This document shows, in pieces, positions 1 through 53,788 of a DNA stretch of 53,788 bases; position 1 is the first letter of the stretch, and each line of letters begins with the position of its first letter. Made by a program: the position numbers and the translations under genes. The notes under the pieces are model-generated. The model had not been told where the DNA came from. It searched no databases and saw nothing but the letters and a program-made list of their open reading frames with translations. The stretch spans positions 1 to 53,788 of the forward strand of contig JAISTQ010000060.1 in the NCBI GenBank assembly GCA_031272505.1. Direction: 5' to 3'. Source of the stretch: Propionibacteriaceae bacterium. Lineage in GTDB: Bacteria; Actinomycetota; Actinomycetes; Propionibacteriales; Propionibacteriaceae.

Positions 1-111
1 GGCGAAGGCCCGGTAGCGCATCGGTTTGGCAAGCACCTGAAGTTCGCCGCGTCCGACGTGAAGGCGTGGATGGCCTCCCGACGCGAGGGAGCCGGGCATG
101 AGCAGGGCTAG
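1..111 (+). CDS. Excisionase / helix-turn-helix DNA-binding protein, C-terminal end (partial)
   Basis: The reading frame is open from the first base and stops at TAG 109-111. It encodes a 36-residue tail containing HRFGKHLKFAASDVKAWM. This resembles the end of AlpA/excisionase-type MerR-like HTH domains, where a G-KHLRF-x-x-SDV-x-x-W motif closes the domain. The start lies left of the window. The end overlaps the integrase start by 14 bases, so the two are translationally coupled, a common xis-int arrangement in integrative elements. Family assignment rests on the tail only. Confidence 0.6.
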   Translation, partial: GEGPVAHRFGKHLKFAASDVKAWMASRREGAGHEQG

Positions 112-1279
112 GAAACCCATCGGCACGTTCGGGGAGATGCTGTTCACGAAGCTGCCATCGGGCAAAGTACAGGCCAGGTGCCGGTTTCGTGATTGGGACG
201 GGCAATCCCGCCTAGTGCAGGCCACCGCCGCCAACAAGACCGCCGCCGAGCGGGTGTTGAAGACCAAGCTTGTCGGCAGGGACGTGTTCCAGCCCGGAAC
301 CGTGGAGATCACAGCAGATTCGTCGTTCGCCCAGCTCGTCGCCTACTGGCAGGCCGACATGGAGCTGGAAAACCGGCTGGCACGGCAGACGCGCGACCGT
401 TACAGCTATCACATGCGGCAGCTTGTGTTGCCCGCGTTCGAGCATCTGACGCTGCGGGAGATCGGCGTAGCCCGCTGCGACAATTTCATCAAGCAGTTGG
501 CGAAGAAGTCCTACAACCGGGCCAGGCAGGCCAAGGTGGTGCTCAGGTTGGTGTTCGGCCTGGCGGTGCGCCACGAGATCATCCCCCGAAATCCGATGGA
601 CGGCATTTCACGCCTGCACAAACCGCCACACGTCCCCGACGCCCTGACACCCTGCGAGGTGAACGCGATAAGGCTGGCGGTGAGGTTCTGGGAGACAGGC
701 ATCGTCTCGACCGGCCCTAAGCCGGACGGTCAACTCTCGGCCATCATCGAGGTCATGCTCGGCACCAGTGCCCGAATCGGGGAAGCGCTGGCGATCCGAC
801 GCCGCGACGTGGACGTTGACGGCCCAAGTCCGTCCGTGCGCATCAGCGGCACCATCGTGACGCCCCGAGGCGAGTCCCCGTACCGGCAAGACCACCCAAA
901 GACTGCGAAATCACGTCGCACAGTGGCAATCCCGAGCTTCACCGCTGAAGCGCTCCGGTTCCGTCTGGCGGTCATGGAAGACGACCATCCAGACGCCTTG
1001 GTATTCGCCACAAGGAATGGCACGCCGCTGACCCCCAACAACGTCAGACGCCAGCTAAGGCACGTCCTGGACATGGCCGGTATCGAGGGCGTCACGCCAC
1101 ACATGTTCCGCCGCACTGTCGCCACAGCGGTCAACGAGACGGCCAACGTCGAGTTGGCAGCCGAACTCCTGGGTCACGTAGATCCCAGAATCACCGTGCA
1201 GCACTACATTCGGCGGAACGAGATGGTGAACCCGATCACGGCCACCATCCTGGAAAAAGCATTCCGGCCTGACCTGTAA
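98..1279 (+). CDS. int: Tyrosine site-specific recombinase (integrase)
   Basis: This 393-residue protein has the phage/ICE integrase layout. A basic N-terminal arm-binding region comes first (about 10-60), then an SAM-like core-binding domain (about 75-175), then the catalytic domain (about 180-380). Visible catalytic residues are Arg226 in SARIGEAL, a Lys in PKTAKS (268/271), His335 and Arg338 in HMFRR, His360 in LLGH and the nucleophile Tyr370 in QHYIRR. The ATG at 98 overlaps the upstream excisionase-like gene. It would integrate and excise the element carrying the downstream restriction genes. The tRNA-Pro 3' fragment near 5.4 kb is the candidate distal attachment site. The catalytic set looks intact. 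Confidence 0.93.
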   Translation: MSRARKPIGTFGEMLFTKLPSGKVQARCRFRDWDGQSRLVQATAANKTAAERVLKTKLVGRDVFQPGTVEITADSSFAQLVAYWQADMELENRLARQTRDRYSYHMRQLVLPAFEHLTLREIGVARCDNFIKQLAKKSYNRARQAKVVLRLVFGLAVRHEIIPRNPMDGISRLHKPPHVPDALTPCEVNAIRLAVRFWETGIVSTGPKPDGQLSAIIEVMLGTSARIGEALAIRRRDVDVDGPSPSVRISGTIVTPRGESPYRQDHPKTAKSRRTVAIPSFTAEALRFRLAVMEDDHPDALVFATRNGTPLTPNNVRRQLRHVLDMAGIEGVTPHMFRRTVATAVNETANVELAAELLGHVDPRITVQHYIRRNEMVNPITATILEKAFRPDL

Positions 1280-1875
1280 CGGTGTCGCAGAATCTGCGAT
1301 GCCGTACAACAAGCCCTTTCGCAGTTGTCACCGATCCCGGAAGACTCCCGGCTCCACGGCGTTCTGCCCTGTGAAGCGGTACCGCCGAATTGGCGACGCC
1401 GTGACGCTGGCTGCCCCGGTCTCGCCTGACCTGGTGGCTGACACGTCCCGTCGCAACATGATCCTGACAAGCAGGTTCAGGTGACGACCACCACTGGGTT
1501 CCACCTTACCGATCCCAAACAGGCAGGATCAAGGGCCTCCGTTTCGGCTAGGCATCAGCAGCATCACCTGCGCTTGCGTTCTCCAGTTCACACGCTGCAA
1601 CTCTGCATCCCGTTCGCCCCCGACACCCATCGCTCCGAAGCCCACCCGGAGCCACCCCAACGAACGCCACACCTCTTGCTGACGAGGAAAAAGACCCAGA
1701 CATCCGTCGAATTTCGGGCGCTGAACCGGAGCACCACTGGAGAGAGTTGCATGGCCGTCAAAGCCGCCCCAGCCCGTAAACCCGAGGCGCGCGAGGCTGG
1801 GCCACCGCACAGTCCGCAGAAATGTCGGTGGGGCACCGTAAGATTGGGTGTCGAGACGAAGAACAGGATGAAGTG
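1280..1875. other. Intergenic stretch between int and the restriction gene
   Basis: Roughly 600 bases with no gene I can support. The plus-strand open frames here (1299-1484, 1481-1876) lack recognisable domains and good ribosome binding sites. Apart from the palindrome after int, there is a short palindrome GCGGTACCGC at 1376-1385. A TAAGAT at about 1837-1842 could be a -10 element for the downstream operon. Confidence 0.4.
1285..1299. repeat. 15-bp palindrome just after int
   Basis: TCGCAGA-A-TCTGCGA is a perfect inverted repeat with a one-base centre, starting six bases after the int stop codon. It has no T tract, so it is a weak terminator candidate. It could equally be a protein-binding site of the element. 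Confidence 0.45.
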
Positions 1876-2823
1876 ATGATCAACGCGAACCGTGTCGATC
1901 GCTGGAAGGCCGACGTAGCGGCCTCCGTGAGCATGTACAACGAGTGGTTCTTCGACGCGGCACCCCAAGCCTTCAAGGAATCTCGCTCTGTCGCTCGACA
2001 GCAAGTGCTTGACGCACTGAACACGACCGACATGGGGAGGAACCTCAGCCACGACGTACTGCGTGCCACCCCCGGCATCATCAACGTCATGCGCATGATG
2101 ACGGCTCCTCCAATCGCTCGAGACAGGCTTGTCGGCCTGTCAGGAGTTCAGTCGAGGAGCCTGGTGCAGACTCTCGAAAGTGGGAAGGTGCCGCCCCGGA
2201 TGGCCTCGGCAACCCTTGATGCAGAGCTTGCGAAGTTGTGTGATGTTGTTGCACGGCTACTTGACACGGAACTCATGCCGTGGCTACCGACGTATTCCGA
2301 TCCAACTAGGCAGGAACTTCATATCGCGGCAACAGTGATCGGCGACCGACTGTGCGGCGCGATCACAGATCCCATCATCCGGAATGCGCAAGAAGAGCGT
2401 CAGCTTCGGACCATCGCGGCGTACTTGGACTCCCTGGGATATCAACACATTTCAATTCCCAACGGAGGGTTCGAGGCGATGTGGGAAGGCACCTATTCGT
2501 TCCGATCCAATGTTCCGGTAGGTGGTGAAACAAGGGTCAATATGCCCATCGATGTCGTAATCCAGCCCAAATCACCCTTGCCCACAGAACTCCCAATACT
2601 GATTGAGTGCAAGAGCGCCGGGGACTACACCAATACGAACAAGCGGCGCAAAGAAGAAGCACAGAAGGTGCATCAGCTCCGACAAACCTACGGTGACGGC
2701 ATTCAGTTCGTGCTGTTCTTATGCGGTTATTTCGACTCAGGATACCTCGGCTACGAGGCGGCAGAAGGGATCGACTGGATCTGGGAGCATCGCATAGGTG
2801 ATTTGAAGGAGCTGGGGCTGTGA
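1876..2823 (+). CDS. XamI-family type II restriction endonuclease
   Basis: The protein is about 315 residues and resembles the XamI restriction endonuclease family; XamI cuts GTCGAC, like SalI. The N-terminus carries the RWKADVAASVSMYNEWFF region. A PD-(D/E)xK-like core is visible near the C-terminus: Asp in PIDVVIQPKS, then ECK in LPILIECKSAGDY. The ATG at 1876 is preferred over the one at 1822 because AGGA lies seven bases upstream and family similarity begins right after it. It is the first gene of the restriction cassette, and its stop overlaps the GTG of the methyltransferase by 4 bases. The target GTCGAC is inferred from the family, not shown. Confidence 0.75.
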   Translation: MINANRVDRWKADVAASVSMYNEWFFDAAPQAFKESRSVARQQVLDALNTTDMGRNLSHDVLRATPGIINVMRMMTAPPIARDRLVGLSGVQSRSLVQTLESGKVPPRMASATLDAELAKLCDVVARLLDTELMPWLPTYSDPTRQELHIAATVIGDRLCGAITDPIIRNAQEERQLRTIAAYLDSLGYQHISIPNGGFEAMWEGTYSFRSNVPVGGETRVNMPIDVVIQPKSPLPTELPILIECKSAGDYTNTNKRRKEEAQKVHQLRQTYGDGIQFVLFLCGYFDSGYLGYEAAEGIDWIWEHRIGDLKELGL

Positions 2824-4322
2824 ACACAAGAGAGGAAGAGCGTCTTCAAGTGCAGATGGCGCTGGATTCGCAGAAGACCCAGGCTCAGCGCAACAAACTG
2901 GGACAGTTTGCCACACCACCCAGTCTTGCTGGAGAGATCACTAGGTTTAGTGCTGAATTGGCCAGCCCACTAGGTGACGACGCCAGCGCCCTGGAACCCT
3001 CCTGCGGTACGGGAGCCTTTCTGACTGCTCTGTCGGACTGCCCAGCGACAAGCAGTGTTGCTAAGGTTGGCGTCGAAGTTGATGCGCTGTTCGCCGATGC
3101 GGCTAAGAGGCTCTGGGGAGATGAAGCCCAAATCATCAACGCCGATTTTCTCGAATGGGCAGCGGACTTAAGCAGCGGGTTCTTTGACCTTCTGGTGGCG
3201 AACCCCCCTTATGTCCGGCACCACCACCTGACGAGCGAGCAGAAGTCGCGTTATGCCGAGATCGCGTCACAGGCATCCGGGCAAAGCCCGTCTGGACTAT
3301 CTGGCTTGTACGTGTACTTCGTGCTCGCAGCCGCTTCCAGGCTGAGAGCGGACGCCGTTGCCTCCTGGCTCATCCCGACAGAGTTCATGAGCGTCAACTA
3401 CGGTTCCGCTTTGCGGAGCTATCTAACAACTCGGGCCACTTTGGAGCGGGTGCATGTCTTTCGCGCTGAGGATGTTCAGTTCGATGATGCTCTGGTCACT
3501 TCTTGTGTGGTTACGTATCGGAACACTCCACCGTCGTCAGTCCACAGTGCACTCTTCACCTTCGGTTCAAGCTTTGAGCATCCCTCAGAAGAACACCGCG
3601 TACCTGTCGCCGAGCTGCGCCGTTCCCCAAAATGGTTGCAGCGCTTCCAGCAGAGCGAACGCGGCCAGGGTATGGTAGTCGGGCAGTGCTTTACAATCCG
3701 TCGCGGAATAGCTACGGGGGGGAACTCTTTCTTCATTAGGCCCAGAGCTGAGTTCCATGCGCTTGGGATTGGCGATGACTTCCTACGTCCCATCCTTCCG
3801 AGTCCCCGACACATGCCCGCTACCGAGATAGAAGCAGATGCTGAGGGGTGGCCGACCAATGTTGCGACACTTGCCCTACTAGACTGCACTGGAAAGACAT
3901 GGGAGTCGCTTCCGGTCTCAGTACAAGGCTACTTATCGGACGTGCCGCACAAGATTCGGGACTCTTACCTCGTCAAAGGCCGATCACCCTGGTATGTCCA
4001 AGAGCAACGGGAAGCAGCACCCATTGTCTGCACCTACATGGGTCGCAGCCGCAGTGGAGAGAGCGCATTCAGGTTCATTCGCAACCGATCAAGAGCCATC
4101 ACCACAAACTCCTACCTCATGCTCTTTCCGAAAGTGGCAGGAGTGCCCGTCGAGGAGGATTGGTTAGACGAAGCGTGGCACAAGCTGGCGGAAGTGCCGT
4201 TGGCGACCATGCAAGCAGAAGGCAGAGAGTACGGCGGCGGCTTGAAGAAAATCGAACCGAAGGAGCTTGCTCGTGTCGTTATCCCAGATTTTGACGCAGC
4301 ATCGCAGGGAGCATTGTTTTGA
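2820..4322 (+). CDS. N6-adenine DNA methyltransferase (type II, XamI/SalI-like partner)
   Basis: A 500-residue DNA methyltransferase. Near the N-terminus LGQFATPPSLA fits motif X. ALEPSCGTGAFL at 58-68 is the S-adenosylmethionine motif I, and NPPY at 128-131 is the catalytic motif IV of N6-adenine enzymes. The C-terminal half should hold target recognition. GTG 2820 overlaps the endonuclease TGA, with AAGGAG just upstream, so both products are coupled. Its role is to protect host sites from the upstream enzyme. Overall resemblance is to Eco57I-like/SalI-type single-chain methyltransferases. Confidence 0.85.
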   Translation: MNTREEERLQVQMALDSQKTQAQRNKLGQFATPPSLAGEITRFSAELASPLGDDASALEPSCGTGAFLTALSDCPATSSVAKVGVEVDALFADAAKRLWGDEAQIINADFLEWAADLSSGFFDLLVANPPYVRHHHLTSEQKSRYAEIASQASGQSPSGLSGLYVYFVLAAASRLRADAVASWLIPTEFMSVNYGSALRSYLTTRATLERVHVFRAEDVQFDDALVTSCVVTYRNTPPSSVHSALFTFGSSFEHPSEEHRVPVAELRRSPKWLQRFQQSERGQGMVVGQCFTIRRGIATGGNSFFIRPRAEFHALGIGDDFLRPILPSPRHMPATEIEADAEGWPTNVATLALLDCTGKTWESLPVSVQGYLSDVPHKIRDSYLVKGRSPWYVQEQREAAPIVCTYMGRSRSGESAFRFIRNRSRAITTNSYLMLFPKVAGVPVEEDWLDEAWHKLAEVPLATMQAEGREYGGGLKKIEPKELARVVIPDFDAASQGALF

Positions 4323-4391
4323 CTGGTGGACGACATAACCCTTCACCGGGTAACCTGACTGCATCCCATCCAGACTTCCAGGAGGCACATC

Positions 4392-5240
4392 GTGGCACAA
4401 ACACAAGTCCCTAGCTACAACCAGTTCCTCTTCCCCACTATTGAGGCGTTGCGCGAACTGGGTGGCTCCGGCGCGATTGATGAGATCAACGAAACGGTCA
4501 TTAGGCAACAGGGATACTCAGAGGAGCAGCAGGCCGTCATCCATGGCGACGGCCCCGGAACTGAACTGGCCTACCGACTGGCCTGGGCACGAACATACCT
4601 CAAGGGTATGGGGTTGGCGACAAACTCCGAACGGGGAGTGTGGAGTCTCACCGAATTCGGGACCAGAGTGACTCCCGATCAGATAGAGCCTCTTCGTCAG
4701 CGCTTCATGGCTGATAACCGAGCTAAGAGGAAAGACAAACAGGAAACACAGGCGGATGATGCTTCCGAAGACCTCTGGCAAGATCAATTGCTGGATCGGG
4801 TGATGGAGCTTTCGCCCGCCGGTTTCGAGCGCTTGTCCCAGAGACTCCTTCGAGAGGCCGGCTTCATCAACACCCAAGTCACCGGGCGCTCAGGAGATGG
4901 AGGGATAGACGGGACTGGTGTGTATCGACTGTCTCTGGTGTCTTTCCCGGTTTACTTCCAGTGCAAACGCTACAAGGGCAGCGTGGGCGCGGGCGCGGTA
5001 CGTGACTTCCGGGGTGCGATGGTAGGACGAGGCGACAAGGGCCTGCTGATCACTACCGGAACGTTCACAGGAGACGCCAAGGCCGAAGCTACCCGTGACG
5101 GAGCCCCGCCAATCGATCTCATCGACGGCACTCGCTTGGCGGATCTCTTGAAGGAATACCGTCTGGGTGTCCAAGTGACAACCAGAACCATCGAAGAGAT
5201 TCGTGTGGTCGATGAGTTCTTCGAACAGACGTTTCAGTGA
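4392..5240 (+). CDS. mrr: Mrr-family restriction endonuclease
   Basis: A 282-residue protein with the Mrr layout: an N-terminal winged-helix domain (about 10-95, ending in SLTEFG) and a C-terminal nuclease domain. The active-site pattern is visible as Asp173 in SGDGGIDG and QCK at 190-192 in YFQCKRYKG, followed by AVRDFRGAMVG and the GLLITTG strand. E. coli Mrr cleaves modified DNA. GTG 4392 follows an AGGAGG site. The gene lies 69 bases after the methyltransferase on the same strand, so the island may combine classical restriction with a modification-dependent nuclease. It must tolerate the neighbouring methylation mark. Confidence 0.88.
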   Translation: MAQTQVPSYNQFLFPTIEALRELGGSGAIDEINETVIRQQGYSEEQQAVIHGDGPGTELAYRLAWARTYLKGMGLATNSERGVWSLTEFGTRVTPDQIEPLRQRFMADNRAKRKDKQETQADDASEDLWQDQLLDRVMELSPAGFERLSQRLLREAGFINTQVTGRSGDGGIDGTGVYRLSLVSFPVYFQCKRYKGSVGAGAVRDFRGAMVGRGDKGLLITTGTFTGDAKAEATRDGAPPIDLIDGTRLADLLKEYRLGVQVTTRTIEEIRVVDEFFEQTFQ

Positions 5241-5290
5241 GTTGGGCTAGAGATCATCAAATTGTCATCAGAATCAACCGGCGGCAACCC

Positions 5291-5348
5291 AAGCTGACCG
5301 TCTAGAATCAGACCCGGAGATTGACCGATTTCCCTTGTGAACCCAGGG
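5291..5348. repeat. Direct repeat A, copy 1
   Basis: About 57 bases closely match 8814-8870; the last 35 or so (GGAGATTGACCGATTTCCC and onward) are identical. Copy 1 lies left of the tRNA-Pro fragment; copy 2 lies just before the 485-residue gene. Confidence 0.85.
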
Positions 5349-5398
5349 AACCGTCACCCACCGCAAGTGACCGGGGACGACCGCCAAGGGCAGGAATG

Positions 5399-5513
<115 letters not shown>

Positions 5514-5514
5514 T

Positions 5515-5558
5515 AAAACCCCTAGTCAACGCCTTGTTGACTAGGGGTTTTTTGTTTT
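5515..5558 (+). terminator. Rho-independent terminator
   Basis: AAAACCCCTAGTCAAC and GTTGACTAGGGGTTTT form a perfect 16-bp stem with a GCCTT loop, followed by a T-rich run. It sits 80 bases after the tRNA-Pro fragment. It may be the original tRNA-Pro terminator, separated from the gene by the integrated element. The A/T symmetry would let it work on both strands. Confidence 0.85.
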
Positions 5559-5571
5559 GGGTGACCGTCTC

Positions 5572-5619
5572 AAAACGGGCGGGTACACAACGGGTACACA
5601 TCAGCCAACGGCGAGCGCG
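5572..5619. repeat. Direct repeat C, copy 1 with tandem GGGTACACA
   Basis: Matches 10197-10244 with one mismatch. It contains two GGGTACACA copies at 5581-5589 and 5592-5600. Short tandem motifs of this kind next to att sites can be integrase arm-binding sites; that role is inferred. Confidence 0.7.
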
Positions 5620-5778
5620 GGCGTACGGCTTGTGCCCACAGCATCCGTCACCACGTCTAGGCGGTCTGGGAACAAGTGCCCGTAGAGATCGAGCGCTTTA
5701 GAATGCGACGCTGTCACGTCCAAGTTATCTTCCGTCGCCGAGCTACTGCGAAGCGCAGTATCGACGCGGCTGTCGCTG

Positions 5779-6063
5779 CTATAGACGCGGAAGGGTTTGG
5801 ATGAGTTCCATGATCGCCGAGCCTCGCCAGACTGGATATCCCTTGTGATCTGAGCTCGTCCGGTGGAGAATTCTTTCGAAACGACTGCCCATATCGCCCG
5901 TTGCCGACAGATAGTCGTCTCCCGCATACGCGCTACCCTGCACACCTTGCCATTCAAGTCTGACCTTGTCCTTGTATCCCTTCGTGACCGGCATCAACTC
6001 GAATCCTCGATCCTGTAACGCTGTGGCGATCTCTTTTTGAGTCATTGCTTCTCGGTATCCCAT
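5779..6063 (-). CDS. Small protein of unknown function
   Basis: Encodes 94 residues starting MGYREAMTQKEIATALQDRG. I chose the ATG at 6063 because GAAAGG precedes it; an ATG at 6111 would add 16 residues without a ribosome binding site. No family recognised. The N-terminal part reads like a helical region and the middle is basic (TKGYKDKVRLEW). It follows the DUF4139 gene by 66 bases on the same strand and is probably cotranscribed. It ends about 160 bases from repeat C on the other side. Confidence 0.5.
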   Translation of the reverse strand: MGYREAMTQKEIATALQDRGFELMPVTKGYKDKVRLEWQGVQGSAYAGDDYLSATGDMGSRFERILHRTSSDHKGYPVWRGSAIMELIQTLPRL

Positions 6064-6129
6064 GTGTTTCCTTTCATTGTGTGTATCTACCATGCTTATG
6101 CTCTCTTCCATATCGTCGTTCCCCAGTCT

Positions 6130-8049
6130 TCAGATTTCCAGCCCAGAGAGGAAATCCCCGAACTCCCGTGTGACTTCCTGGAGTTCCCTGCGCTCTTCGT
6201 CTTGCTTTTTTATCACCGCGTCGAGGCGAGACTCCACCGCCTCCATGCGGCGCTGGTAGTTGGCTCCCGACCTGGAATCGACGCCCACAGCCAGCAAGTT
6301 TTCACGGATGCGCGCCTGCTCATCCACCAGCCGTTTCTCGCGCTTCTCGGATTCCGACAGGGCCGCGCGCAGCTTGGCCCGGCGGCGCTGCAGATCAAGC
6401 GCCTTCTCCAGGGCGTCCTTGGCGGCACCCGCGGGGGCGGCCCCTGATGCCCACAGGAGCTTCACTTCGTCGGCCTTGGCGATTTCAACTCCCTCGTAAC
6501 GAGGGGCGACGGTCTCCACCAGCAGTTTCTTGGTTTCGCCAGGCGCGAGCTCACACTCGATGCGGAAGCATTTCTCACGCTTCTCCCCGTCAACTGGGAC
6601 GACGAGCGATTCACCTGCCTCGCGAGGATGCTCGATTAGCAGAGTCCTAGCGCTAGCGGACTCGTTTACAAGCGTATATGTCGTGCGCATCCGGCTCTCG
6701 AAGGTGAGCTTTGCCACTGAATCCACTACCTTCACGAACACCACTGAATCGTCGGACTCGGATTCGCGGCTACAGCGGACCGCCAGGTCATAGCCGTAGC
6801 CGATGATCCGCTCGGCGTTTTGGGGGACGAAGTTCAGCAGGGCGTCGCCCGCAAAGAGGTTGTCGTCGTAGACCGTAACAGCGCCAGCGGGAAGCTGGGC
6901 GCCTGTGGTGTTTTCCAGTTGGACGCCAAGTATCGGCCGGTCGGCGTCCTTTTTGATGTCGGCAGCCTGCCAGATTGACACCTTTCGCGCCTTGAGTTCC
7001 CCTTGCACCAGCGGGATCATGGTCGACTGCCCGTGTTTCAAGTTAACCGGCGTTGGGACAGTGTAAGCGAAGCTGTTCCCGGCAGTCTTTGGGACGGGAC
7101 GGTTCTGGTAATTTCGAGATTCGAACATTATCGCGCGCAGAAGACGCTCTTCGGGTATAAGACGATCTTCGGAATGATCGACCACTTCCCAGTCGGTGAC
7201 CCCGCCCGCGGCGTTGGCGTGGAAGGACTCCAACTCCTCTTCGTCGTCAGGAATGCGCCAGCGCATCTGCGGTTGAACCACAATGCGGTCTATGTGGATG
7301 GGGTCGTAGAGCGCCTGTGTGAACGACGACGGCTTCCCCACAAACAGCGATAACTGCACCTCGTCCCAGTCGGTATCTGAGGTGTTGTCGACGATCGCCC
7401 AGCCCTGGAGCGTTGGGGCATCGGTGAGGTCGAGACGGTAGCTTGCCTTCCAGACTGGAGCGGACGTCACGAATGCGAGCGAGACTTCCCGCGCGCCTTC
7501 GGCTGGCAGCTTTAGGACGGCAGGTTCGCGTTCCCCGCCCAGCTGGGCGTCCATTCTGGCCTCAATGTCGTCCTTGATGCGGTCGTCCAGTGGCCGGAAC
7601 GAGAGGATCTTGGATGCGTCGACACGCTGGATGGTCCCGTCCACGTAAAGGGAGAGTTGGGCGTAGCCGGCCTCGTCGGAGCTGCCCTTTTCCTCGTATT
7701 CGAAAACCCTGCCGACGAGCGTGCCTTCGGCGGTGGTGACCTCCAGCCGCGTTCCGCGCAGCCACTTGAATAGCTCGTCGCTGCGGACATGCTCGGGCAG
7801 GTCAGGCCCGCCCGCGCCGATCCTCGAGCTTCTCGAATGCGTACGGCTTGGGTAGGACAATGACGGCGCGACGCACGCGGGATCGTTCACGGCCAGTGAC
7901 TTCAGTACGTCGCTCATGGCTTCTTCGCCGAACGGCAGCGCGACCTGCACCGAATCGACGGCCTCGCCGCGGTGCTCGAAGAAACCGACGCCGGACGAGT
8001 AGAGCGCTACCCGTTTGAGTGGCAGTGCAAGGTTGGACAGTTTTTCCAT
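6130..8049 (-). CDS. DUF4139 domain-containing protein
   Basis: About 639 residues. The N-terminus LALPLKRVALYSSGVGFFEHRG and the later VSLAFVTSAPVWKASYRLDL (the most diagnostic part) fit the DUF4139/mucoidy-inhibitor-A-like family; function is unknown. The C-terminal ~100 residues are a charged coiled coil (LDLQRRRAKLRAALSESEK and onward). Start ATG 8049 is chosen because AGAAAGG precedes it; an upstream open extension to 8256 looks non-coding. At about 7822-7846 the reading SRTHSRSSRIG looks unlike the family, whereas a neighbouring frame reads YAFEKLED. A compensated pair of indels may be present there. No signal peptide is seen. Confidence 0.75.
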   Translation of the reverse strand: MEKLSNLALPLKRVALYSSGVGFFEHRGEAVDSVQVALPFGEEAMSDVLKSLAVNDPACVAPSLSYPSRTHSRSSRIGAGGPDLPEHVRSDELFKWLRGTRLEVTTAEGTLVGRVFEYEEKGSSDEAGYAQLSLYVDGTIQRVDASKILSFRPLDDRIKDDIEARMDAQLGGEREPAVLKLPAEGAREVSLAFVTSAPVWKASYRLDLTDAPTLQGWAIVDNTSDTDWDEVQLSLFVGKPSSFTQALYDPIHIDRIVVQPQMRWRIPDDEEELESFHANAAGGVTDWEVVDHSEDRLIPEERLLRAIMFESRNYQNRPVPKTAGNSFAYTVPTPVNLKHGQSTMIPLVQGELKARKVSIWQAADIKKDADRPILGVQLENTTGAQLPAGAVTVYDDNLFAGDALLNFVPQNAERIIGYGYDLAVRCSRESESDDSVVFVKVVDSVAKLTFESRMRTTYTLVNESASARTLLIEHPREAGESLVVPVDGEKREKCFRIECELAPGETKKLLVETVAPRYEGVEIAKADEVKLLWASGAAPAGAAKDALEKALDLQRRRAKLRAALSESEKREKRLVDEQARIRENLLAVGVDSRSGANYQRRMEAVESRLDAVIKKQDEERRELQEVTREFGDFLSGLEI

Positions 8050-8144
8050 TGGTACCTTTCTATTGGAATGGAGAGAAGCGGCGAACGCGCTTCGTTTCGA
8101 TGTGGTATTGACCCACGGGTTGAGGATGGACTCAGCCGGGCGCT

Positions 8145-8465
8145 TCAGCGCACCAAGTTCATCCGTCTGTGTTTGTTGCTGACGTGCCTCCGCTCGCCTT
8201 CGGTGGTTCCGCCCCAGATGCCGTGCTCTCGCGCTTCGAGGGCGATGGCTAGGCAAGTTACCTTGTCAGGGCAGTACCGGCAGATGTCTTTTGCGATCCG
8301 CTCACACGTCTTCTCCCCACAGTAGAACACGTTGTGGAGCCGGTAGGCGTCCAAGAAACGCTTGCACTGAGGCGGGTCGAGAGTGAACACAGGACGATAA
8401 TTGCGCGCGATCAAAGCTGCCAATCTGAGAAGGGATTTGTTCCAACTGGAACGGGAACGGCACAT
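8145..8465 (-). CDS. WhiB-family iron-sulfur transcriptional regulator
   Basis: The cysteine pattern is C-x27-C-x2-C-x5-C (PPQC ... DICRYCPDKVTC), the same spacing as in WhiB1, followed by the diagnostic turn GIWGGTTEGERR and a basic tail KHRRMN. Two more cysteines (YC, TC) lie between the first and second ligand. WhiB proteins bind a 4Fe-4S cluster and regulate transcription. The start is uncertain: ATG 8465 directly abuts a TATAAT, so TTG 8414 or GTG 8390 may be used instead; frames open further upstream belong to a decayed gene. The next gene on this strand is the DUF4139 gene. Confidence 0.85.
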   Translation of the reverse strand: MCRSRSSWNKSLLRLAALIARNYRPVFTLDPPQCKRFLDAYRLHNVFYCGEKTCERIAKDICRYCPDKVTCLAIALEAREHGIWGGTTEGERRHVSNKHRRMNLVR

Positions 8466-8510
8466 ATTATACCCGGTGATTATCACCTTCATGTTACTAT
8501 CATGTAACAT
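8466..8510 (-). promoter_or_regulatory. whiB promoter with two nested palindromes
   Basis: On the minus strand a perfect TATAAT lies at 8471-8466. Directly upstream, within the spacer region, is GGTGAT-T-ATCACC (8475-8487), and next to it ATGTTAC-N6-GTAACAT (8491-8510), overlapping where a -35 should be. The -35 itself is poor. This is the usual layout of a promoter controlled by a dimeric regulator. Confidence 0.6.
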
Positions 8511-8534
8511 CTCGATTACATTATGCCACGAGAT

Positions 8535-8834
8535 CTCGCTCCCCAGGTTCTTAGCTAATGCAGACAGGAGCAGCTGGCGGTTTGCCAGGTCGGGCAAGTT
8601 TTTGGCGAGGATGTTCCATCAGCAGGTCTATGTCGGACGTATCTGACGCCTCGCCCCGGCAACGGAGCCGAAGACGGCGAGTTGGCAAAACCTGCCTCGG
8701 GGGCCACCGCTTTGAGCACTTCGGCGCTGGCTTCCTGCACCTCGTCGGGTGGCAGTTCTGCCAACTTGGAGGCGGTGCGGAATTGCTGGCTTACTGCAGG
8801 CTTGGCTCACGCCGAGTTGACCCGCTAGAATCAA
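8535..8834 (-). pseudogene. Decayed HTH-nucleotidyltransferase (MNT-type) gene
   Basis: Read across frames on the minus strand, recognisable pieces appear in order: GQLGVSQ (HTH-like), PAVSQQFRTASKLAELPPDEVQ, LAVFGSVAG, GEASDTSDIDLLMEHP, LPDLANRQLLLSALAKNLG. The third and fourth together give FGSVA(R)GEASDTSDIDLL, the catalytic GS-x-A-R-G-x9-SD-x-D-L signature of minimal nucleotidyltransferases. A single missing C at about 8655 (GCCGGGGC instead of GCCCGGGGC) explains the break. At least three frameshifts are needed, so the gene is dead. MNT proteins with HTH domains are often antitoxin-like. The 5' end overlaps repeat A copy 2. Confidence 0.55.
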
Positions 8835-8870
8835 CCTCGGAGATTGACCGATTTCCCTTGTGAACCCAGG
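8814..8870. repeat. Direct repeat A, copy 2
   Basis: Second copy of the repeat at 5291-5348. Here it is followed after 18 bases by the start of the 485-residue gene instead of by a tRNA-Pro fragment. Confidence 0.85.
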
Positions 8871-8888
8871 TAATGCCAGGGAGTTAAG

Positions 8889-10346
8889 ATGAGCGAAGAA
8901 ATCCAGCTATATTACGACGGCGACGGGTTGCTGGTGCTTGGGGAGGCCGAAGCACTTGAGCGGTTCATCGCATCAGAGGACTTGCCTTCCGAGGCCCAAT
9001 GGCCACTCAAACCTTCAGAAGCGTTGAACGTCGCTGGATATGTCGCTCAGGTCGGGGCGACGGTCGCGGAAAACTCGGGGCGCTGGATGAAGCTGACTAG
9101 CAATTCAGCTGAACTCATCAAGAAGTACGGGCTTATGGAATCCGCTACAGATGGCCTCAAGTATGGCGTTATCGGCGGGGGCAAGCACGGGAAAATCAAG
9201 GCACTCACCCAGTTCGAAAAGGGCACACTTGCCAGCCCTGCTCTTTTGGCGGGGGTGGGTGGCGTCATGGCGCAATTCGCAGCGCAGCAGGCGATGGCGG
9301 AAATCACCGACTACCTGGAGAGGATCAGCGCCAAAGTCGACGACATACTCCGTTCACAGAAGGATTCCTATTTAGCAAAGGTCATGGCTGCCGACACTGT
9401 TGTCCGGGAGGCATTCACCATTCGAGTAGCCGTAGGCGGAGTCCCAGAGGTGGCTTGGAGCAAGATTGACGACGTGCCAACCATCGTCGCCGAAGCACAG
9501 GCTTACGCGCTGCTCCAACTGGATGGAGAGGCTACGAAGCTGGAGCAGGAGAGAAACGTGGAATGCCTTCCCACCCTAATGAAGGAAACCTTGCCAAAGG
9601 TGTTGGAATGGCTTGCGGTTCTGGCTTATTGCGAGAAGCTGAAGAACGCACTTTCCGTGCTTGAGCTTGACCGGGTTTCGGAGACTAATCCTGAAAACCT
9701 GGAATGGTATCGCTTGGCGTTGCGACGGGCACGCCTCGATCGCCTCGACCGGGTGAACCAGAGCACAAATGCCTTGCTCAACAGGGTGAATGACGCTGCC
9801 GAACTGGCAAATGAATGGGTACTGCTTCACCCGTTTGCAGGCCCGCAAACGGTTCAAGCGAGCAACCAACTGGCCGCGACGGTCACGGAATTCCGTGTGC
9901 AACTTGGAATCGAGAGTGAAACCCAAACCTTGGAGGCAAAGCAGTGGCTCGATGCCCTCGGTGACGTCTGGGATCAGACATTATCCGGAGCCGCAGATTT
10001 GGTCGGCCAAACTGTGTCCGTTTTCGGCGGTGGGGCCGAAGCGCCCAAGGAGCTCTCCTCATCAGCCATGGATGGCAGCGGAGATACCTGGCAAATAGAG
10101 CGGCCTGTTCACGCAAATGACACGAGTGAGAGGCGCGTGCCAAACCACCGGTTTGAGCACATGACCGAGCGAGGAGGGGTTCAACCACACCCCCAAAAAA
10201 ACGGGCGGGTACACAACGGGTACACATCAGCCAGCGGCGAGCGCGAGGACGGTGCCGAAGTAGCCAAGTCAACAAATCGCCATCAGAATGGGCTGCGCCT
10301 GAGCGTGGCTTCAGGCCTGATTGTCGAACCCGTCGAGATAGAATGA
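8889..10346 (+). CDS. Protein of unknown function, 485 residues, tail encoded by a repeat
   Basis: ATG 8889 follows GGGAG. No family is recognised with confidence. Visible features are an acidic N-terminus, a stretch of small and hydrophobic residues around 115-140 (LASPALLAGVGGVMAQFAAQQ), an amphipathic helix (ITDYLERISAKVDDILRSQKD) and a long mostly helical middle (about 160-380). The helical, weakly hydrophobic layout would suit a membrane-acting or phage-defence cargo protein, but that is speculation. From residue ~412 the protein is translated from repeats B and C copy 2, so the last ~74 residues are probably not native. The gene is bracketed by repeat copies that elsewhere surround an att fragment, suggesting cargo insertion. 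Confidence 0.6.
   Translation: MSEEIQLYYDGDGLLVLGEAEALERFIASEDLPSEAQWPLKPSEALNVAGYVAQVGATVAENSGRWMKLTSNSAELIKKYGLMESATDGLKYGVIGGGKHGKIKALTQFEKGTLASPALLAGVGGVMAQFAAQQAMAEITDYLERISAKVDDILRSQKDSYLAKVMAADTVVREAFTIRVAVGGVPEVAWSKIDDVPTIVAEAQAYALLQLDGEATKLEQERNVECLPTLMKETLPKVLEWLAVLAYCEKLKNALSVLELDRVSETNPENLEWYRLALRRARLDRLDRVNQSTNALLNRVNDAAELANEWVLLHPFAGPQTVQASNQLAATVTEFRVQLGIESETQTLEAKQWLDALGDVWDQTLSGAADLVGQTVSVFGGGAEAPKELSSSAMDGSGDTWQIERPVHANDTSERRVPNHRFEHMTERGGVQPHPQKNGRVHNGYTSASGEREDGAEVAKSTNRHQNGLRLSVASGLIVEPVEIE
10122..10193. repeat. Direct repeat B, copy 2
   Basis: Copy of 5435-5505, here inside the 3' end of the 485-residue reading frame. The tRNA-like end and the terminator that follow copy 1 are missing. 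Confidence 0.85.
10197..10244. repeat. Direct repeat C, copy 2
   Basis: Copy of 5572-5619, again with tandem GGGTACACA. It follows repeat B directly because about 70 bases present in copy 1 (tRNA-like end and terminator) are absent. Confidence 0.75.
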
Positions 10347-10350
10347 GTCC

Positions 10351-10536
10351 ATGGTGACGAACCCGGCTATTCTGAAACGGTTGTCCGACTCGGCGGCGGG
10401 TTCGGTGCGCGCGGAGGGCGGTGCCCCTTCTATTGAAGCGCAGAAGGCAGTTGCTGATGTGTTCGCCGGGCGCAAGTCCCCTGATGTCGCTATGCGGGAG
10501 GTTGTGAACCGCTATAAGGCTAAGCCGTCTCGCTGA
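10351..10536 (+). CDS. VbhA-like antitoxin of a Fic toxin
   Basis: 61 residues. The pattern SVRAEGGAPSIEAQKAVADVFAG followed by a short helix with REVVNRYKA resembles the VbhA-type antitoxins that hold Fic AMP-transferases inactive through an S/T-x-x-x-E-G/N helix; SVRAEG fits that helix. The last base of its stop overlaps the first base of the following ATG, the normal order for vbhA-fic modules. The partner is broken (next entry), so the antitoxin may be a relic. Confidence 0.65.
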   Translation: MVTNPAILKRLSDSAAGSVRAEGGAPSIEAQKAVADVFAGRKSPDVAMREVVNRYKAKPSR

Positions 10537-10905
10537 TGGGGTTGGACGACCAGTACGAAATCACAAAGGACCCTTACGTCGATCCGAACTCGGGTGCCCT
10601 TCGGAACCTGCTGGGTATCGCCGATCCGGTTCTGTTCCATGAGGCCGAGCAGGCCATCAGCTACATAGCCATCTCAATTCTGCTTGCCGAGCAGCCTTTC
10701 ACGTTGGAGCAGATCGATTTTGATGCGCTCAGGGATTGTGCACCGCCGAGTCTTCGGCGAGGTGTTCGAGTGGGCTGGCGAGCTGCGTACCATCGAGATT
10801 AGCAAGGGCAACACGCGCTTTGCGTTCAGCCAGTACCTTGACACGCTCGGCCCGGACATATTCGCCCACTTGGCCGACGAGGACTGGTTGCAACCAGTTC
10901 CGTAG
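10536..10905 (+). pseudogene. Frameshifted and truncated Fic toxin gene
   Basis: The first frame (10536-about 10735) encodes YVDPNSGALRNLLGIADP, typical of the Fic N-terminus, through LEQIDFDALRD. The sequence then continues in another frame as HRRVFGEVFEWAGELRTIEISKGN, the conserved Fic helix region, and ends at WLQPVP (stop 10903-10905). One extra base at about 10737-10740 explains the shift. The catalytic HPFREGNGR motif is absent, so even with the frame restored the protein would be dead. This is the toxin half of a VbhA-Fic module in decay. Confidence 0.75.
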
Positions 10906-11314
10906 ATCGTCGGATTTGACTGCCGTCTTGCAAGTTGTCGATGCGGAAGCGCTTCGGGAAGAGGCTGAAGTCGACCAGTTGCCCGGAACCTTGGAACAGA
11001 GAGCTCTCAATCAGCATCCGGATGGTGCATCTCCACCGCTCCAGCCACATCACGAACCCACGCAGCACCAGACGACGCCAGTGGCGCAAACTACTCAATA
11101 GATGACGAAATAGGGCCTCTGTGGAATCCGTTGAGTAGTTCTGTGGCGGTCAGGATAGGCTGGGAGGCTGCCATAACCGCCTTAAGTGCCTCCGTTTGAC
11201 TACATAAGGCGGCACAGCCATACGATTAACCGCCGTAAGTGGAGGGCGGAGGCTGGGAAGGCAAGTGCCTCCTCGCATAAGCGAGGTGGCACGTTAGTTT
11301 GGGGGGGGGGGTGA
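10906..11314. other. Non-coding stretch after the fic remnant
   Basis: No gene supported. A minus-strand open frame (11098-10826) has no recognisable domain. The stretch holds an inverted repeat CCGCCTTA ... TAAGGCGG (about 11180-11212), a compact hairpin CCTCGC-ATAA-GCGAGG with flanking GCC/GGC (about 11266-11290) that may terminate the minus-strand gene on the right, and a run of 11 G at 11301-11311. Confidence 0.4.
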
Positions 11315-12268
11315 TTAGGTGAGTGGATCGAGGCAGCCGGTGATTACCACTGTCTGGTCCGTGGGTCGGACGTCGACAGACACCGTGGCGCCGGGGACTT
11401 CGGTGGAATAAACCCGGTAATCGGCGTTCGGAAGCCCTCTGTTAATGTTGATTGAGCAGTAAATATTGTTTTCTGAAGGCGCTTTGAAGGTATAGGTACC
11501 GGGCTGGATGTCAGTACCCACCTGCAGATGATTGTCCTTGTAGTTGACGTGTACACGCGTGACAGCCGTAGCTTTGGAGGGGAGGGTGAAGGGGGAAAAT
11601 GCGATGTCGAAGTAAACGCTCGTACCCGCAGTCGGCTCGTTAGTGCCCCAGCCGAGGAACGGCCTCCATTCCCAAGTTACAGTCTTCGAATACGACGTTT
11701 TGTTAACCATCTGCAAACTCCCGTCCGTCAAACTGTACAGAGCATCCGCAGATGAACCATCGGTACGGAGTCCGCCTCGGAAAGCGTGCAACCACGGATA
11801 AGTCACCTTCGTCTTTCCCTTGTAGGAAGCAGTCAATTTGATGGACCAGTAGTTGTAAAGGTAGACGTCCACGTTGGTTTTGTTTATCGTCAAGCCACTC
11901 GACATCGCGGTGACGGTCTTGGAGGCCGAGGCCTTCTTGAACTTGCTGTTGCCCGCGAATTTGGCCACCAGCTTGTGGGTGCCGCCGGCGAACTTGCTGG
12001 GTAGCTTGATGGTGGCCTTGCCCGACTTCAAGGTGGCCGTGCCGATCTTCTTCTTGGAATCGTAGAGCGTCACTTTGCCGGTGGCTTTCTTCGACCCGGC
12101 CTTGACGGTGATGGTGATGGCGGTGCCGCCTTTGACTTCGGTGACGCCCTTGGGCAGCGAGATGGTCACCTTGGTGGCTGCCGCCGCTTGGGCGTTGGTC
12201 GCGGGACTCGACACCAACAGGCTGGCGGCCAACGCTGCGGCCGCTGCCATTGCCAGTGCTTTCTTCAT
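11315..12268 (-). CDS. Secreted protein with bacterial Ig-like domain
   Basis: 317 residues with a Sec signal peptide (KK followed by an alanine-rich core, cleavage near AQA-AA at about 27-30). A lysine-rich Ig-like domain spans about 31-120 (TKVTISLPKGVTEVKGGTAI to SKFKKASASKTVTA), of the type seen repeated in actinobacterial surface proteins. The C-terminal ~190 residues are unrecognised, Tyr/Thr-rich, and contain two cysteines (YCS and TGC) that could pair. No LPxTG, transmembrane anchor or lipobox is visible, so it is probably released. An AGGAGG precedes ATG 12268. It resembles the Ig-like sequence at the right edge of the window. Confidence 0.75.
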   Translation of the reverse strand: MKKALAMAAAAALAASLLVSSPATNAQAAAATKVTISLPKGVTEVKGGTAITITVKAGSKKATGKVTLYDSKKKIGTATLKSGKATIKLPSKFAGGTHKLVAKFAGNSKFKKASASKTVTAMSSGLTINKTNVDVYLYNYWSIKLTASYKGKTKVTYPWLHAFRGGLRTDGSSADALYSLTDGSLQMVNKTSYSKTVTWEWRPFLGWGTNEPTAGTSVYFDIAFSPFTLPSKATAVTRVHVNYKDNHLQVGTDIQPGTYTFKAPSENNIYCSININRGLPNADYRVYSTEVPGATVSVDVRPTDQTVVITGCLDPLT

Positions 12269-12464
12269 GATTTACCTCCTGTAAGAATGGTTGGTTTCAA
12301 TGTGAAGTTGTTGATGCCGCAACGCTATCGAGACGCAAATTGCCTAGCAATGGGGAAAAGTCCCCATCCAATCCACCACCCCCTCGATCACCCCCCGCAG
12401 CCTGCCGCTTGCCCCCTATGTTATACTTGTATATACATGTTAGAAAGAGTCAAAGGAGTCTCTT

Positions 12465-13847
12465 ATGAGTACTGTCAGCTTTACCAAAGACCGCCCCGCG
12501 CAAGTGAGCTACCCGCTCGCGGCACTGGGCGCCCCGCCGGTCTCCGGCCAGGAGGATGACGTCGCGCGCGTCGCCAACACGCCGATAGGGAGGGACGATT
12601 TCGCCTTCCTCGCCCCGTTCGTCAAATACCTCGGGGTGACGCCCCGCTTCCAGGACGTGTTGGCCAGCTTCGACACCCCAGCCGGGCACACGCCCCCAGG
12701 ATTCCGCATCGAGACGGAGCTAAAACCCGGCGGCTTGCTGGCCGTCGATCTGGTCCGGGACATCTCGTATGGGGCGGATGGCGTGCAGCGGCCCACCACG
12801 TTGATCTTTTCGGCCGATTCGGCCAATCCCTACGAAGTCGCCCCCATCGCCCCGCTGCTGGGCAACCTCACCTGCAATCCGGGCATCGTCTACGACCTCT
12901 TCATCAACAACCCGAAGGCGAACGTCGGCCACCAGTTCAGCACCCGCGAGGAAGTGATGACGGAAATCGGCCGCATCCTCGGCCCCGGCTGCGACATCTC
13001 GGTGGAGTTGAACAACCCGTTCGCGGATTTCGCCCAGTTGGCCGAAGAGGCGGCGATGTTCAAGGAGCTGCTCGGCGAGTACCGGGTGATCATCAAGGTG
13101 CCGCACACTGGCCCCGTCAACGCCCAGAATGTCCACCAGTTGCTCGAAGGCGATCAGCGCCTGGACACCCGCTATGACCAGGCCACCACCGCCGACGCGC
13201 TGCGCGGCCACAATCTGGCGCTGCAACTGCACGAGCTCGGCTACCGCATCAACTTCACGCTGATGTTCGAGCCCTACCAGACGGCGCTCGCGCTGCAGGC
13301 CAAGCCCGCCTTCATCAACTCCTTCGTGCGGCATCGGATGAAGCACTCGGCGAGCATCGAGCGGTTCGTGAACGCCTACCAGTCCACCGGCGATCCGCAG
13401 CACCTGGAGCAACTGCGCAGCTTCCTGCTCGCGAACGACTATCTGGCCGCGAACGAGGCAGATCGCCCGCTGCTCGACTGTGTGAAGATCGGGCGCGATT
13501 TCCTGCGCTACCGCGCCTGGAATGACGATTTTGGCTCCGACGGCCTCGACAACGTGCGCCGCAACCTGCGCTGGCTGCGGCAGTCGAACCTGCCGGACAC
13601 CCGGCTGATCATCTGCTCCATGGAAGGCGAATACAACTACCCCGACATCGACAATCTGCTTTCCGATCCGGAATACGCCGACATGATCGACCGGGTGGTG
13701 TTGACGGCCGAGCCGGCCTACCTGGCCCGCTTCACCTGCACCCCGCAGGTGGTCTCCTACCAACGCCGCTTCATGAAGGCGGCGGGCACCGCCCAGAGCG
13801 GCAAACCGTCACCGCTGGTCCAAGAGGCGGAGCGGCTGGCTGCCTAA
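12465..13847 (+). CDS. Transaldolase-like protein (TIM-barrel aldolase family)
   Basis: 460 residues. Pieces fit the transaldolase/fructose-6-phosphate aldolase fold: GNLTCNPGIVYDLF (compare T-x-NPS), IIKVPHTG with Lys211 as candidate Schiff-base lysine, INFTLMFEPYQTALA (compare NVTLiFS-x-xQA) and AFINSFVRHRM (compare FISPFVGR). The protein is longer than classical transaldolase (about 320-380) and the motifs are altered, so the substrate is unclear. The start follows AAAGGAG. An A/T-rich segment with TATACT/TATATA at 12420-12440 is a likely promoter. It converges on ogt with a 4-base overlap. Confidence 0.6.
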   Translation: MSTVSFTKDRPAQVSYPLAALGAPPVSGQEDDVARVANTPIGRDDFAFLAPFVKYLGVTPRFQDVLASFDTPAGHTPPGFRIETELKPGGLLAVDLVRDISYGADGVQRPTTLIFSADSANPYEVAPIAPLLGNLTCNPGIVYDLFINNPKANVGHQFSTREEVMTEIGRILGPGCDISVELNNPFADFAQLAEEAAMFKELLGEYRVIIKVPHTGPVNAQNVHQLLEGDQRLDTRYDQATTADALRGHNLALQLHELGYRINFTLMFEPYQTALALQAKPAFINSFVRHRMKHSASIERFVNAYQSTGDPQHLEQLRSFLLANDYLAANEADRPLLDCVKIGRDFLRYRAWNDDFGSDGLDNVRRNLRWLRQSNLPDTRLIICSMEGEYNYPDIDNLLSDPEYADMIDRVVLTAEPAYLARFTCTPQVVSYQRRFMKAAGTAQSGKPSPLVQEAERLAA

Positions 13848-14350
13848 TCGCAACCGGGCAACACCTGGACGCCTTCGAGTTGTAGCAGGGCGGTCTTGCG
13901 GTCGAGGCCGCCGCCATAGCCCGTCAACGAGTCATCGGAACCGACCACCCGATGGCACGGGATAAGAATGGAGATCGGGTTGTGGCCCACCGCCTGGCCG
14001 ACGGCGCGGGCGCTCATCTGCTGGCCGGGAGCGGCGAGCTTGGCGGCGATGGCCCCATAAGTGGTGGTCTGGCCGTAGGGAATCTGACGCAGCTCTTCCC
14101 AGACCGCCTCGCGGAACCGGGTGCCCTGGGCGCGCAGCGGGAAGTCGATGGACGGGTTCTCCCCGGCGAAATAGGCGTCCAGCCACTGGGCGGCCCGCTG
14201 CAGCATCGGGGTTTCCGCCACTGCCGCGGTGGCCACGCTCATCGGGAAGTGTCGCTGCTGGGTGAACCAGAGGCCGGTGATCGCATCCTCGTCGGCGGTG
14301 ATGACGATCTCGCCCAGCGGCGATTGATACTTGGCCTTATGGATCGTCAC
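13844..14350 (-). CDS. ogt: Methylated-DNA--protein-cysteine methyltransferase
   Basis: 168 residues. The active-site IPCHRVVG is present near residues 130-137, followed by LTGYGGGLDRKTALLQLEG, and preceded by the helix-turn-helix segment IPYGQTTTYGAIAAKLA. These are diagnostic for O6-alkylguanine-DNA alkyltransferases, which transfer the alkyl group to the Cys in a single-turnover repair. The length is right for Ogt without an Ada regulatory domain. The 3' end overlaps the convergent transaldolase-like gene by 4 bases. Confidence 0.95.
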   Translation of the reverse strand: MTIHKAKYQSPLGEIVITADEDAITGLWFTQQRHFPMSVATAAVAETPMLQRAAQWLDAYFAGENPSIDFPLRAQGTRFREAVWEELRQIPYGQTTTYGAIAAKLAAPGQQMSARAVGQAVGHNPISILIPCHRVVGSDDSLTGYGGGLDRKTALLQLEGVQVLPGCD

Positions 14351-14373
14351 TTTTGCTCTCCCCCAATTAAATA

Positions 14374-14407
14374 AGTTACCCCCGAGTCTAACGACCCAGG
14401 GGTAACT
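14374..14407 (-). terminator. Terminator after the phosphoesterase/BACON gene
   Basis: AGTTACCCC (14374-14382) and GGGGTAACT (14399-14407) form a perfect 9-bp stem. On the minus strand it follows the stop of the 1325-residue gene and is followed by TTATTTAATT. Confidence 0.7.
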
Positions 14408-14417
14408 ATTCGATTAT

Positions 14418-17400
14418 TTACCGAGCTTGGGTGACGGTGATGGAGTAATAACCGCCAGGTGTGACGATCACCACCTCACCAGTCCGGGCCACGCCGGTGG
14501 TGTTCTTGTCGACGATGATCGTCAGGTTGGTACCCGAATCCCCGGCGGTATTGGGCACGTGCAGCCAATCCTCCCACGCAGCCGCTACCCACTGGCTGGG
14601 GCCGGTGATATTCCAGCGGTTGGTGGTGATGACGCGCGACTGGTAGCCACCCGCAGCGGCCACCGCATAGGTGGCGGCACCGTAGGTCAGCGTCGGCACG
14701 CCGTCCTGGGCCACCACGAAGGTGGAAAGGATCTTCGTGCCGGAGCGCACGGTGATGGTGCCGTAACGCAACGCCGAGGTGTTCTTGGTGAAGACCAGCT
14801 TCAACAGACCAGCCTCAGAGTGGGTGGCGGTGAGCCAGGCGACGTCATCGGTGACCGTGACAGTGCCGTAGGCATCCAGCCCGGTGTCGAAATACCAAGT
14901 GCCGGCATCCGAGTCATACTCCTGGAAGGTGGTGCCGATCGGCCAAGAGCGGGTCGGGCCCGCGGCCTGGGTGACGGTGACCACCCGCGAGAGCGTGCCG
15001 TTGGTGATCGTCAGGTGCCCGACGCGGGTGGTGGAACCCGGGTTCGGATCAGCCTGCGCCACCATCAGCGAGCCGATTTCATCCCCACCGGTCGCGGTGA
15101 GCCAAGTGGCATCCGAAGTCCAGGAGTAATCACGGTTTGAGGTGACGGTGAGCACCTGGGCCGCGTTCTCGAACGGCGCCGCCCACGTCATCGGAGCCAC
15201 CGTCAAGGTAGCAGCCGCGGCCGCGTACTGGGTGACGGTGAAGGTCTTGGTGAGCCCGTCCACGACCACCGAAATGGTAGCCGTGCGCTGTGCGCCAAGG
15301 TTCTTTTCTGCGTAGACCACGAAACGATCACCAGAAACTCCGGCGCCGAAGCTGAAAACCAGCCAATCGGGGACGGTATCCCAATCGATGCTCCACGGCT
15401 CTTGCGAAGTCGTCACCACCGCGGAAGTGGAGCCGCCCGTCCAAGCGATCGCCCAGGTGGCCGGAGCCACCGTCAGGGTGATGTTCTTGGCCTGGGTGAC
15501 CTTCAGGGTGTCCGTCTTGCCGCAACCGGAGATGGTGACGGTGCCAGTCCGCGCCGAGGTGGTGGTGTTCACCGCCGCGGTGACGGTGATGTTCCGATCC
15601 ACGGTGCCGGTGATCGGCGTCTGGGTGAGCCAGGCGGCGTCATCGGTGATCGTCCACGAAGAGCAGGAGGTGGAGACGCCCACGGAAAGCGTCGCCGCCG
15701 CCGACGTCAGCTCCCAGGTGTTCTGCGAGAACTTGGCGAAGACCGGCGGGGCCGGCGGCTTCTCGCCGCTCTGGGTGATGGTGAACTGGTCGATCGGGTT
15801 CACGGTGTCGCCGGTGCGGTACGTCTTCACCACGATCTTGCTGTCATCCACGGTAACCGCCGAGAAGACGGTGTTTTCCGCGGCTGAGTAGTTCGTCGTC
15901 AAACGCCAGTTCCAGTTGATCCACGGCCGCGAGGTGGCGGTCGGGGTGGAGATCAGCGAGTACGTCTTGTCGCCCGATTCACGCGGGATGTAGTAGATCA
16001 GGCCGTCGGCATTGGAATCGATGGTGGTGCCGGAAGCGGCGGTGTTCCAAGTGGCCTTGTTGGTGGCGTAGTTCCAACGGATCGGGTACGAGCGGATCAG
16101 GTTGTGATCGTGTCCGGCGAGGACCAGATCGACGCCTTCATCGTCATACGTGCGCGGCAGCTCGGCGACGATGGCCGGGTTGCCGTAATCGCCCGTCGGA
16201 TACGCGCCGGAGCCCGAGTGCGTGCCGCCGAACGGCGACTTGTGCTCGAAGACGATCACGAAGCGCGGCTTGCCGTTGGGGGCGGTGCCGTCCTTGGCGA
16301 TCGCGTCGTGGATCCACTGCGAGGTGATCTTGAGCTGCGCGGCGGTGTCCAGGTTGGTGTTCACGTGCAGCATCAGCGCGTTGCCGTACACGTACGAATA
16401 CTGCAGCGTGTTCGGCTCCGAATAGGTGGGCACCGGCGTCGACGAGGTGCGCGGGAAGAGCGCGGCCCACATCGGCGCGTGCGAGGTGGAATCGTCGTGG
16501 TTGCCCAGCACCGGGTTGAAGGCCACGGAACTCAGCGTGGTGCCGACCGCGCCCACCCAGGCCTCCAGATGTGACGACGAGGTGGAATCCACGATGTCAC
16601 CGGTGTGGGTGGCGATCACGGCCTCCGGATGGGCGGCCACCGCGGTGCGCAGCGTGTTGCCCCAGTAGGCGTTGTAGTTTGACGAGCCGGACTGGCTGTC
16701 CGCGAAATCCAGGAAGGTGAAGGCGGAGACGCCGTCGTCCGTCTTGAAGGTGTACGTCGGCGACTCATAGACGTTGAAGCCGATGTAGCCACCCACCACA
16801 TACTGGTAGCTGGTGCCCGCCGTGAGGCCGGTGACCGAGCAGGTGTAGCCACGGAAGTCGTCCAATGAGGCGACCATCAACGCGCTGGTGCAGGCGGTCT
16901 CCGGGGCGCTGGCGAGGCTCTGCCCGGCCGGGACGACCTTCACATACGGCGAGGTGAAGGTGGTGCCCTTGTCATAGAGCCAGGTGAAGACGCGGGTGGT
17001 CTTCGCGTCGGCGCCGAAGCCGTTGTTCAGCCCGACGGTGTCGAGCCGCAGCACCGTCTTCGGCAGCTCCGGCGGCGCGATCGGGCCGGTGGCCTGACGG
17101 TAGATGGAGAAGTGATCCATCAGCTCGCCAGTGGCGGTGCGGGCGGTGATGAACAGCGCGTCCTCACGCACGGTGATGGACGAGTACGTCTTCTTGTTGG
17201 CGGCCTTCTGGTCTGCCGAGGAGAGATCCTCCTGGTAGACGGCCAGCCAGCCGCTGGAAGTGGACTTCGCCGACGAGGAGACGCTCGACTGCTCGACGCC
17301 CGAAGCGCCCGGCGCCAGATAGACGACGCCGTCTTCGGTGGCCACCTGGTTCTTGGTCGGATAGTTGCGATAGACGGTGAGCGCGGTGTCGCGCTTGATC

Positions 17401-18395
17401 GGCCAGGAGCGGGTGTAGGCCTTCGCCCCGCCCTGGAGCACCAGGGCGACCCCGGCGTCGCGGAAGGCAGCCTGCAACTGCGTCTTGATCGTCGAGGAGA
17501 CCGACGACGAGCCATAGAACTGCGTCGGGATGGAGGCGATCACCCAGGTGGAGGCCTTCGCCGAGCCCAGCGCGTTCACCTCGGAGGTGATCCAAGCCTT
17601 TGCTGCGTTGATGTGCGCGGTGTCCGTCAGGTAGGTGTTGATCACCAGGAAGAGCGCGTTGCCCTGCTTGTAGGAGTAGTTGCCAGATTCATAGGCACTG
17701 CCCGCATCCAGCGGCAAGGCGTTGCCGAGCGCGAGGGAGCGGTTGCCTGAGCCGCTCGTCTCGGCGGTGGGCAGCCAGGTGAGCGAGCCAAGGGCCCGCT
17801 CCGCATGGGTGAGGAATCCCTCGAAGTGCGACAGATCATTCGTCGAGGCGATTTCGCCATTGTGGGTGGCGAATACAGCCTCGGGATAGAACGAAAGCGC
17901 GGCGTCCACGGTGTTCTGGTAGTAATTCCCATATGAGGACGTGGAGCGCCAGTTCGCGTCGCCGAATGCGAGGAATGTGTAAGGATCATTTCCGGCGGCG
18001 GGTGTGGTGAACGAATACGTCTTTGATTTATCACCATTTGCCGTTTTTACGCAATAGCTGTAGCTCATTGCCGGTGCCAAAGAAACACTGGCCTGCGAAT
18101 AGCGAACCCGGTCATAATCGGTGACCGCTGGCGCGATCGTCGACGTGAAGGGGAAGCTGTCGCAGTTGAACGAAGCGCTGACGCCGATAGCCAGCCTGCT
18201 GTCCGGCTGCGGTGTGCTGCTGGACGAGGTGCGCGGCGTATGCCAGGCGAAGCCGACTCCGCTGGCAGTCGGCACCCTTGTGATCGCGATCACCCCCAAA
18301 TCAGCGGCTGTCGCCGATGGACTGGGCGTGAAAACCCCGAACGAAGCGGCTACTAAAACGATTGATAAAGACACTCTCAGCGTGCGCAGACGCAT
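14418..18395 (-). CDS. Secreted tandem metallophosphatase with five BACON-like repeats
   Basis: 1325 residues with a Sec signal peptide (1-31). An N-terminal fibronectin-like segment (32-130) precedes a calcineurin-like domain (138-435), and a second such pair follows (445-550 and 558-875). The second domain keeps the metal ligands: ADSQ 566-569, GDIVD 599-603, GNHDD 631-635, EH 717-718, GHDH 761-764. The first lacks them at the matching places: HNGEIAS, TAETSGSGN, ASIPTQ, QGGAKAY. It looks like an inactive copy. Residues 885-1325 hold five ~85-residue BACON-like units, each ending in a VTQ-like strand. There is no sorting signal. It is related to purple-acid-phosphatase-like secreted enzymes; the substrate is unknown. 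Confidence 0.85.
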   Translation of the reverse strand: MRLRTLRVSLSIVLVAASFGVFTPSPSATAADLGVIAITRVPTASGVGFAWHTPRTSSSSTPQPDSRLAIGVSASFNCDSFPFTSTIAPAVTDYDRVRYSQASVSLAPAMSYSYCVKTANGDKSKTYSFTTPAAGNDPYTFLAFGDANWRSTSSYGNYYQNTVDAALSFYPEAVFATHNGEIASTNDLSHFEGFLTHAERALGSLTWLPTAETSGSGNRSLALGNALPLDAGSAYESGNYSYKQGNALFLVINTYLTDTAHINAAKAWITSEVNALGSAKASTWVIASIPTQFYGSSSVSSTIKTQLQAAFRDAGVALVLQGGAKAYTRSWPIKRDTALTVYRNYPTKNQVATEDGVVYLAPGASGVEQSSVSSSAKSTSSGWLAVYQEDLSSADQKAANKKTYSSITVREDALFITARTATGELMDHFSIYRQATGPIAPPELPKTVLRLDTVGLNNGFGADAKTTRVFTWLYDKGTTFTSPYVKVVPAGQSLASAPETACTSALMVASLDDFRGYTCSVTGLTAGTSYQYVVGGYIGFNVYESPTYTFKTDDGVSAFTFLDFADSQSGSSNYNAYWGNTLRTAVAAHPEAVIATHTGDIVDSTSSSHLEAWVGAVGTTLSSVAFNPVLGNHDDSTSHAPMWAALFPRTSSTPVPTYSEPNTLQYSYVYGNALMLHVNTNLDTAAQLKITSQWIHDAIAKDGTAPNGKPRFVIVFEHKSPFGGTHSGSGAYPTGDYGNPAIVAELPRTYDDEGVDLVLAGHDHNLIRSYPIRWNYATNKATWNTAASGTTIDSNADGLIYYIPRESGDKTYSLISTPTATSRPWINWNWRLTTNYSAAENTVFSAVTVDDSKIVVKTYRTGDTVNPIDQFTITQSGEKPPAPPVFAKFSQNTWELTSAAATLSVGVSTSCSSWTITDDAAWLTQTPITGTVDRNITVTAAVNTTTSARTGTVTISGCGKTDTLKVTQAKNITLTVAPATWAIAWTGGSTSAVVTTSQEPWSIDWDTVPDWLVFSFGAGVSGDRFVVYAEKNLGAQRTATISVVVDGLTKTFTVTQYAAAAATLTVAPMTWAAPFENAAQVLTVTSNRDYSWTSDATWLTATGGDEIGSLMVAQADPNPGSTTRVGHLTITNGTLSRVVTVTQAAGPTRSWPIGTTFQEYDSDAGTWYFDTGLDAYGTVTVTDDVAWLTATHSEAGLLKLVFTKNTSALRYGTITVRSGTKILSTFVVAQDGVPTLTYGAATYAVAAAGGYQSRVITTNRWNITGPSQWVAAAWEDWLHVPNTAGDSGTNLTIIVDKNTTGVARTGEVVIVTPGGYYSITVTQAR

Positions 18396-18522
18396 GATGG
18401 CCCCCCCTTATTTCATCTTTACTCGTACTTCGAGCCCGGGCTTTTTGCCCGCATATTGAGAAGCCTACCGTGTTTTGCCGTCAAAAGCTGAAATGCACCC
18501 GATAACGGCTACTCTTTGAGAC

Positions 18523-19704
18523 ATGAGCATCACAATCGTCAGCAATACCCGGCCGCTGGGCAGCCGGGACACCGTGGACATCCTCATCGAGGACGGCAAA
18601 ATCGCCAAAGTGGGCCGCAAGCTGGCCTTCGGCAAGCCCGCGTTGACGGTGGACGCCGCCGGCGGCACCGTGCTTCCCGGCCTGATAGACGCCCACTTCC
18701 ACGCCTACGGCATCTCCACCGACATGGACGAGATCGAGTTTTCGCCGCTTTCCTACGTGGCCTTGAAAGCCCAGGACCGGCTCGGCAAGGCGCTCAAGCG
18801 CGGCTTCACCACGGTGCGCGACGTGGCCGGTGGCGATCCGGGCTTGGACCGGGCCATCAAGGAGGGGCTGTTCCCTTCGCCGCGCTATCTGTATACCGGC
18901 CCCGGCTTGAGCCAGACCGGCGGCCACGGGGACGGGCGCCAGCCGCATCTGGACATTCCGCTGCCCTGCGGGTGCTCCTGCAAGGTGGTGGACGGCGCGG
19001 ACGCGATCCGCCGGGAGGTGCGCGATCTGTTCCGGCGCGGCGCCCACGCGATCAAGCTGATGACTTCCGGCGGGGTGGTCTCGCACACCGATCCGCTGCG
19101 GGTGCCGCAATACACCCCCGAGGAGATCCAGGCGGCCGTCTTTGAGGCGGAGCGGCGCGGCTCTTATGTGGCCGCCCACTCCTACTCTCCCGAATCGATC
19201 CAGCTCTCGGTGGCCAACGGCGTGCGTTCCATCGAGCACGGCAACCTACTGGACAAGCCCACTGCGAAGGCGATGGCCGCCGCCGGGGCGATCCTCGATC
19301 CCACCCTGGCCGCCTACTACGGGCTGGATATGCGCGGCGAGCAGATGGGCTTGACGGAGTTCCAGTTGGCGAAGAACGCCGAGGTGCTCTCCGGGGGCCA
19401 GGAGGCGATCCGGATTGCCCGCGCGGCCGGCATCCCGATCGGGTTCGGCACTGATCTGATGGGCGATCTGGAGGAATTCCAGCTTCAGGGGCTGCGGCTG
19501 CAATGCGAGGTCGAGGGGCTGGAGCAGACGGTCGAATCGGCCACCGAGGTGAACGCGATGCTGCTCAAGCGCGACGACCTGGGGAAAATCGCCCCTGGGT
19601 GCGTCGGCGACCTGGTCATTTTCCCAGGGGCGAGCCTGAACGCGAATCCTGAGCTACTCTGGGAAGGCGAACGTATCGTCATGCAAGCCGGGGCGGTCGT
19701 CTAG
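18523..19704 (+). CDS. Amidohydrolase (imidazolonepropionase/prolidase-like)
   Basis: 393 residues of the metal-dependent amidohydrolase superfamily. Visible motifs: DAHFHAYG (HxH, about 62-68), AIKLMTSGG with the Lys that is usually carbamylated, AAHSY, SIEHGN and GTDLMGD with the catalytic Asp. This set fits the subgroup acting on N-acyl amino acids, Xaa-Pro dipeptides or related cyclic amides. ATG 18523 has little ribosome-binding sequence. The gene precedes the aminopeptidase N gene by only 21 bases on the same strand, so a joint role in peptide degradation is likely. Confidence 0.85.
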   Translation: MSITIVSNTRPLGSRDTVDILIEDGKIAKVGRKLAFGKPALTVDAAGGTVLPGLIDAHFHAYGISTDMDEIEFSPLSYVALKAQDRLGKALKRGFTTVRDVAGGDPGLDRAIKEGLFPSPRYLYTGPGLSQTGGHGDGRQPHLDIPLPCGCSCKVVDGADAIRREVRDLFRRGAHAIKLMTSGGVVSHTDPLRVPQYTPEEIQAAVFEAERRGSYVAAHSYSPESIQLSVANGVRSIEHGNLLDKPTAKAMAAAGAILDPTLAAYYGLDMRGEQMGLTEFQLAKNAEVLSGGQEAIRIARAAGIPIGFGTDLMGDLEEFQLQGLRLQCEVEGLEQTVESATEVNAMLLKRDDLGKIAPGCVGDLVIFPGASLNANPELLWEGERIVMQAGAVV

Positions 19705-19725
19705 CGCCCCGCAAAGGAGAACATC

Positions 19726-22380
19726 ATTTACCCTGCGAACATCACCCGCGCCGCCGCCCAGGCCCGCGCGCAACTCGTCCGCCCGGAGCATTACCAAGTG
19801 CTGGTCGACGTCTCCGGCCGCGCCCTCGGCGGCGTCGATCCGGAAACGCAATTCCTGTCCACCACCGCCGTCCACTTCGCGGCGCTCGCGGATGCCGACA
19901 CCCACATCGACCTGATCGCCGACCAGGTGCTTTCGGCGACGCTGGATGGCGTCAATCTGACCCCGGAGGCTTTTACCGGGGAGCAGCTGCACTTCCAGGC
20001 GGCGGCTGGCGAGCATGATCTGATCGTCACCGCGGTGTGCCGCTATTCGCGCACCGGCGAGGGGCTGCACCGCTTCGTCGATCCCATCGACGGGCAGACC
20101 TACCTCTACACCCAGCAGGAGCCGGCCGACTCAAGGCGGGTCTTCGCGGTTTTCGAGCAGCCGGATCTGAAGGCCACCTGGCAGTTCTCGGTGATCGCCC
20201 CCACGGCGTGGACGGTCTTCTCGAACGCCCCCACCCCGGAGCCGCAGCCGGTCGGCGAGCACTGCCATCGTTTCGATTTCGGCTGCACCCAGCGGATTTC
20301 ACCATATTTGACGGCGATTGTCGCCGGGCCGTTCCACACCGTCGCCGATTCGTATGCGGGCAAGGGCGGCGAGATTGAGCTATACCTCGCCTGCCGCCGC
20401 ACCTTGGCTCCCTATCTGGACGCCGAGGCGCTGTTCAACACCACCAAACGGGGCTTCGCCGTCTACGAAAAATGCTTCGGCGTGCCCTACCCGTTCACGG
20501 ATTACGTGCAGGCGTTCGTCCCCGAGTTCAACGCCGGGGCGATGGAGAACGCGGGCTGCGTCACCTACCGCGACGAATACCTCTTCCGCTCCAAGATGCC
20601 GCATTCGTCCTACGAGAGCCGCGACAACACCATCTTGCACGAGATGGCGCATATGTGGTTCGGCGATCTGGTCACCATGCGCTGGTGGGACGACCTGTGG
20701 CTGAACGAGTCGTTCGCCGAATGGGCGTCGCATTTCTGCCAGGCGAAGATCCGCGAGGTGTTCGGCACCGGGGACGATCCGTGGGCCACCTTCACCAACA
20801 ACCGCAAGAACTGGGCCTACCGGCAGGACCAACTGCCGTCCACCCATCCGATCGCGGCCGACATGGTCGATCTGGAGGCCGTCGAGCTGAATTTTGACGG
20901 CATCACCTACGCCAAGGGCGCGTCCACCTTGAGGCAACTGGTCGCCTACGTGGGCGAAGCCGCCTTCCTGGCCGGGGTGCGCGAGTATTTCGAGAAGCAC
21001 GCTTGGGGCAACACCGAGCTCACCGATCTGCTGGTGGAGCTGGAGGCCGCCTCGGGCCGTTCGCTGGCCCGCTTCACCACCGATTGGCTGCAATCCCCGG
21101 GCGTGAACACCCTGTGGGCCGAGTTTGACGTCGACCCGTCCGGCAACTTCACCGCTTTCACGATCCACCAGGAGCCCGATCCGCGTTTCGCCACGCTGCG
21201 CCAGCATCGGCTGGCCGTCGGGCTCTATGACACCCAAGCTGACGGAAAACTCGCGCTCGCCCAGCGGGTGGAACTCGATATTGACGGCCCGGCCACCGCA
21301 GTGCCCGAGTTGGTCGGGCAGCCGCAGCCGGCGTTGATCCTGCTCAACGACGGCGATCTCACCTACGCCAAGATCCGCCTTGATGCCCGCTCGTTCGCGA
21401 CGGCCACCGCGCAGTTGCGGCAGATCGAATCCACGTTGGCGCGGGCGTTGATCTGGGGCGCCGCTTGGGACATGTGCCGCGACGCCCAGCTTCCAGCGGC
21501 GGACTATATGGAGTTGGTGCTGGCGAATATCGCCGACGAATCGGACAGCACCGCCGTCTCCACCTGCCTGAACCAAGCGATCACCGCCATCGATTACTAC
21601 GCGCCCCGCGAGACCCGGCTCGCCCTGCGCGAGCGGTTCGCCAACGCCACCTACGCGCTGCTGATGCGGGCCGCCCCCGGCTCGGATCACCAGCTCGCCT
21701 TCGCCCGCGCGTTCATCAGCACGGACGCCAGCCCCGAGGGGGCGCTGCTGTTGCAGCGTTGGCTCTTCGATTCCGATCTGGCCTCGCTGGTCTTCTACTT
21801 CGACACCCCCGCCTATGTGCGGCTCGCCCCCGAGTTGCGCGACGGTTTGACGCCCGCAGGTCTCGCCGTCGACGCTGACTTGCGCTGGCGGATCGTCACC
21901 GCGCTGGCCCGTCGGGGCGTCTTCGCCGAGGCCGAGATCGATGCCGAGCAGCACATCGACCCCACCGCCCAGGGCGCCGAACTGGCCGCCGGGGCCCGCG
22001 CCGCCCGCCCGGACGCCGCCGCCAAAGCCGAGGCCTGGGAACGGCTGGTCACCGCCGCCGACACTCCGAACGAGACGCACTACCAGATCGCCAACCACTT
22101 CTTCAGCTTCGGCCAAGATGACGTGCTGGAAGCGTATCTCCCCCGCTACCGCGCGGTGGTGGAGGCGATTTCGTCGGGCACCGAAGGCTGGGACGTCCGC
22201 TCCTCGGCCATCCGGCAACACATCGTCGGCCTGCTCTTCCCCCGCCCGCTGATGGACACCGCCCGCTACGCCGACTGGAAAGCCTGGCTGGAAAGCTCCC
22301 CCCACTCCCCCTTCGTCACCCGCGCGCTCTCCGAACGCCTCGATGACGTCGCCCGCGCCCTCCGCGCCCAGGCCGCGTAA
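19726..22380 (+). CDS. pepN: Aminopeptidase N (M1 family), apparent ATT start
   Basis: About 884 residues. The exopeptidase motif GAMENAG and the zinc motif HEMAH with the downstream NESFAEW glutamate mark an M1 metallopeptidase; the C-terminal ERAP1-like helical half is also present. Actinobacterial PepN proteins begin M-x-x-P-x-N-LTR. Here the in-frame sequence YPANITRAAAQARAQL lies upstream of the first standard start codon (GTG 19798), with AAAGGAG six bases before ATT 19726. I therefore take ATT as start; GTG 19798 would cut the conserved N-terminus and has no ribosome binding site. Probably cotranscribed with the amidohydrolase. Confidence 0.9.
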   Translation: MYPANITRAAAQARAQLVRPEHYQVLVDVSGRALGGVDPETQFLSTTAVHFAALADADTHIDLIADQVLSATLDGVNLTPEAFTGEQLHFQAAAGEHDLIVTAVCRYSRTGEGLHRFVDPIDGQTYLYTQQEPADSRRVFAVFEQPDLKATWQFSVIAPTAWTVFSNAPTPEPQPVGEHCHRFDFGCTQRISPYLTAIVAGPFHTVADSYAGKGGEIELYLACRRTLAPYLDAEALFNTTKRGFAVYEKCFGVPYPFTDYVQAFVPEFNAGAMENAGCVTYRDEYLFRSKMPHSSYESRDNTILHEMAHMWFGDLVTMRWWDDLWLNESFAEWASHFCQAKIREVFGTGDDPWATFTNNRKNWAYRQDQLPSTHPIAADMVDLEAVELNFDGITYAKGASTLRQLVAYVGEAAFLAGVREYFEKHAWGNTELTDLLVELEAASGRSLARFTTDWLQSPGVNTLWAEFDVDPSGNFTAFTIHQEPDPRFATLRQHRLAVGLYDTQADGKLALAQRVELDIDGPATAVPELVGQPQPALILLNDGDLTYAKIRLDARSFATATAQLRQIESTLARALIWGAAWDMCRDAQLPAADYMELVLANIADESDSTAVSTCLNQAITAIDYYAPRETRLALRERFANATYALLMRAAPGSDHQLAFARAFISTDASPEGALLLQRWLFDSDLASLVFYFDTPAYVRLAPELRDGLTPAGLAVDADLRWRIVTALARRGVFAEAEIDAEQHIDPTAQGAELAAGARAARPDAAAKAEAWERLVTAADTPNETHYQIANHFFSFGQDDVLEAYLPRYRAVVEAISSGTEGWDVRSSAIRQHIVGLLFPRPLMDTARYADWKAWLESSPHSPFVTRALSERLDDVARALRAQAA

Positions 22381-22382
22381 AG

Positions 22383-22401
22383 CAGGTTTCCCAAAAACCT
22401 G
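22383..22401. terminator. Short bidirectional hairpin between pepN and pyrC
   Basis: CAGGTTT-CCCAA-AAACCTG between the converging stops of pepN and pyrC. The stem is 7 bp with no long T tract, so termination strength is uncertain. Confidence 0.5.
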
Positions 22402-22404
22402 AGG

Positions 22405-23676
22405 TCAGCGTTGGTGGGTGATTTGCCCGGCCCAGATGGTGGTGACCACGGGGTTGGGAAGGGTGCGCCCGTGGTAGGGGTTGTTGCGGGAGCGGGAGGC
22501 GGATTGCGCGCGGTCCACGACGGCGGTGGCCTGCGGATCGACGAGCACGAGGTTGGCGGGCTCCCCGACGGCAAGCGGACGGCCTTGGGTGGTGAGCTGG
22601 CCGATGCGGGCCGGGGCGTGGCTCATCCGCTCGGCGACTTCCGCCCAGCTGAGGCGGCCGGGCTTCACCATCGTCTCGATCACCACCGCCAACGCCTGCT
22701 CCAAGCCCAGCATCCCCGGCAGCGCCACGTCGAAGGGGTGGTCTTTGTCCTGCGGGGTGTGCGGGGCGTGGTCGGTGGCGACGGCGTCGATGGTGCCGTC
22801 GGCCAGGGCGGCGCGGACCGCCTCAATGTGCTCGGAGGTGCGCAGCGGCGGGTTCACCTTGTAGGTGGTGTCATAGCCGATCACCTCGGCGGTGTCCAGA
22901 TACAGATGATGCGGGGTGGCCTCGGCCGTCACCTTGACGCCCCGGGCCTTCGCCCAGCGGATCACCTCCACGCTCTCGGCGGTGGAGACATGGCAGACGT
23001 GCAGCCGCGAGCCGGTCAGCTCGGCCAACTGGACGTCGCGGGCGACAATCACCGATTCGGCTTGGGCGGGCCAGCCGGGCAGCCCCAACCGGCCAGAGAT
23101 CTCTGACTCATGGCAACACGCCCCCGCGCCGGCCAGCCGCGGATCCTGCGAATGCTGCGCGATCACGCCGTCAAAGGCCGTCACATACGAGAGCGCCCGG
23201 CGCATCAACAGCGAATCGGCGACGCAACGGCCGTCGTCGGAAAAGACGCGCACCCGCGCCTTGGAGCGGGCCATCATGCCCAACTCGGCCAACTCCACCC
23301 CTTCAAGCTGCTTGGAGACCGCGCCGATGGGCACCACTTGGCAGTGGCCGTCACGGGCGGCAATTTCCAGCACATGCTCCGCCTCTTCGGCGGTGTCGGT
23401 GACCGGCTCGGTGTTCGCCATCGCGTGTACGCAGGTGAAGCCGCCCCGGGCGGCCGCCAAGGTGCCGGATTCGATGGTCTCGGCGTCTTCGCGGCCCGGC
23501 TCGCGCAGATGGGTGTGCAGATCGACCAACCCCGGCAGGGCAATCAAGCCGTCAGCGTCAATGCGCCGCACCTCCCCCACCACGTCGGCCGGATCGCGAA
23601 AGCAACCGTCCGCGATGTACAGATCGGCGCGCTCGCCACTGGGCAAAGTGGCGCCGGAAATCACATAAGGTGTCAT
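22405..23676 (-). CDS. pyrC: Dihydroorotase
   Basis: 423 residues, class I dihydroorotase. Diagnostic motifs are [10 protein letters not shown] (metal-binding HxH), KVNPPLR and DHAPH. The enzyme closes carbamoyl-aspartate to dihydroorotate in UMP synthesis. It is last in a pyrR-pyrB-pyrC operon, and its start overlaps the pyrB stop by 4 bases. The carAB, pyrD, pyrF and pyrE genes that often follow in actinobacteria are absent; after pyrC comes a convergent gene, so the operon has been cut short here. Confidence 0.96.
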
Positions 23677-24611
23677 AGCCGGATTCCTTCCTCAGAGCCG
23701 AGCAGGGTGTAGAGCACGCTCATCCGCACCGCCACCCCGGAGGCCACTTGATCCAAGACCAGCGAGTTGACGGCGTCAGCGGCCGCGCTGGAAATCTCCA
23801 CCCCCCGGTTCATCGGGCCGGGATGGCAGATCGCCGCGCCCTGCTTCAGCCGGGAGAGCCGCTCGAACGTCAACCCGTAGGCGTCCGAGTATTCGCGGGG
23901 GGTGGGGAAGAATCCGCCCGCCATCCGTTCGCGCTGCACCCGCAGCATCATCGCGATGTCCAGGCCCTCCAGCACCTCGTCAAAATCGGTGGTGATCTCC
24001 ACTCCCCAGGTGTCCACCCCGGCGGGCAGCAACGTGGCCGGGGCCACCAAGACCGGCGTGGCGCCCAGCGTCTGCAGCAGATAGACGTTCGAACGCACCA
24101 CCCGCGAGTGCAGCAGATCGCCAACGATGGCCACCCGTTTGCCCTCGAAGCCGCCTTGGCCGGTCTCCCGCCAATGCTTGCGCATCGAGTAGGCGTCCAG
24201 CAAAGCCTGGGTGGGATGCTCGTGCTGGCCGTCGCCGGCGTTGATGATGTGCGCGCCCACCCAACCGGCCACCTGGGCGGCCGCCCCCGAGGACGGATGC
24301 CGGATCACGAAGGCGTCCACGCCCATCGCGTCCAAGGTGAGCATGGTGTCGCGCAAAGATTCGCCCTTGGAGACCGACGAGCCGCGCGCGGAGACGTTAA
24401 TCGTGTCCGCCGAGAGCCATTTCCCGGCGATCTCAAAGGAGGTGCGGGTGCGCGTCGAATCCTCAAAGAAGGCGTTGACGATGGTGCGGCCCCGCAGCGC
24501 GGGCAGCTTCTTCACCTGCCGGAACTGCACCTGCTGCATCTGCTCGGCCAAATCCAAGATGGCCAAGGCGTCGTCATAAGACAGATCCCGACAGCCCAGT
24601 AGATGTCTCAC
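23673..24611 (-). CDS. pyrB: Aspartate carbamoyltransferase, catalytic chain
   Basis: 312 residues. The carbamoyl-phosphate motif STRTRTSFE and the later HPTQALLD signature are intact, and the length is normal for the catalytic chain. It condenses carbamoyl phosphate and aspartate, the committed step of pyrimidine synthesis. No pyrI regulatory chain is present, as usual in actinobacteria, where control falls to PyrR. It overlaps pyrR and pyrC by 4 bases at each end. Confidence 0.96.
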
Positions 24612-25147
24612 GCTATCCTCCGAATCTCGATGGCATCGACGCCGTCCAACTCCTTGAACTTGACGCTGACCCGCTCATCCGCGGCGGTCCGCACCACTTT
24701 GCCCACCACGTCGGCGGCAATCGGCAGTTCGCGATGGCCGCGATCCACCAGCACCGCCAACCGCACCGCCTTCGGCCGGCCCACATCCTTCAAGGCGTCC
24801 AGCGCGGCGGCCACCGTGCGCCCCGAGTAGAGCACGTCGTCGACCAACACCACGGTGAGCCCGGTGATCGAATCGGGCAACTGCGAGCGGCTGGCTTGGC
24901 GGATCGGGTTGGAGCGCAGGTCGTCCCGGTAGAGGGTGATGTCCAGGCTGCCCAGCGCCACCGGTCCGTCCACCCGGCCGATCTCGGCGGCGAGGCGCTC
25001 GGCCAACTGCACGCCACGGGTGGGAATCCCGAGCACCACCAACTCGCGCGAGCCGTGGTTGCGCTCCAGGAGTTCGTGGGCCATTCGGGAAATCATGCGA
25101 GAAATATCTGATTCGTCCGCGATGCTGCGGGCGGCGTTCGCTTCCAA
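24608..25147 (-). CDS. pyrR: PyrR bifunctional regulator / uracil phosphoribosyltransferase
   Basis: 179 residues. The PRPP-binding loop [18 protein letters not shown] is intact. PyrR binds pyr mRNA in response to UMP and has weak uracil phosphoribosyltransferase activity. The start is TTG 25147, with AAGGAG 8 bases upstream; the family-like sequence begins soon after ([18 protein letters not shown]). It is the first gene of the pyrR-pyrB-pyrC operon. The leader folds over the ribosome binding site (see hairpin), which would suit translational control. Confidence 0.95.
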
Positions 25148-25150
25148 GAG

Positions 25151-25174
25151 GCCACTCCTTCTTTACTGAGTGGC
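25151..25174 (-). promoter_or_regulatory. pyrR leader hairpin sequestering the ribosome binding site
   Basis: On the minus strand GCCACTC and GAGTGGC form a perfect 7-bp stem with a 10-base loop. The AAGGAG of pyrR lies at 25160-25155, with GGAG's end inside the 3' arm. No match to the Bacillus PyrR-binding consensus is visible, but mycobacterial-type control blocks translation at such a structure. Function is inferred. Confidence 0.5.
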
Positions 25175-25276
25175 GAGTTATCTCACCTGAACAAGTCTAA
25201 CTGAAAACCGACCCGCTCGCTCAGCCACTCGCCGGTGCCTACCGAAGATGACAGCCAATGGAAGTAGACTCGTAGC

Positions 25277-25996
25277 GTGAATCGGAAGCTGTTGACGGGG
25301 ATCATCGCCGAAGTGGTGGCCTTGGGGGCCATCGCCGCGCTCGCGGTGCTCACCGTGCTGGCCACCACCATGGATGACGGGCTGGGGAAGAATCTGGATT
25401 CGGCTGGCATCCGGCAGCTCTACGACAAGAGCGTGGGCTTGAGCGACAAGCTGGTGTACGCGCTGAACCGGCTCAACGCCGAGGAGGCCACCGAGGGCGA
25501 GACGACGGTCTCCGAAGGCGAATGGACGGCCGACATCTCGCAGCCTTTCAAGGAGTTGGACGAGGTGCTCGCCAACCTGTCAAACTTCGATCCGGATCAC
25601 CAGATGATCAAATCCGAGGTGATCGCCCAATTGACGGGCGAGGGGAACGAGCCGCAATACACCTACGACGAAACCACCGACGCGCTCACCGATCCGGCCA
25701 CCGGCACCGTCTACACCGCGAATAACGCGGGCGGCTATTTCGAGAGCCCGGAAGGGATGGCGATGGAGCCGCTCTGGGTGGTGTTCTCCACCCGGGTGCC
25801 CGAGGAATACCGCAACGCCGCCATGCGCGACATCATCTCCGCCGATTACACCATGAAGCTGATCGTCGACGACATCGACAAATACATCCTGGATCGGAAC
25901 ACCACCTTGCTCTGGGGGGACATCGAGGCCGAACGCTACGCGGCCACGCTGGTCTACGATTCGCTCTCCAAGGTGGACACCACCACATTGCAGTAG
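25277..25996 (+). CDS. Membrane-anchored protein of unknown function
   Basis: 239 residues from GTG 25277. A single N-terminal membrane segment (LLTGIIAEVVALGAIAALAVLTVLATT, about 5-31) is followed by an acidic exported domain. The domain has repeated short helical stretches (RQLYDKSVGLSDKLVYALNRL, FKELDEVLANLSNF) and a Thr-rich segment around 130-160. No family recognised. It reads toward era and ends 9 bases before its stop. Transcription starts divergently from pyrR, so the 129-base gap holds both promoters. Confidence 0.7.
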   Translation: MNRKLLTGIIAEVVALGAIAALAVLTVLATTMDDGLGKNLDSAGIRQLYDKSVGLSDKLVYALNRLNAEEATEGETTVSEGEWTADISQPFKELDEVLANLSNFDPDHQMIKSEVIAQLTGEGNEPQYTYDETTDALTDPATGTVYTANNAGGYFESPEGMAMEPLWVVFSTRVPEEYRNAAMRDIISADYTMKLIVDDIDKYILDRNTTLLWGDIEAERYAATLVYDSLSKVDTTTLQ

Positions 25997-26005
25997 TTGC
26001 GGTAG

Positions 26006-26941
26006 TTAGAAGCCGAGTTTGTTCAGCGCCTTCGGGTCGCGCTGCCAGTCTTTTTGGATTTTGACGTGCAGCGCCAGATGCACCGGGGTGCCCAGCAGTG
26101 TCTGGATCTGCTGCCGGGCGTTCGAGCCAATCTGCTTCAACCGCTCCCCTTTGTGGCCGATGATGATCCCCTTCTGGGAATCGCGCTCGAGGACGATGGA
26201 GGCGAAGATGTCCAGCAGCGGCTTGGTTTCCGGGCGGCCTTCGCGCGGGCGCATTTCGTCGATCTGCACCGCGATTGAGTGCGGCAGCTCATCCCAGACG
26301 ATCTCCAGGGCGGCCTCGCGGATCAGCTCGGCGATCATCGCCTCGTCCGGCTCGTCGGTGGTTTCCGCGCCCGGATAGAAGCGCGGACCGGGCGGCAACA
26401 GCTTGATCAATTCGGCGGCCACCACGTCCAACTGCTCCCCGGTGAGCGCGGAGACCGGAATGATTGACGCCCAATCGACCGCGGTACCGTCGTCGTCCAC
26501 CTGAATCGCCTGGATGGAGAGCAGGTGTTCAGCCAAACGCGTTTTGCCGACCAGATCCGCCTTGGTGGCCAGCGCCACCAACTTGGCCTTCGACTGCGCC
26601 AACAGCTCGCGGATCAGGAACTTGTCGCCCGGCCCGACCCGCTCGTTGCAGGGCAGGCAGACCGCGATCACGTCCACCTCCGACCAGGTGGCGTAGACCA
26701 GATCGTTGAGGCGCTCGCCCAGCAGCGTGCGGGGCCGGTGCAAACCGGGGGTGTCCACCAAGACCAACTGCGCGTCGTCGCGGTTCACGATGCCCCGGAT
26801 CGCCCGCCGGGTGGTCTGCGGCTTGGACGACATGATCGCCACCTTCGCGCCCACCAGCGCGTTGGTGAGGGTGGATTTTCCGGCATTCGGGCGGCCCACC
26901 ACCGCGCAGAACCCGCTGTGGGCCAGCTCATTCATCGGCAT
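26006..26941 (-). CDS. era: GTPase Era
   Basis: 311 residues. G1 GRPNAGKST, G3 DTPGLH and G4 TKAD are visible. The C-terminal KH domain carries GIIIGHKGERLKQIG, which binds the 3' end of 16S rRNA. Era acts in 30S subunit maturation. The start could be either ATG of MPMNELAH; the first (26941) overlaps the end of the CorC-like gene by 14 bases. It is the last gene in the phoH-ybeY-corC-era operon, an order common in Gram-positive genomes. recO, often next, is elsewhere in this window. Confidence 0.97.
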   Translation of the reverse strand: MPMNELAHSGFCAVVGRPNAGKSTLTNALVGAKVAIMSSKPQTTRRAIRGIVNRDDAQLVLVDTPGLHRPRTLLGERLNDLVYATWSEVDVIAVCLPCNERVGPGDKFLIRELLAQSKAKLVALATKADLVGKTRLAEHLLSIQAIQVDDDGTAVDWASIIPVSALTGEQLDVVAAELIKLLPPGPRFYPGAETTDEPDEAMIAELIREAALEIVWDELPHSIAVQIDEMRPREGRPETKPLLDIFASIVLERDSQKGIIIGHKGERLKQIGSNARQQIQTLLGTPVHLALHVKIQKDWQRDPKALNKLGF

Positions 26942-28223
26942 CTTCAGCTTCTTCGGGCTCGGGTAGCTTCTCAGCGACCAGGCTGCGAATGGTGCGCCGT
27001 CGCCCCACCCCCGGATCGGCCGTCAACTTGATGCCGTTCCAGGTGATGCTCGCCCCCGGAATCGGCACCTTGCCCAACTCCTTGGCCATCAGCCCCAGCA
27101 CGGTGTCCACGTCTTCGTCGTCGACGTCCATGTCGAACAGCTCGCCCAGATCGTCCACCCCCAGCCGTGACGACACCCGGTAGCTGCCGTCGTCCAGCTT
27201 GGTGTAGGGGGCCAGTTCCTCGTCGTGCTCGTCGACGATCTCCCCCACGATCTCCTCCAGCACGTCTTCGATGGTGGCCAGCCCGGCCACCCCGCCGAAC
27301 TCGTCGATCACGATGGCGACATGGTGCCGGGTGAGCTGCATCTGTTTGAGCAGGTCGTCCACCGGCTTGGAATCCGGGCAGAACATCGGCGGGCGCATCA
27401 GCGCGTCCACCACGTCGGCGTCCAGCCGCTCCGGGCTGTCAAAGGTGGCCCGCATCGCGTCTTTGATGAAGAAGATGCCCACCACGTCGTCGGTGTTGTT
27501 GCCCAGCACCGGAATCCGCGAGAATCCGGAGCGCAACGCCAGCGAAATGCCTTGCCGCAGCGATTTGCCGTGCTCGATGCAGATCATCTCGGTGCGCGGC
27601 ACCATCACCTCTTTGACGACCGTGTCCCCCAGCTCGAACACCGAGTGGATCATCTTCCGCTCGTCGTCCTCGATCAGATCGCGCTCCTCGGCCATGTCGA
27701 CCAGCTCGCGCAACTCGGCCTCCGAGGCGAACGGCCCGTCCACGAATCCCTTGCCGGGGGTGAGCGCGTTGCCGATGATCACGAACAACTGCGCGATCGG
27801 CCCGACCACCGTCGTCAATCCGGAAAGCACTCCGCCGAGCCGCAGCGAGATGCCGTCGGCGTGCTGTTTCCCAATCGTGCGCGGGCCCACCCCGAGCACG
27901 ATGAACGACACCAGCCCCATGGCGGCCATCGGGATCACGAACGATTCCCAGGACCAGCCGAAATGCGTGAAGACCACCAGCGAGACCAGCACCACCGCAG
28001 CGACTTCCAGGAAGATCCGCACAAACGACGAGGTGTTCAGATAGGGAGCCGGGTCTTGCACCATCTGGGCCAGGCGCGGGGCGTTGCGCTGCCCCTCCTC
28101 CACCAACTCGCGGGCGCGGACTTTGGAGATGGACGCGAAAGCCGCCTCCACCGCGGTGCCCAGCGCGGCGAACACCACGCAGGCGATGGCGATGCCGATC
28201 AGCACCCATTCCGCGGTCGTCAC
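26928..28223 (-). CDS. CNNM/CorC-family transporter with CBS domains (HlyC/CorC type)
   Basis: 431 residues. An N-terminal DUF21/CNNM membrane domain with about four segments (to ~150) precedes a CBS pair (about 205-320, starting EVMVPRTEMICIE, with the second repeat ending in IDEFGGVAGLATIEDVLEEIVGEI) and a C-terminal CorC_HlyC domain (about 340-420). Members move or sense Mg2+ and related cations. The GTG start overlaps the ybeY stop by 4 bases. Position between ybeY and era is conserved in actinobacteria. Confidence 0.93.
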   Translation of the reverse strand: MTTAEWVLIGIAIACVVFAALGTAVEAAFASISKVRARELVEEGQRNAPRLAQMVQDPAPYLNTSSFVRIFLEVAAVVLVSLVVFTHFGWSWESFVIPMAAMGLVSFIVLGVGPRTIGKQHADGISLRLGGVLSGLTTVVGPIAQLFVIIGNALTPGKGFVDGPFASEAELRELVDMAEERDLIEDDERKMIHSVFELGDTVVKEVMVPRTEMICIEHGKSLRQGISLALRSGFSRIPVLGNNTDDVVGIFFIKDAMRATFDSPERLDADVVDALMRPPMFCPDSKPVDDLLKQMQLTRHHVAIVIDEFGGVAGLATIEDVLEEIVGEIVDEHDEELAPYTKLDDGSYRVSSRLGVDDLGELFDMDVDDEDVDTVLGLMAKELGKVPIPGASITWNGIKLTADPGVGRRRTIRSLVAEKLPEPEEAEDADE

Positions 28224-28684
28224 CGGGCCTCACCTGCCCGTTTCGCCTTCCAGTCGGCGATCAGCCGGTCATTCAGGGCGAACATCACCCGCTCGTCCTC
28301 GGGCTCGGCATGGTCGAAACCGAGCAGATGCAAGATGCCGTGCACCAGCAGATAGTCGGCCTCCTCGGCGGCCGTGTTGCCCTTGGTGGGCGCCTGCTTG
28401 GCGACGTATTCGGGAGCCAGCACCACATCGCCGAGCAGCCCCTCGGGCGGGGCCTCGCCGGGGCCGGGGATGCGCAACTCGTCCATTGGGAAGCTGAGCA
28501 CGTCGGTGGGGCCGGGCAGATCGAGGAATTTCTCGTGGTAGGCGCTCATGGTGTCCAGATCGACGAGCAGGATGGACAGCTCGGCCTGCGGGTGGATGTT
28601 CAGCTCTTCGAGGACGAACTCCCCCAACTCGCGCAGCCGCACCTCGTCGACGTTTACACCGGATTCGTTGTTGATCTCTATCAT
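28220..28684 (-). CDS. ybeY: Endoribonuclease YbeY (rRNA maturation factor)
   Basis: 154 residues. The zinc motif H-x3-H-x5-H is intact in LLVHGILHLLGFDH, and PTDVLSFPMDE is the other family hallmark. YbeY acts in 16S rRNA 3'-end processing and 70S quality control. It overlaps phoH and the CorC-like gene by 4 bases each. Confidence 0.97.
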   Translation of the reverse strand: MIEINNESGVNVDEVRLRELGEFVLEELNIHPQAELSILLVDLDTMSAYHEKFLDLPGPTDVLSFPMDELRIPGPGEAPPEGLLGDVVLAPEYVAKQAPTKGNTAAEEADYLLVHGILHLLGFDHAEPEDERVMFALNDRLIADWKAKRAGEAR

Positions 28685-29610
28685 GGCTTCTTCTTCGTCG
28701 CGGGACGGGATTCGTAGCGGTCGTAGGCGGCGACGATCCGGCCCACCAGCTTGTGGCGGACCACGTCGCGGCTGGTGAGCGTGGCAAAGGCGATGTCTTC
28801 GACGCCATCGAGGATCTCGGTGACCGCGCGCAGCCCGGAACGCTGCCCCGAGGGCAGATCGATCTGGGTGACGTCGCCGGTGACCACCACCTTCGAGTTG
28901 AAACCGAGCCGGGTGAGGAACATCTTCATCTGCTCCATCGAGGTGTTCTGCGCCTCGTCCAAGATGATGAAGGCGTCGTTGAGCGTGCGTCCGCGCATGT
29001 AGGCCAGCGGGGCCACCTCGATGGTCCCCGACGTCATCAGCCGCGGGATCTGCTCCGGATCGATCATGTCGTGCAGCGCGTCGAAGAGCGGCCGCAGATA
29101 CGGATCGATCTTGTCCGAAAGGGTGCCGGGCAGGAAGCCGAGCCGCTCGCCGGCCTCAATCGCCGGGCGGGTGAGGATGATCCGGTTCACCTGCTTGGCT
29201 TGCAGCGCCTGGACGGCCTTGGCCACCGCGAGGTACGTCTTGCCGGTGCCCGCCGGGCCGATTCCGAACACCAGGGTGTGCGCGTCGATGGCGTCCACGT
29301 AGCGTTTCTGGTTCAGCGTCTTGGGGCGGATGGTCTTGCCCCGCGAGGAGAGGATGTTCGCCGTCAGCACCTCGGAGGCGGAAGCGTCGGCTTCGGACGT
29401 CATCGAGATGACGCGCTCCACCGCGTCGGACGTCAGCCCCTGGCCGGTGCGCACGATGGTGATGATCTCCACCAGCACCTCGGCCGCCACCCGCACATCC
29501 TCCGGGGTGCCGGATAGCTGGATCTGGTTGCCGCGCACGTAGAGATCGGCGCCCAACTCGCGCTCCATGATCTTCAGGAACTCGTCGCGGGCACCCAGCA
29601 CGGACACCAT
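28681..29610 (-). CDS. PhoH-family ATPase (PhoH-like)
   Basis: At least 309 residues. Walker [12 protein letters not shown] and Walker [10 protein letters not shown] are intact, and [17 protein letters not shown] is typical of the PhoH-like family (RNA helicase/nuclease-related). The first ATG at 29610 has no ribosome binding site, and conserved family sequence ([12 protein letters not shown]) continues in frame upstream of it. A GAGGAG at 29672-29667 stands 5 bases before CTG 29661 and 8 before ATA 29658, so the true start is probably there, making about 326 residues. It heads the phoH-ybeY-corC-era operon. Confidence 0.93.
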
Positions 29611-29731
29611 GTTTATTGACGCCGGGATGGCGATGGTTCGCTCGGCAGTATCTTCTATCAGTGGTGCTCCTCGGAACGGTGATATACGGATTCTATCGCC
29701 CGGAACCGACGGTATTGGAAACTACTCGCCG

Positions 29732-30106
29732 TTAATCGTCGCCATCGATGACGTGCATGGCGGCCTCTTCCGCCGAAGCCGCGCCGCCGGCCAGCCCGAC
29801 ATCGCGCGCCAAGGTGTCCGCGTCGCCGTCCACCAGCCGCCCGGAGCGCCGGGAGCCGACCTCTTCGGACGGGTCGTCCGCCCACTCGTCGTCGTCAAGC
29901 GAGAAATCCGGCTCCTCCTGGGAGAGCCGCTGATCGATGGAATCGCCGCGTCCACTGCTCTCGCGCATCGCCACCGACCACCGCTCGGGGGCGGTATAGC
30001 CTTCGTCAAGCACGTCATCCACGCCGCGATCCACCAGCGTCTCATCCGGCTGCAACTGATCCAGTTGCTCGGAATCGTCCGGAATGTCCACGTCATAAAC
30101 ACTCAT
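29732..30106 (-). CDS. DUF5709 family protein
   Basis: 124 residues. SEQLDQLQPDETLVDRGVDDVLDEGYTAPERWS is the hallmark of this actinobacterial family of unknown function. The protein is very acidic and probably largely unstructured. Start ATG 30106 is chosen because similarity begins right after MSVYDVDIPDD; the frame stays open upstream to 30190 but that part looks non-coding. It lies upstream of phoH on the same strand. Confidence 0.85.
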   Translation of the reverse strand: MSVYDVDIPDDSEQLDQLQPDETLVDRGVDDVLDEGYTAPERWSVAMRESSGRGDSIDQRLSQEEPDFSLDDDEWADDPSEEVGSRRSGRLVDGDADTLARDVGLAGGAASAEEAAMHVIDGDD

Positions 30107-30160
30107 GCGCCTAGTCTGGCACGGCAAAGGCGAAAACGTGCGCCTTTTCAGAGTTCGAAG

Positions 30161-30859
30161 ATGGCATTGCCAGCTTTCGAAACAACTCATAAACTGTCCC
30201 TCGTGCCCAAAATTCGAGAGAACAGCTATGCGATCACGCTGGCCCTATTCTGTTCGTTGTTGTTGATCTCCAATGTGGCGGCCACCAAGTTGATCGTGGT
30301 GGGGCCGCTGACGCTGGACGGCGGGTTCATCCTTTTTCCGCTCACCTACATCCTCGGGGACGTGCTCGCCGAAGTCTTCGGATGGCAGCTCACCCGGCGG
30401 GCGATCTTCCTGTCCTTCGCCCTGGCCGCGCTGATGTCGCTCACCTTCTGGGCGGTGGACCTGATGGCCGCCTCCCCGGATTGGCCGCTGCAGGAGGCGT
30501 GGCATTCGGTGCTCGGCTTCGTGCCCCGGATCGTGGTGGCCTCGCTGCTCGCCTATCTGGCCGGCCAGCTGCTCAACGCGGTGGTGCTGGTGCGCATCCG
30601 GGAGCGTTGGGGCCCCAAGCGGCTCGGGGTGCGCCTGATCGCCTCCACGGTGGTGGGCGAGTTCGCCGACACCTGCGTCTTCGGGCTGATCGCCTTCGGG
30701 CCGCTGGGCGCGATTTTCGGCGGCGATTCGCTCGATTTTGCGACTTTGGTCAACTACGTGCTGGTCGGCTGGGGCTGGAAGACCCTCGTGGAAGTCGTCT
30801 TCCTGCCCGTCACCTACCGCGTCATCGCCTTCGTGCGCGGAAAGGATGCCGCCCAATAG
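30161..30859 (+). CDS. Queuosine precursor transporter (YhhQ/DUF165 family)
   Basis: 232 residues with about six hydrophobic segments. The start of the family pattern (LLISNVAATKLIVVGPLTLDGG) and the LTYILGDVLAEVFGW segment match the YhhQ/VUT queuosine-precursor importers. A queuine tRNA-ribosyltransferase gene (38.7-39.9 kb) in the same window supports queuine or preQ salvage rather than de novo synthesis. ATG 30161 has a GAAG-like site; the frame is open further upstream. It converges on the small zincin gene. Confidence 0.85.
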   Translation: MALPAFETTHKLSLVPKIRENSYAITLALFCSLLLISNVAATKLIVVGPLTLDGGFILFPLTYILGDVLAEVFGWQLTRRAIFLSFALAALMSLTFWAVDLMAASPDWPLQEAWHSVLGFVPRIVVASLLAYLAGQLLNAVVLVRIRERWGPKRLGVRLIASTVVGEFADTCVFGLIAFGPLGAIFGGDSLDFATLVNYVLVGWGWKTLVEVVFLPVTYRVIAFVRGKDAAQ

Positions 30860-30860
30860 G

Positions 30861-31214
30861 TCACTCCCAGCCGAGTTCGTGCAGGTGGGCGTCGTCGATG
30901 CCGAAATGGTGGGCGATCTCGTGCACCACGGTGATGTAGATCTCGTCCAGCACGTCTTCGCGGGTCGCGCAGATGCGCAGGATGGGCTTGCGGAAGATGT
31001 GGATGGTGTTCGGGGGCTGGCCGAACTCCAAACCGCCATACTGCTCGGTGAGCGCCACCCCGTCATACAGGCCCAGCAAACCCGGATCGTCAGGCGGCGC
31101 GTCGTCCTCCACCAAAATCACAGTATTTTCCAAGAGTGCGGCAAATTCGCCTGGGATTAGGGCTAACGCGTCGGTGACCGCCGCGTCAAAATCCGCCTCA
31201 GCCATTGAAAACAT
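30861..31214 (-). CDS. Small zincin-like metallopeptidase family protein
   Basis: 117 residues. The C-terminal VVHEIAHHFGIDDAHLHELGW holds HExxH with a downstream H and D, the signature of a widespread actinobacterial mini-zincin family. The protein is cytosolic and substrate is unknown. The start is uncertain between ATG 31214 and an internal ATG at MAEADFDAA. It ends one base from the convergent transporter. Confidence 0.88.
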   Translation of the reverse strand: MFSMAEADFDAAVTDALALIPGEFAALLENTVILVEDDAPPDDPGLLGLYDGVALTEQYGGLEFGQPPNTIHIFRKPILRICATREDVLDEIYITVVHEIAHHFGIDDAHLHELGWE

Positions 31215-31338
31215 GGAACAAGTGTGGCATGTTTAATTGATTACCGCTTTCGACGCGCGGCTCATGGTCACCCCCTGATCGACCGTACGCCATACCCCAG
31301 GTGGCAAAAAAACGAAATGAAGGGAATAAGGAGCCGAC

Positions 31339-34300
31339 TTGCGTCGTTCTATTCACGTGCGAAACTTTTTCGGACACGTGCAACGTGTGAAGCAGGGGTG
31401 CCTGGGGGCGCTCGTGTTTGCGCTGCTCGTCGCCGGCCTGCCGCTGTCTCAGGTACCCGCGGTGGCCGACCCGTCCACCGACTGGCCTTCGGGCACGTCG
31501 GACATGATCCCCGTCTACTTCACGGATCGGGATCTGGACGCCAACTCCGACAGCGTGCCCGATGTCACCAACCTGCCCACCGACTGGGTCACGGATGAGT
31601 TCGTCGACGGCTACATCCCGATGGACGTTCCGGGCATCACCGGTTCGCTCACCAATGGGTGCTGGCCGATTCCGGACACCGAGCCGCAGTTGCGCGGCGG
31701 CTTGGAGCTGAGCCATTACCGTCTCTATGCGCTGCGTCCGTTCGGCGGCTGGGTCTATGTCGGAGATTTTGAGCCCGGCGATTGTGTGCCGCAGGAGTCA
31801 CTTGATGATCCCAGCATCGGAGTGAGCATCATGCCCAATCGGGTGAACCTCACCGGCGTCTACACCTACACCGTCACCTACCTGGACCACACGGACACCG
31901 AAACCGTCTACTACCCCTTCGACCACTCCCAGACCGGCACCGCCTGGGGTTATGCCACCCCGCTGGGCACCGACTGTGACGGCCAGCCCGACGGCTGCAC
32001 CACCGCGGCCGGCATCCGCTTGGCCAACGCCCCCGCCTCCAGCCAGACCTTCCTCGGCTGGCATGTGGACGTGGACGGCAACACGCTCGGCACGCTCTAT
32101 CAGCCGAGTGACACCATCAGTTTTGATTTCCTGCTCAGCAGCGGTTTGAGCCAGGGCAACATCAGCGTCGTTCCGGTATTCGACGGCGCCAGCCCCTCCC
32201 CCTCGCCGTCTCCCTCCGAGAGCACCTCCCCCAGCCCCTCCCCGTCGCCTTCCGAGACCGACACCCCGGACCGCGAGCGCGACGGCAAGCTGACGCTGGA
32301 GAAATACGCGCTGCGGAAGGTTCCGGGCGCTGATTGCGTCTTCCCGCCGGTCAGCCAATACGACGTGTTGGAAGGCCACCGCGACGACTACACCAACGAC
32401 GATCCGATCACCTTCGATCCCACCTGCGTCGAGGAGATTCCGCCTGGCTCGTCCATTCCGGACGGCAGCGACATCACCTGGGTCTACCGGGTGTACAACG
32501 ATTCTGACGACACCTTCTACCCGCACTATCCGCCGGACGTCCAGATCACCATCCACGACGACCGCCAGGGTAGCTGCGTGCTGGAGGTCTATCCGGACGA
32601 ATTCCCGCCGCACGATTGGGACATGTGCGGTATCTCCGGCAAGCCGAACTTCTCGCCGGTGGGCATTGAGGCCACCTCGCAGGTGATCCGCGTCTACGAC
32701 GGCACCATCAACGCCGAACTGCCGGGCGTGGAGCTCACCAACGTCGATCCTGATGACGACGTCACCTTGGATTACTCGCAGGCGAAGTGCTACTTCGACA
32801 AGAAGGACGTCTCCAACTCGCGGGTGGTGAGCTGCACCGGCTTCTCGTTGACCGGCCCGGATGCCGACAAGTACGAGCTGCCGGATAATTACATGCTCAT
32901 CGTGCACCACGCGGTGATCCTGCCCAAACCGGCCAAGCTGCGGCTCGACATCGTGAAATATGACGACGGCCGCACTTGGCTCACCCCGTCCACCTACGAT
33001 TCGATCTGGACGCCCAGCTGGTCGGGCCTGGTGGCCGGCGAATCGCTGAACGCCACCTGGAGCGGCACCTTCAACTTCGACAATATGGTGCTCGGCCCGG
33101 ATCACCCGGTCACCGGCGGCAACGTGAGCTTGGGCGATGGGCTGGACGGTACCGGCGACTTGGACAACTACTCCATCACCACCGAGGTCGTGGGCGAGCT
33201 GCGCTATTCGTCCATCGTCGACCTGACGGTGAACGTCACCAGCACCGGGCAGACGATCGCGTTGAACCGGTACTTCAATACCGACGACGTCATGGTGCAG
33301 TGGAACGACACCACTGTTGAAGGCAGCAACGACGAGTATCCGTTCGACGCCGCCAAGACCCATACCTTCACCCAGCCGGGCACCTATGTGGTGCGCTTGG
33401 TGTCCCGGATCCACGTCAATCCCTACCTGCCTTCGCCGTCCGGTTGCGGTAACCCGCTGGTGCCGACCACGGGTACCACGGTCAGCTCCGTGCGGGTCAC
33501 CCGGTTCCCGCCGCTGAAAGACTTCGTGAGCGCCGGTTCCGTCACCTACGGGAATGCCAAGGCCAACATGATGTGCGGTTTCAACAACGGCGGCGCGGTG
33601 CTTGACTTCGTGGCGGGCTCGCTGGACACCAAGTGGATCGTGACGGCTGAGGGTAACTTCTTCCAGAATTTCAACAAGAACGGTACGTTGACGAGCCTGC
33701 CCGCTGGTTCGTTGGACACGTCCAACATCGAAGAGACCGTCGGCGCCAACTTCTTCTCCTCGTTCAACGAGAACGGCTCGCTGACGCAACTGCCCGACGG
33801 CGCGCTGAAGACCAACAACATCAAGGCAGTGAACGGCAACGGCATGTTCTTCGCCTACTTCAACCGAAACGGCAAGTTGACCAGCCTGCCGGCCGGGTCG
33901 ATGGTGTTGGACGGCATCAAGAACTTCCGCCAAGGCGCGTTCTACGGCTTCAACAATAACGGCGCGCTGACGCAACTGCCCGTCGGGTCCTTCAATATGA
34001 CCAACGCCACCGCCGCCAGCGGAAACATGTTCTGCTACGAGTTCAACCGCGGCGGAAAGCTGACCAGCCTGCCGGTGGGGTCATTCGACATCTCCAACAT
34101 CAAGGACTTTGGCAATGGCTTCTTTGGCCACTTCAATTCCTGGGGTGATTTGACGTCGCTGCCGGCGGGTTCTTTTAGGTTGAACACCGAGAAAACAACC
34201 ATCGGCACGGGCTTCTTCAGCAACTTCAACAACACCGGCAAGCTGACATCGCTGCCCGCCAACTCCTTCAACATCGGCCACATCACGAGTGCGTCGACCG

Positions 34301-34821
34301 ACTTCTTCAGGCAGTTCAACGAGTTCGGTGAGCTGACAAGCTTGCCGACGGGCAGCTTCAACACGTCCGCCTTGACATCGCTGGACAACTGGGCTTTTGC
34401 CGAATTCAACAACGGGGGCAAGCTCACCAGCCTTCCCGCCTCCAGTTTCGGCTTTGGATCACTCAAGACGGTAACCACCCATTTCCTGTGGAGCTTCAAC
34501 AAGAACGGCCCGATTACCGCGATCCCGGCGAACTCCTTCAACCTGTCGTCGATCACCAGCGCGGGAGACCATTTCATCTCCTACTTCAATGCCAATGGCC
34601 GGATGACGAATGTGAGCAGCTTCCGCTTCCCGAAGTTCACCTCCACCAGCCAGATCGGGGCAGAGTCCTTCGAGAACTCGTTCTATTCGCTGTCCTACAC
34701 CATCACCAGCCCCACATCCATGTCCACCATTGTGAACGGTTCCGTCGCGCCGAGTACCATGCGCGGCACATTCAGTTCCAACCAACCCGGGGTCACTTCG
34801 TTGGCCACCAACTGGCGGTGA
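31339..34821 (+). CDS. Large secreted surface protein with twelve FN..G.LTSLP repeats
   Basis: 1160 residues from TTG 31339, preceded by AAGGAG. A long basic n-region and hydrophobic core (22-45) form a signal peptide. The N-terminal part (about 46-285) leads to a Ser-Pro linker (about 286-314), then two or more adhesin-type Ig-like domains (about 315-735; KLTLEKYALR and ITWVYRVYND). From about 743 to 1110 run twelve ~30-residue repeats, consensus FFxxFNxxGxLTSLPxGSFxxxxI. The C-terminus has no LPxTG, membrane anchor or lipobox, so attachment must be non-covalent or via partners. It is first in the SipW cassette; the next gene starts 5 bases later. Confidence 0.85.
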   Translation: MRRSIHVRNFFGHVQRVKQGCLGALVFALLVAGLPLSQVPAVADPSTDWPSGTSDMIPVYFTDRDLDANSDSVPDVTNLPTDWVTDEFVDGYIPMDVPGITGSLTNGCWPIPDTEPQLRGGLELSHYRLYALRPFGGWVYVGDFEPGDCVPQESLDDPSIGVSIMPNRVNLTGVYTYTVTYLDHTDTETVYYPFDHSQTGTAWGYATPLGTDCDGQPDGCTTAAGIRLANAPASSQTFLGWHVDVDGNTLGTLYQPSDTISFDFLLSSGLSQGNISVVPVFDGASPSPSPSPSESTSPSPSPSPSETDTPDRERDGKLTLEKYALRKVPGADCVFPPVSQYDVLEGHRDDYTNDDPITFDPTCVEEIPPGSSIPDGSDITWVYRVYNDSDDTFYPHYPPDVQITIHDDRQGSCVLEVYPDEFPPHDWDMCGISGKPNFSPVGIEATSQVIRVYDGTINAELPGVELTNVDPDDDVTLDYSQAKCYFDKKDVSNSRVVSCTGFSLTGPDADKYELPDNYMLIVHHAVILPKPAKLRLDIVKYDDGRTWLTPSTYDSIWTPSWSGLVAGESLNATWSGTFNFDNMVLGPDHPVTGGNVSLGDGLDGTGDLDNYSITTEVVGELRYSSIVDLTVNVTSTGQTIALNRYFNTDDVMVQWNDTTVEGSNDEYPFDAAKTHTFTQPGTYVVRLVSRIHVNPYLPSPSGCGNPLVPTTGTTVSSVRVTRFPPLKDFVSAGSVTYGNAKANMMCGFNNGGAVLDFVAGSLDTKWIVTAEGNFFQNFNKNGTLTSLPAGSLDTSNIEETVGANFFSSFNENGSLTQLPDGALKTNNIKAVNGNGMFFAYFNRNGKLTSLPAGSMVLDGIKNFRQGAFYGFNNNGALTQLPVGSFNMTNATAASGNMFCYEFNRGGKLTSLPVGSFDISNIKDFGNGFFGHFNSWGDLTSLPAGSFRLNTEKTTIGTGFFSNFNNTGKLTSLPANSFNIGHITSASTDFFRQFNEFGELTSLPTGSFNTSALTSLDNWAFAEFNNGGKLTSLPASSFGFGSLKTVTTHFLWSFNKNGPITAIPANSFNLSSITSAGDHFISYFNANGRMTNVSSFRFPKFTSTSQIGAESFENSFYSLSYTITSPTSMSTIVNGSVAPSTMRGTFSSNQPGVTSLATNWR

Positions 34822-34826
34822 TCACC

Positions 34827-35507
34827 ATGAAGTTGAAGCATCGATTGATCATCGCCTCGCTGGCCGCCGTGGTGGCCGGGGCTTCCACGTGGGCGCTGTT
34901 CACCCAGTACGCCACCTCGGGAGCGATCAGCATCACCGCCGGCGACATGGAGTTGAACACCTGCGGTGGCGCGGACGCGGATGCCAACGGCGTCAACTGG
35001 ACGGAAAACTCCGCTGACGACGACGGCATCTCCTGGGGCAGCCCGGATGAGAACATCGGCGACTTCCAGTACACCAGCGGCGACGACCTCACCACCGAGT
35101 ACTGCCTGCGCGGCGTGCTCAAGGGCGACAACCTGGCCGGCGTGCTGGATTTGACTTGGGAAGGCAGCTCGGAGGACAGCTTCTGGCTGTACACCGACAG
35201 CAACGGCGAGGACGCTGGCGGCTTGGATCGCATCATCGCCACCGGGCACGTCGGCGACCAGATCCGGATCACCGAGAACGAGGACGACCGGCTGGCGGCC
35301 GCTTGGGGCGACGCCGAGCGGCAGTTGCACTGGGTGCTGCGCATCAACCATGCCAGCGAGTTTGACCCGGAGCACCTGCCCTATGCCACGCCGCTTGCCT
35401 CCCCGTCCGCCACTCCCACGCCGGACACGCTGCCCAGCTTCAAGATTCGACTCACCCAGACCCGCTACCCCGTCTCTGGCATCACCGGAATGGAGGCGGA
35501 AAAGTGA
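34827..35507 (+). CDS. Small exported protein with SipW-type signal peptide (I)
   Basis: 226 residues from ATG 34827. The N-terminus LIIASLAAVVAGASTWALFTQYATSGAI matches the SipW-dependent type, where a hydrophobic stretch leads to an A-x-W/F-T-type cleavage region; TAGDMELN follows. The mature part is acidic and repeats a DGISWGSPDENIG-like motif, with two cysteines (TCGG, YCLRG). A Pro/Ser/Thr stretch near 195-215 precedes a basic tail. It follows the repeat protein by 5 bases and overlaps the next gene by 4. It is a likely client of the signal peptidase 2 kb downstream. Confidence 0.75.
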   Translation: MKLKHRLIIASLAAVVAGASTWALFTQYATSGAISITAGDMELNTCGGADADANGVNWTENSADDDGISWGSPDENIGDFQYTSGDDLTTEYCLRGVLKGDNLAGVLDLTWEGSSEDSFWLYTDSNGEDAGGLDRIIATGHVGDQIRITENEDDRLAAAWGDAERQLHWVLRINHASEFDPEHLPYATPLASPSATPTPDTLPSFKIRLTQTRYPVSGITGMEAEK

Positions 35508-36241
35508 AACGCTATCTGCGACTGATCCCGATCCTGGTCGGCGTGTTGGGCATGGCGACGCTCAGCGTCTACGCCGGGCACACCTACTCCCTGTGGCTCA
35601 CCGAGCAGGATTACCAAGAGGTGGTGATCCAGCGCGGCCAGGTGGGCCTCTCGCTGGACACCGATTTCCAGGTGCAGGCTGACGCGGGCGCCATGGACGA
35701 CCTGCTCTACGTGGAAGCGGGCGACGAGCTGCACCACCTGGTCTCCACCGACGATGTGCTCGCCCCCAACGAGAAGGTCGGCGAATACTGCTTCCCGATT
35801 GACATCGCGGCGCGCGCCGACGGGAACCTCGGGCTGCGCTACCAGATCTCGTTGTCGGATGAGTTGCTGGCGGACACCGATCCGGTGTTCACCGACGCGT
35901 CCGTGCGGCTCGCCCGCGACGACAATCACGACAACCAGCCGGACGGCGAATGGATCACGCTGTCCGACACCAACCCGGATTCCGGCCCGATTGACGCGGT
36001 GCCGGCTTTGAAGAGCGAGCAGACCGCCAACGCGCGGTGGCTCGCCTGTGTGACGGCTACTCCCCATCAGGAGGAGTACCAAAACAATGCCACAGTCACG
36101 GTACATACCCAGGATGGCGAAGTGTTGAGCGCATCCGACTCGTGGCACGCTTGGTTCCGCTCGGTGAGCGGTCCCGACCTTGACCTATTGGTGGTGAGCC
36201 ACGAGGTCTATCGACCTAGTCTCGAAACAAGTGAGAGGTGA
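35504..36241 (+). CDS. Small exported protein with SipW-type signal peptide (II)
   Basis: 245 residues from GTG 35504, overlapping the previous TGA. The N-terminus (LIPILVGVLGMATLSVYAGHTYSLWLTE) has a hydrophobic signal with SLWLTE, similar to the SipW client type. The mature part has two cysteines (YCFPID, ACVTA) and a late Trp-rich segment. No known domain; the acidic, extended character resembles the other clients. It ends 71 bases before the TasA-like gene. Confidence 0.7.
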   Translation: MKRYLRLIPILVGVLGMATLSVYAGHTYSLWLTEQDYQEVVIQRGQVGLSLDTDFQVQADAGAMDDLLYVEAGDELHHLVSTDDVLAPNEKVGEYCFPIDIAARADGNLGLRYQISLSDELLADTDPVFTDASVRLARDDNHDNQPDGEWITLSDTNPDSGPIDAVPALKSEQTANARWLACVTATPHQEEYQNNATVTVHTQDGEVLSASDSWHAWFRSVSGPDLDLLVVSHEVYRPSLETSER

Positions 36242-36312
36242 CCGAAGATTCCGCAACAACTGCGGAAAGCGGAAGGCAACTATGCCAACGCAAACAAAAG
36301 AAAGGTAACCTA

Positions 36313-37155
36313 ATGAACAACTCAAAGAACACCAAGGCCAAGGGCCTGATCGTGGGTCTGGCTGGTGCCGTACTGCTCATGGGCGGCTCCACCTACGCGC
36401 TGTGGTCTGCTGAAGGCACCTCCGAAGGTGGCGCGATCACCGCTGGTGCGATGACGATCAGCACCGACGTTGCCTCCGGCATCTACGACGTGTCCACCGA
36501 CCGCAAGGATTCGGTCCAGTCCGGCACCGGCACCGACCTGTCCTCGCTGACCGCGCTGAGCTCCTGCCTGCCGTCCACCACCTACTACGGCCACACCACC
36601 GCCGCGGGTAGCTGGAACATCGTTCCCGGCGACTCGGTGATGCAGGTCTTCCCGTTCAAGGCCACCATGAAAGGTGACAACCTGGTCGCCAAGCTGACGG
36701 CTGACTTCGCCAGCCTGGCCATCACCCAAGAGACGCGTAACTCGATCAGCGGCACCATCAAGGTCTTCATGGGCGGCGAGGAAGTCTCCTCCGTCGACTT
36801 GGTGGACGCGCTCAGCACCACCTCCACCAACCTGGGCTTCTTCCAGGCTGCCAGCCAGGACTACGGCACGGACGACGGCAAGCTGCCGAAGCTGCCGGAG
36901 ACCGCTACCAACCCCAACATGTGCGTCGCCATCTCCCTCACCTGGGACAGCGCCTCCACCAGCCAGGCTTCCTCTGCCGCCGGCACCTTGGGCGATACCG
37001 AGGTGAAGGGCAGCAAGGACATGAGCGCTGACATCGTCAAGATCGCCAACGGCTTGAAGGTCAGCTTGGTCCAGAGCCGTGACGAGTCCGAGATCGACAC
37101 CTGGGCCAAGGCCAACATCAATGATTGGGACGAAGGCGAAAGCCAGTTCAAGTAA
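36313..37155 (+). CDS. TasA/camelysin-like exported protein with alternate-type signal peptide
   Basis: 280 residues from ATG 36313, preceded by AAAGAAAGG. The N-terminus (NTKAKGLIVGLAGAVLLMGGSTYALWSAEGTSEGG) is the clearest SipW-type signal in the cassette, with STYALWS at the cleavage region, and the start of the mature part (GGAITAGAMTIST) fits the peptidase M73/camelysin/TasA-like group. TasA-like proteins form fibres in biofilm matrices. An in-frame GTG at 36238 would add 25 residues without a signal and is not preferred. The signal peptidase gene follows after 18 bases. Confidence 0.8.
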   Translation: MNNSKNTKAKGLIVGLAGAVLLMGGSTYALWSAEGTSEGGAITAGAMTISTDVASGIYDVSTDRKDSVQSGTGTDLSSLTALSSCLPSTTYYGHTTAAGSWNIVPGDSVMQVFPFKATMKGDNLVAKLTADFASLAITQETRNSISGTIKVFMGGEEVSSVDLVDALSTTSTNLGFFQAASQDYGTDDGKLPKLPETATNPNMCVAISLTWDSASTSQASSAAGTLGDTEVKGSKDMSADIVKIANGLKVSLVQSRDESEIDTWAKANINDWDEGESQFK

Positions 37156-37173
37156 GAAATAAGGAACTCATTT

Positions 37174-37755
37174 ATGCGTAAGCATGGTTTCATCCGCGGG
37201 CTTTTGGGAGGCGTCGGCTGGGCGCTGGCGCTCTCCCTCACAGCCCTAGCAGTTGCCGCAGCCGCCGTGCCCGCCCTTCGGGGCGGGCAGGCGCTGACGG
37301 TGCTGACCGGCTCCATGGAGCCGACGTTCAGCCCCGGCGACCGGATCATCACCGAAGCGGTGACTCCGGACGATGTCCAAGTTGGTGACATCATCTCGTA
37401 TCTGCCCAACCCGGACGATCCGGAGTTGATCACCCACCGGGTGATCGGTATGCGTCTGGGCGCCGATGGGGAGACCACCTTCGTGATGCAGGGCGACGCG
37501 AACAACGCCGTCGACCCGATCGTGCAAGGCAAGCAGATCCGCTACCGCTACCTCTACCACATCCCATTCATGGGCTACATCGTGGACCAGGTGGGCGGCC
37601 AGTCGGGCATGGCGGTCACGATTGCCGCGGTCGTCATCATCGGTTACGGCGTCTTCTTGGTCTTGAAACCGTCGAAGCGCAAAGAAGAGGAGCCCGCGCA
37701 AAGCGAAGCCCCCGCAGAATCCGAACATCTACCGAAACGGGCGCTCGTCGCCTAA
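37174..37755 (+). CDS. sipW: SipW-like (archaeal/ER-type) signal peptidase I
   Basis: 193 residues. A membrane segment (about 12-35) precedes LTGSMEPTFSPGD with the nucleophile Ser47. ITHRV supplies His88 in place of the usual bacterial Lys, and GDAN (107-110) is also present. This Ser/His pattern defines the SipW/ER type of peptidase. A second membrane segment is near 145-165, followed by a charged tail. In Bacillus, SipW processes TasA and TapA. Here it sits directly after its likely clients, so the cassette is self-contained for export processing. Confidence 0.92.
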   Translation: MRKHGFIRGLLGGVGWALALSLTALAVAAAAVPALRGGQALTVLTGSMEPTFSPGDRIITEAVTPDDVQVGDIISYLPNPDDPELITHRVIGMRLGADGETTFVMQGDANNAVDPIVQGKQIRYRYLYHIPFMGYIVDQVGGQSGMAVTIAAVVIIGYGVFLVLKPSKRKEEEPAQSEAPAESEHLPKRALVA

Positions 37756-37768
37756 GGAGCAAAAACAA

Positions 37769-38566
37769 ATGAAACGTCATGGCGTGGCCGGCTTGGTAGC
37801 CGCCATCGTGCTGGCTACCATGCCTGCCGCTGTCGCCCATGCTGACGACGACCATCTCTCCAGCTATTGGGACGGCCCGACGTACAACCTGTCATGGGAT
37901 GGCAGCACTTATCCCACCGTCTCCGACACCTTCCTCGGCAACCCCGTGGTGGTCCCTGGAGACGATGTCCATCGCACCTTGAAGGTGCGCAACAACACCG
38001 ACGGCACCTGCGACCACGCGCTGGTGTCCGTAGACCTTTTCGACGAGCGGCAGGACGAGCCCGAAGGCTCCGTGAACCACGAGTTGGCCGATCTCGTCTA
38101 TCTCTACTGGGACATTGAAGGGGCGAAAGGCGAGCTGAAGTTCCGCGACGCCATCAGCGCGGGCGACACCCGGCTGACCACCTTCTCGCTCGCGCCGGGC
38201 CAAGTGGGCTCCATCAAGCTCGGCTACCGTTTCCCCAAAGCCGCGACTGGCGGCCAGTCCCACGGCAAGCCGTCCGTAATCGAATCTTTCAAAGTGCGGA
38301 TTTCCGCCACCGGCGACTGCAACCCCGGCACCGGCGGCGATCCGGATCCCGATCCGACACCCTCGCAGACTTCCACACCCACCCCGAAACCGAGCCCCAG
38401 CCCCACCGGCACCGCCACCCCGTCCCCCTCGCCGAGCATCCACCACGACCCGGACGACCCGCTGGCCTTCACCGGCGCCCGCGGCTGGCTCCCCTACACC
38501 CTCGGCGGCGCCGTCTTCCTCATCTTCGGCTTCGCCCTGCTGCGCAACCGCCGCCGCGACGACTGA
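37769..38566 (+). CDS. LAFTG-anchored surface protein
   Basis: 265 residues with a signal peptide (about 1-26, ending AHA-DD). The mature domain (about 27-190) contains a DGTCDHALVSVDLFDERQ region with two cysteines (TCDH, DCNPG) and is of an unknown fold. A Pro/Ser/Thr-rich wall spacer (about 195-230) leads to LAFTG, a hydrophobic segment and a positively charged tail (RNRRRDD), a complete sorting signal. LAxTG motifs suit class E/F sortases of actinobacteria, but no sortase is in the window. It is last of the cassette and may anchor the fibre or matrix to the wall. Confidence 0.85.
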   Translation: MKRHGVAGLVAAIVLATMPAAVAHADDDHLSSYWDGPTYNLSWDGSTYPTVSDTFLGNPVVVPGDDVHRTLKVRNNTDGTCDHALVSVDLFDERQDEPEGSVNHELADLVYLYWDIEGAKGELKFRDAISAGDTRLTTFSLAPGQVGSIKLGYRFPKAATGGQSHGKPSVIESFKVRISATGDCNPGTGGDPDPDPTPSQTSTPTPKPSPSPTGTATPSPSPSIHHDPDDPLAFTGARGWLPYTLGGAVFLIFGFALLRNRRRDD

Positions 38567-38714
38567 CCCCCCGTCATCTCGAGCCGCAACCTGAAACCCG
38601 AGTCTCCCGGCACCCCACCGCCGTCATCCTCGAGCCGCAGGCTCGGGGATCCAGTGAGCGACGTACCGAAGGTACTTGGAGCGAACAAAAAACGCGTGAG
38701 CGAAGCGAACGCCA
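38567..38714. repeat. Intergenic repeats with hairpins
   Basis: CCGTCATC(C)TCGAGCCGCA occurs twice, at 38571-38589 and 38621-38640. The second continues into a hairpin CGAGCC-GCA-GGCTCG. A further GTACC-GAA-GGTAC hairpin lies at about 38663-38675. The stretch separates the converging LAFTG and tgt genes and may terminate both. The repeat looks like a dispersed REP-type element. Confidence 0.5.
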
Positions 38715-40635
<1,921 letters not shown>

Positions 40636-40639
<4 letters not shown>

Positions 40640-41781
40640 CCAAAAGTGTCCTTCAGCCAGCCGAAGACGCCCTTGCCCTGCTTGGTGATCTGGGTGGCGG
40701 GGGCCGTCTCGTCGCGCAGTTCGGCGAGCTTGCCGAGCAGGTCGCGCTGCTCGTCGTCCAGCTTGGTGGGGGTGGTGACGCCGACCGTCACCCCGAGGTT
40801 GCCCCGGCCGGACCCACGCAGCCGGGGGACGCCCTTGCCCGGGATCGTCAACCGGGTGCCGGATTGGGTGCCCGGCGGAATCTGCAGCACCGCCGTGCCC
40901 TGGTCGGCGAGATCTTCGCGTTCGGCCTCCAACGTCTGCAAGGTGATCTCGGTGCCCAGCGCGGCCGCCGTCATCGGGATGGTGATGACCAACTCCAGAT
41001 CGTCGCCGTTGCGCTTGAACACCTCGTGCGCGGTGACGTTGATCTCCACATACAGATCGCCGGCCGGCCCACCGCCGGGCCCGACTTCGCCTTGGGCTTC
41101 GAGGTGGATGCGGTTTCCGGTGTTCACCCCGGCGGGAATCTTCACGTTGACGCTGCGGCGGGCCCGCACCCGGCCCTCGCCGCCGCACTCTTGGCAGGGA
41201 TGCTGGATCACGGTGCCGTAACCACGGCACTGCGGGCACGGCTGGGTGGTGCGGATGTCGCCCAGGAAGGAGCGCTGCACCACCGTCACTTGGCCGTTGC
41301 CGTGGCAGCCCGCGCAGGTGACCGGGGCGGAGCCGTCCGCCGAGCCCGATCCGTTGCACGTAGCACAGGTGACGGCGGTGTCGATCTTCAGCGGCTTCGT
41401 CACCCCGAAAGCCGCCTCCGCGAGGGTGAGCCGGATGCGCGCCAAGGCGTCTTGCCCGCGCTGCACCCGCGAGCGTGGCCCGCGCTGGCCGCCGCCGCCG
41501 AACATGGCGTCCACCAGGTTGGTGAAATCGAAGCCGCCCTGGAAGCCCGCGAACCCGGCGCTGCCGCCCAGCGGATCGCCGCCGCGATCATAGAGGGCGC
41601 GCTTATCCGGATCGCCGAGCACCGCGTAGGCCTCGCCGATCTCCTTGAATTTCTCGGCCGCGTCCTCGGAATCGTTGACGTCCGGGTGGTATTGCATCGC
41701 CAGCTTGCGGTAAGCCTTTTTGATCTCGTCGTCGGAGGCATTCCGATCCACCCCGAGCAGCGAATAATAATCGCCCTTCAC
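40636..41781 (-). CDS. dnaJ: Chaperone protein DnaJ
   Basis: 381 residues. The J domain (1-70) has YHPDVN, followed by a Gly/Phe-rich part, four CxxCxGxG-like zinc repeats ([32 protein letters not shown]) and the C-terminal substrate domain. It stimulates DnaK and delivers clients. The linkage to hrcA marks it as the DnaJ2 type that actinobacteria keep separate from the dnaK-grpE-dnaJ1 operon. It overlaps both neighbours by 4 bases. Confidence 0.96.
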
Positions 41782-42782
41782 TTCAGGAACCTCCCCACAT
41801 AGCGGGCTACCGCGCGCACCGCCGCGATGGTGGAGGGGTAATCCATGCGGGTGGGGCCGAGCACGCCGAGCGTGGCCACCGGCTGATCGTCGGCGCCATA
41901 GCCGGAAGCCACCACCGAGGTGTTTTGCAGCGGCTCGTAGGGGTTTTCGGAGCCGATCCGGACGGTGACGTCATCCCCGGCCGCCTCGCCGAGCAGGCGG
42001 AGCAGCACCATCTGCTCCTCCAGGGCCTCCAGCACCGGCTTGATGGCCGTCTCGTACTGATCCGAGAAGCGGGTGAGGTGCTGCACCCCGGCCACCTCCA
42101 CCCGGGAGGTGCCCGCGTTCAGCATCTCGATCAGGGCGGCGCTCACCGTCGCCCCCAAATTCTCCAAATCCTTCGGGAGGGTTTCGGTGAGCTTGCCGAG
42201 CGCCTCGGCGGCGGCGGCCACCGATTTCCCCACGGTGACGGTGCTCACCCGCGCCCGCAGATCCGCAATCGAATCCGAGGGGGCATCCCCGATCTCCACG
42301 TTGCGCTGGCTCACCTCGCCCGAGGAGGTGACCAAGATCACCAGGCCGCGACCGGCCGTCAACTCCACGATGTCAAAATGCCGGACGATTGCCTGGGCGA
42401 GCACCGGATACTGCACAATCGCCACCTGCTGGGTGATCTGGGCGAGCAGCTTCACCGTGCGGCGCACCACGTCGTCCATATCCACCGCGCCAGCCATGAA
42501 ACCCTCAATCGCGCGGCGCTCCCCCGCCGAGAGCGGCTTCACCGCGCCCAGCCGATCCACGAACAGCCGATAGCCCTTGTCGGTGGGAATCCGACCCGCC
42601 GACGTGTGCGGCTGGGTGATGTAGCCCTCTTCCTCCAGCGCGGCCATGTCGTTTCGGACGGTGGCGGGCGAGACGCCCAACTGGTACCGCTCCACCAGCG
42701 CCTTCGATCCGACCGGCTCGCGCAGGGAGACATAATCGGTGACGATGGCCCGCAGGATGGCCAGCTTCCGCTCGTCCAACAA
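41778..42782 (-). CDS. hrcA: Heat-inducible transcription repressor HrcA
   Basis: About 334 residues. [17 protein letters not shown] and [33 protein letters not shown] are the HrcA winged-helix region. HrcA binds CIRCE operators and represses heat-shock genes. A GTG at 42797 opens the frame, but the TTG at 42782 is preferred: AGGAG stands five bases before it and the family begins with LDERK. GTG 42797 lies inside the CIRCE element. The gene is autoregulated and heads hrcA-dnaJ-rsmE. Confidence 0.94.
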
Positions 42783-42790
42783 ATCGACTC

Positions 42791-42817
42791 CTAGCACTCT
42801 TACCTTTAGAGTGCCAG
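42791..42817. promoter_or_regulatory. CIRCE operator
   Basis: CTAGCACTC-N9-GAGTGCCAG against the consensus TTAGCACTC-N9-GAGTGCTAA: both arms match except at the ends. On the minus strand it lies directly before the hrcA ribosome binding site, and TACACT upstream of it (about 42823-42828) is a plausible -10. Confidence 0.88.
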
Positions 42818-42821
42818 TGTA

Positions 42822-43640
42822 CTACTTCCCGGTTCCCGGCCCATAGAGGTTTGACACTTCGAGCAGCCGATCCGCCTCGTGCCAGTTTTCGGGCGTCATC
42901 GCGCTCATGAGGCGTTTGCCCTGCACCCCGGCCGCCCAAGGCGTGCCGTCTTCCACCGCCGTAAAGCCGCCCAACTCGGTGACCATCAGCGCGCCGGGCA
43001 GGTGATCCCACGGGAACATCGAGCGGTAGGCGAGGAAATCCACCTCGCCCTCGATCAGCTTCGGATAGTCAATCGCGCACGATCCCCAGGTGCGGCGCAG
43101 ATGGGCGGGCAACTCGCCCTCGAGCTTGAACGGAATATAGGTGGCCCCGATCAGGCCGTCGCGCTCCGGCCGCTGATAGCTGACCGGCTGGCCGTTGCGG
43201 GTGACCCCCGCGCCCTTTTCCGCCACCCAGATGGTGCGGTACATCGGATGGTAGATCCAGCCGCGCGTGGTGACGCCCTTTTTGATCTCGGCGACCATCA
43301 CCCCGAAATCCGTGGATTCGCGGGTGAAGTTCAGCGTGCCGTCCAGCGGATCAATGACGAAGGCGTGCTCGGCCTCCGCGTAGCCATCGAGCAGCCTCGG
43401 ATTCGAATAGACGGATTCTTCGCCGACGATGACGGCATCCGGATACTCCGCGCGCAACCGCCGGGCGATCTCGCGCTCCCCTTCCCGATCCGCTGCGGTA
43501 GCGATGTCTCCAGGGCGCGTCTTGACCTCAATCTCCTGGGTCGAGGGCACGGCCCCAAACCGAGGCAGAATCAAATCATTCGCCACCTCGAAGAGAATCC
43601 AAGACACCTGCTCACTGTCCACCTGCCCATCTTTGCCCAC
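42822..43640 (-). CDS. Inositol-monophosphatase family protein
   Basis: 272 residues. The metal-binding motifs GEES and DPLDGTLNF are intact, and FPWDHLPGALMVTELGG matches the WDxAAG motif in a variant form. Members hydrolyse inositol phosphate, histidinol phosphate, fructose-1,6-bisphosphate or PAP; the exact substrate cannot be read. The hrcA promoter and CIRCE sit right at its 3' end, so hrcA has its own regulation. Confidence 0.88.
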   Translation of the reverse strand: MGKDGQVDSEQVSWILFEVANDLILPRFGAVPSTQEIEVKTRPGDIATAADREGEREIARRLRAEYPDAVIVGEESVYSNPRLLDGYAEAEHAFVIDPLDGTLNFTRESTDFGVMVAEIKKGVTTRGWIYHPMYRTIWVAEKGAGVTRNGQPVSYQRPERDGLIGATYIPFKLEGELPAHLRRTWGSCAIDYPKLIEGEVDFLAYRSMFPWDHLPGALMVTELGGFTAVEDGTPWAAGVQGKRLMSAMTPENWHEADRLLEVSNLYGPGTGK

Positions 43641-43741
43641 CCAACCGAATCTGAGACATCCGTCTCACCAACTGGAGCCCCCCTCCCCTCTCCCTCCCCC
43701 CGAACCCGGATCCGCGACGGGCTGTCGGGTGGTTCCTAAGC

Positions 43742-43747
43742 TATACT
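43742..43747 (+). promoter_or_regulatory. -10 element of tRNA-Met
   Basis: TATACT about 25 bases upstream of the tRNA; the -35 is poor. Confidence 0.4.
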
Positions 43748-43772
43748 CCAGACTCATGAAACACCACCAGGA

Positions 43773-43846
43773 GGGCCGGTAGCTCAGCTGGTCAGAGCAG
43801 AGGACTCATAATCCTTTGGTCGCGGGTTCGAGCCCCGCCCGGCCTA
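43773..43846 (+). tRNA. tRNA-Met (CAT)
   Basis: A complete cloverleaf is visible: acceptor GGGCCGG paired with CCGGCCT (one G-T), D stem GCTC, anticodon loop CTCATAA giving CAT, T arm GCGGG-TTCGAGC-CCCGC and discriminator A. CCA is not encoded. The sequence looks like elongator tRNA-Met; a lysidine-modified tRNA-Ile (CAT) is the alternative. Confidence 0.92.
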
Positions 43847-43870
43847 CCTCGTAAAAGCGCTTCCATCGAA

Positions 43871-44536
43871 TCACAGATATTTGCTGGCTTCGCGGATGGA
43901 GAGGGGGGCGAGAGAGTCGTGGTGGCGGGCGAGGAAGGCGCGGACCCAGGTGGGGTCGGTTTTGGAGTATTCGCGCAGCGACCAGCCAATGGCCTTGTTG
44001 ATGAAGAACTCGCGTTGGCCGAGGTTGTTGACGATGATCTGTTCCAACAGGGCGGTATCGGTGCGGTCCTTGCGGTTGAGTTGGTGATCGATGGCGATGC
44101 GACGCAGCCAGATGCTCGCGTCGGTACTCCATGCCAACAGGGTTTCGTTGACGGCGGGGAACCGCAGCGCAATGCCGCCGATGATGCGGTCGAACACGTC
44201 GATGGTGTCCCACCAGGGCTTGATCAGCGCCAGGTCGCGCAGCCGGGGGACGTCGGCAGGCGTCAACAATGAAGCCACGGCACGCAGGTAGTCCAGCGCC
44301 AGGTATTGGAATTCGCGCTCTCGGCCCCAGCAGTCGGTGACGAATTCCCAATCGATTTCCGTAGCCTGCCGCGCCTGCTTCAAGAACTCCTTCGACAGGG
44401 CCGCCCGTTCCGGTTTCGGGATGCCCAAGAACGGGCAGATATGCTTCATGTAGGCCGCCATCGGCTGGGCCTTGACTGGATCGGCGTTCGCGTAAAACGC
44501 CGCGATGACGTCTTTACCCGGCATCTTCCGGTTCAA
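43871..44536 (-). CDS. DNA alkylation repair protein (AlkD-like)
   Basis: 221 residues of the ALK/HEAT-repeat glycosylase family. Start region DVIAAFYANADPVKAQPMAAYMK and later WWDTIDVFDRIIGG, IDHQLNRKDRTDTALLEQII and SLREYSKTDPTWVRAFL match AlkD-type proteins, which remove N3/N7-alkylated bases without base flipping. Together with ogt the window encodes two alkylation-repair activities. TTG 44536 and an ATG four codons later are both possible starts. It overlaps the membrane-protein gene by 23 bases. Confidence 0.9.
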   Translation of the reverse strand: MNRKMPGKDVIAAFYANADPVKAQPMAAYMKHICPFLGIPKPERAALSKEFLKQARQATEIDWEFVTDCWGREREFQYLALDYLRAVASLLTPADVPRLRDLALIKPWWDTIDVFDRIIGGIALRFPAVNETLLAWSTDASIWLRRIAIDHQLNRKDRTDTALLEQIIVNNLGQREFFINKAIGWSLREYSKTDPTWVRAFLARHHDSLAPLSIREASKYL

Positions 44537-44864
44537 CGGCAGTCTCCGGCTCGGCAGCGGCTTCCGGTTCGGTGGTTTCTGCTGATTCCGGGACCAAGAC
44601 AGCCTTGAGCTGCTTCAGATCATCTAGGATGGCCAACTGCCGATCCAAGATCGCGGCCACCAGCCAGAGCCCGAAGCCCACGCAAACCGTGAAGAAGCAG
44701 ATGATCACGTAACGAAGCGGGCCCATTCCCGCGCAGATCGCACCGTCATAGTTCTCCGAACACCAATTCACTTGATACAGGCCATTCGCCAGCACGATGG
44801 CGGCCCCGCCCCACGAGACGGCCGCCAGTACCCGTGCCGTCACAGCCCCCGGATGTTCAAACAT
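44514..44864 (-). CDS. Small membrane protein, acidic tail
   Basis: 116 residues. Two membrane segments are visible (about 8-28 and 50-72), followed by a coiled helix (ILDDLKQLKAVL) and a Glu/Pro/Ala-rich tail. No known family. It overlaps the AlkD-like gene, so the pair is probably cotranscribed. Confidence 0.6.
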   Translation of the reverse strand: MFEHPGAVTARVLAAVSWGGAAIVLANGLYQVNWCSENYDGAICAGMGPLRYVIICFFTVCVGFGLWLVAAILDRQLAILDDLKQLKAVLVPESAETTEPEAAAEPETAVEPEDAG

Positions 44865-44961
44865 GGCACCAGCGTATCAACGCCCCTCGAACCTGACAAA
44901 AGTCCCAAAGTCACCCCGGCGCGGGCCGTTGGCAAGCCATGGCGGGAAGCCTGGCCCGCGA

Positions 44962-45043
44962 GTGGGGGAAGCGACACCGAAAGGGGGTGCGGGGGTGCGG
45001 GGGGGGGGGAAGCGCCATCGAAAGGGGGTCCGGGGGTGCGGGA
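44962..45043. repeat. 41-bp G-rich tandem repeat with an 11-G run
   Basis: Two imperfect copies, period 41: GGGGGAAGCGACACCGAAAG (first) and GGGGGAAGCGCCATCGAAAG (second), each followed by GGGGGT-CGGGGGTGCGG-like sequence. A run of 11 G spans 44999-45009. The gap 44865-45155 has no gene that I can support. Confidence 0.7.
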
Positions 45044-45155
45044 AGGGCGAGAAGGCGCTTCAGATATGGGGTTTTGCACTTTTCTTCGGCGTGTCGCTAC
45101 AACAACTCATCACTGAAGCACGAAGACAGGATCACGGGCACAGACCCCACGGGGG

Positions 45156-45527
45156 TTATTTTTCGAGGCGGGTGGCGACGGCGTTGAGGATGAGGGAGAC
45201 CAGGGAGATGACGATGGAGCCGAAGAGGGCGGCCCAGAAGCCGTCGACGTGCCAGCCGAGGTTGAACAGGCCAGCGCCCCAGGAGGTGAGCCAGAGCATC
45301 AGGCCGTTGATGACCAAGAGGCCGATGCCGAGCGTCAAGATGACCAGGGGCAAGCTGAGGACGGTGAAGAGGGGTTTGACGATGGTGTTGATGACGCCGA
45401 AGATCACGGCCACCAGCAGCAGGGTGAGGATCTTGGCGAGGTCGTCCTCGCCCGTCAAGGTGATGCCGGGGACGAGATAGGCGGCCGCCGCGAGGGCGAG
45501 CATGTTGATGACCAGACGTACGAGCAT
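45156..45527 (-). CDS. Phage-holin-4 family membrane protein (YvlD type)
   Basis: 123 residues with four membrane segments. INTIVKPLFTVLSLPLVILTLG is the family hallmark (Pfam group Phage_holin_4_2). Despite its name it is a chromosomal membrane protein in most bacteria, with no link to a prophage here. It starts 5 bases from the dnaG stop and may be cotranscribed with it. Confidence 0.85.
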   Translation of the reverse strand: MLVRLVINMLALAAAAYLVPGITLTGEDDLAKILTLLLVAVIFGVINTIVKPLFTVLSLPLVILTLGIGLLVINGLMLWLTSWGAGLFNLGWHVDGFWAALFGSIVISLVSLILNAVATRLEK

Positions 45528-45531
45528 GGAG

Positions 45532-47409
45532 CTAGATTAGCTGCTGCAGCCGCTTCCGGGCAGCCTCCAAACCCACTAATTCAGTGAAGAGTGGGGAGTA
45601 ATCAGGGTCTTCGACAGGGTTTTTGCGCTGCAACCGGGATTTCAGCGCCTCGATCTGGGCGGAAAGCCGCAGCAATCGGAGCCGGACCGCGTATTCGTTG
45701 GCATATTCGGGGGTGGGGGCGCGCAGCTCCGGCTCGACGGCCAACTCCACCGCCAGCGCGGCCACCCCGGACTGCTCGGCGGCTTCGGCATCGGCGTGCG
45801 TGGCTTGGCGGACCCAGTCGCCGGATTCGCGGGCGGCCGGATCGGCGGCCAGCACCCGCTCAGCGAGGGCCCGATAGGCCGGATGGGTGAAATCCTCGGC
45901 CGTCAACGAGTTCCAATCGGCGGTGAACGACTGTGGGGATTTCAGCATCAGCCGGATGGTGCCGCGCTCGGCCTCCAGCTTGCGGTCCTTCGGATCGGGC
46001 ATCGGCAGCGGCAGCGGCAGGGACGGCGGCGCGTCTTCGGGCTCCGGCGGCTCCTCGTCCCAGCGGGGCGGCGGCGCCTGCTTCTTGAAGCGGGCGTTGC
46101 GGGCCTGTTTGCGGATCTCGGCGCTGACTTCGTCGGGGTTCATGCCGAGCATCTTCGCCAACTCGCGGATGTACTCCGTCACCAGCGATTGATCCCGGAT
46201 GTGCGTCACCAGCGGGGCGGCCGCCCGCAAGGCCGCCAGGCGCGAATCGACCCGCTCCAGATCGTATTTGCCGATGGTGTTGCGCATCACGAAGCGGTAG
46301 AGCGGGACGCGGCGGCTCACCAACTCGCGCAACGCGGCATCGCCGCGCTGGATGCGCAGATCGCACGGATCCAGGCCGGTGGGCTCGATGGCGACATACG
46401 TCTGCGAAGTGAAGGTGTCGTCAAGCTCGAAGACCTTCAGGGCGGCGTTCTGCCCGGCGGCATCGCCGTCAAAGGTGAAGATCACCTCGCCTTGGCGGAC
46501 GTCTGCGGAGCCGATCAGCCGCTGCAGGATCCGGGCGTGGCCTTCGCCGAAGGCGGTGCCGCAGGAAGCCACCGCGGTGTCCACCCCGGCCAGATGGCAG
46601 GCCATCACGTCGGTATAGCCCTCCACGATCACCGCCTGGTTCGCCTTGGCGATGTGCGAGCGGGCCAGATCCAGCCCGTAGAGCACGTTCGACTTCTTGT
46701 AGACGACCGTCTCCGGGGTGTTGATGTACTTGGCGGGCAGCCGGTCATCGTCGTGGATGCGGCGGGCCCCGAACCCGAGCACGCTCCGCCCGGCGTCCCG
46801 GATCGGCCAAAGCAGCCGACCGGCGAAGAAATCGTAGCCGTTTTGCCGGATCAGCCCGGCTTTCACCAGCTCATCATCCTTGAAGCCGGCCTGGTTCAGC
46901 AGATTGTGCAGGGCGCGGCCATCGCGCGGGGCATAGCCGATGCCGAATTGCTCGGCCGCCGACTCGTCAAAACCCCGCTCGGCCAGGAAACGCCTGCCGA
47001 GCTCACCGGCCTTGCCGCGCAACTCGGCCGCATAGAACTCGGCCGCCTGGCCATTCGCCTGCAGCACCCGCATCCGCAGCCCCGGCTCGATGCGCGGGCC
47101 ACCATCCTTGAAACGGAGCTGGATTCCCAGCCGATCCGCGAGGAACTCGACCGCCTCCACGAAGGAGAGGTGGTTGATCTTCATCACGAAGTTGATCACG
47201 TCCCCGCCCTCGCCGCAGCCGAAGCAGTAGAAGAAGCCGCGTGACGGGGTGACCCGGAAGGACGGCGTCTTCTCCTCGTGGAAGGGGCAGAGGCCCACCA
47301 GCGAATCGCCGCCGCTGCGCCGCAGCGTGACGTAGGCGCCGACCACATCGTCGATGCGCGAGCGGTCGCGGACCGCTTGCAGGTCTTCGTCGACGATCAT
47401 TCCGGGCAT
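45532..47409 (-). CDS. dnaG: DNA primase
   Basis: 625 residues. The CHC2 zinc finger (CPFHEEKTPSF ... CFGCGEGGDV) opens the protein, the Toprim core has VEGYTDVMA and TFDGDAAGQ, and the C-terminal DnaB-binding part is present, with a Pro-rich linker before it. It makes RNA primers for replication. Position after dgt is conserved in actinobacteria. Confidence 0.96.
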   Translation of the reverse strand: MPGMIVDEDLQAVRDRSRIDDVVGAYVTLRRSGGDSLVGLCPFHEEKTPSFRVTPSRGFFYCFGCGEGGDVINFVMKINHLSFVEAVEFLADRLGIQLRFKDGGPRIEPGLRMRVLQANGQAAEFYAAELRGKAGELGRRFLAERGFDESAAEQFGIGYAPRDGRALHNLLNQAGFKDDELVKAGLIRQNGYDFFAGRLLWPIRDAGRSVLGFGARRIHDDDRLPAKYINTPETVVYKKSNVLYGLDLARSHIAKANQAVIVEGYTDVMACHLAGVDTAVASCGTAFGEGHARILQRLIGSADVRQGEVIFTFDGDAAGQNAALKVFELDDTFTSQTYVAIEPTGLDPCDLRIQRGDAALRELVSRRVPLYRFVMRNTIGKYDLERVDSRLAALRAAAPLVTHIRDQSLVTEYIRELAKMLGMNPDEVSAEIRKQARNARFKKQAPPPRWDEEPPEPEDAPPSLPLPLPMPDPKDRKLEAERGTIRLMLKSPQSFTADWNSLTAEDFTHPAYRALAERVLAADPAARESGDWVRQATHADAEAAEQSGVAALAVELAVEPELRAPTPEYANEYAVRLRLLRLSAQIEALKSRLQRKNPVEDPDYSPLFTELVGLEAARKRLQQLI

Positions 47410-47418
47410 GTGAGAAGT

Positions 47419-48525
47419 CTATATTCCTGACGGTAGTTTGTTTTCGGGGTAGTGCAATAACTCGATGGCGGTGTTGAAGGCGAACCGATCCGTCATGCCG
47501 GCCACATAGGTGACGGCGTCGCGGACCGGATCGGTGGCCGGACTGGACGGCAACGCCCCCGGATGGGCGATGAAGTGCTCCACCAGGGCGCGCAGCACCG
47601 CGATCACCGCCGCTGATTGCGCCAACGATTCCGGACGGGTGTAGATGCGCTCGTAGTTGAAGGCGCGCAGCCCGGCGAGCGCAGCGGCCTGCTCCTCCCC
47701 CATCGCCACGAACCCATGGGCGCAGGTAGCTTCGATCACCGCCCGGATGAACACCGCCAATTGCTCGCGGCGGGTGCGGCCACAGATGGCGGCCACCGCC
47801 TCGGGCAACTCGGCCGCGGTGATGATGCCGGAGTGCTCCGCATCCTCGAAATCGTGGGCGCAGTAGGCGATCCGATCCGCCCAGGAGCAGATTTCCCCCT
47901 CGATGGTGGCGGGGGTGGGCCGCGACCAGGAGTGGTTGCGGATGCCGTCCAGCGTCTCAAAGGTGAGATTCAGCCCGGCGAGCACCACATCCGCGCCCCA
48001 GGGGCCGTGATCGTAGCCACCGGGGATGAAGACGTCGAAGGCGTCCTCGGAGGCGTGGCCACCGGGGCCGTGCCCGCAATCGTGGCCGAGCGCGATGGCT
48101 TCGGCGAGCGACACGTTCGCCCCCACGCCGCGGGCGATGGACGTGGCCACCTGGGCAACCTCGAGCGCGTGGGTGAGCCGGGTGCGCTGATGGTCGCCGG
48201 GAAAGACCACCACCTGCGTCTTGCCCGCCAGGCGCCGAAACGCGGTGGAGTGCACGATCCGATCCCGATCCCGCTCGAAGCAGGTGCGCTCCGGATCGGG
48301 CGGCTCGGGGCGCTTCCGATTGCCGGCCCCGCGCGCGCGGGCCGCCCCCGGCCGCAGATAGGCGGCTTCGCGCTCCTCGCGGGCCACCCGCCCAATCGGC
48401 GCGCCCACTCCAAGCTGATTCGGAGCCCCGTCATGGCTGGTGACCACACCCGCCCGGGCATGGCCGCTCATGGTGGCCGCCCAAGCCACCGCCCGCTCCG
48501 TGGGTGTGCCAACTGAATCATCCAT
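47419..48525 (-). CDS. dgt: Deoxyguanosinetriphosphate triphosphohydrolase-like protein
   Basis: 368 residues with the HD-domain motifs: RTRLTHALEVAQVA, ALGHDCGHGPGGHASE and WADRIAYCAHDFEDA. Members hydrolyse dNTPs to nucleosides and triphosphate. ATG 48525 is chosen; the same frame is open further upstream but runs antisense to the next gene. Nine bases separate its stop from dnaG's start, so the two are cotranscribed. Confidence 0.94.
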   Translation of the reverse strand: MDDSVGTPTERAVAWAATMSGHARAGVVTSHDGAPNQLGVGAPIGRVAREEREAAYLRPGAARARGAGNRKRPEPPDPERTCFERDRDRIVHSTAFRRLAGKTQVVVFPGDHQRTRLTHALEVAQVATSIARGVGANVSLAEAIALGHDCGHGPGGHASEDAFDVFIPGGYDHGPWGADVVLAGLNLTFETLDGIRNHSWSRPTPATIEGEICSWADRIAYCAHDFEDAEHSGIITAAELPEAVAAICGRTRREQLAVFIRAVIEATCAHGFVAMGEEQAAALAGLRAFNYERIYTRPESLAQSAAVIAVLRALVEHFIAHPGALPSSPATDPVRDAVTYVAGMTDRFAFNTAIELLHYPENKLPSGI

Positions 48526-48582
48526 GGCTCTAGTCTGGCAGGTGGGTACGACATTTATGAGCCGAGCCATTAGAGTTGGGTT

Positions 48583-49218
48583 ATGAGTGAGAACCGTCCC
48601 ATGTTCGAACCGGCGCCTTCCAACGAGCCGGTGCCGCACTACCAAATCCCCCTGTCCGAAGCTCCGGGCGGGCATCCGTTCCAGTTCAGCCAGCAACCGC
48701 AGTCCGGTACCCTGCCGCCAGCGCAGCCGCAAGTCGGGCAGCCGGGCTACGCCTCCCCCTACGAACCCGCGCAGGCGACCGGAAGCTATCCCGGATACGG
48801 TCCGACGCCGAAAGGCTCGCCGCGATTCGGCTATGTGGGCCTGGTGCTGGGTGTGTTGGCGATGGCGCTCGGCGCCACGACCGGCGTGCTGTTCGGGCGG
48901 ATGGTCATCGATGTGATCACCGGCCTGGCCGCGCAGGGCATCTACCTGGACTACAACGATTTCAACCTCACCTACCAGATGATGTACAACCTGCCGCCGG
49001 AAATGCTGCAGAGCCTGAGCGGGATCGTCTATACGGCCCTCGCGCTGCTCATCGTGGGCAGCCTGATCGGCATCATCGGCCTGGTGCTCTCGATCATCGC
49101 CACCGCCAAGAACCAGGGCCGCGCCTTCGGCATCTGGGGCATCATCCTTACCGTGCTGGCCCCGATCGTCACCCTCATCGTCTACATGTGCATGGCGATG
49201 ACGGTGATTGTGGTCTGA
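48583..49218 (+). CDS. DUF4190-like membrane protein
   Basis: 211 residues. A Pro/Gln/Tyr-rich N-terminus (about 1-80) is followed by three or four membrane segments (about 82-105, 145-170, 183-209). This is the common actinobacterial type of DUF4190-like proteins; function unknown. It runs divergently from dgt and converges on dus with 2 bases between stops. Confidence 0.75.
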   Translation: MSENRPMFEPAPSNEPVPHYQIPLSEAPGGHPFQFSQQPQSGTLPPAQPQVGQPGYASPYEPAQATGSYPGYGPTPKGSPRFGYVGLVLGVLAMALGATTGVLFGRMVIDVITGLAAQGIYLDYNDFNLTYQMMYNLPPEMLQSLSGIVYTALALLIVGSLIGIIGLVLSIIATAKNQGRAFGIWGIILTVLAPIVTLIVYMCMAMTVIVV

Positions 49219-49220
49219 GC

Positions 49221-50366
49221 TCAGCCGCCGGAGGTGTCGTCCTCGGGCACTTCGGCATCGCCAAGGGTGCGCGAATCCAGCCACCCGTAGGGCAGGTGTA
49301 CCTTGTCGCGAGGGTTGCCTTGACGTCCGCGCGGCTGGCCCAGCTCAGCGGTTGGAAAGACGGCGCTGGCGTCCATCTCGTCTTGGAGTTGACGCAGGTC
49401 GGCCAGGCTGGACACCAAGGCCAACTGACGGCGCAGCTCCCCGCCGATGGGGAAACCCCGGTAATACCAGGCCATGTGCTTGCGCAGATCCGTCAAACCC
49501 CACTTCTCGCCGTTCAGCTCGGCCAGCAACTCGGCGTGCCGGTAGACGATCTGGTTCACCTCGCCCAGCCGTGGGAGCGTGGTTTGCGCGCTGGGGCCGC
49601 GCGCGAGATCGCGAAACAGCCAGGGACGCCCGAGGCAGCCGCGTCCGATGGCCACCGAGGCGCAGCCGGTCTGTTTTCGCATCCGGGCGGCGTCCGCGGC
49701 CTCCCACAGGTCGCCGTTGCCGACCACCGGGATGGAGATGGTGTTGACGAGGGTGGCGATGGCCTCCCAATCGGCCTGCCCCGAATACGCCTGCTGCACG
49801 CTGCGGGCGTGCAAGGTCACCGCCGCGATGCCGACGTCTTGGGCGATCCGCCCCAAATCCAGATAGGTGGTGTGTTCCGCGTCAATGCCGATCCGGGTCT
49901 TCACGGTGACCGGCACCCCATACGGTTCGGCGGCCTTTACCGCCGCGCCCAACAGCCCCGCCGTCCGATCCAGCTTCCAGGGCAGCGCTCCCCCACCGCC
50001 CTTGCGGGTCACCTTGGGCACCGGACAGCCGAAATTCAGGTCGATCAGCTCCACCCCGAACTCGGCGCAGAGGATCTCGGCAGCCTTGGCGACGATGGCC
50101 GGATCGGTGCCGTAGAGCTGCACCGCCCGGCGCTCACCGGGAAAGAACTGCAGCATCGAGAAAGTGCGTGGAATCCGGTGGGCGATCCCGCCGGCGGTGA
50201 TCATCTCGCAGACGAACACGAACTGCGGTTTTTCCGCAGCCGTCGATTCGGCCAGCCCCAGGGCGGCTTGCTGCGCGCAGAGTTGCCGGAAGGCGGCGTT
50301 CGTCACCCCCGCCATCGGCGAGAGGAAGACCGGGAGCGCACCCCCGGCGAAGTTTTTAGACCACAC
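49221..50366 (-). CDS. dusB: tRNA-dihydrouridine synthase
   Basis: 381 residues. [13 protein letters not shown], the catalytic-Cys segment [16 protein letters not shown] and AVTLHARS are diagnostic. The flavoenzyme reduces specific uridines in tRNA D loops. Start GTG 50366 overlaps the glyQS stop by 11 bases. The order glyS-dus-dgt-dnaG matches many actinobacteria. Confidence 0.94.
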
Positions 50367-51738
50367 CGGGAAGCCGCTGGGCCAGCCAGCCCTTCACCTG
50401 ATCCAGCGCCACCCGCTCTTGATCCATGGTGTCGCGCTCGCGGATGGTGACGGCCTGATCGTCGAGAGTGTCGAAGTCGATGGTGATGCAGAACGGGGTG
50501 CCGATCTCGTCCTGACGGCGATAGCGGCGGCCGATCTGCCCGGCGTCGTCAAACTCCACGTTCCAGTACTTGCGCAGCTCGGCGGCCAGATCGCGGGCCT
50601 TCGGGGAAAGCTGCTCGTTGCGCGACAGCGGCAACACCGCGGCCTTCACCGGCGCGAGGCGCGGATCGAGCTTCAGGGAGACGCGGGTGTCGAAACCGCC
50701 CTTGGTGTTCGGGGCTTGATCCTCGGTGTAGGCCTCCACCAGGAAGGCCATCAGCGAACGGGTGAGGCCGGCGGCGGGCTCGATCACGTACGGGATGTAG
50801 CGCTCCTCGGTGGCCTGCTCGAAGTAGGAGAGATCCTTGCCGGAATGCTCCGAATGGGTGCCCAGGTCGAAATCGGTGCGGTTCGCGATGCCCTCCAGCT
50901 CGCCCCAGCCGTCACCGCCGACGAAACCGAAGTTGTACTCGATGTCGACAGTGCGCTTCGAGTAGTGGGAGAGCTTCTCCTTCGGATGCTCGTAGTGCCG
51001 CAGGTTCTCGCGCGCGATGCCCAGATCGGTGTACCAATCGGTACGGGCGTCAATCCAATACTGATGCCACTCCTCGTCGGTGCCCGGCTTGACGAAGAAC
51101 TCCAACTCCATCTGCTCGAACTCCCGGGTGCGGAAAATGAAGTTGCCCGGCGTGATCTCGTTGCGGAAGCTCTTGCCGGTGTTGCCGATCCCGAAGGGGA
51201 TCTTCATCCGGCTGGACTGCTGCACGTTGGCGAAGTTGATGAAGATGCCCTGGGCGGTCTCCGGCCGCAGATAGTGCAGCCCGGACTCGTCCTCGATGAC
51301 GCCCAGGTACGTCTTCAACATCATGTTGAAATCGCGCGGCTCCGTCCATTGGCCCACGGTGCCGCAATCCGGGCAGGGCACCTCGGCCAGCGAGGTGGGC
51401 GGACGGCCATGCTTGTGCTCAAACGTCTCCTCCAACTGATCCGAGCGGTGCCGTTTGTGGCACGAGAGGCACTCGGTGAGCGGATCGGAGAACACCCCGA
51501 CGTGCCCGGAGGCCACCCAGACCTCACGCGGCAGGATGATCGACGAATCGATGCCCACCACGTCATCGCGGCTTTGCACGACCGCTTTCCACCAGGCCCG
51601 TTTGATGTTCTCTTTGAGCTCCACCCCATATGGGCCGTAATCCCAGGCTGCCCGGGTGCCACCGTAGATCTCCCCGGACGGATACACAAAACCCCTGCGC
51701 TTTGTCAGCGAAATAACGTTCTCAAGCCGCGATGCCAT
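50356..51738 (-). CDS. glyQS: Glycyl-tRNA synthetase
   Basis: 460 residues, single-chain class II synthetase. [15 protein letters not shown]-like motif near 20-40 (here [17 protein letters not shown]), motif 2 [22 protein letters not shown] and motif 3 [11 protein letters not shown] are clear, along with the Zn site CLSCHKRH ... CPDCG. AAGGAG precedes the ATG. No T-box structure is apparent in the leader. Confidence 0.96.
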
Positions 51739-52090
51739 CGATACTCCTTAGCTAGCCGACCATCTGGCTGATGGCCGCACTGGAAAACTCTACCGTACCG
51801 CGCTCGCCAACCGGGGGTGCTGGACGTGCGGCGACGTGAACTCTCACGACTGACTCCAGCCAGCGTACGCCCGCCAAAAATACAGCCTGACGGAACGGTT
51901 GCCCGAAATGACGTCAAAGCAAGCGGCCGATTAGCAGTGAATGCCCTTGAGAAGGTATGTTTGAGACATCGGTGTTGATCCCAAGGTGCAAGCTTTGTCG
52001 GCCGATGCTGGGGCTGCCACCAAGCGGGGGCTCATGCAGACGCCTTGTTACCCACACGATAGGCCTTTACGCACCCATCATGGAGAACAA
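51739..52090. other. Divergent intergenic region glyQS / zur
   Basis: About 350 bases with no gene supported. It must carry both promoters. A hairpin CCATC-TGGCT-GATGG is at about 51769-51783 in the glyQS leader. No clear Zur box can be pointed out by eye. Confidence 0.4.
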
Positions 52091-52501
52091 ATGAGGAACA
52101 CGGACAACAGTCGCATCACCCGGCAGCGCATCGCGATCATGGCGATCTTGGAGCCGGACACCGGCTTTCTGAGCGCCAAGCGAATCCATGAACTGCTGAA
52201 AGCCTCCAGCCAGCGCGTCGGATTGGCCACGGTCTACCGCACGCTGCAGGCTTTGGAGGACGCCGGCCAACTGGATTCGGTCCGGCTGCCCGACGGATCG
52301 CTGGCCTACCGCTCCTGCACCACCACCAAGCAGCACCACCATCTGATCTGCCGCCATTGCGGCCGCACGGTCGAGGTGGAGTTGCGCGGCCTGGAGAAGC
52401 TGCTGAAGCAGGCTAACGAGCATTACGGCTACACCGACCTCTCCCACCAGGTGAACATCCTGGGCACCTGCCCCGAGTGCGCGAAGCTGCAACTCAATTG
52501 A
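52091..52501 (+). CDS. zur: Fur-family regulator, probably Zur
   Basis: 136 residues from ATG 52091, preceded by GGAG. The HTH segment (RITRQRIAIMAIL ... VGLATVYRTLQALEDAG), the CRHCG and CPECAK zinc ligands and HHHLICRHCGR are typical of Fur proteins. Linkage to glyQS and recO matches actinobacterial zur genes, so zinc-dependent control of uptake genes is likely. An in-frame start at 51986 would add a tail with no similarity. It converges on recO with one base between the stops. Confidence 0.9.
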   Translation: MRNTDNSRITRQRIAIMAILEPDTGFLSAKRIHELLKASSQRVGLATVYRTLQALEDAGQLDSVRLPDGSLAYRSCTTTKQHHHLICRHCGRTVEVELRGLEKLLKQANEHYGYTDLSHQVNILGTCPECAKLQLN

Positions 52502-52502
52502 T

Positions 52503-53219
52503 TTAATTCAGGGACCTGATCGACTGCTCCAGGTGCCAGTTGACGAAAGCGGCCACCACCCCGCTGGCTTCGGCCTGCACTTCGGGTGGCACCTCGCGGG
52601 TGGCTTCCCAATCTCCGGCGAGCAGCGCCCGCAGCAGGCTGAGCACCTCCGGATCGAGCCGCACCGAACCCGGTGGGTGGCAGTCGTCGCAGGCCACCCC
52701 GCCCAATTGCACTGAGAACCACTGCCAGGGACCGGGCTTGCCGCAGCGGGCACAGCCGTCCAACACCGGGGTGTAGCCGGCGATCGCCATCGCCCGCAGC
52801 AGGTGGGAATCCCGCACCAGGTTGACGCCGTGAGCGCCATGCGCCAGCGCGTACAGCGCCCCCACCAGCAGCCGATACTGCGACCGGGCGGGCACCCCCT
52901 CCTCGGGCACCAGCCGATCAGCGGCCTCCAGCATCGCCGAACCGGCCTGGTATTTCTCGAAATCCTCCCCGAGCGCCTGCGAGAAGGCGTTGATCGTCTC
53001 CGCTTGGGTGATGGTGTCCAAGCTGCGCCCGGTGGCCAACTGCAAGTCCACTTGGCTGGACGGCTCCAACCGCCCGCCGAATTTCGATGACGTCCGCCGA
53101 ATCCCCTTGGCGACCGCCCGCACCTTCCCATGCTCGGCGGTGAGCAGCGTCAGAATCCGATCCGCCTCCCCCAGCTTGTGCGCGCGCAACACCACCGCTT
53201 GATCCCGGTAGGTAGGCAC
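52503..53219 (-). CDS. recO: DNA repair protein RecO
   Basis: 238 residues. The OB-fold N-terminus (YRDQAVVLRAHKLGEADRILTLLT) and the zinc finger CARCGKPG ... CDDCHP are typical. RecO loads RecA on gapped DNA with RecR. It usually follows era in this phylum; here it is 25 kb away. Confidence 0.96.
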   Translation of the reverse strand: MPTYRDQAVVLRAHKLGEADRILTLLTAEHGKVRAVAKGIRRTSSKFGGRLEPSSQVDLQLATGRSLDTITQAETINAFSQALGEDFEKYQAGSAMLEAADRLVPEEGVPARSQYRLLVGALYALAHGAHGVNLVRDSHLLRAMAIAGYTPVLDGCARCGKPGPWQWFSVQLGGVACDDCHPPGSVRLDPEVLSLLRALLAGDWEATREVPPEVQAEASGVVAAFVNWHLEQSIRSLN

Positions 53220-53248
53220 CTGCCCATTCTAAGCGTTGCGTAAATACA

Positions 53249-53284
53249 AGAGGGCTCGCCGCGCGGAGCGGCGAGCCCGTCTTG
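53249..53284. terminator. Strong hairpin terminator
   Basis: GGGCTCGCCGC-GCGGA-GCGGCGAGCCC, a perfect 11-bp stem (53252-53278), flanked by AAGA and GTCTT. It stands between recO and the Ig-like gene on the same strand and should stop transcription of the latter. Confidence 0.75.
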
Positions 53285-53306
53285 CCCCCGATTACTCTTG
53301 CCCGTT

Positions 53307-53324
53307 CCCCACGAATCAGTGGGG
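53307..53324. terminator. Second hairpin after the Ig-like gene
   Basis: CCCCAC-GAATCA-GTGGGG, a 6-bp stem just after the stop of the Ig-like gene. Confidence 0.45.
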
Positions 53325-53353
53325 GCGTCCAACGGACCAGAGCTCGGTACGTG

Positions 53354-53788
53354 TTATTTGATTTTGACGGTCTTTGACGTCTTCACGGTACCCGTGACGT
53401 CGACCCGCTTCGGCAGGTACTTCGCCTTGACGTTGATCGGCTTGTCGTACCGCTTCGGCAGTTGGACCACGGTGGTCTTGTTGATGGCCTTCACCGTCTT
53501 CACCAGCTTGCCGTTCACGTAGATGGCGACCTTGCCCTTGGCGATACCGCTGGTCAGCGCGATGGAGACCTTCACCTTCGGCTTGGCGCCCTTGGCGTAC
53601 TTCACCGGGGTCACCTTGATGGACTTGGTCTTCACCGGGCTCGCCTGCGGCGCATCTCCGGCGGTGTCCCCCGGCACCTCCACGATGACGGTGGGGCCGG
53701 GCACTTCGACGGTCTTCACGTTCGCCTTCTCGGCGGCGAGTTGCGCCTCCAGATCGGCGATCTTGGCAGCCGCGGCTTCGGCGGCTTC
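53354..53788 (-). CDS. Ig-like domain surface protein, C-terminal part (partial)
   Basis: The frame is open to the window edge. The visible 144 residues begin with an Ala/Glu-rich helix (EAAEAAAAKIADLEAQLAAEK), then a Pro-Val-rich joint (VEVPGPTVIVEVPGD) and a Lys-rich Ig-like domain (SIKVTPVKYAKGAKPKVKV to GTVKTSKTVKIK) at the C-terminus. It resembles the Ig-like domain at 11.3-12.3 kb. The coiled-coil-plus-Ig layout suggests a secreted or envelope protein. An internal GTG at about 53719 is not the start. Confidence 0.7.
   Translation of the reverse strand, partial: EAAEAAAAKIADLEAQLAAEKANVKTVEVPGPTVIVEVPGDTAGDAPQASPVKTKSIKVTPVKYAKGAKPKVKVSIALTSGIAKGKVAIYVNGKLVKTVKAINKTTVVQLPKRYDKPINVKAKYLPKRVDVTGTVKTSKTVKIK

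Follow-up and report, generated by a model that had tools for sequence, protein, structure and literature searches.

The mechanism published for TasA is built on a jelly-roll subunit carrying an N-terminal donor strand (available excerpts of PMC9674648), and in the tapA-sipW-tasA operon of Bacillus subtilis a dedicated SipW adjoins its two substrates, while TapA itself is described in the excerpted text of PMC10151520 as not conserved even among Bacillus. SipW with several partners is also encountered in the sipW-calY1-bc_1280-calY2 set of Bacillus cereus and in the sipW-bsaABCRSD set of Clostridium perfringens, of which BsaA forms filaments and, according to its authors, has no LPXTG motif (excerpts of PMC10151520 and PMC7395162). 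Donor-strand fibres outside the chaperone-usher route are further represented by the archaeal bundling pili (AbpA, 7ueg; AbpX, 9sj2) and threads (7pnb), as outlined in excerpts of PMC9674648 and PMC9715654, and CLIPPER_2 (DUF7507) is given in excerpted text of PMC12617251 as an isopeptide domain of fibrillar adhesins. The NCBIfam models TIGR04089 and TIGR04088 for SipW-dependent exported proteins name single proteins, not a system.

The window analysed here is a 53,788-nucleotide stretch of contig JAISTQ010000060.1 from a Propionibacteriaceae bacterium, and its plus strand between 31339 and 38566 carries six genes, g1 to g6, encoding a repeat protein of 1160 amino acids (g1), three SipW clients (g2, g3 and g4), a Ser/His peptidase resembling SipW (g5) and a protein anchored at its C-terminus (g6). 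This segment is probably a self-contained cassette for a surface fibre of the TasA/SipW kind, bringing dedicated export, a means of anchoring to the cell and an adhesin that can be swapped. As in the B. subtilis operon, the dedicated peptidase adjoins its substrates, the predicted P2' residue of these is aromatic and one structural model, that of g6, resembles TasA. Unlike that operon, the cassette has three clients instead of two, includes a large adhesin-like protein, and its TasA-like protein is C-terminally anchored with an ordinary-looking signal peptide. The large adhesin-like protein and the anchored g6 also set it apart from the B. cereus and C. perfringens sets, as far as these are described in the excerpted sources. 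In the open-licence literature searched, no description of the actinobacterial set was found among the matches listed (for example, the best 15 of 37 and the best 8 of 307).

Gene content of the cassette

All six reading frames are open at the positions listed in the original prediction, with gene-like codon-position composition throughout (GC3 0.81-0.89, GC2 0.40-0.52), and the chosen starts reproduce its gaps and overlaps of 4-71 bases, namely a gap of 5, an overlap of 4 and gaps of 71, 18 and 13 bases from g1 to g6. No Rfam match lies within 29500-40000, by which a known RNA element at the cassette was ruled out; the sigma-70 consensus scan returned no promoter-like site, terminator-like sites by consensus numbered 7 versus 5.8 in shuffles with none credible, and TRF found no tandem array.

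By its sequence g5 (37174..37755, plus strand; ATG at 37174, 193 amino acids) is SipW-like and belongs to the Ser/His (archaeal/ER) type of signal peptidases. It passes TIGR02228, the archaeal-type signal peptidase model (82.3 bits, cut-off 51.85), while NF046067 for Bacillus SipW scores 69.6 bits, below its cut-off of 190. Ser47, His88 and Asp108, which we take to be the catalytic residues, are invariant in a five-row alignment.

The proteins predicted to be cut by this peptidase are g2 (34827..35507; ATG at 34827, 226 amino acids), g3 (35504..36241; GTG at 35504, 245 amino acids) and g4 (36313..37155; ATG at 36313, listed as 36238 among the open reading frames, 280 amino acids), all on the plus strand, with predicted cleavage at STWA|LF, TYS|LW and TYA|LW and mature parts starting from 34896, 35591 and 36400, respectively. 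Whether such sites are of the ordinary type I pattern was a point on which the original prediction could have failed, and a TasA-type site with aromatic P2' was found instead: [AS]-x-aromatic follows the hydrophobic core at the predicted sites of 129 of 133 client reading frames, as compared to 13 of 89 non-client frames with a hydrophobic N-terminus from the same loci. The SipW-type exported proteins, put at two in the original prediction, number three, with g4, there described as TasA/camelysin-like, as one of them. In their signal regions g4 and g2 match TIGR04089/TIGR04088 below the curated cut-offs (TIGR04089, 53.6 and 25.9 bits versus 60, g2 being scored without its first nine residues), and g3 gives no TIGR04089 match. 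g2 and g4 are homologous (profile comparison, E 2.4e-25); the resemblance of g3 to the other clients is limited to the first 23 mature residues, and its motif YxNTATVTA (here YQNNATVTV) contains an Asn invariant in 33 aligned rows.

Among the clients, g4 is the probable major fibre subunit, and its codon bias is the strongest of the six genes (Nc 31.4). Its predicted structure (pLDDT 82.8) is not clearly that of TasA and has no clear match among solved structures, the best ones including neither TasA nor archaeal bundling pili, and the N-terminus of the model is disordered, consistent with donor-strand exchange. Profiles of g4, g6, g2 and g3 yielded no significant match among the sequences of solved structures, and the archaeal bundling pili and threads have no significant sequence link to the cassette; the top match of the g4 profile is AbpX, in register with the mature N-terminus (E 0.33). 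Scanning genome contigs with g4 alone returned no relative. Residue 17 of mature g4 is Asn in 22, Asp in 11 and another residue in 10 of 43 sequences; the window has Ala and L053 has Ser at this position, which counts against a universal bonding-residue rule.

The last gene, g6 (37769..38566, plus strand; ATG at 37769), has by eye an ordinary-looking signal peptide and is not a SipW client. Its product comprises a modelled domain (residues 25-192), a Pro-rich linker, LAFTG, a membrane segment and an Arg-rich tail. The features behind the original description of g6 as LAFTG-anchored, namely the sorting-like motif itself (38462..38476, plus strand), the membrane segment and the Arg tail, are recognisable by eye, but neither of the two closest relatives retains LAFTG, L051 having GAFTG and L052 no such motif, and anchor models score below their cut-offs (TIGR01167, 12.6 versus 15.9; NF058582, 15.1 versus 27 bits). 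The protein is more than an anchored one, since its modelled domain resembles TasA: the best solved-structure matches of the model include TasA and archaeal bundling pili. For 34 g6 domains Pfam gave no match at E <= 0.01 and NCBIfam only weak ones, of DUF11 type in 3/34 and choice-of-anchor in 1/34. We propose that g6 is the cell-anchored base.

The combination of LAFTG on g6 with one sortase in the genome, together with VWA-like and SpaA-like domains in some leading proteins of relatives, could point to a sortase-built pilus of SpaA type having g1 as tip and g4 as shaft. Such a pilus is extremely unlikely and was rejected, because the cluster has no pilin-specific sortase gene, the only PF04203 match of the genome lies on contig C10 and, by eye, the C-termini of g1, g2, g3 and g4 have no sorting signal.

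Synteny, apparent insertion and distribution

Synteny in relatives, on which the original prediction had staked itself, was observed. The complete six-gene order is met again in G020:C27 (L032/L052) and in G006:C203 (L031/L051), where g1 is cut by the contig end, and a five-gene core of two homologous clients, g3, sipW and g6 is present in 31 of the 66 SipW loci compared, in two gene orders; a chance gene order was ruled out on these grounds. Several gene overlaps of only a few bases were also observed. In G006, the nearest relative, tgt and the metallopeptidase gene overlap as TGATG and do not enclose the cassette-bearing segment (31215..38714); because these flanking genes touch there, the six genes have the appearance of a single insert. 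Carriers include named isolates of Georgenia, Cellulomonas, Brevibacterium, Leucobacter and Microbacterium.

A genome-wide search of 149 genomes from one family located g6 in 24, where it adjoins SipW every time, and found no g6 in any of the 83 that lack a SipW match. A general export role of SipW, its neighbours being a loose set of surface proteins gathered by chance, would accommodate the 11 of 66 loci having neither client nor g6 on the SipW strand and the 42 of 66 SipW-bearing genomes of that family giving no g6 match. The restriction of 31 loci to two fixed gene orders, the few-base overlaps, the absence of the entire segment from the same site in one relative and the specific type of cleavage site in clients argue against it, and we regard it as very unlikely.

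An unlikely but weightier alternative is a fibre-free matrix or coat, in which the camelysin-like proteins released by SipW would remain monomers or form a coat on the cell, g1 and g6 being independent surface proteins sharing the operon. The uncertain relation of the g4 fold to TasA and the divergence of g3 beyond its shared N-terminal segment are in keeping with it, and polymerisation, like subunit roles and adhesion, is what we infer. Against a coat stand the 24/24 linkage of g6 to SipW, the likeness of the g6 model to a fibre subunit and the recurrence of the core in two fixed orders. The earlier reading as a fibre or matrix system is supported by synteny and client sites, neither of which refuted it, with fibre formation itself kept conditional.

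Proposed assembly and the leading proteins

According to the fibre reading, g2, g3 and g4 would be exported via Sec and cut by g5 just before the Leu-aromatic pair, expected to be a poor substrate for ordinary signal peptidase. Cleavage would free the N-terminal segment LWxxxxxxxGGxITAGxL to act as donor strand, with g4 as abundant shaft subunit, its homologue g2 as minor subunit and g3, having only the common N-terminal segment, as junction or cap subunit. Ordinary signal peptidase would process g6, whose C-terminus would keep it, through sortase or a membrane anchor, in the cell-proximal position, and g1, without an anchor of its own, may be displayed through the fibre as adhesin.

The putative adhesin g1 (31339..34821, plus strand; TTG at 31339 with AAGGAG just upstream) has an ordinary-looking signal peptide (AVA-DP, by eye), a YDG domain above its cut-off (residues 442-516), a PKD match below its cut-off and, C-terminal to this PKD-like segment, about ten PARCEL/BspA-like repeats of 30-31 amino acids (TIGR02167, 20.9 bits versus a cut-off of 30), encoded at 33658..34542 on the plus strand by an array of ten copies of a 60-nt unit at 90-96 nt spacing. 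No C-terminal anchor was seen. Homologues were found, among the loci searched, only in the two closest relatives, L051 (partial) and L052, so the repeat protein does not hold up as a general component of the system; judged from sequence, g1 is clade-specific and other large proteins occupy the leading slot elsewhere.

In many other cassettes the leading position is taken by another large protein, whose terminal DUF7507 (CLIPPER_2 isopeptide) domain lacks its last part. CLIPPER_2 matches above the cut-off in 8 of 10 tails of such proteins, and nine tail matches reach no further than position 72-79 of the 105 in the profile, short of the predicted Asn; in an alignment of 29 tails, Lys occupies the Lys column in 26 and Asp the Asp column in all 29. 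The leading proteins of many relatives match CLIPPER_2, whereas g1 shows only a degenerate internal trace (residues 364-410, 18.9 bits with a model from the 29 tails; reported in 0 of 500 shuffles), and Pfam gives no PF24346 match across 32230-32700. Truncated-looking DUF7507 matches at G432:C2:905637 and G482:C6:364610 do not adjoin SipW, hence truncation is seen elsewhere too. The truncated terminal domain seems to await a partner strand, which would fit docking by strand complementation. A more specific and rather improbable version is that across Actinomycetota the cassette makes a fibre to which the tip adhesin is covalently locked through an isopeptide domain that occurs in nature as two separate parts: the terminal CLIPPER_2 of the adhesin would keep the reactive Lys and catalytic Asp without the Asn-bearing strand, which a SipW-released partner would supply. 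Within this split-domain version the partner would most likely be g3, with its invariant Asn and CLIPPER-like strand, or the N-terminal donor strand of g2 or g4, and such a joint, if real, would be SpyCatcher-like, joining a swappable adhesin to a TasA-like fibre.

If the fibre reading is right, TasA-type fibres are not only Bacillus or archaeal structures but also exist in a common actinobacterial form, which brings an anchor of its own and adhesins that can be exchanged, and the purpose of many actinobacterial SipW copies would be accounted for. The C-terminal domain that recurs in unfinished form gives a handle on how an adhesin joins a fibre of the donor-strand type, and might prove to be a new natural pair for protein ligation.

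Composition and signal peptides of the cassette

The six plus-strand open reading frames at 31339-38566 proved to be real and present as first described, encoding a 1160-residue repeat protein (g1), three SipW-type clients (g2, g3 and g4, the last with its start most likely at 36313), a signal peptidase (g5) that scores over the cut-off of the archaeal-type model, and a C-terminally anchored protein (g6). In the clients, a hydrophobic stretch is followed by STWA-LF in g2, HTYS-LW in g3 and STYA-LW in g4, while the signal sites of g1 (AVA-DP) and g6 (AHA-DD) are ordinary-looking by eye. Since contig C25 of the same genome also encodes a bacterial-type signal peptidase over cut-off, a division of labour between two signal peptidases is plausible. 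The SipW-type consensus anticipated at client sites was recovered upon placing the hydrophobic core by hydropathy and seeking [AS]-x-[WFY] after it, with 129 of 133 client ORFs (taken at E <= 1e-15 from loci L051-L099, L111 and the window) carrying this motif versus 13 of 89 for other ORFs whose N-terminus is hydrophobic, although this likeness is partly due to selection, because the client profiles take in the signal region. The same motif follows the core in 9/42 g6 proteins and 4/37 large upstream ORFs. According to PMC10269814, E. coli LepB processes the TasA-type site, [AS]-x-aromatic, badly.

Spread of SipW loci and linkage of g6

Within the genus, SipW was found at E 1e-90 or better in three of 30 genomes, own genome counted, and in a fourth, G013, at E 5.6e-62, where one client and SipW were found near a contig end, with no g6 found downstream of SipW. 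A scan of GTDB genomes with the SipW alignment yielded 66 loci, classed by iterated profiles of clients, SipW and g6. The check for co-occurrence across actinobacterial genomes, put forward in the original prediction for all six families, gave the full five-gene core in 31 of these 66 loci, some of which are closely akin (three are from Georgenia satyanarayanai). Two gene orders exist: client-sipW-client-g3-g6 in 19 loci (Georgenia, Cellulomonas, Brevibacterium, Paeniglutamicibacter and others), and client-g3-client-sipW-g6 in 12, which is the window's kind and also that of Cellulosimicrobium and Bifidobacteriaceae bins; Leucobacter and Microbacterium are represented in both. The remaining 35 loci are partial or different. 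In 11 of them neither a client nor g6 shares the strand of SipW; several of these 11 end at a contig edge, and three (L109, L112 and L114) have a client-like ORF on the strand opposite SipW. The system may reach past Actinomycetota: a Firmicutes SipW locus in a Clostridiales bin (L106) has four ORFs of client type that match weakly, together with a more distant protein that weakly resembles g6 and carries a C-terminal PPQTG.

As the 66 loci were picked by SipW, a genome-wide g6 search serves as an independent test. A search of 149 genomes from one family located g6 in at least 24 and SipW (E <= 1e-20) in at least 66, these and the class-wide counts being lower bounds with first-look candidates scored in part. 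Every one of the 24 g6 matches shares its strand with a SipW no more than 1.6 kb away; 12 lie downstream of it and the other 12 upstream. This genome-wide search gave no g6 match in any of the 83 family genomes without a SipW match, nor in 42 of the 66 with one (Fisher p 2e-10, relatedness ignored). In a sparser class-wide sample, at least 5 of 296 genomes have g6, own genome included, and in the four others the distance to SipW is about 0.5 kb at most.

The LAFTG anchor ascribed to g6 held only in its general form: many homologues end in an LxxTG-like motif, a membrane segment and a basic tail, but the g6 proteins of the two nearest relatives are without LAxTG. Those of L070, L086, L087 and L095 (Microbacterium and Cellulosimicrobium) run on past the membrane segment into a Cys-containing, CxxC-like tail and lack the basic-tail end. 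The common trait is predicted to be C-terminal membrane or wall anchoring, not a single motif.

Leading proteins and their incomplete CLIPPER_2 ends

A leading role of the 1160-residue repeat protein was not upheld across the system, since among the loci searched g1 homologues occur only in L051 and L052, the cassettes of the two closest relatives, and other large proteins come first elsewhere. These include a VWA domain over cut-off in L081 and below it in L054 and L066, SpaA-like domains in L062, L080 and L081, and, by eye, beta-helix-like sequence in L034, L082 and L111. From 37 large upstream ORFs, 29 were aligned as tails, leaving out L060, L078, L099, L101 and L102, which look unrelated, and L052, L056 and L061, in whose terminal part the core motif could not be located. 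In a Pfam search of ten C-terminal tails, the CLIPPER_2 domain (DUF7507) is over cut-off in eight, below it in L034 and without a match in L082; the nine matches end at profile position 72-79 of 105, at most ten residues from the protein end. Whole-protein scans at E <= 0.001 gave DUF7507 in five of ten leading proteins and none in L052, L082, L034, L055 and L077; the window's g1 retains just a degenerate internal trace.

In a control of 12 genomes of one family, related and hence not independent, DUF7507 within 5 kb of SipW ends at 73-78 in 9/9 cases from nine genomes, versus 16/141 elsewhere ending by position 80, and at E <= 1e-8 early ends number 6/6 versus 4/108, all among the matches listed, a list that breaks off among the weak ones. 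G354 has no DUF7507 match, and G172 and G471 have none near SipW among those listed. Two matches, G432:C2:905637 and G482:C6:364610, end at position 77 with no SipW match nearby; incomplete copies may also have other partners.

The own genome carries a second SipW cassette (L034, G000:C29:1-11134), with the beta-helix-like large protein, three client-type ORFs and SipW; its incomplete CLIPPER_2-like end has both Lys and Asp. No g6 was found on contig C29; an LAYTG-ended protein lies farther along on the opposite strand.

Genomic setting and proposed assembly

In the window, which is part of a 2.2 Mb draft genome, the six genes sit between those for tRNA-guanine transglycosylase (tgt) and a metallopeptidase, which in the relative G006 overlap as TGATG. 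The approximately 7.5 kb at 31215-38714, cassette with short flanks, is for this reason read as a putative insert, on the strength of this one relative, which keeps its own cassette copy on a different contig and is the only one among 28 tgt loci from other genus genomes with the metallopeptidase gene inside the short tgt flank. The right flank (38567-38714) is an interspersed repeat that may belong to a REP- or MITE-like family. It has at least 57 further matches, on both strands, in the own genome at E <= 0.001 (a lower bound, since 40 of the 113 candidates were scored); most of them span 30-130 bases at 74-93% identity. Separately, 2001-12000 has a G+C of 0.56-0.61 versus 0.61-0.69 in the remaining window, with weak codon bias in the ORFs at 2820-4322 and 8889-10346 (Nc 58.0 and 52.8), and is perhaps recently acquired DNA.

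CLIPPER_2 is described in PMC12617251 as having a predicted Lys-Asn isopeptide bond with an Asp, and a table therein places the Asn, by computation, at about position 88 of 105. The 29 aligned tails have Lys in 26 and Asp in all 29 at the respective columns, with no NxAT-like strand after the core, while g3 has an invariant Asn within a YxNTATVTA-like strand in 33/33 rows. A tail lacking the Asn strand together with a g3 that carries it suggests the hypothesis that g3 donates a strand to the leading-protein tail, in a joint that would perhaps be covalent. Codon usage in g4 is the most extreme, with the lowest effective codon number (31.4) and highest C-ending preference (0.91) of the six genes, beyond those of 15 other long window ORFs, and hence fits an abundant subunit.

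Taken from sequence, the cassette is real and recurrent, an actinobacterial counterpart of the TasA/SipW fibre system of Bacillus, and is predicted to form a surface fibre. On the boldest reading, an adhesin would be joined to the fibre by a split CLIPPER_2 domain.
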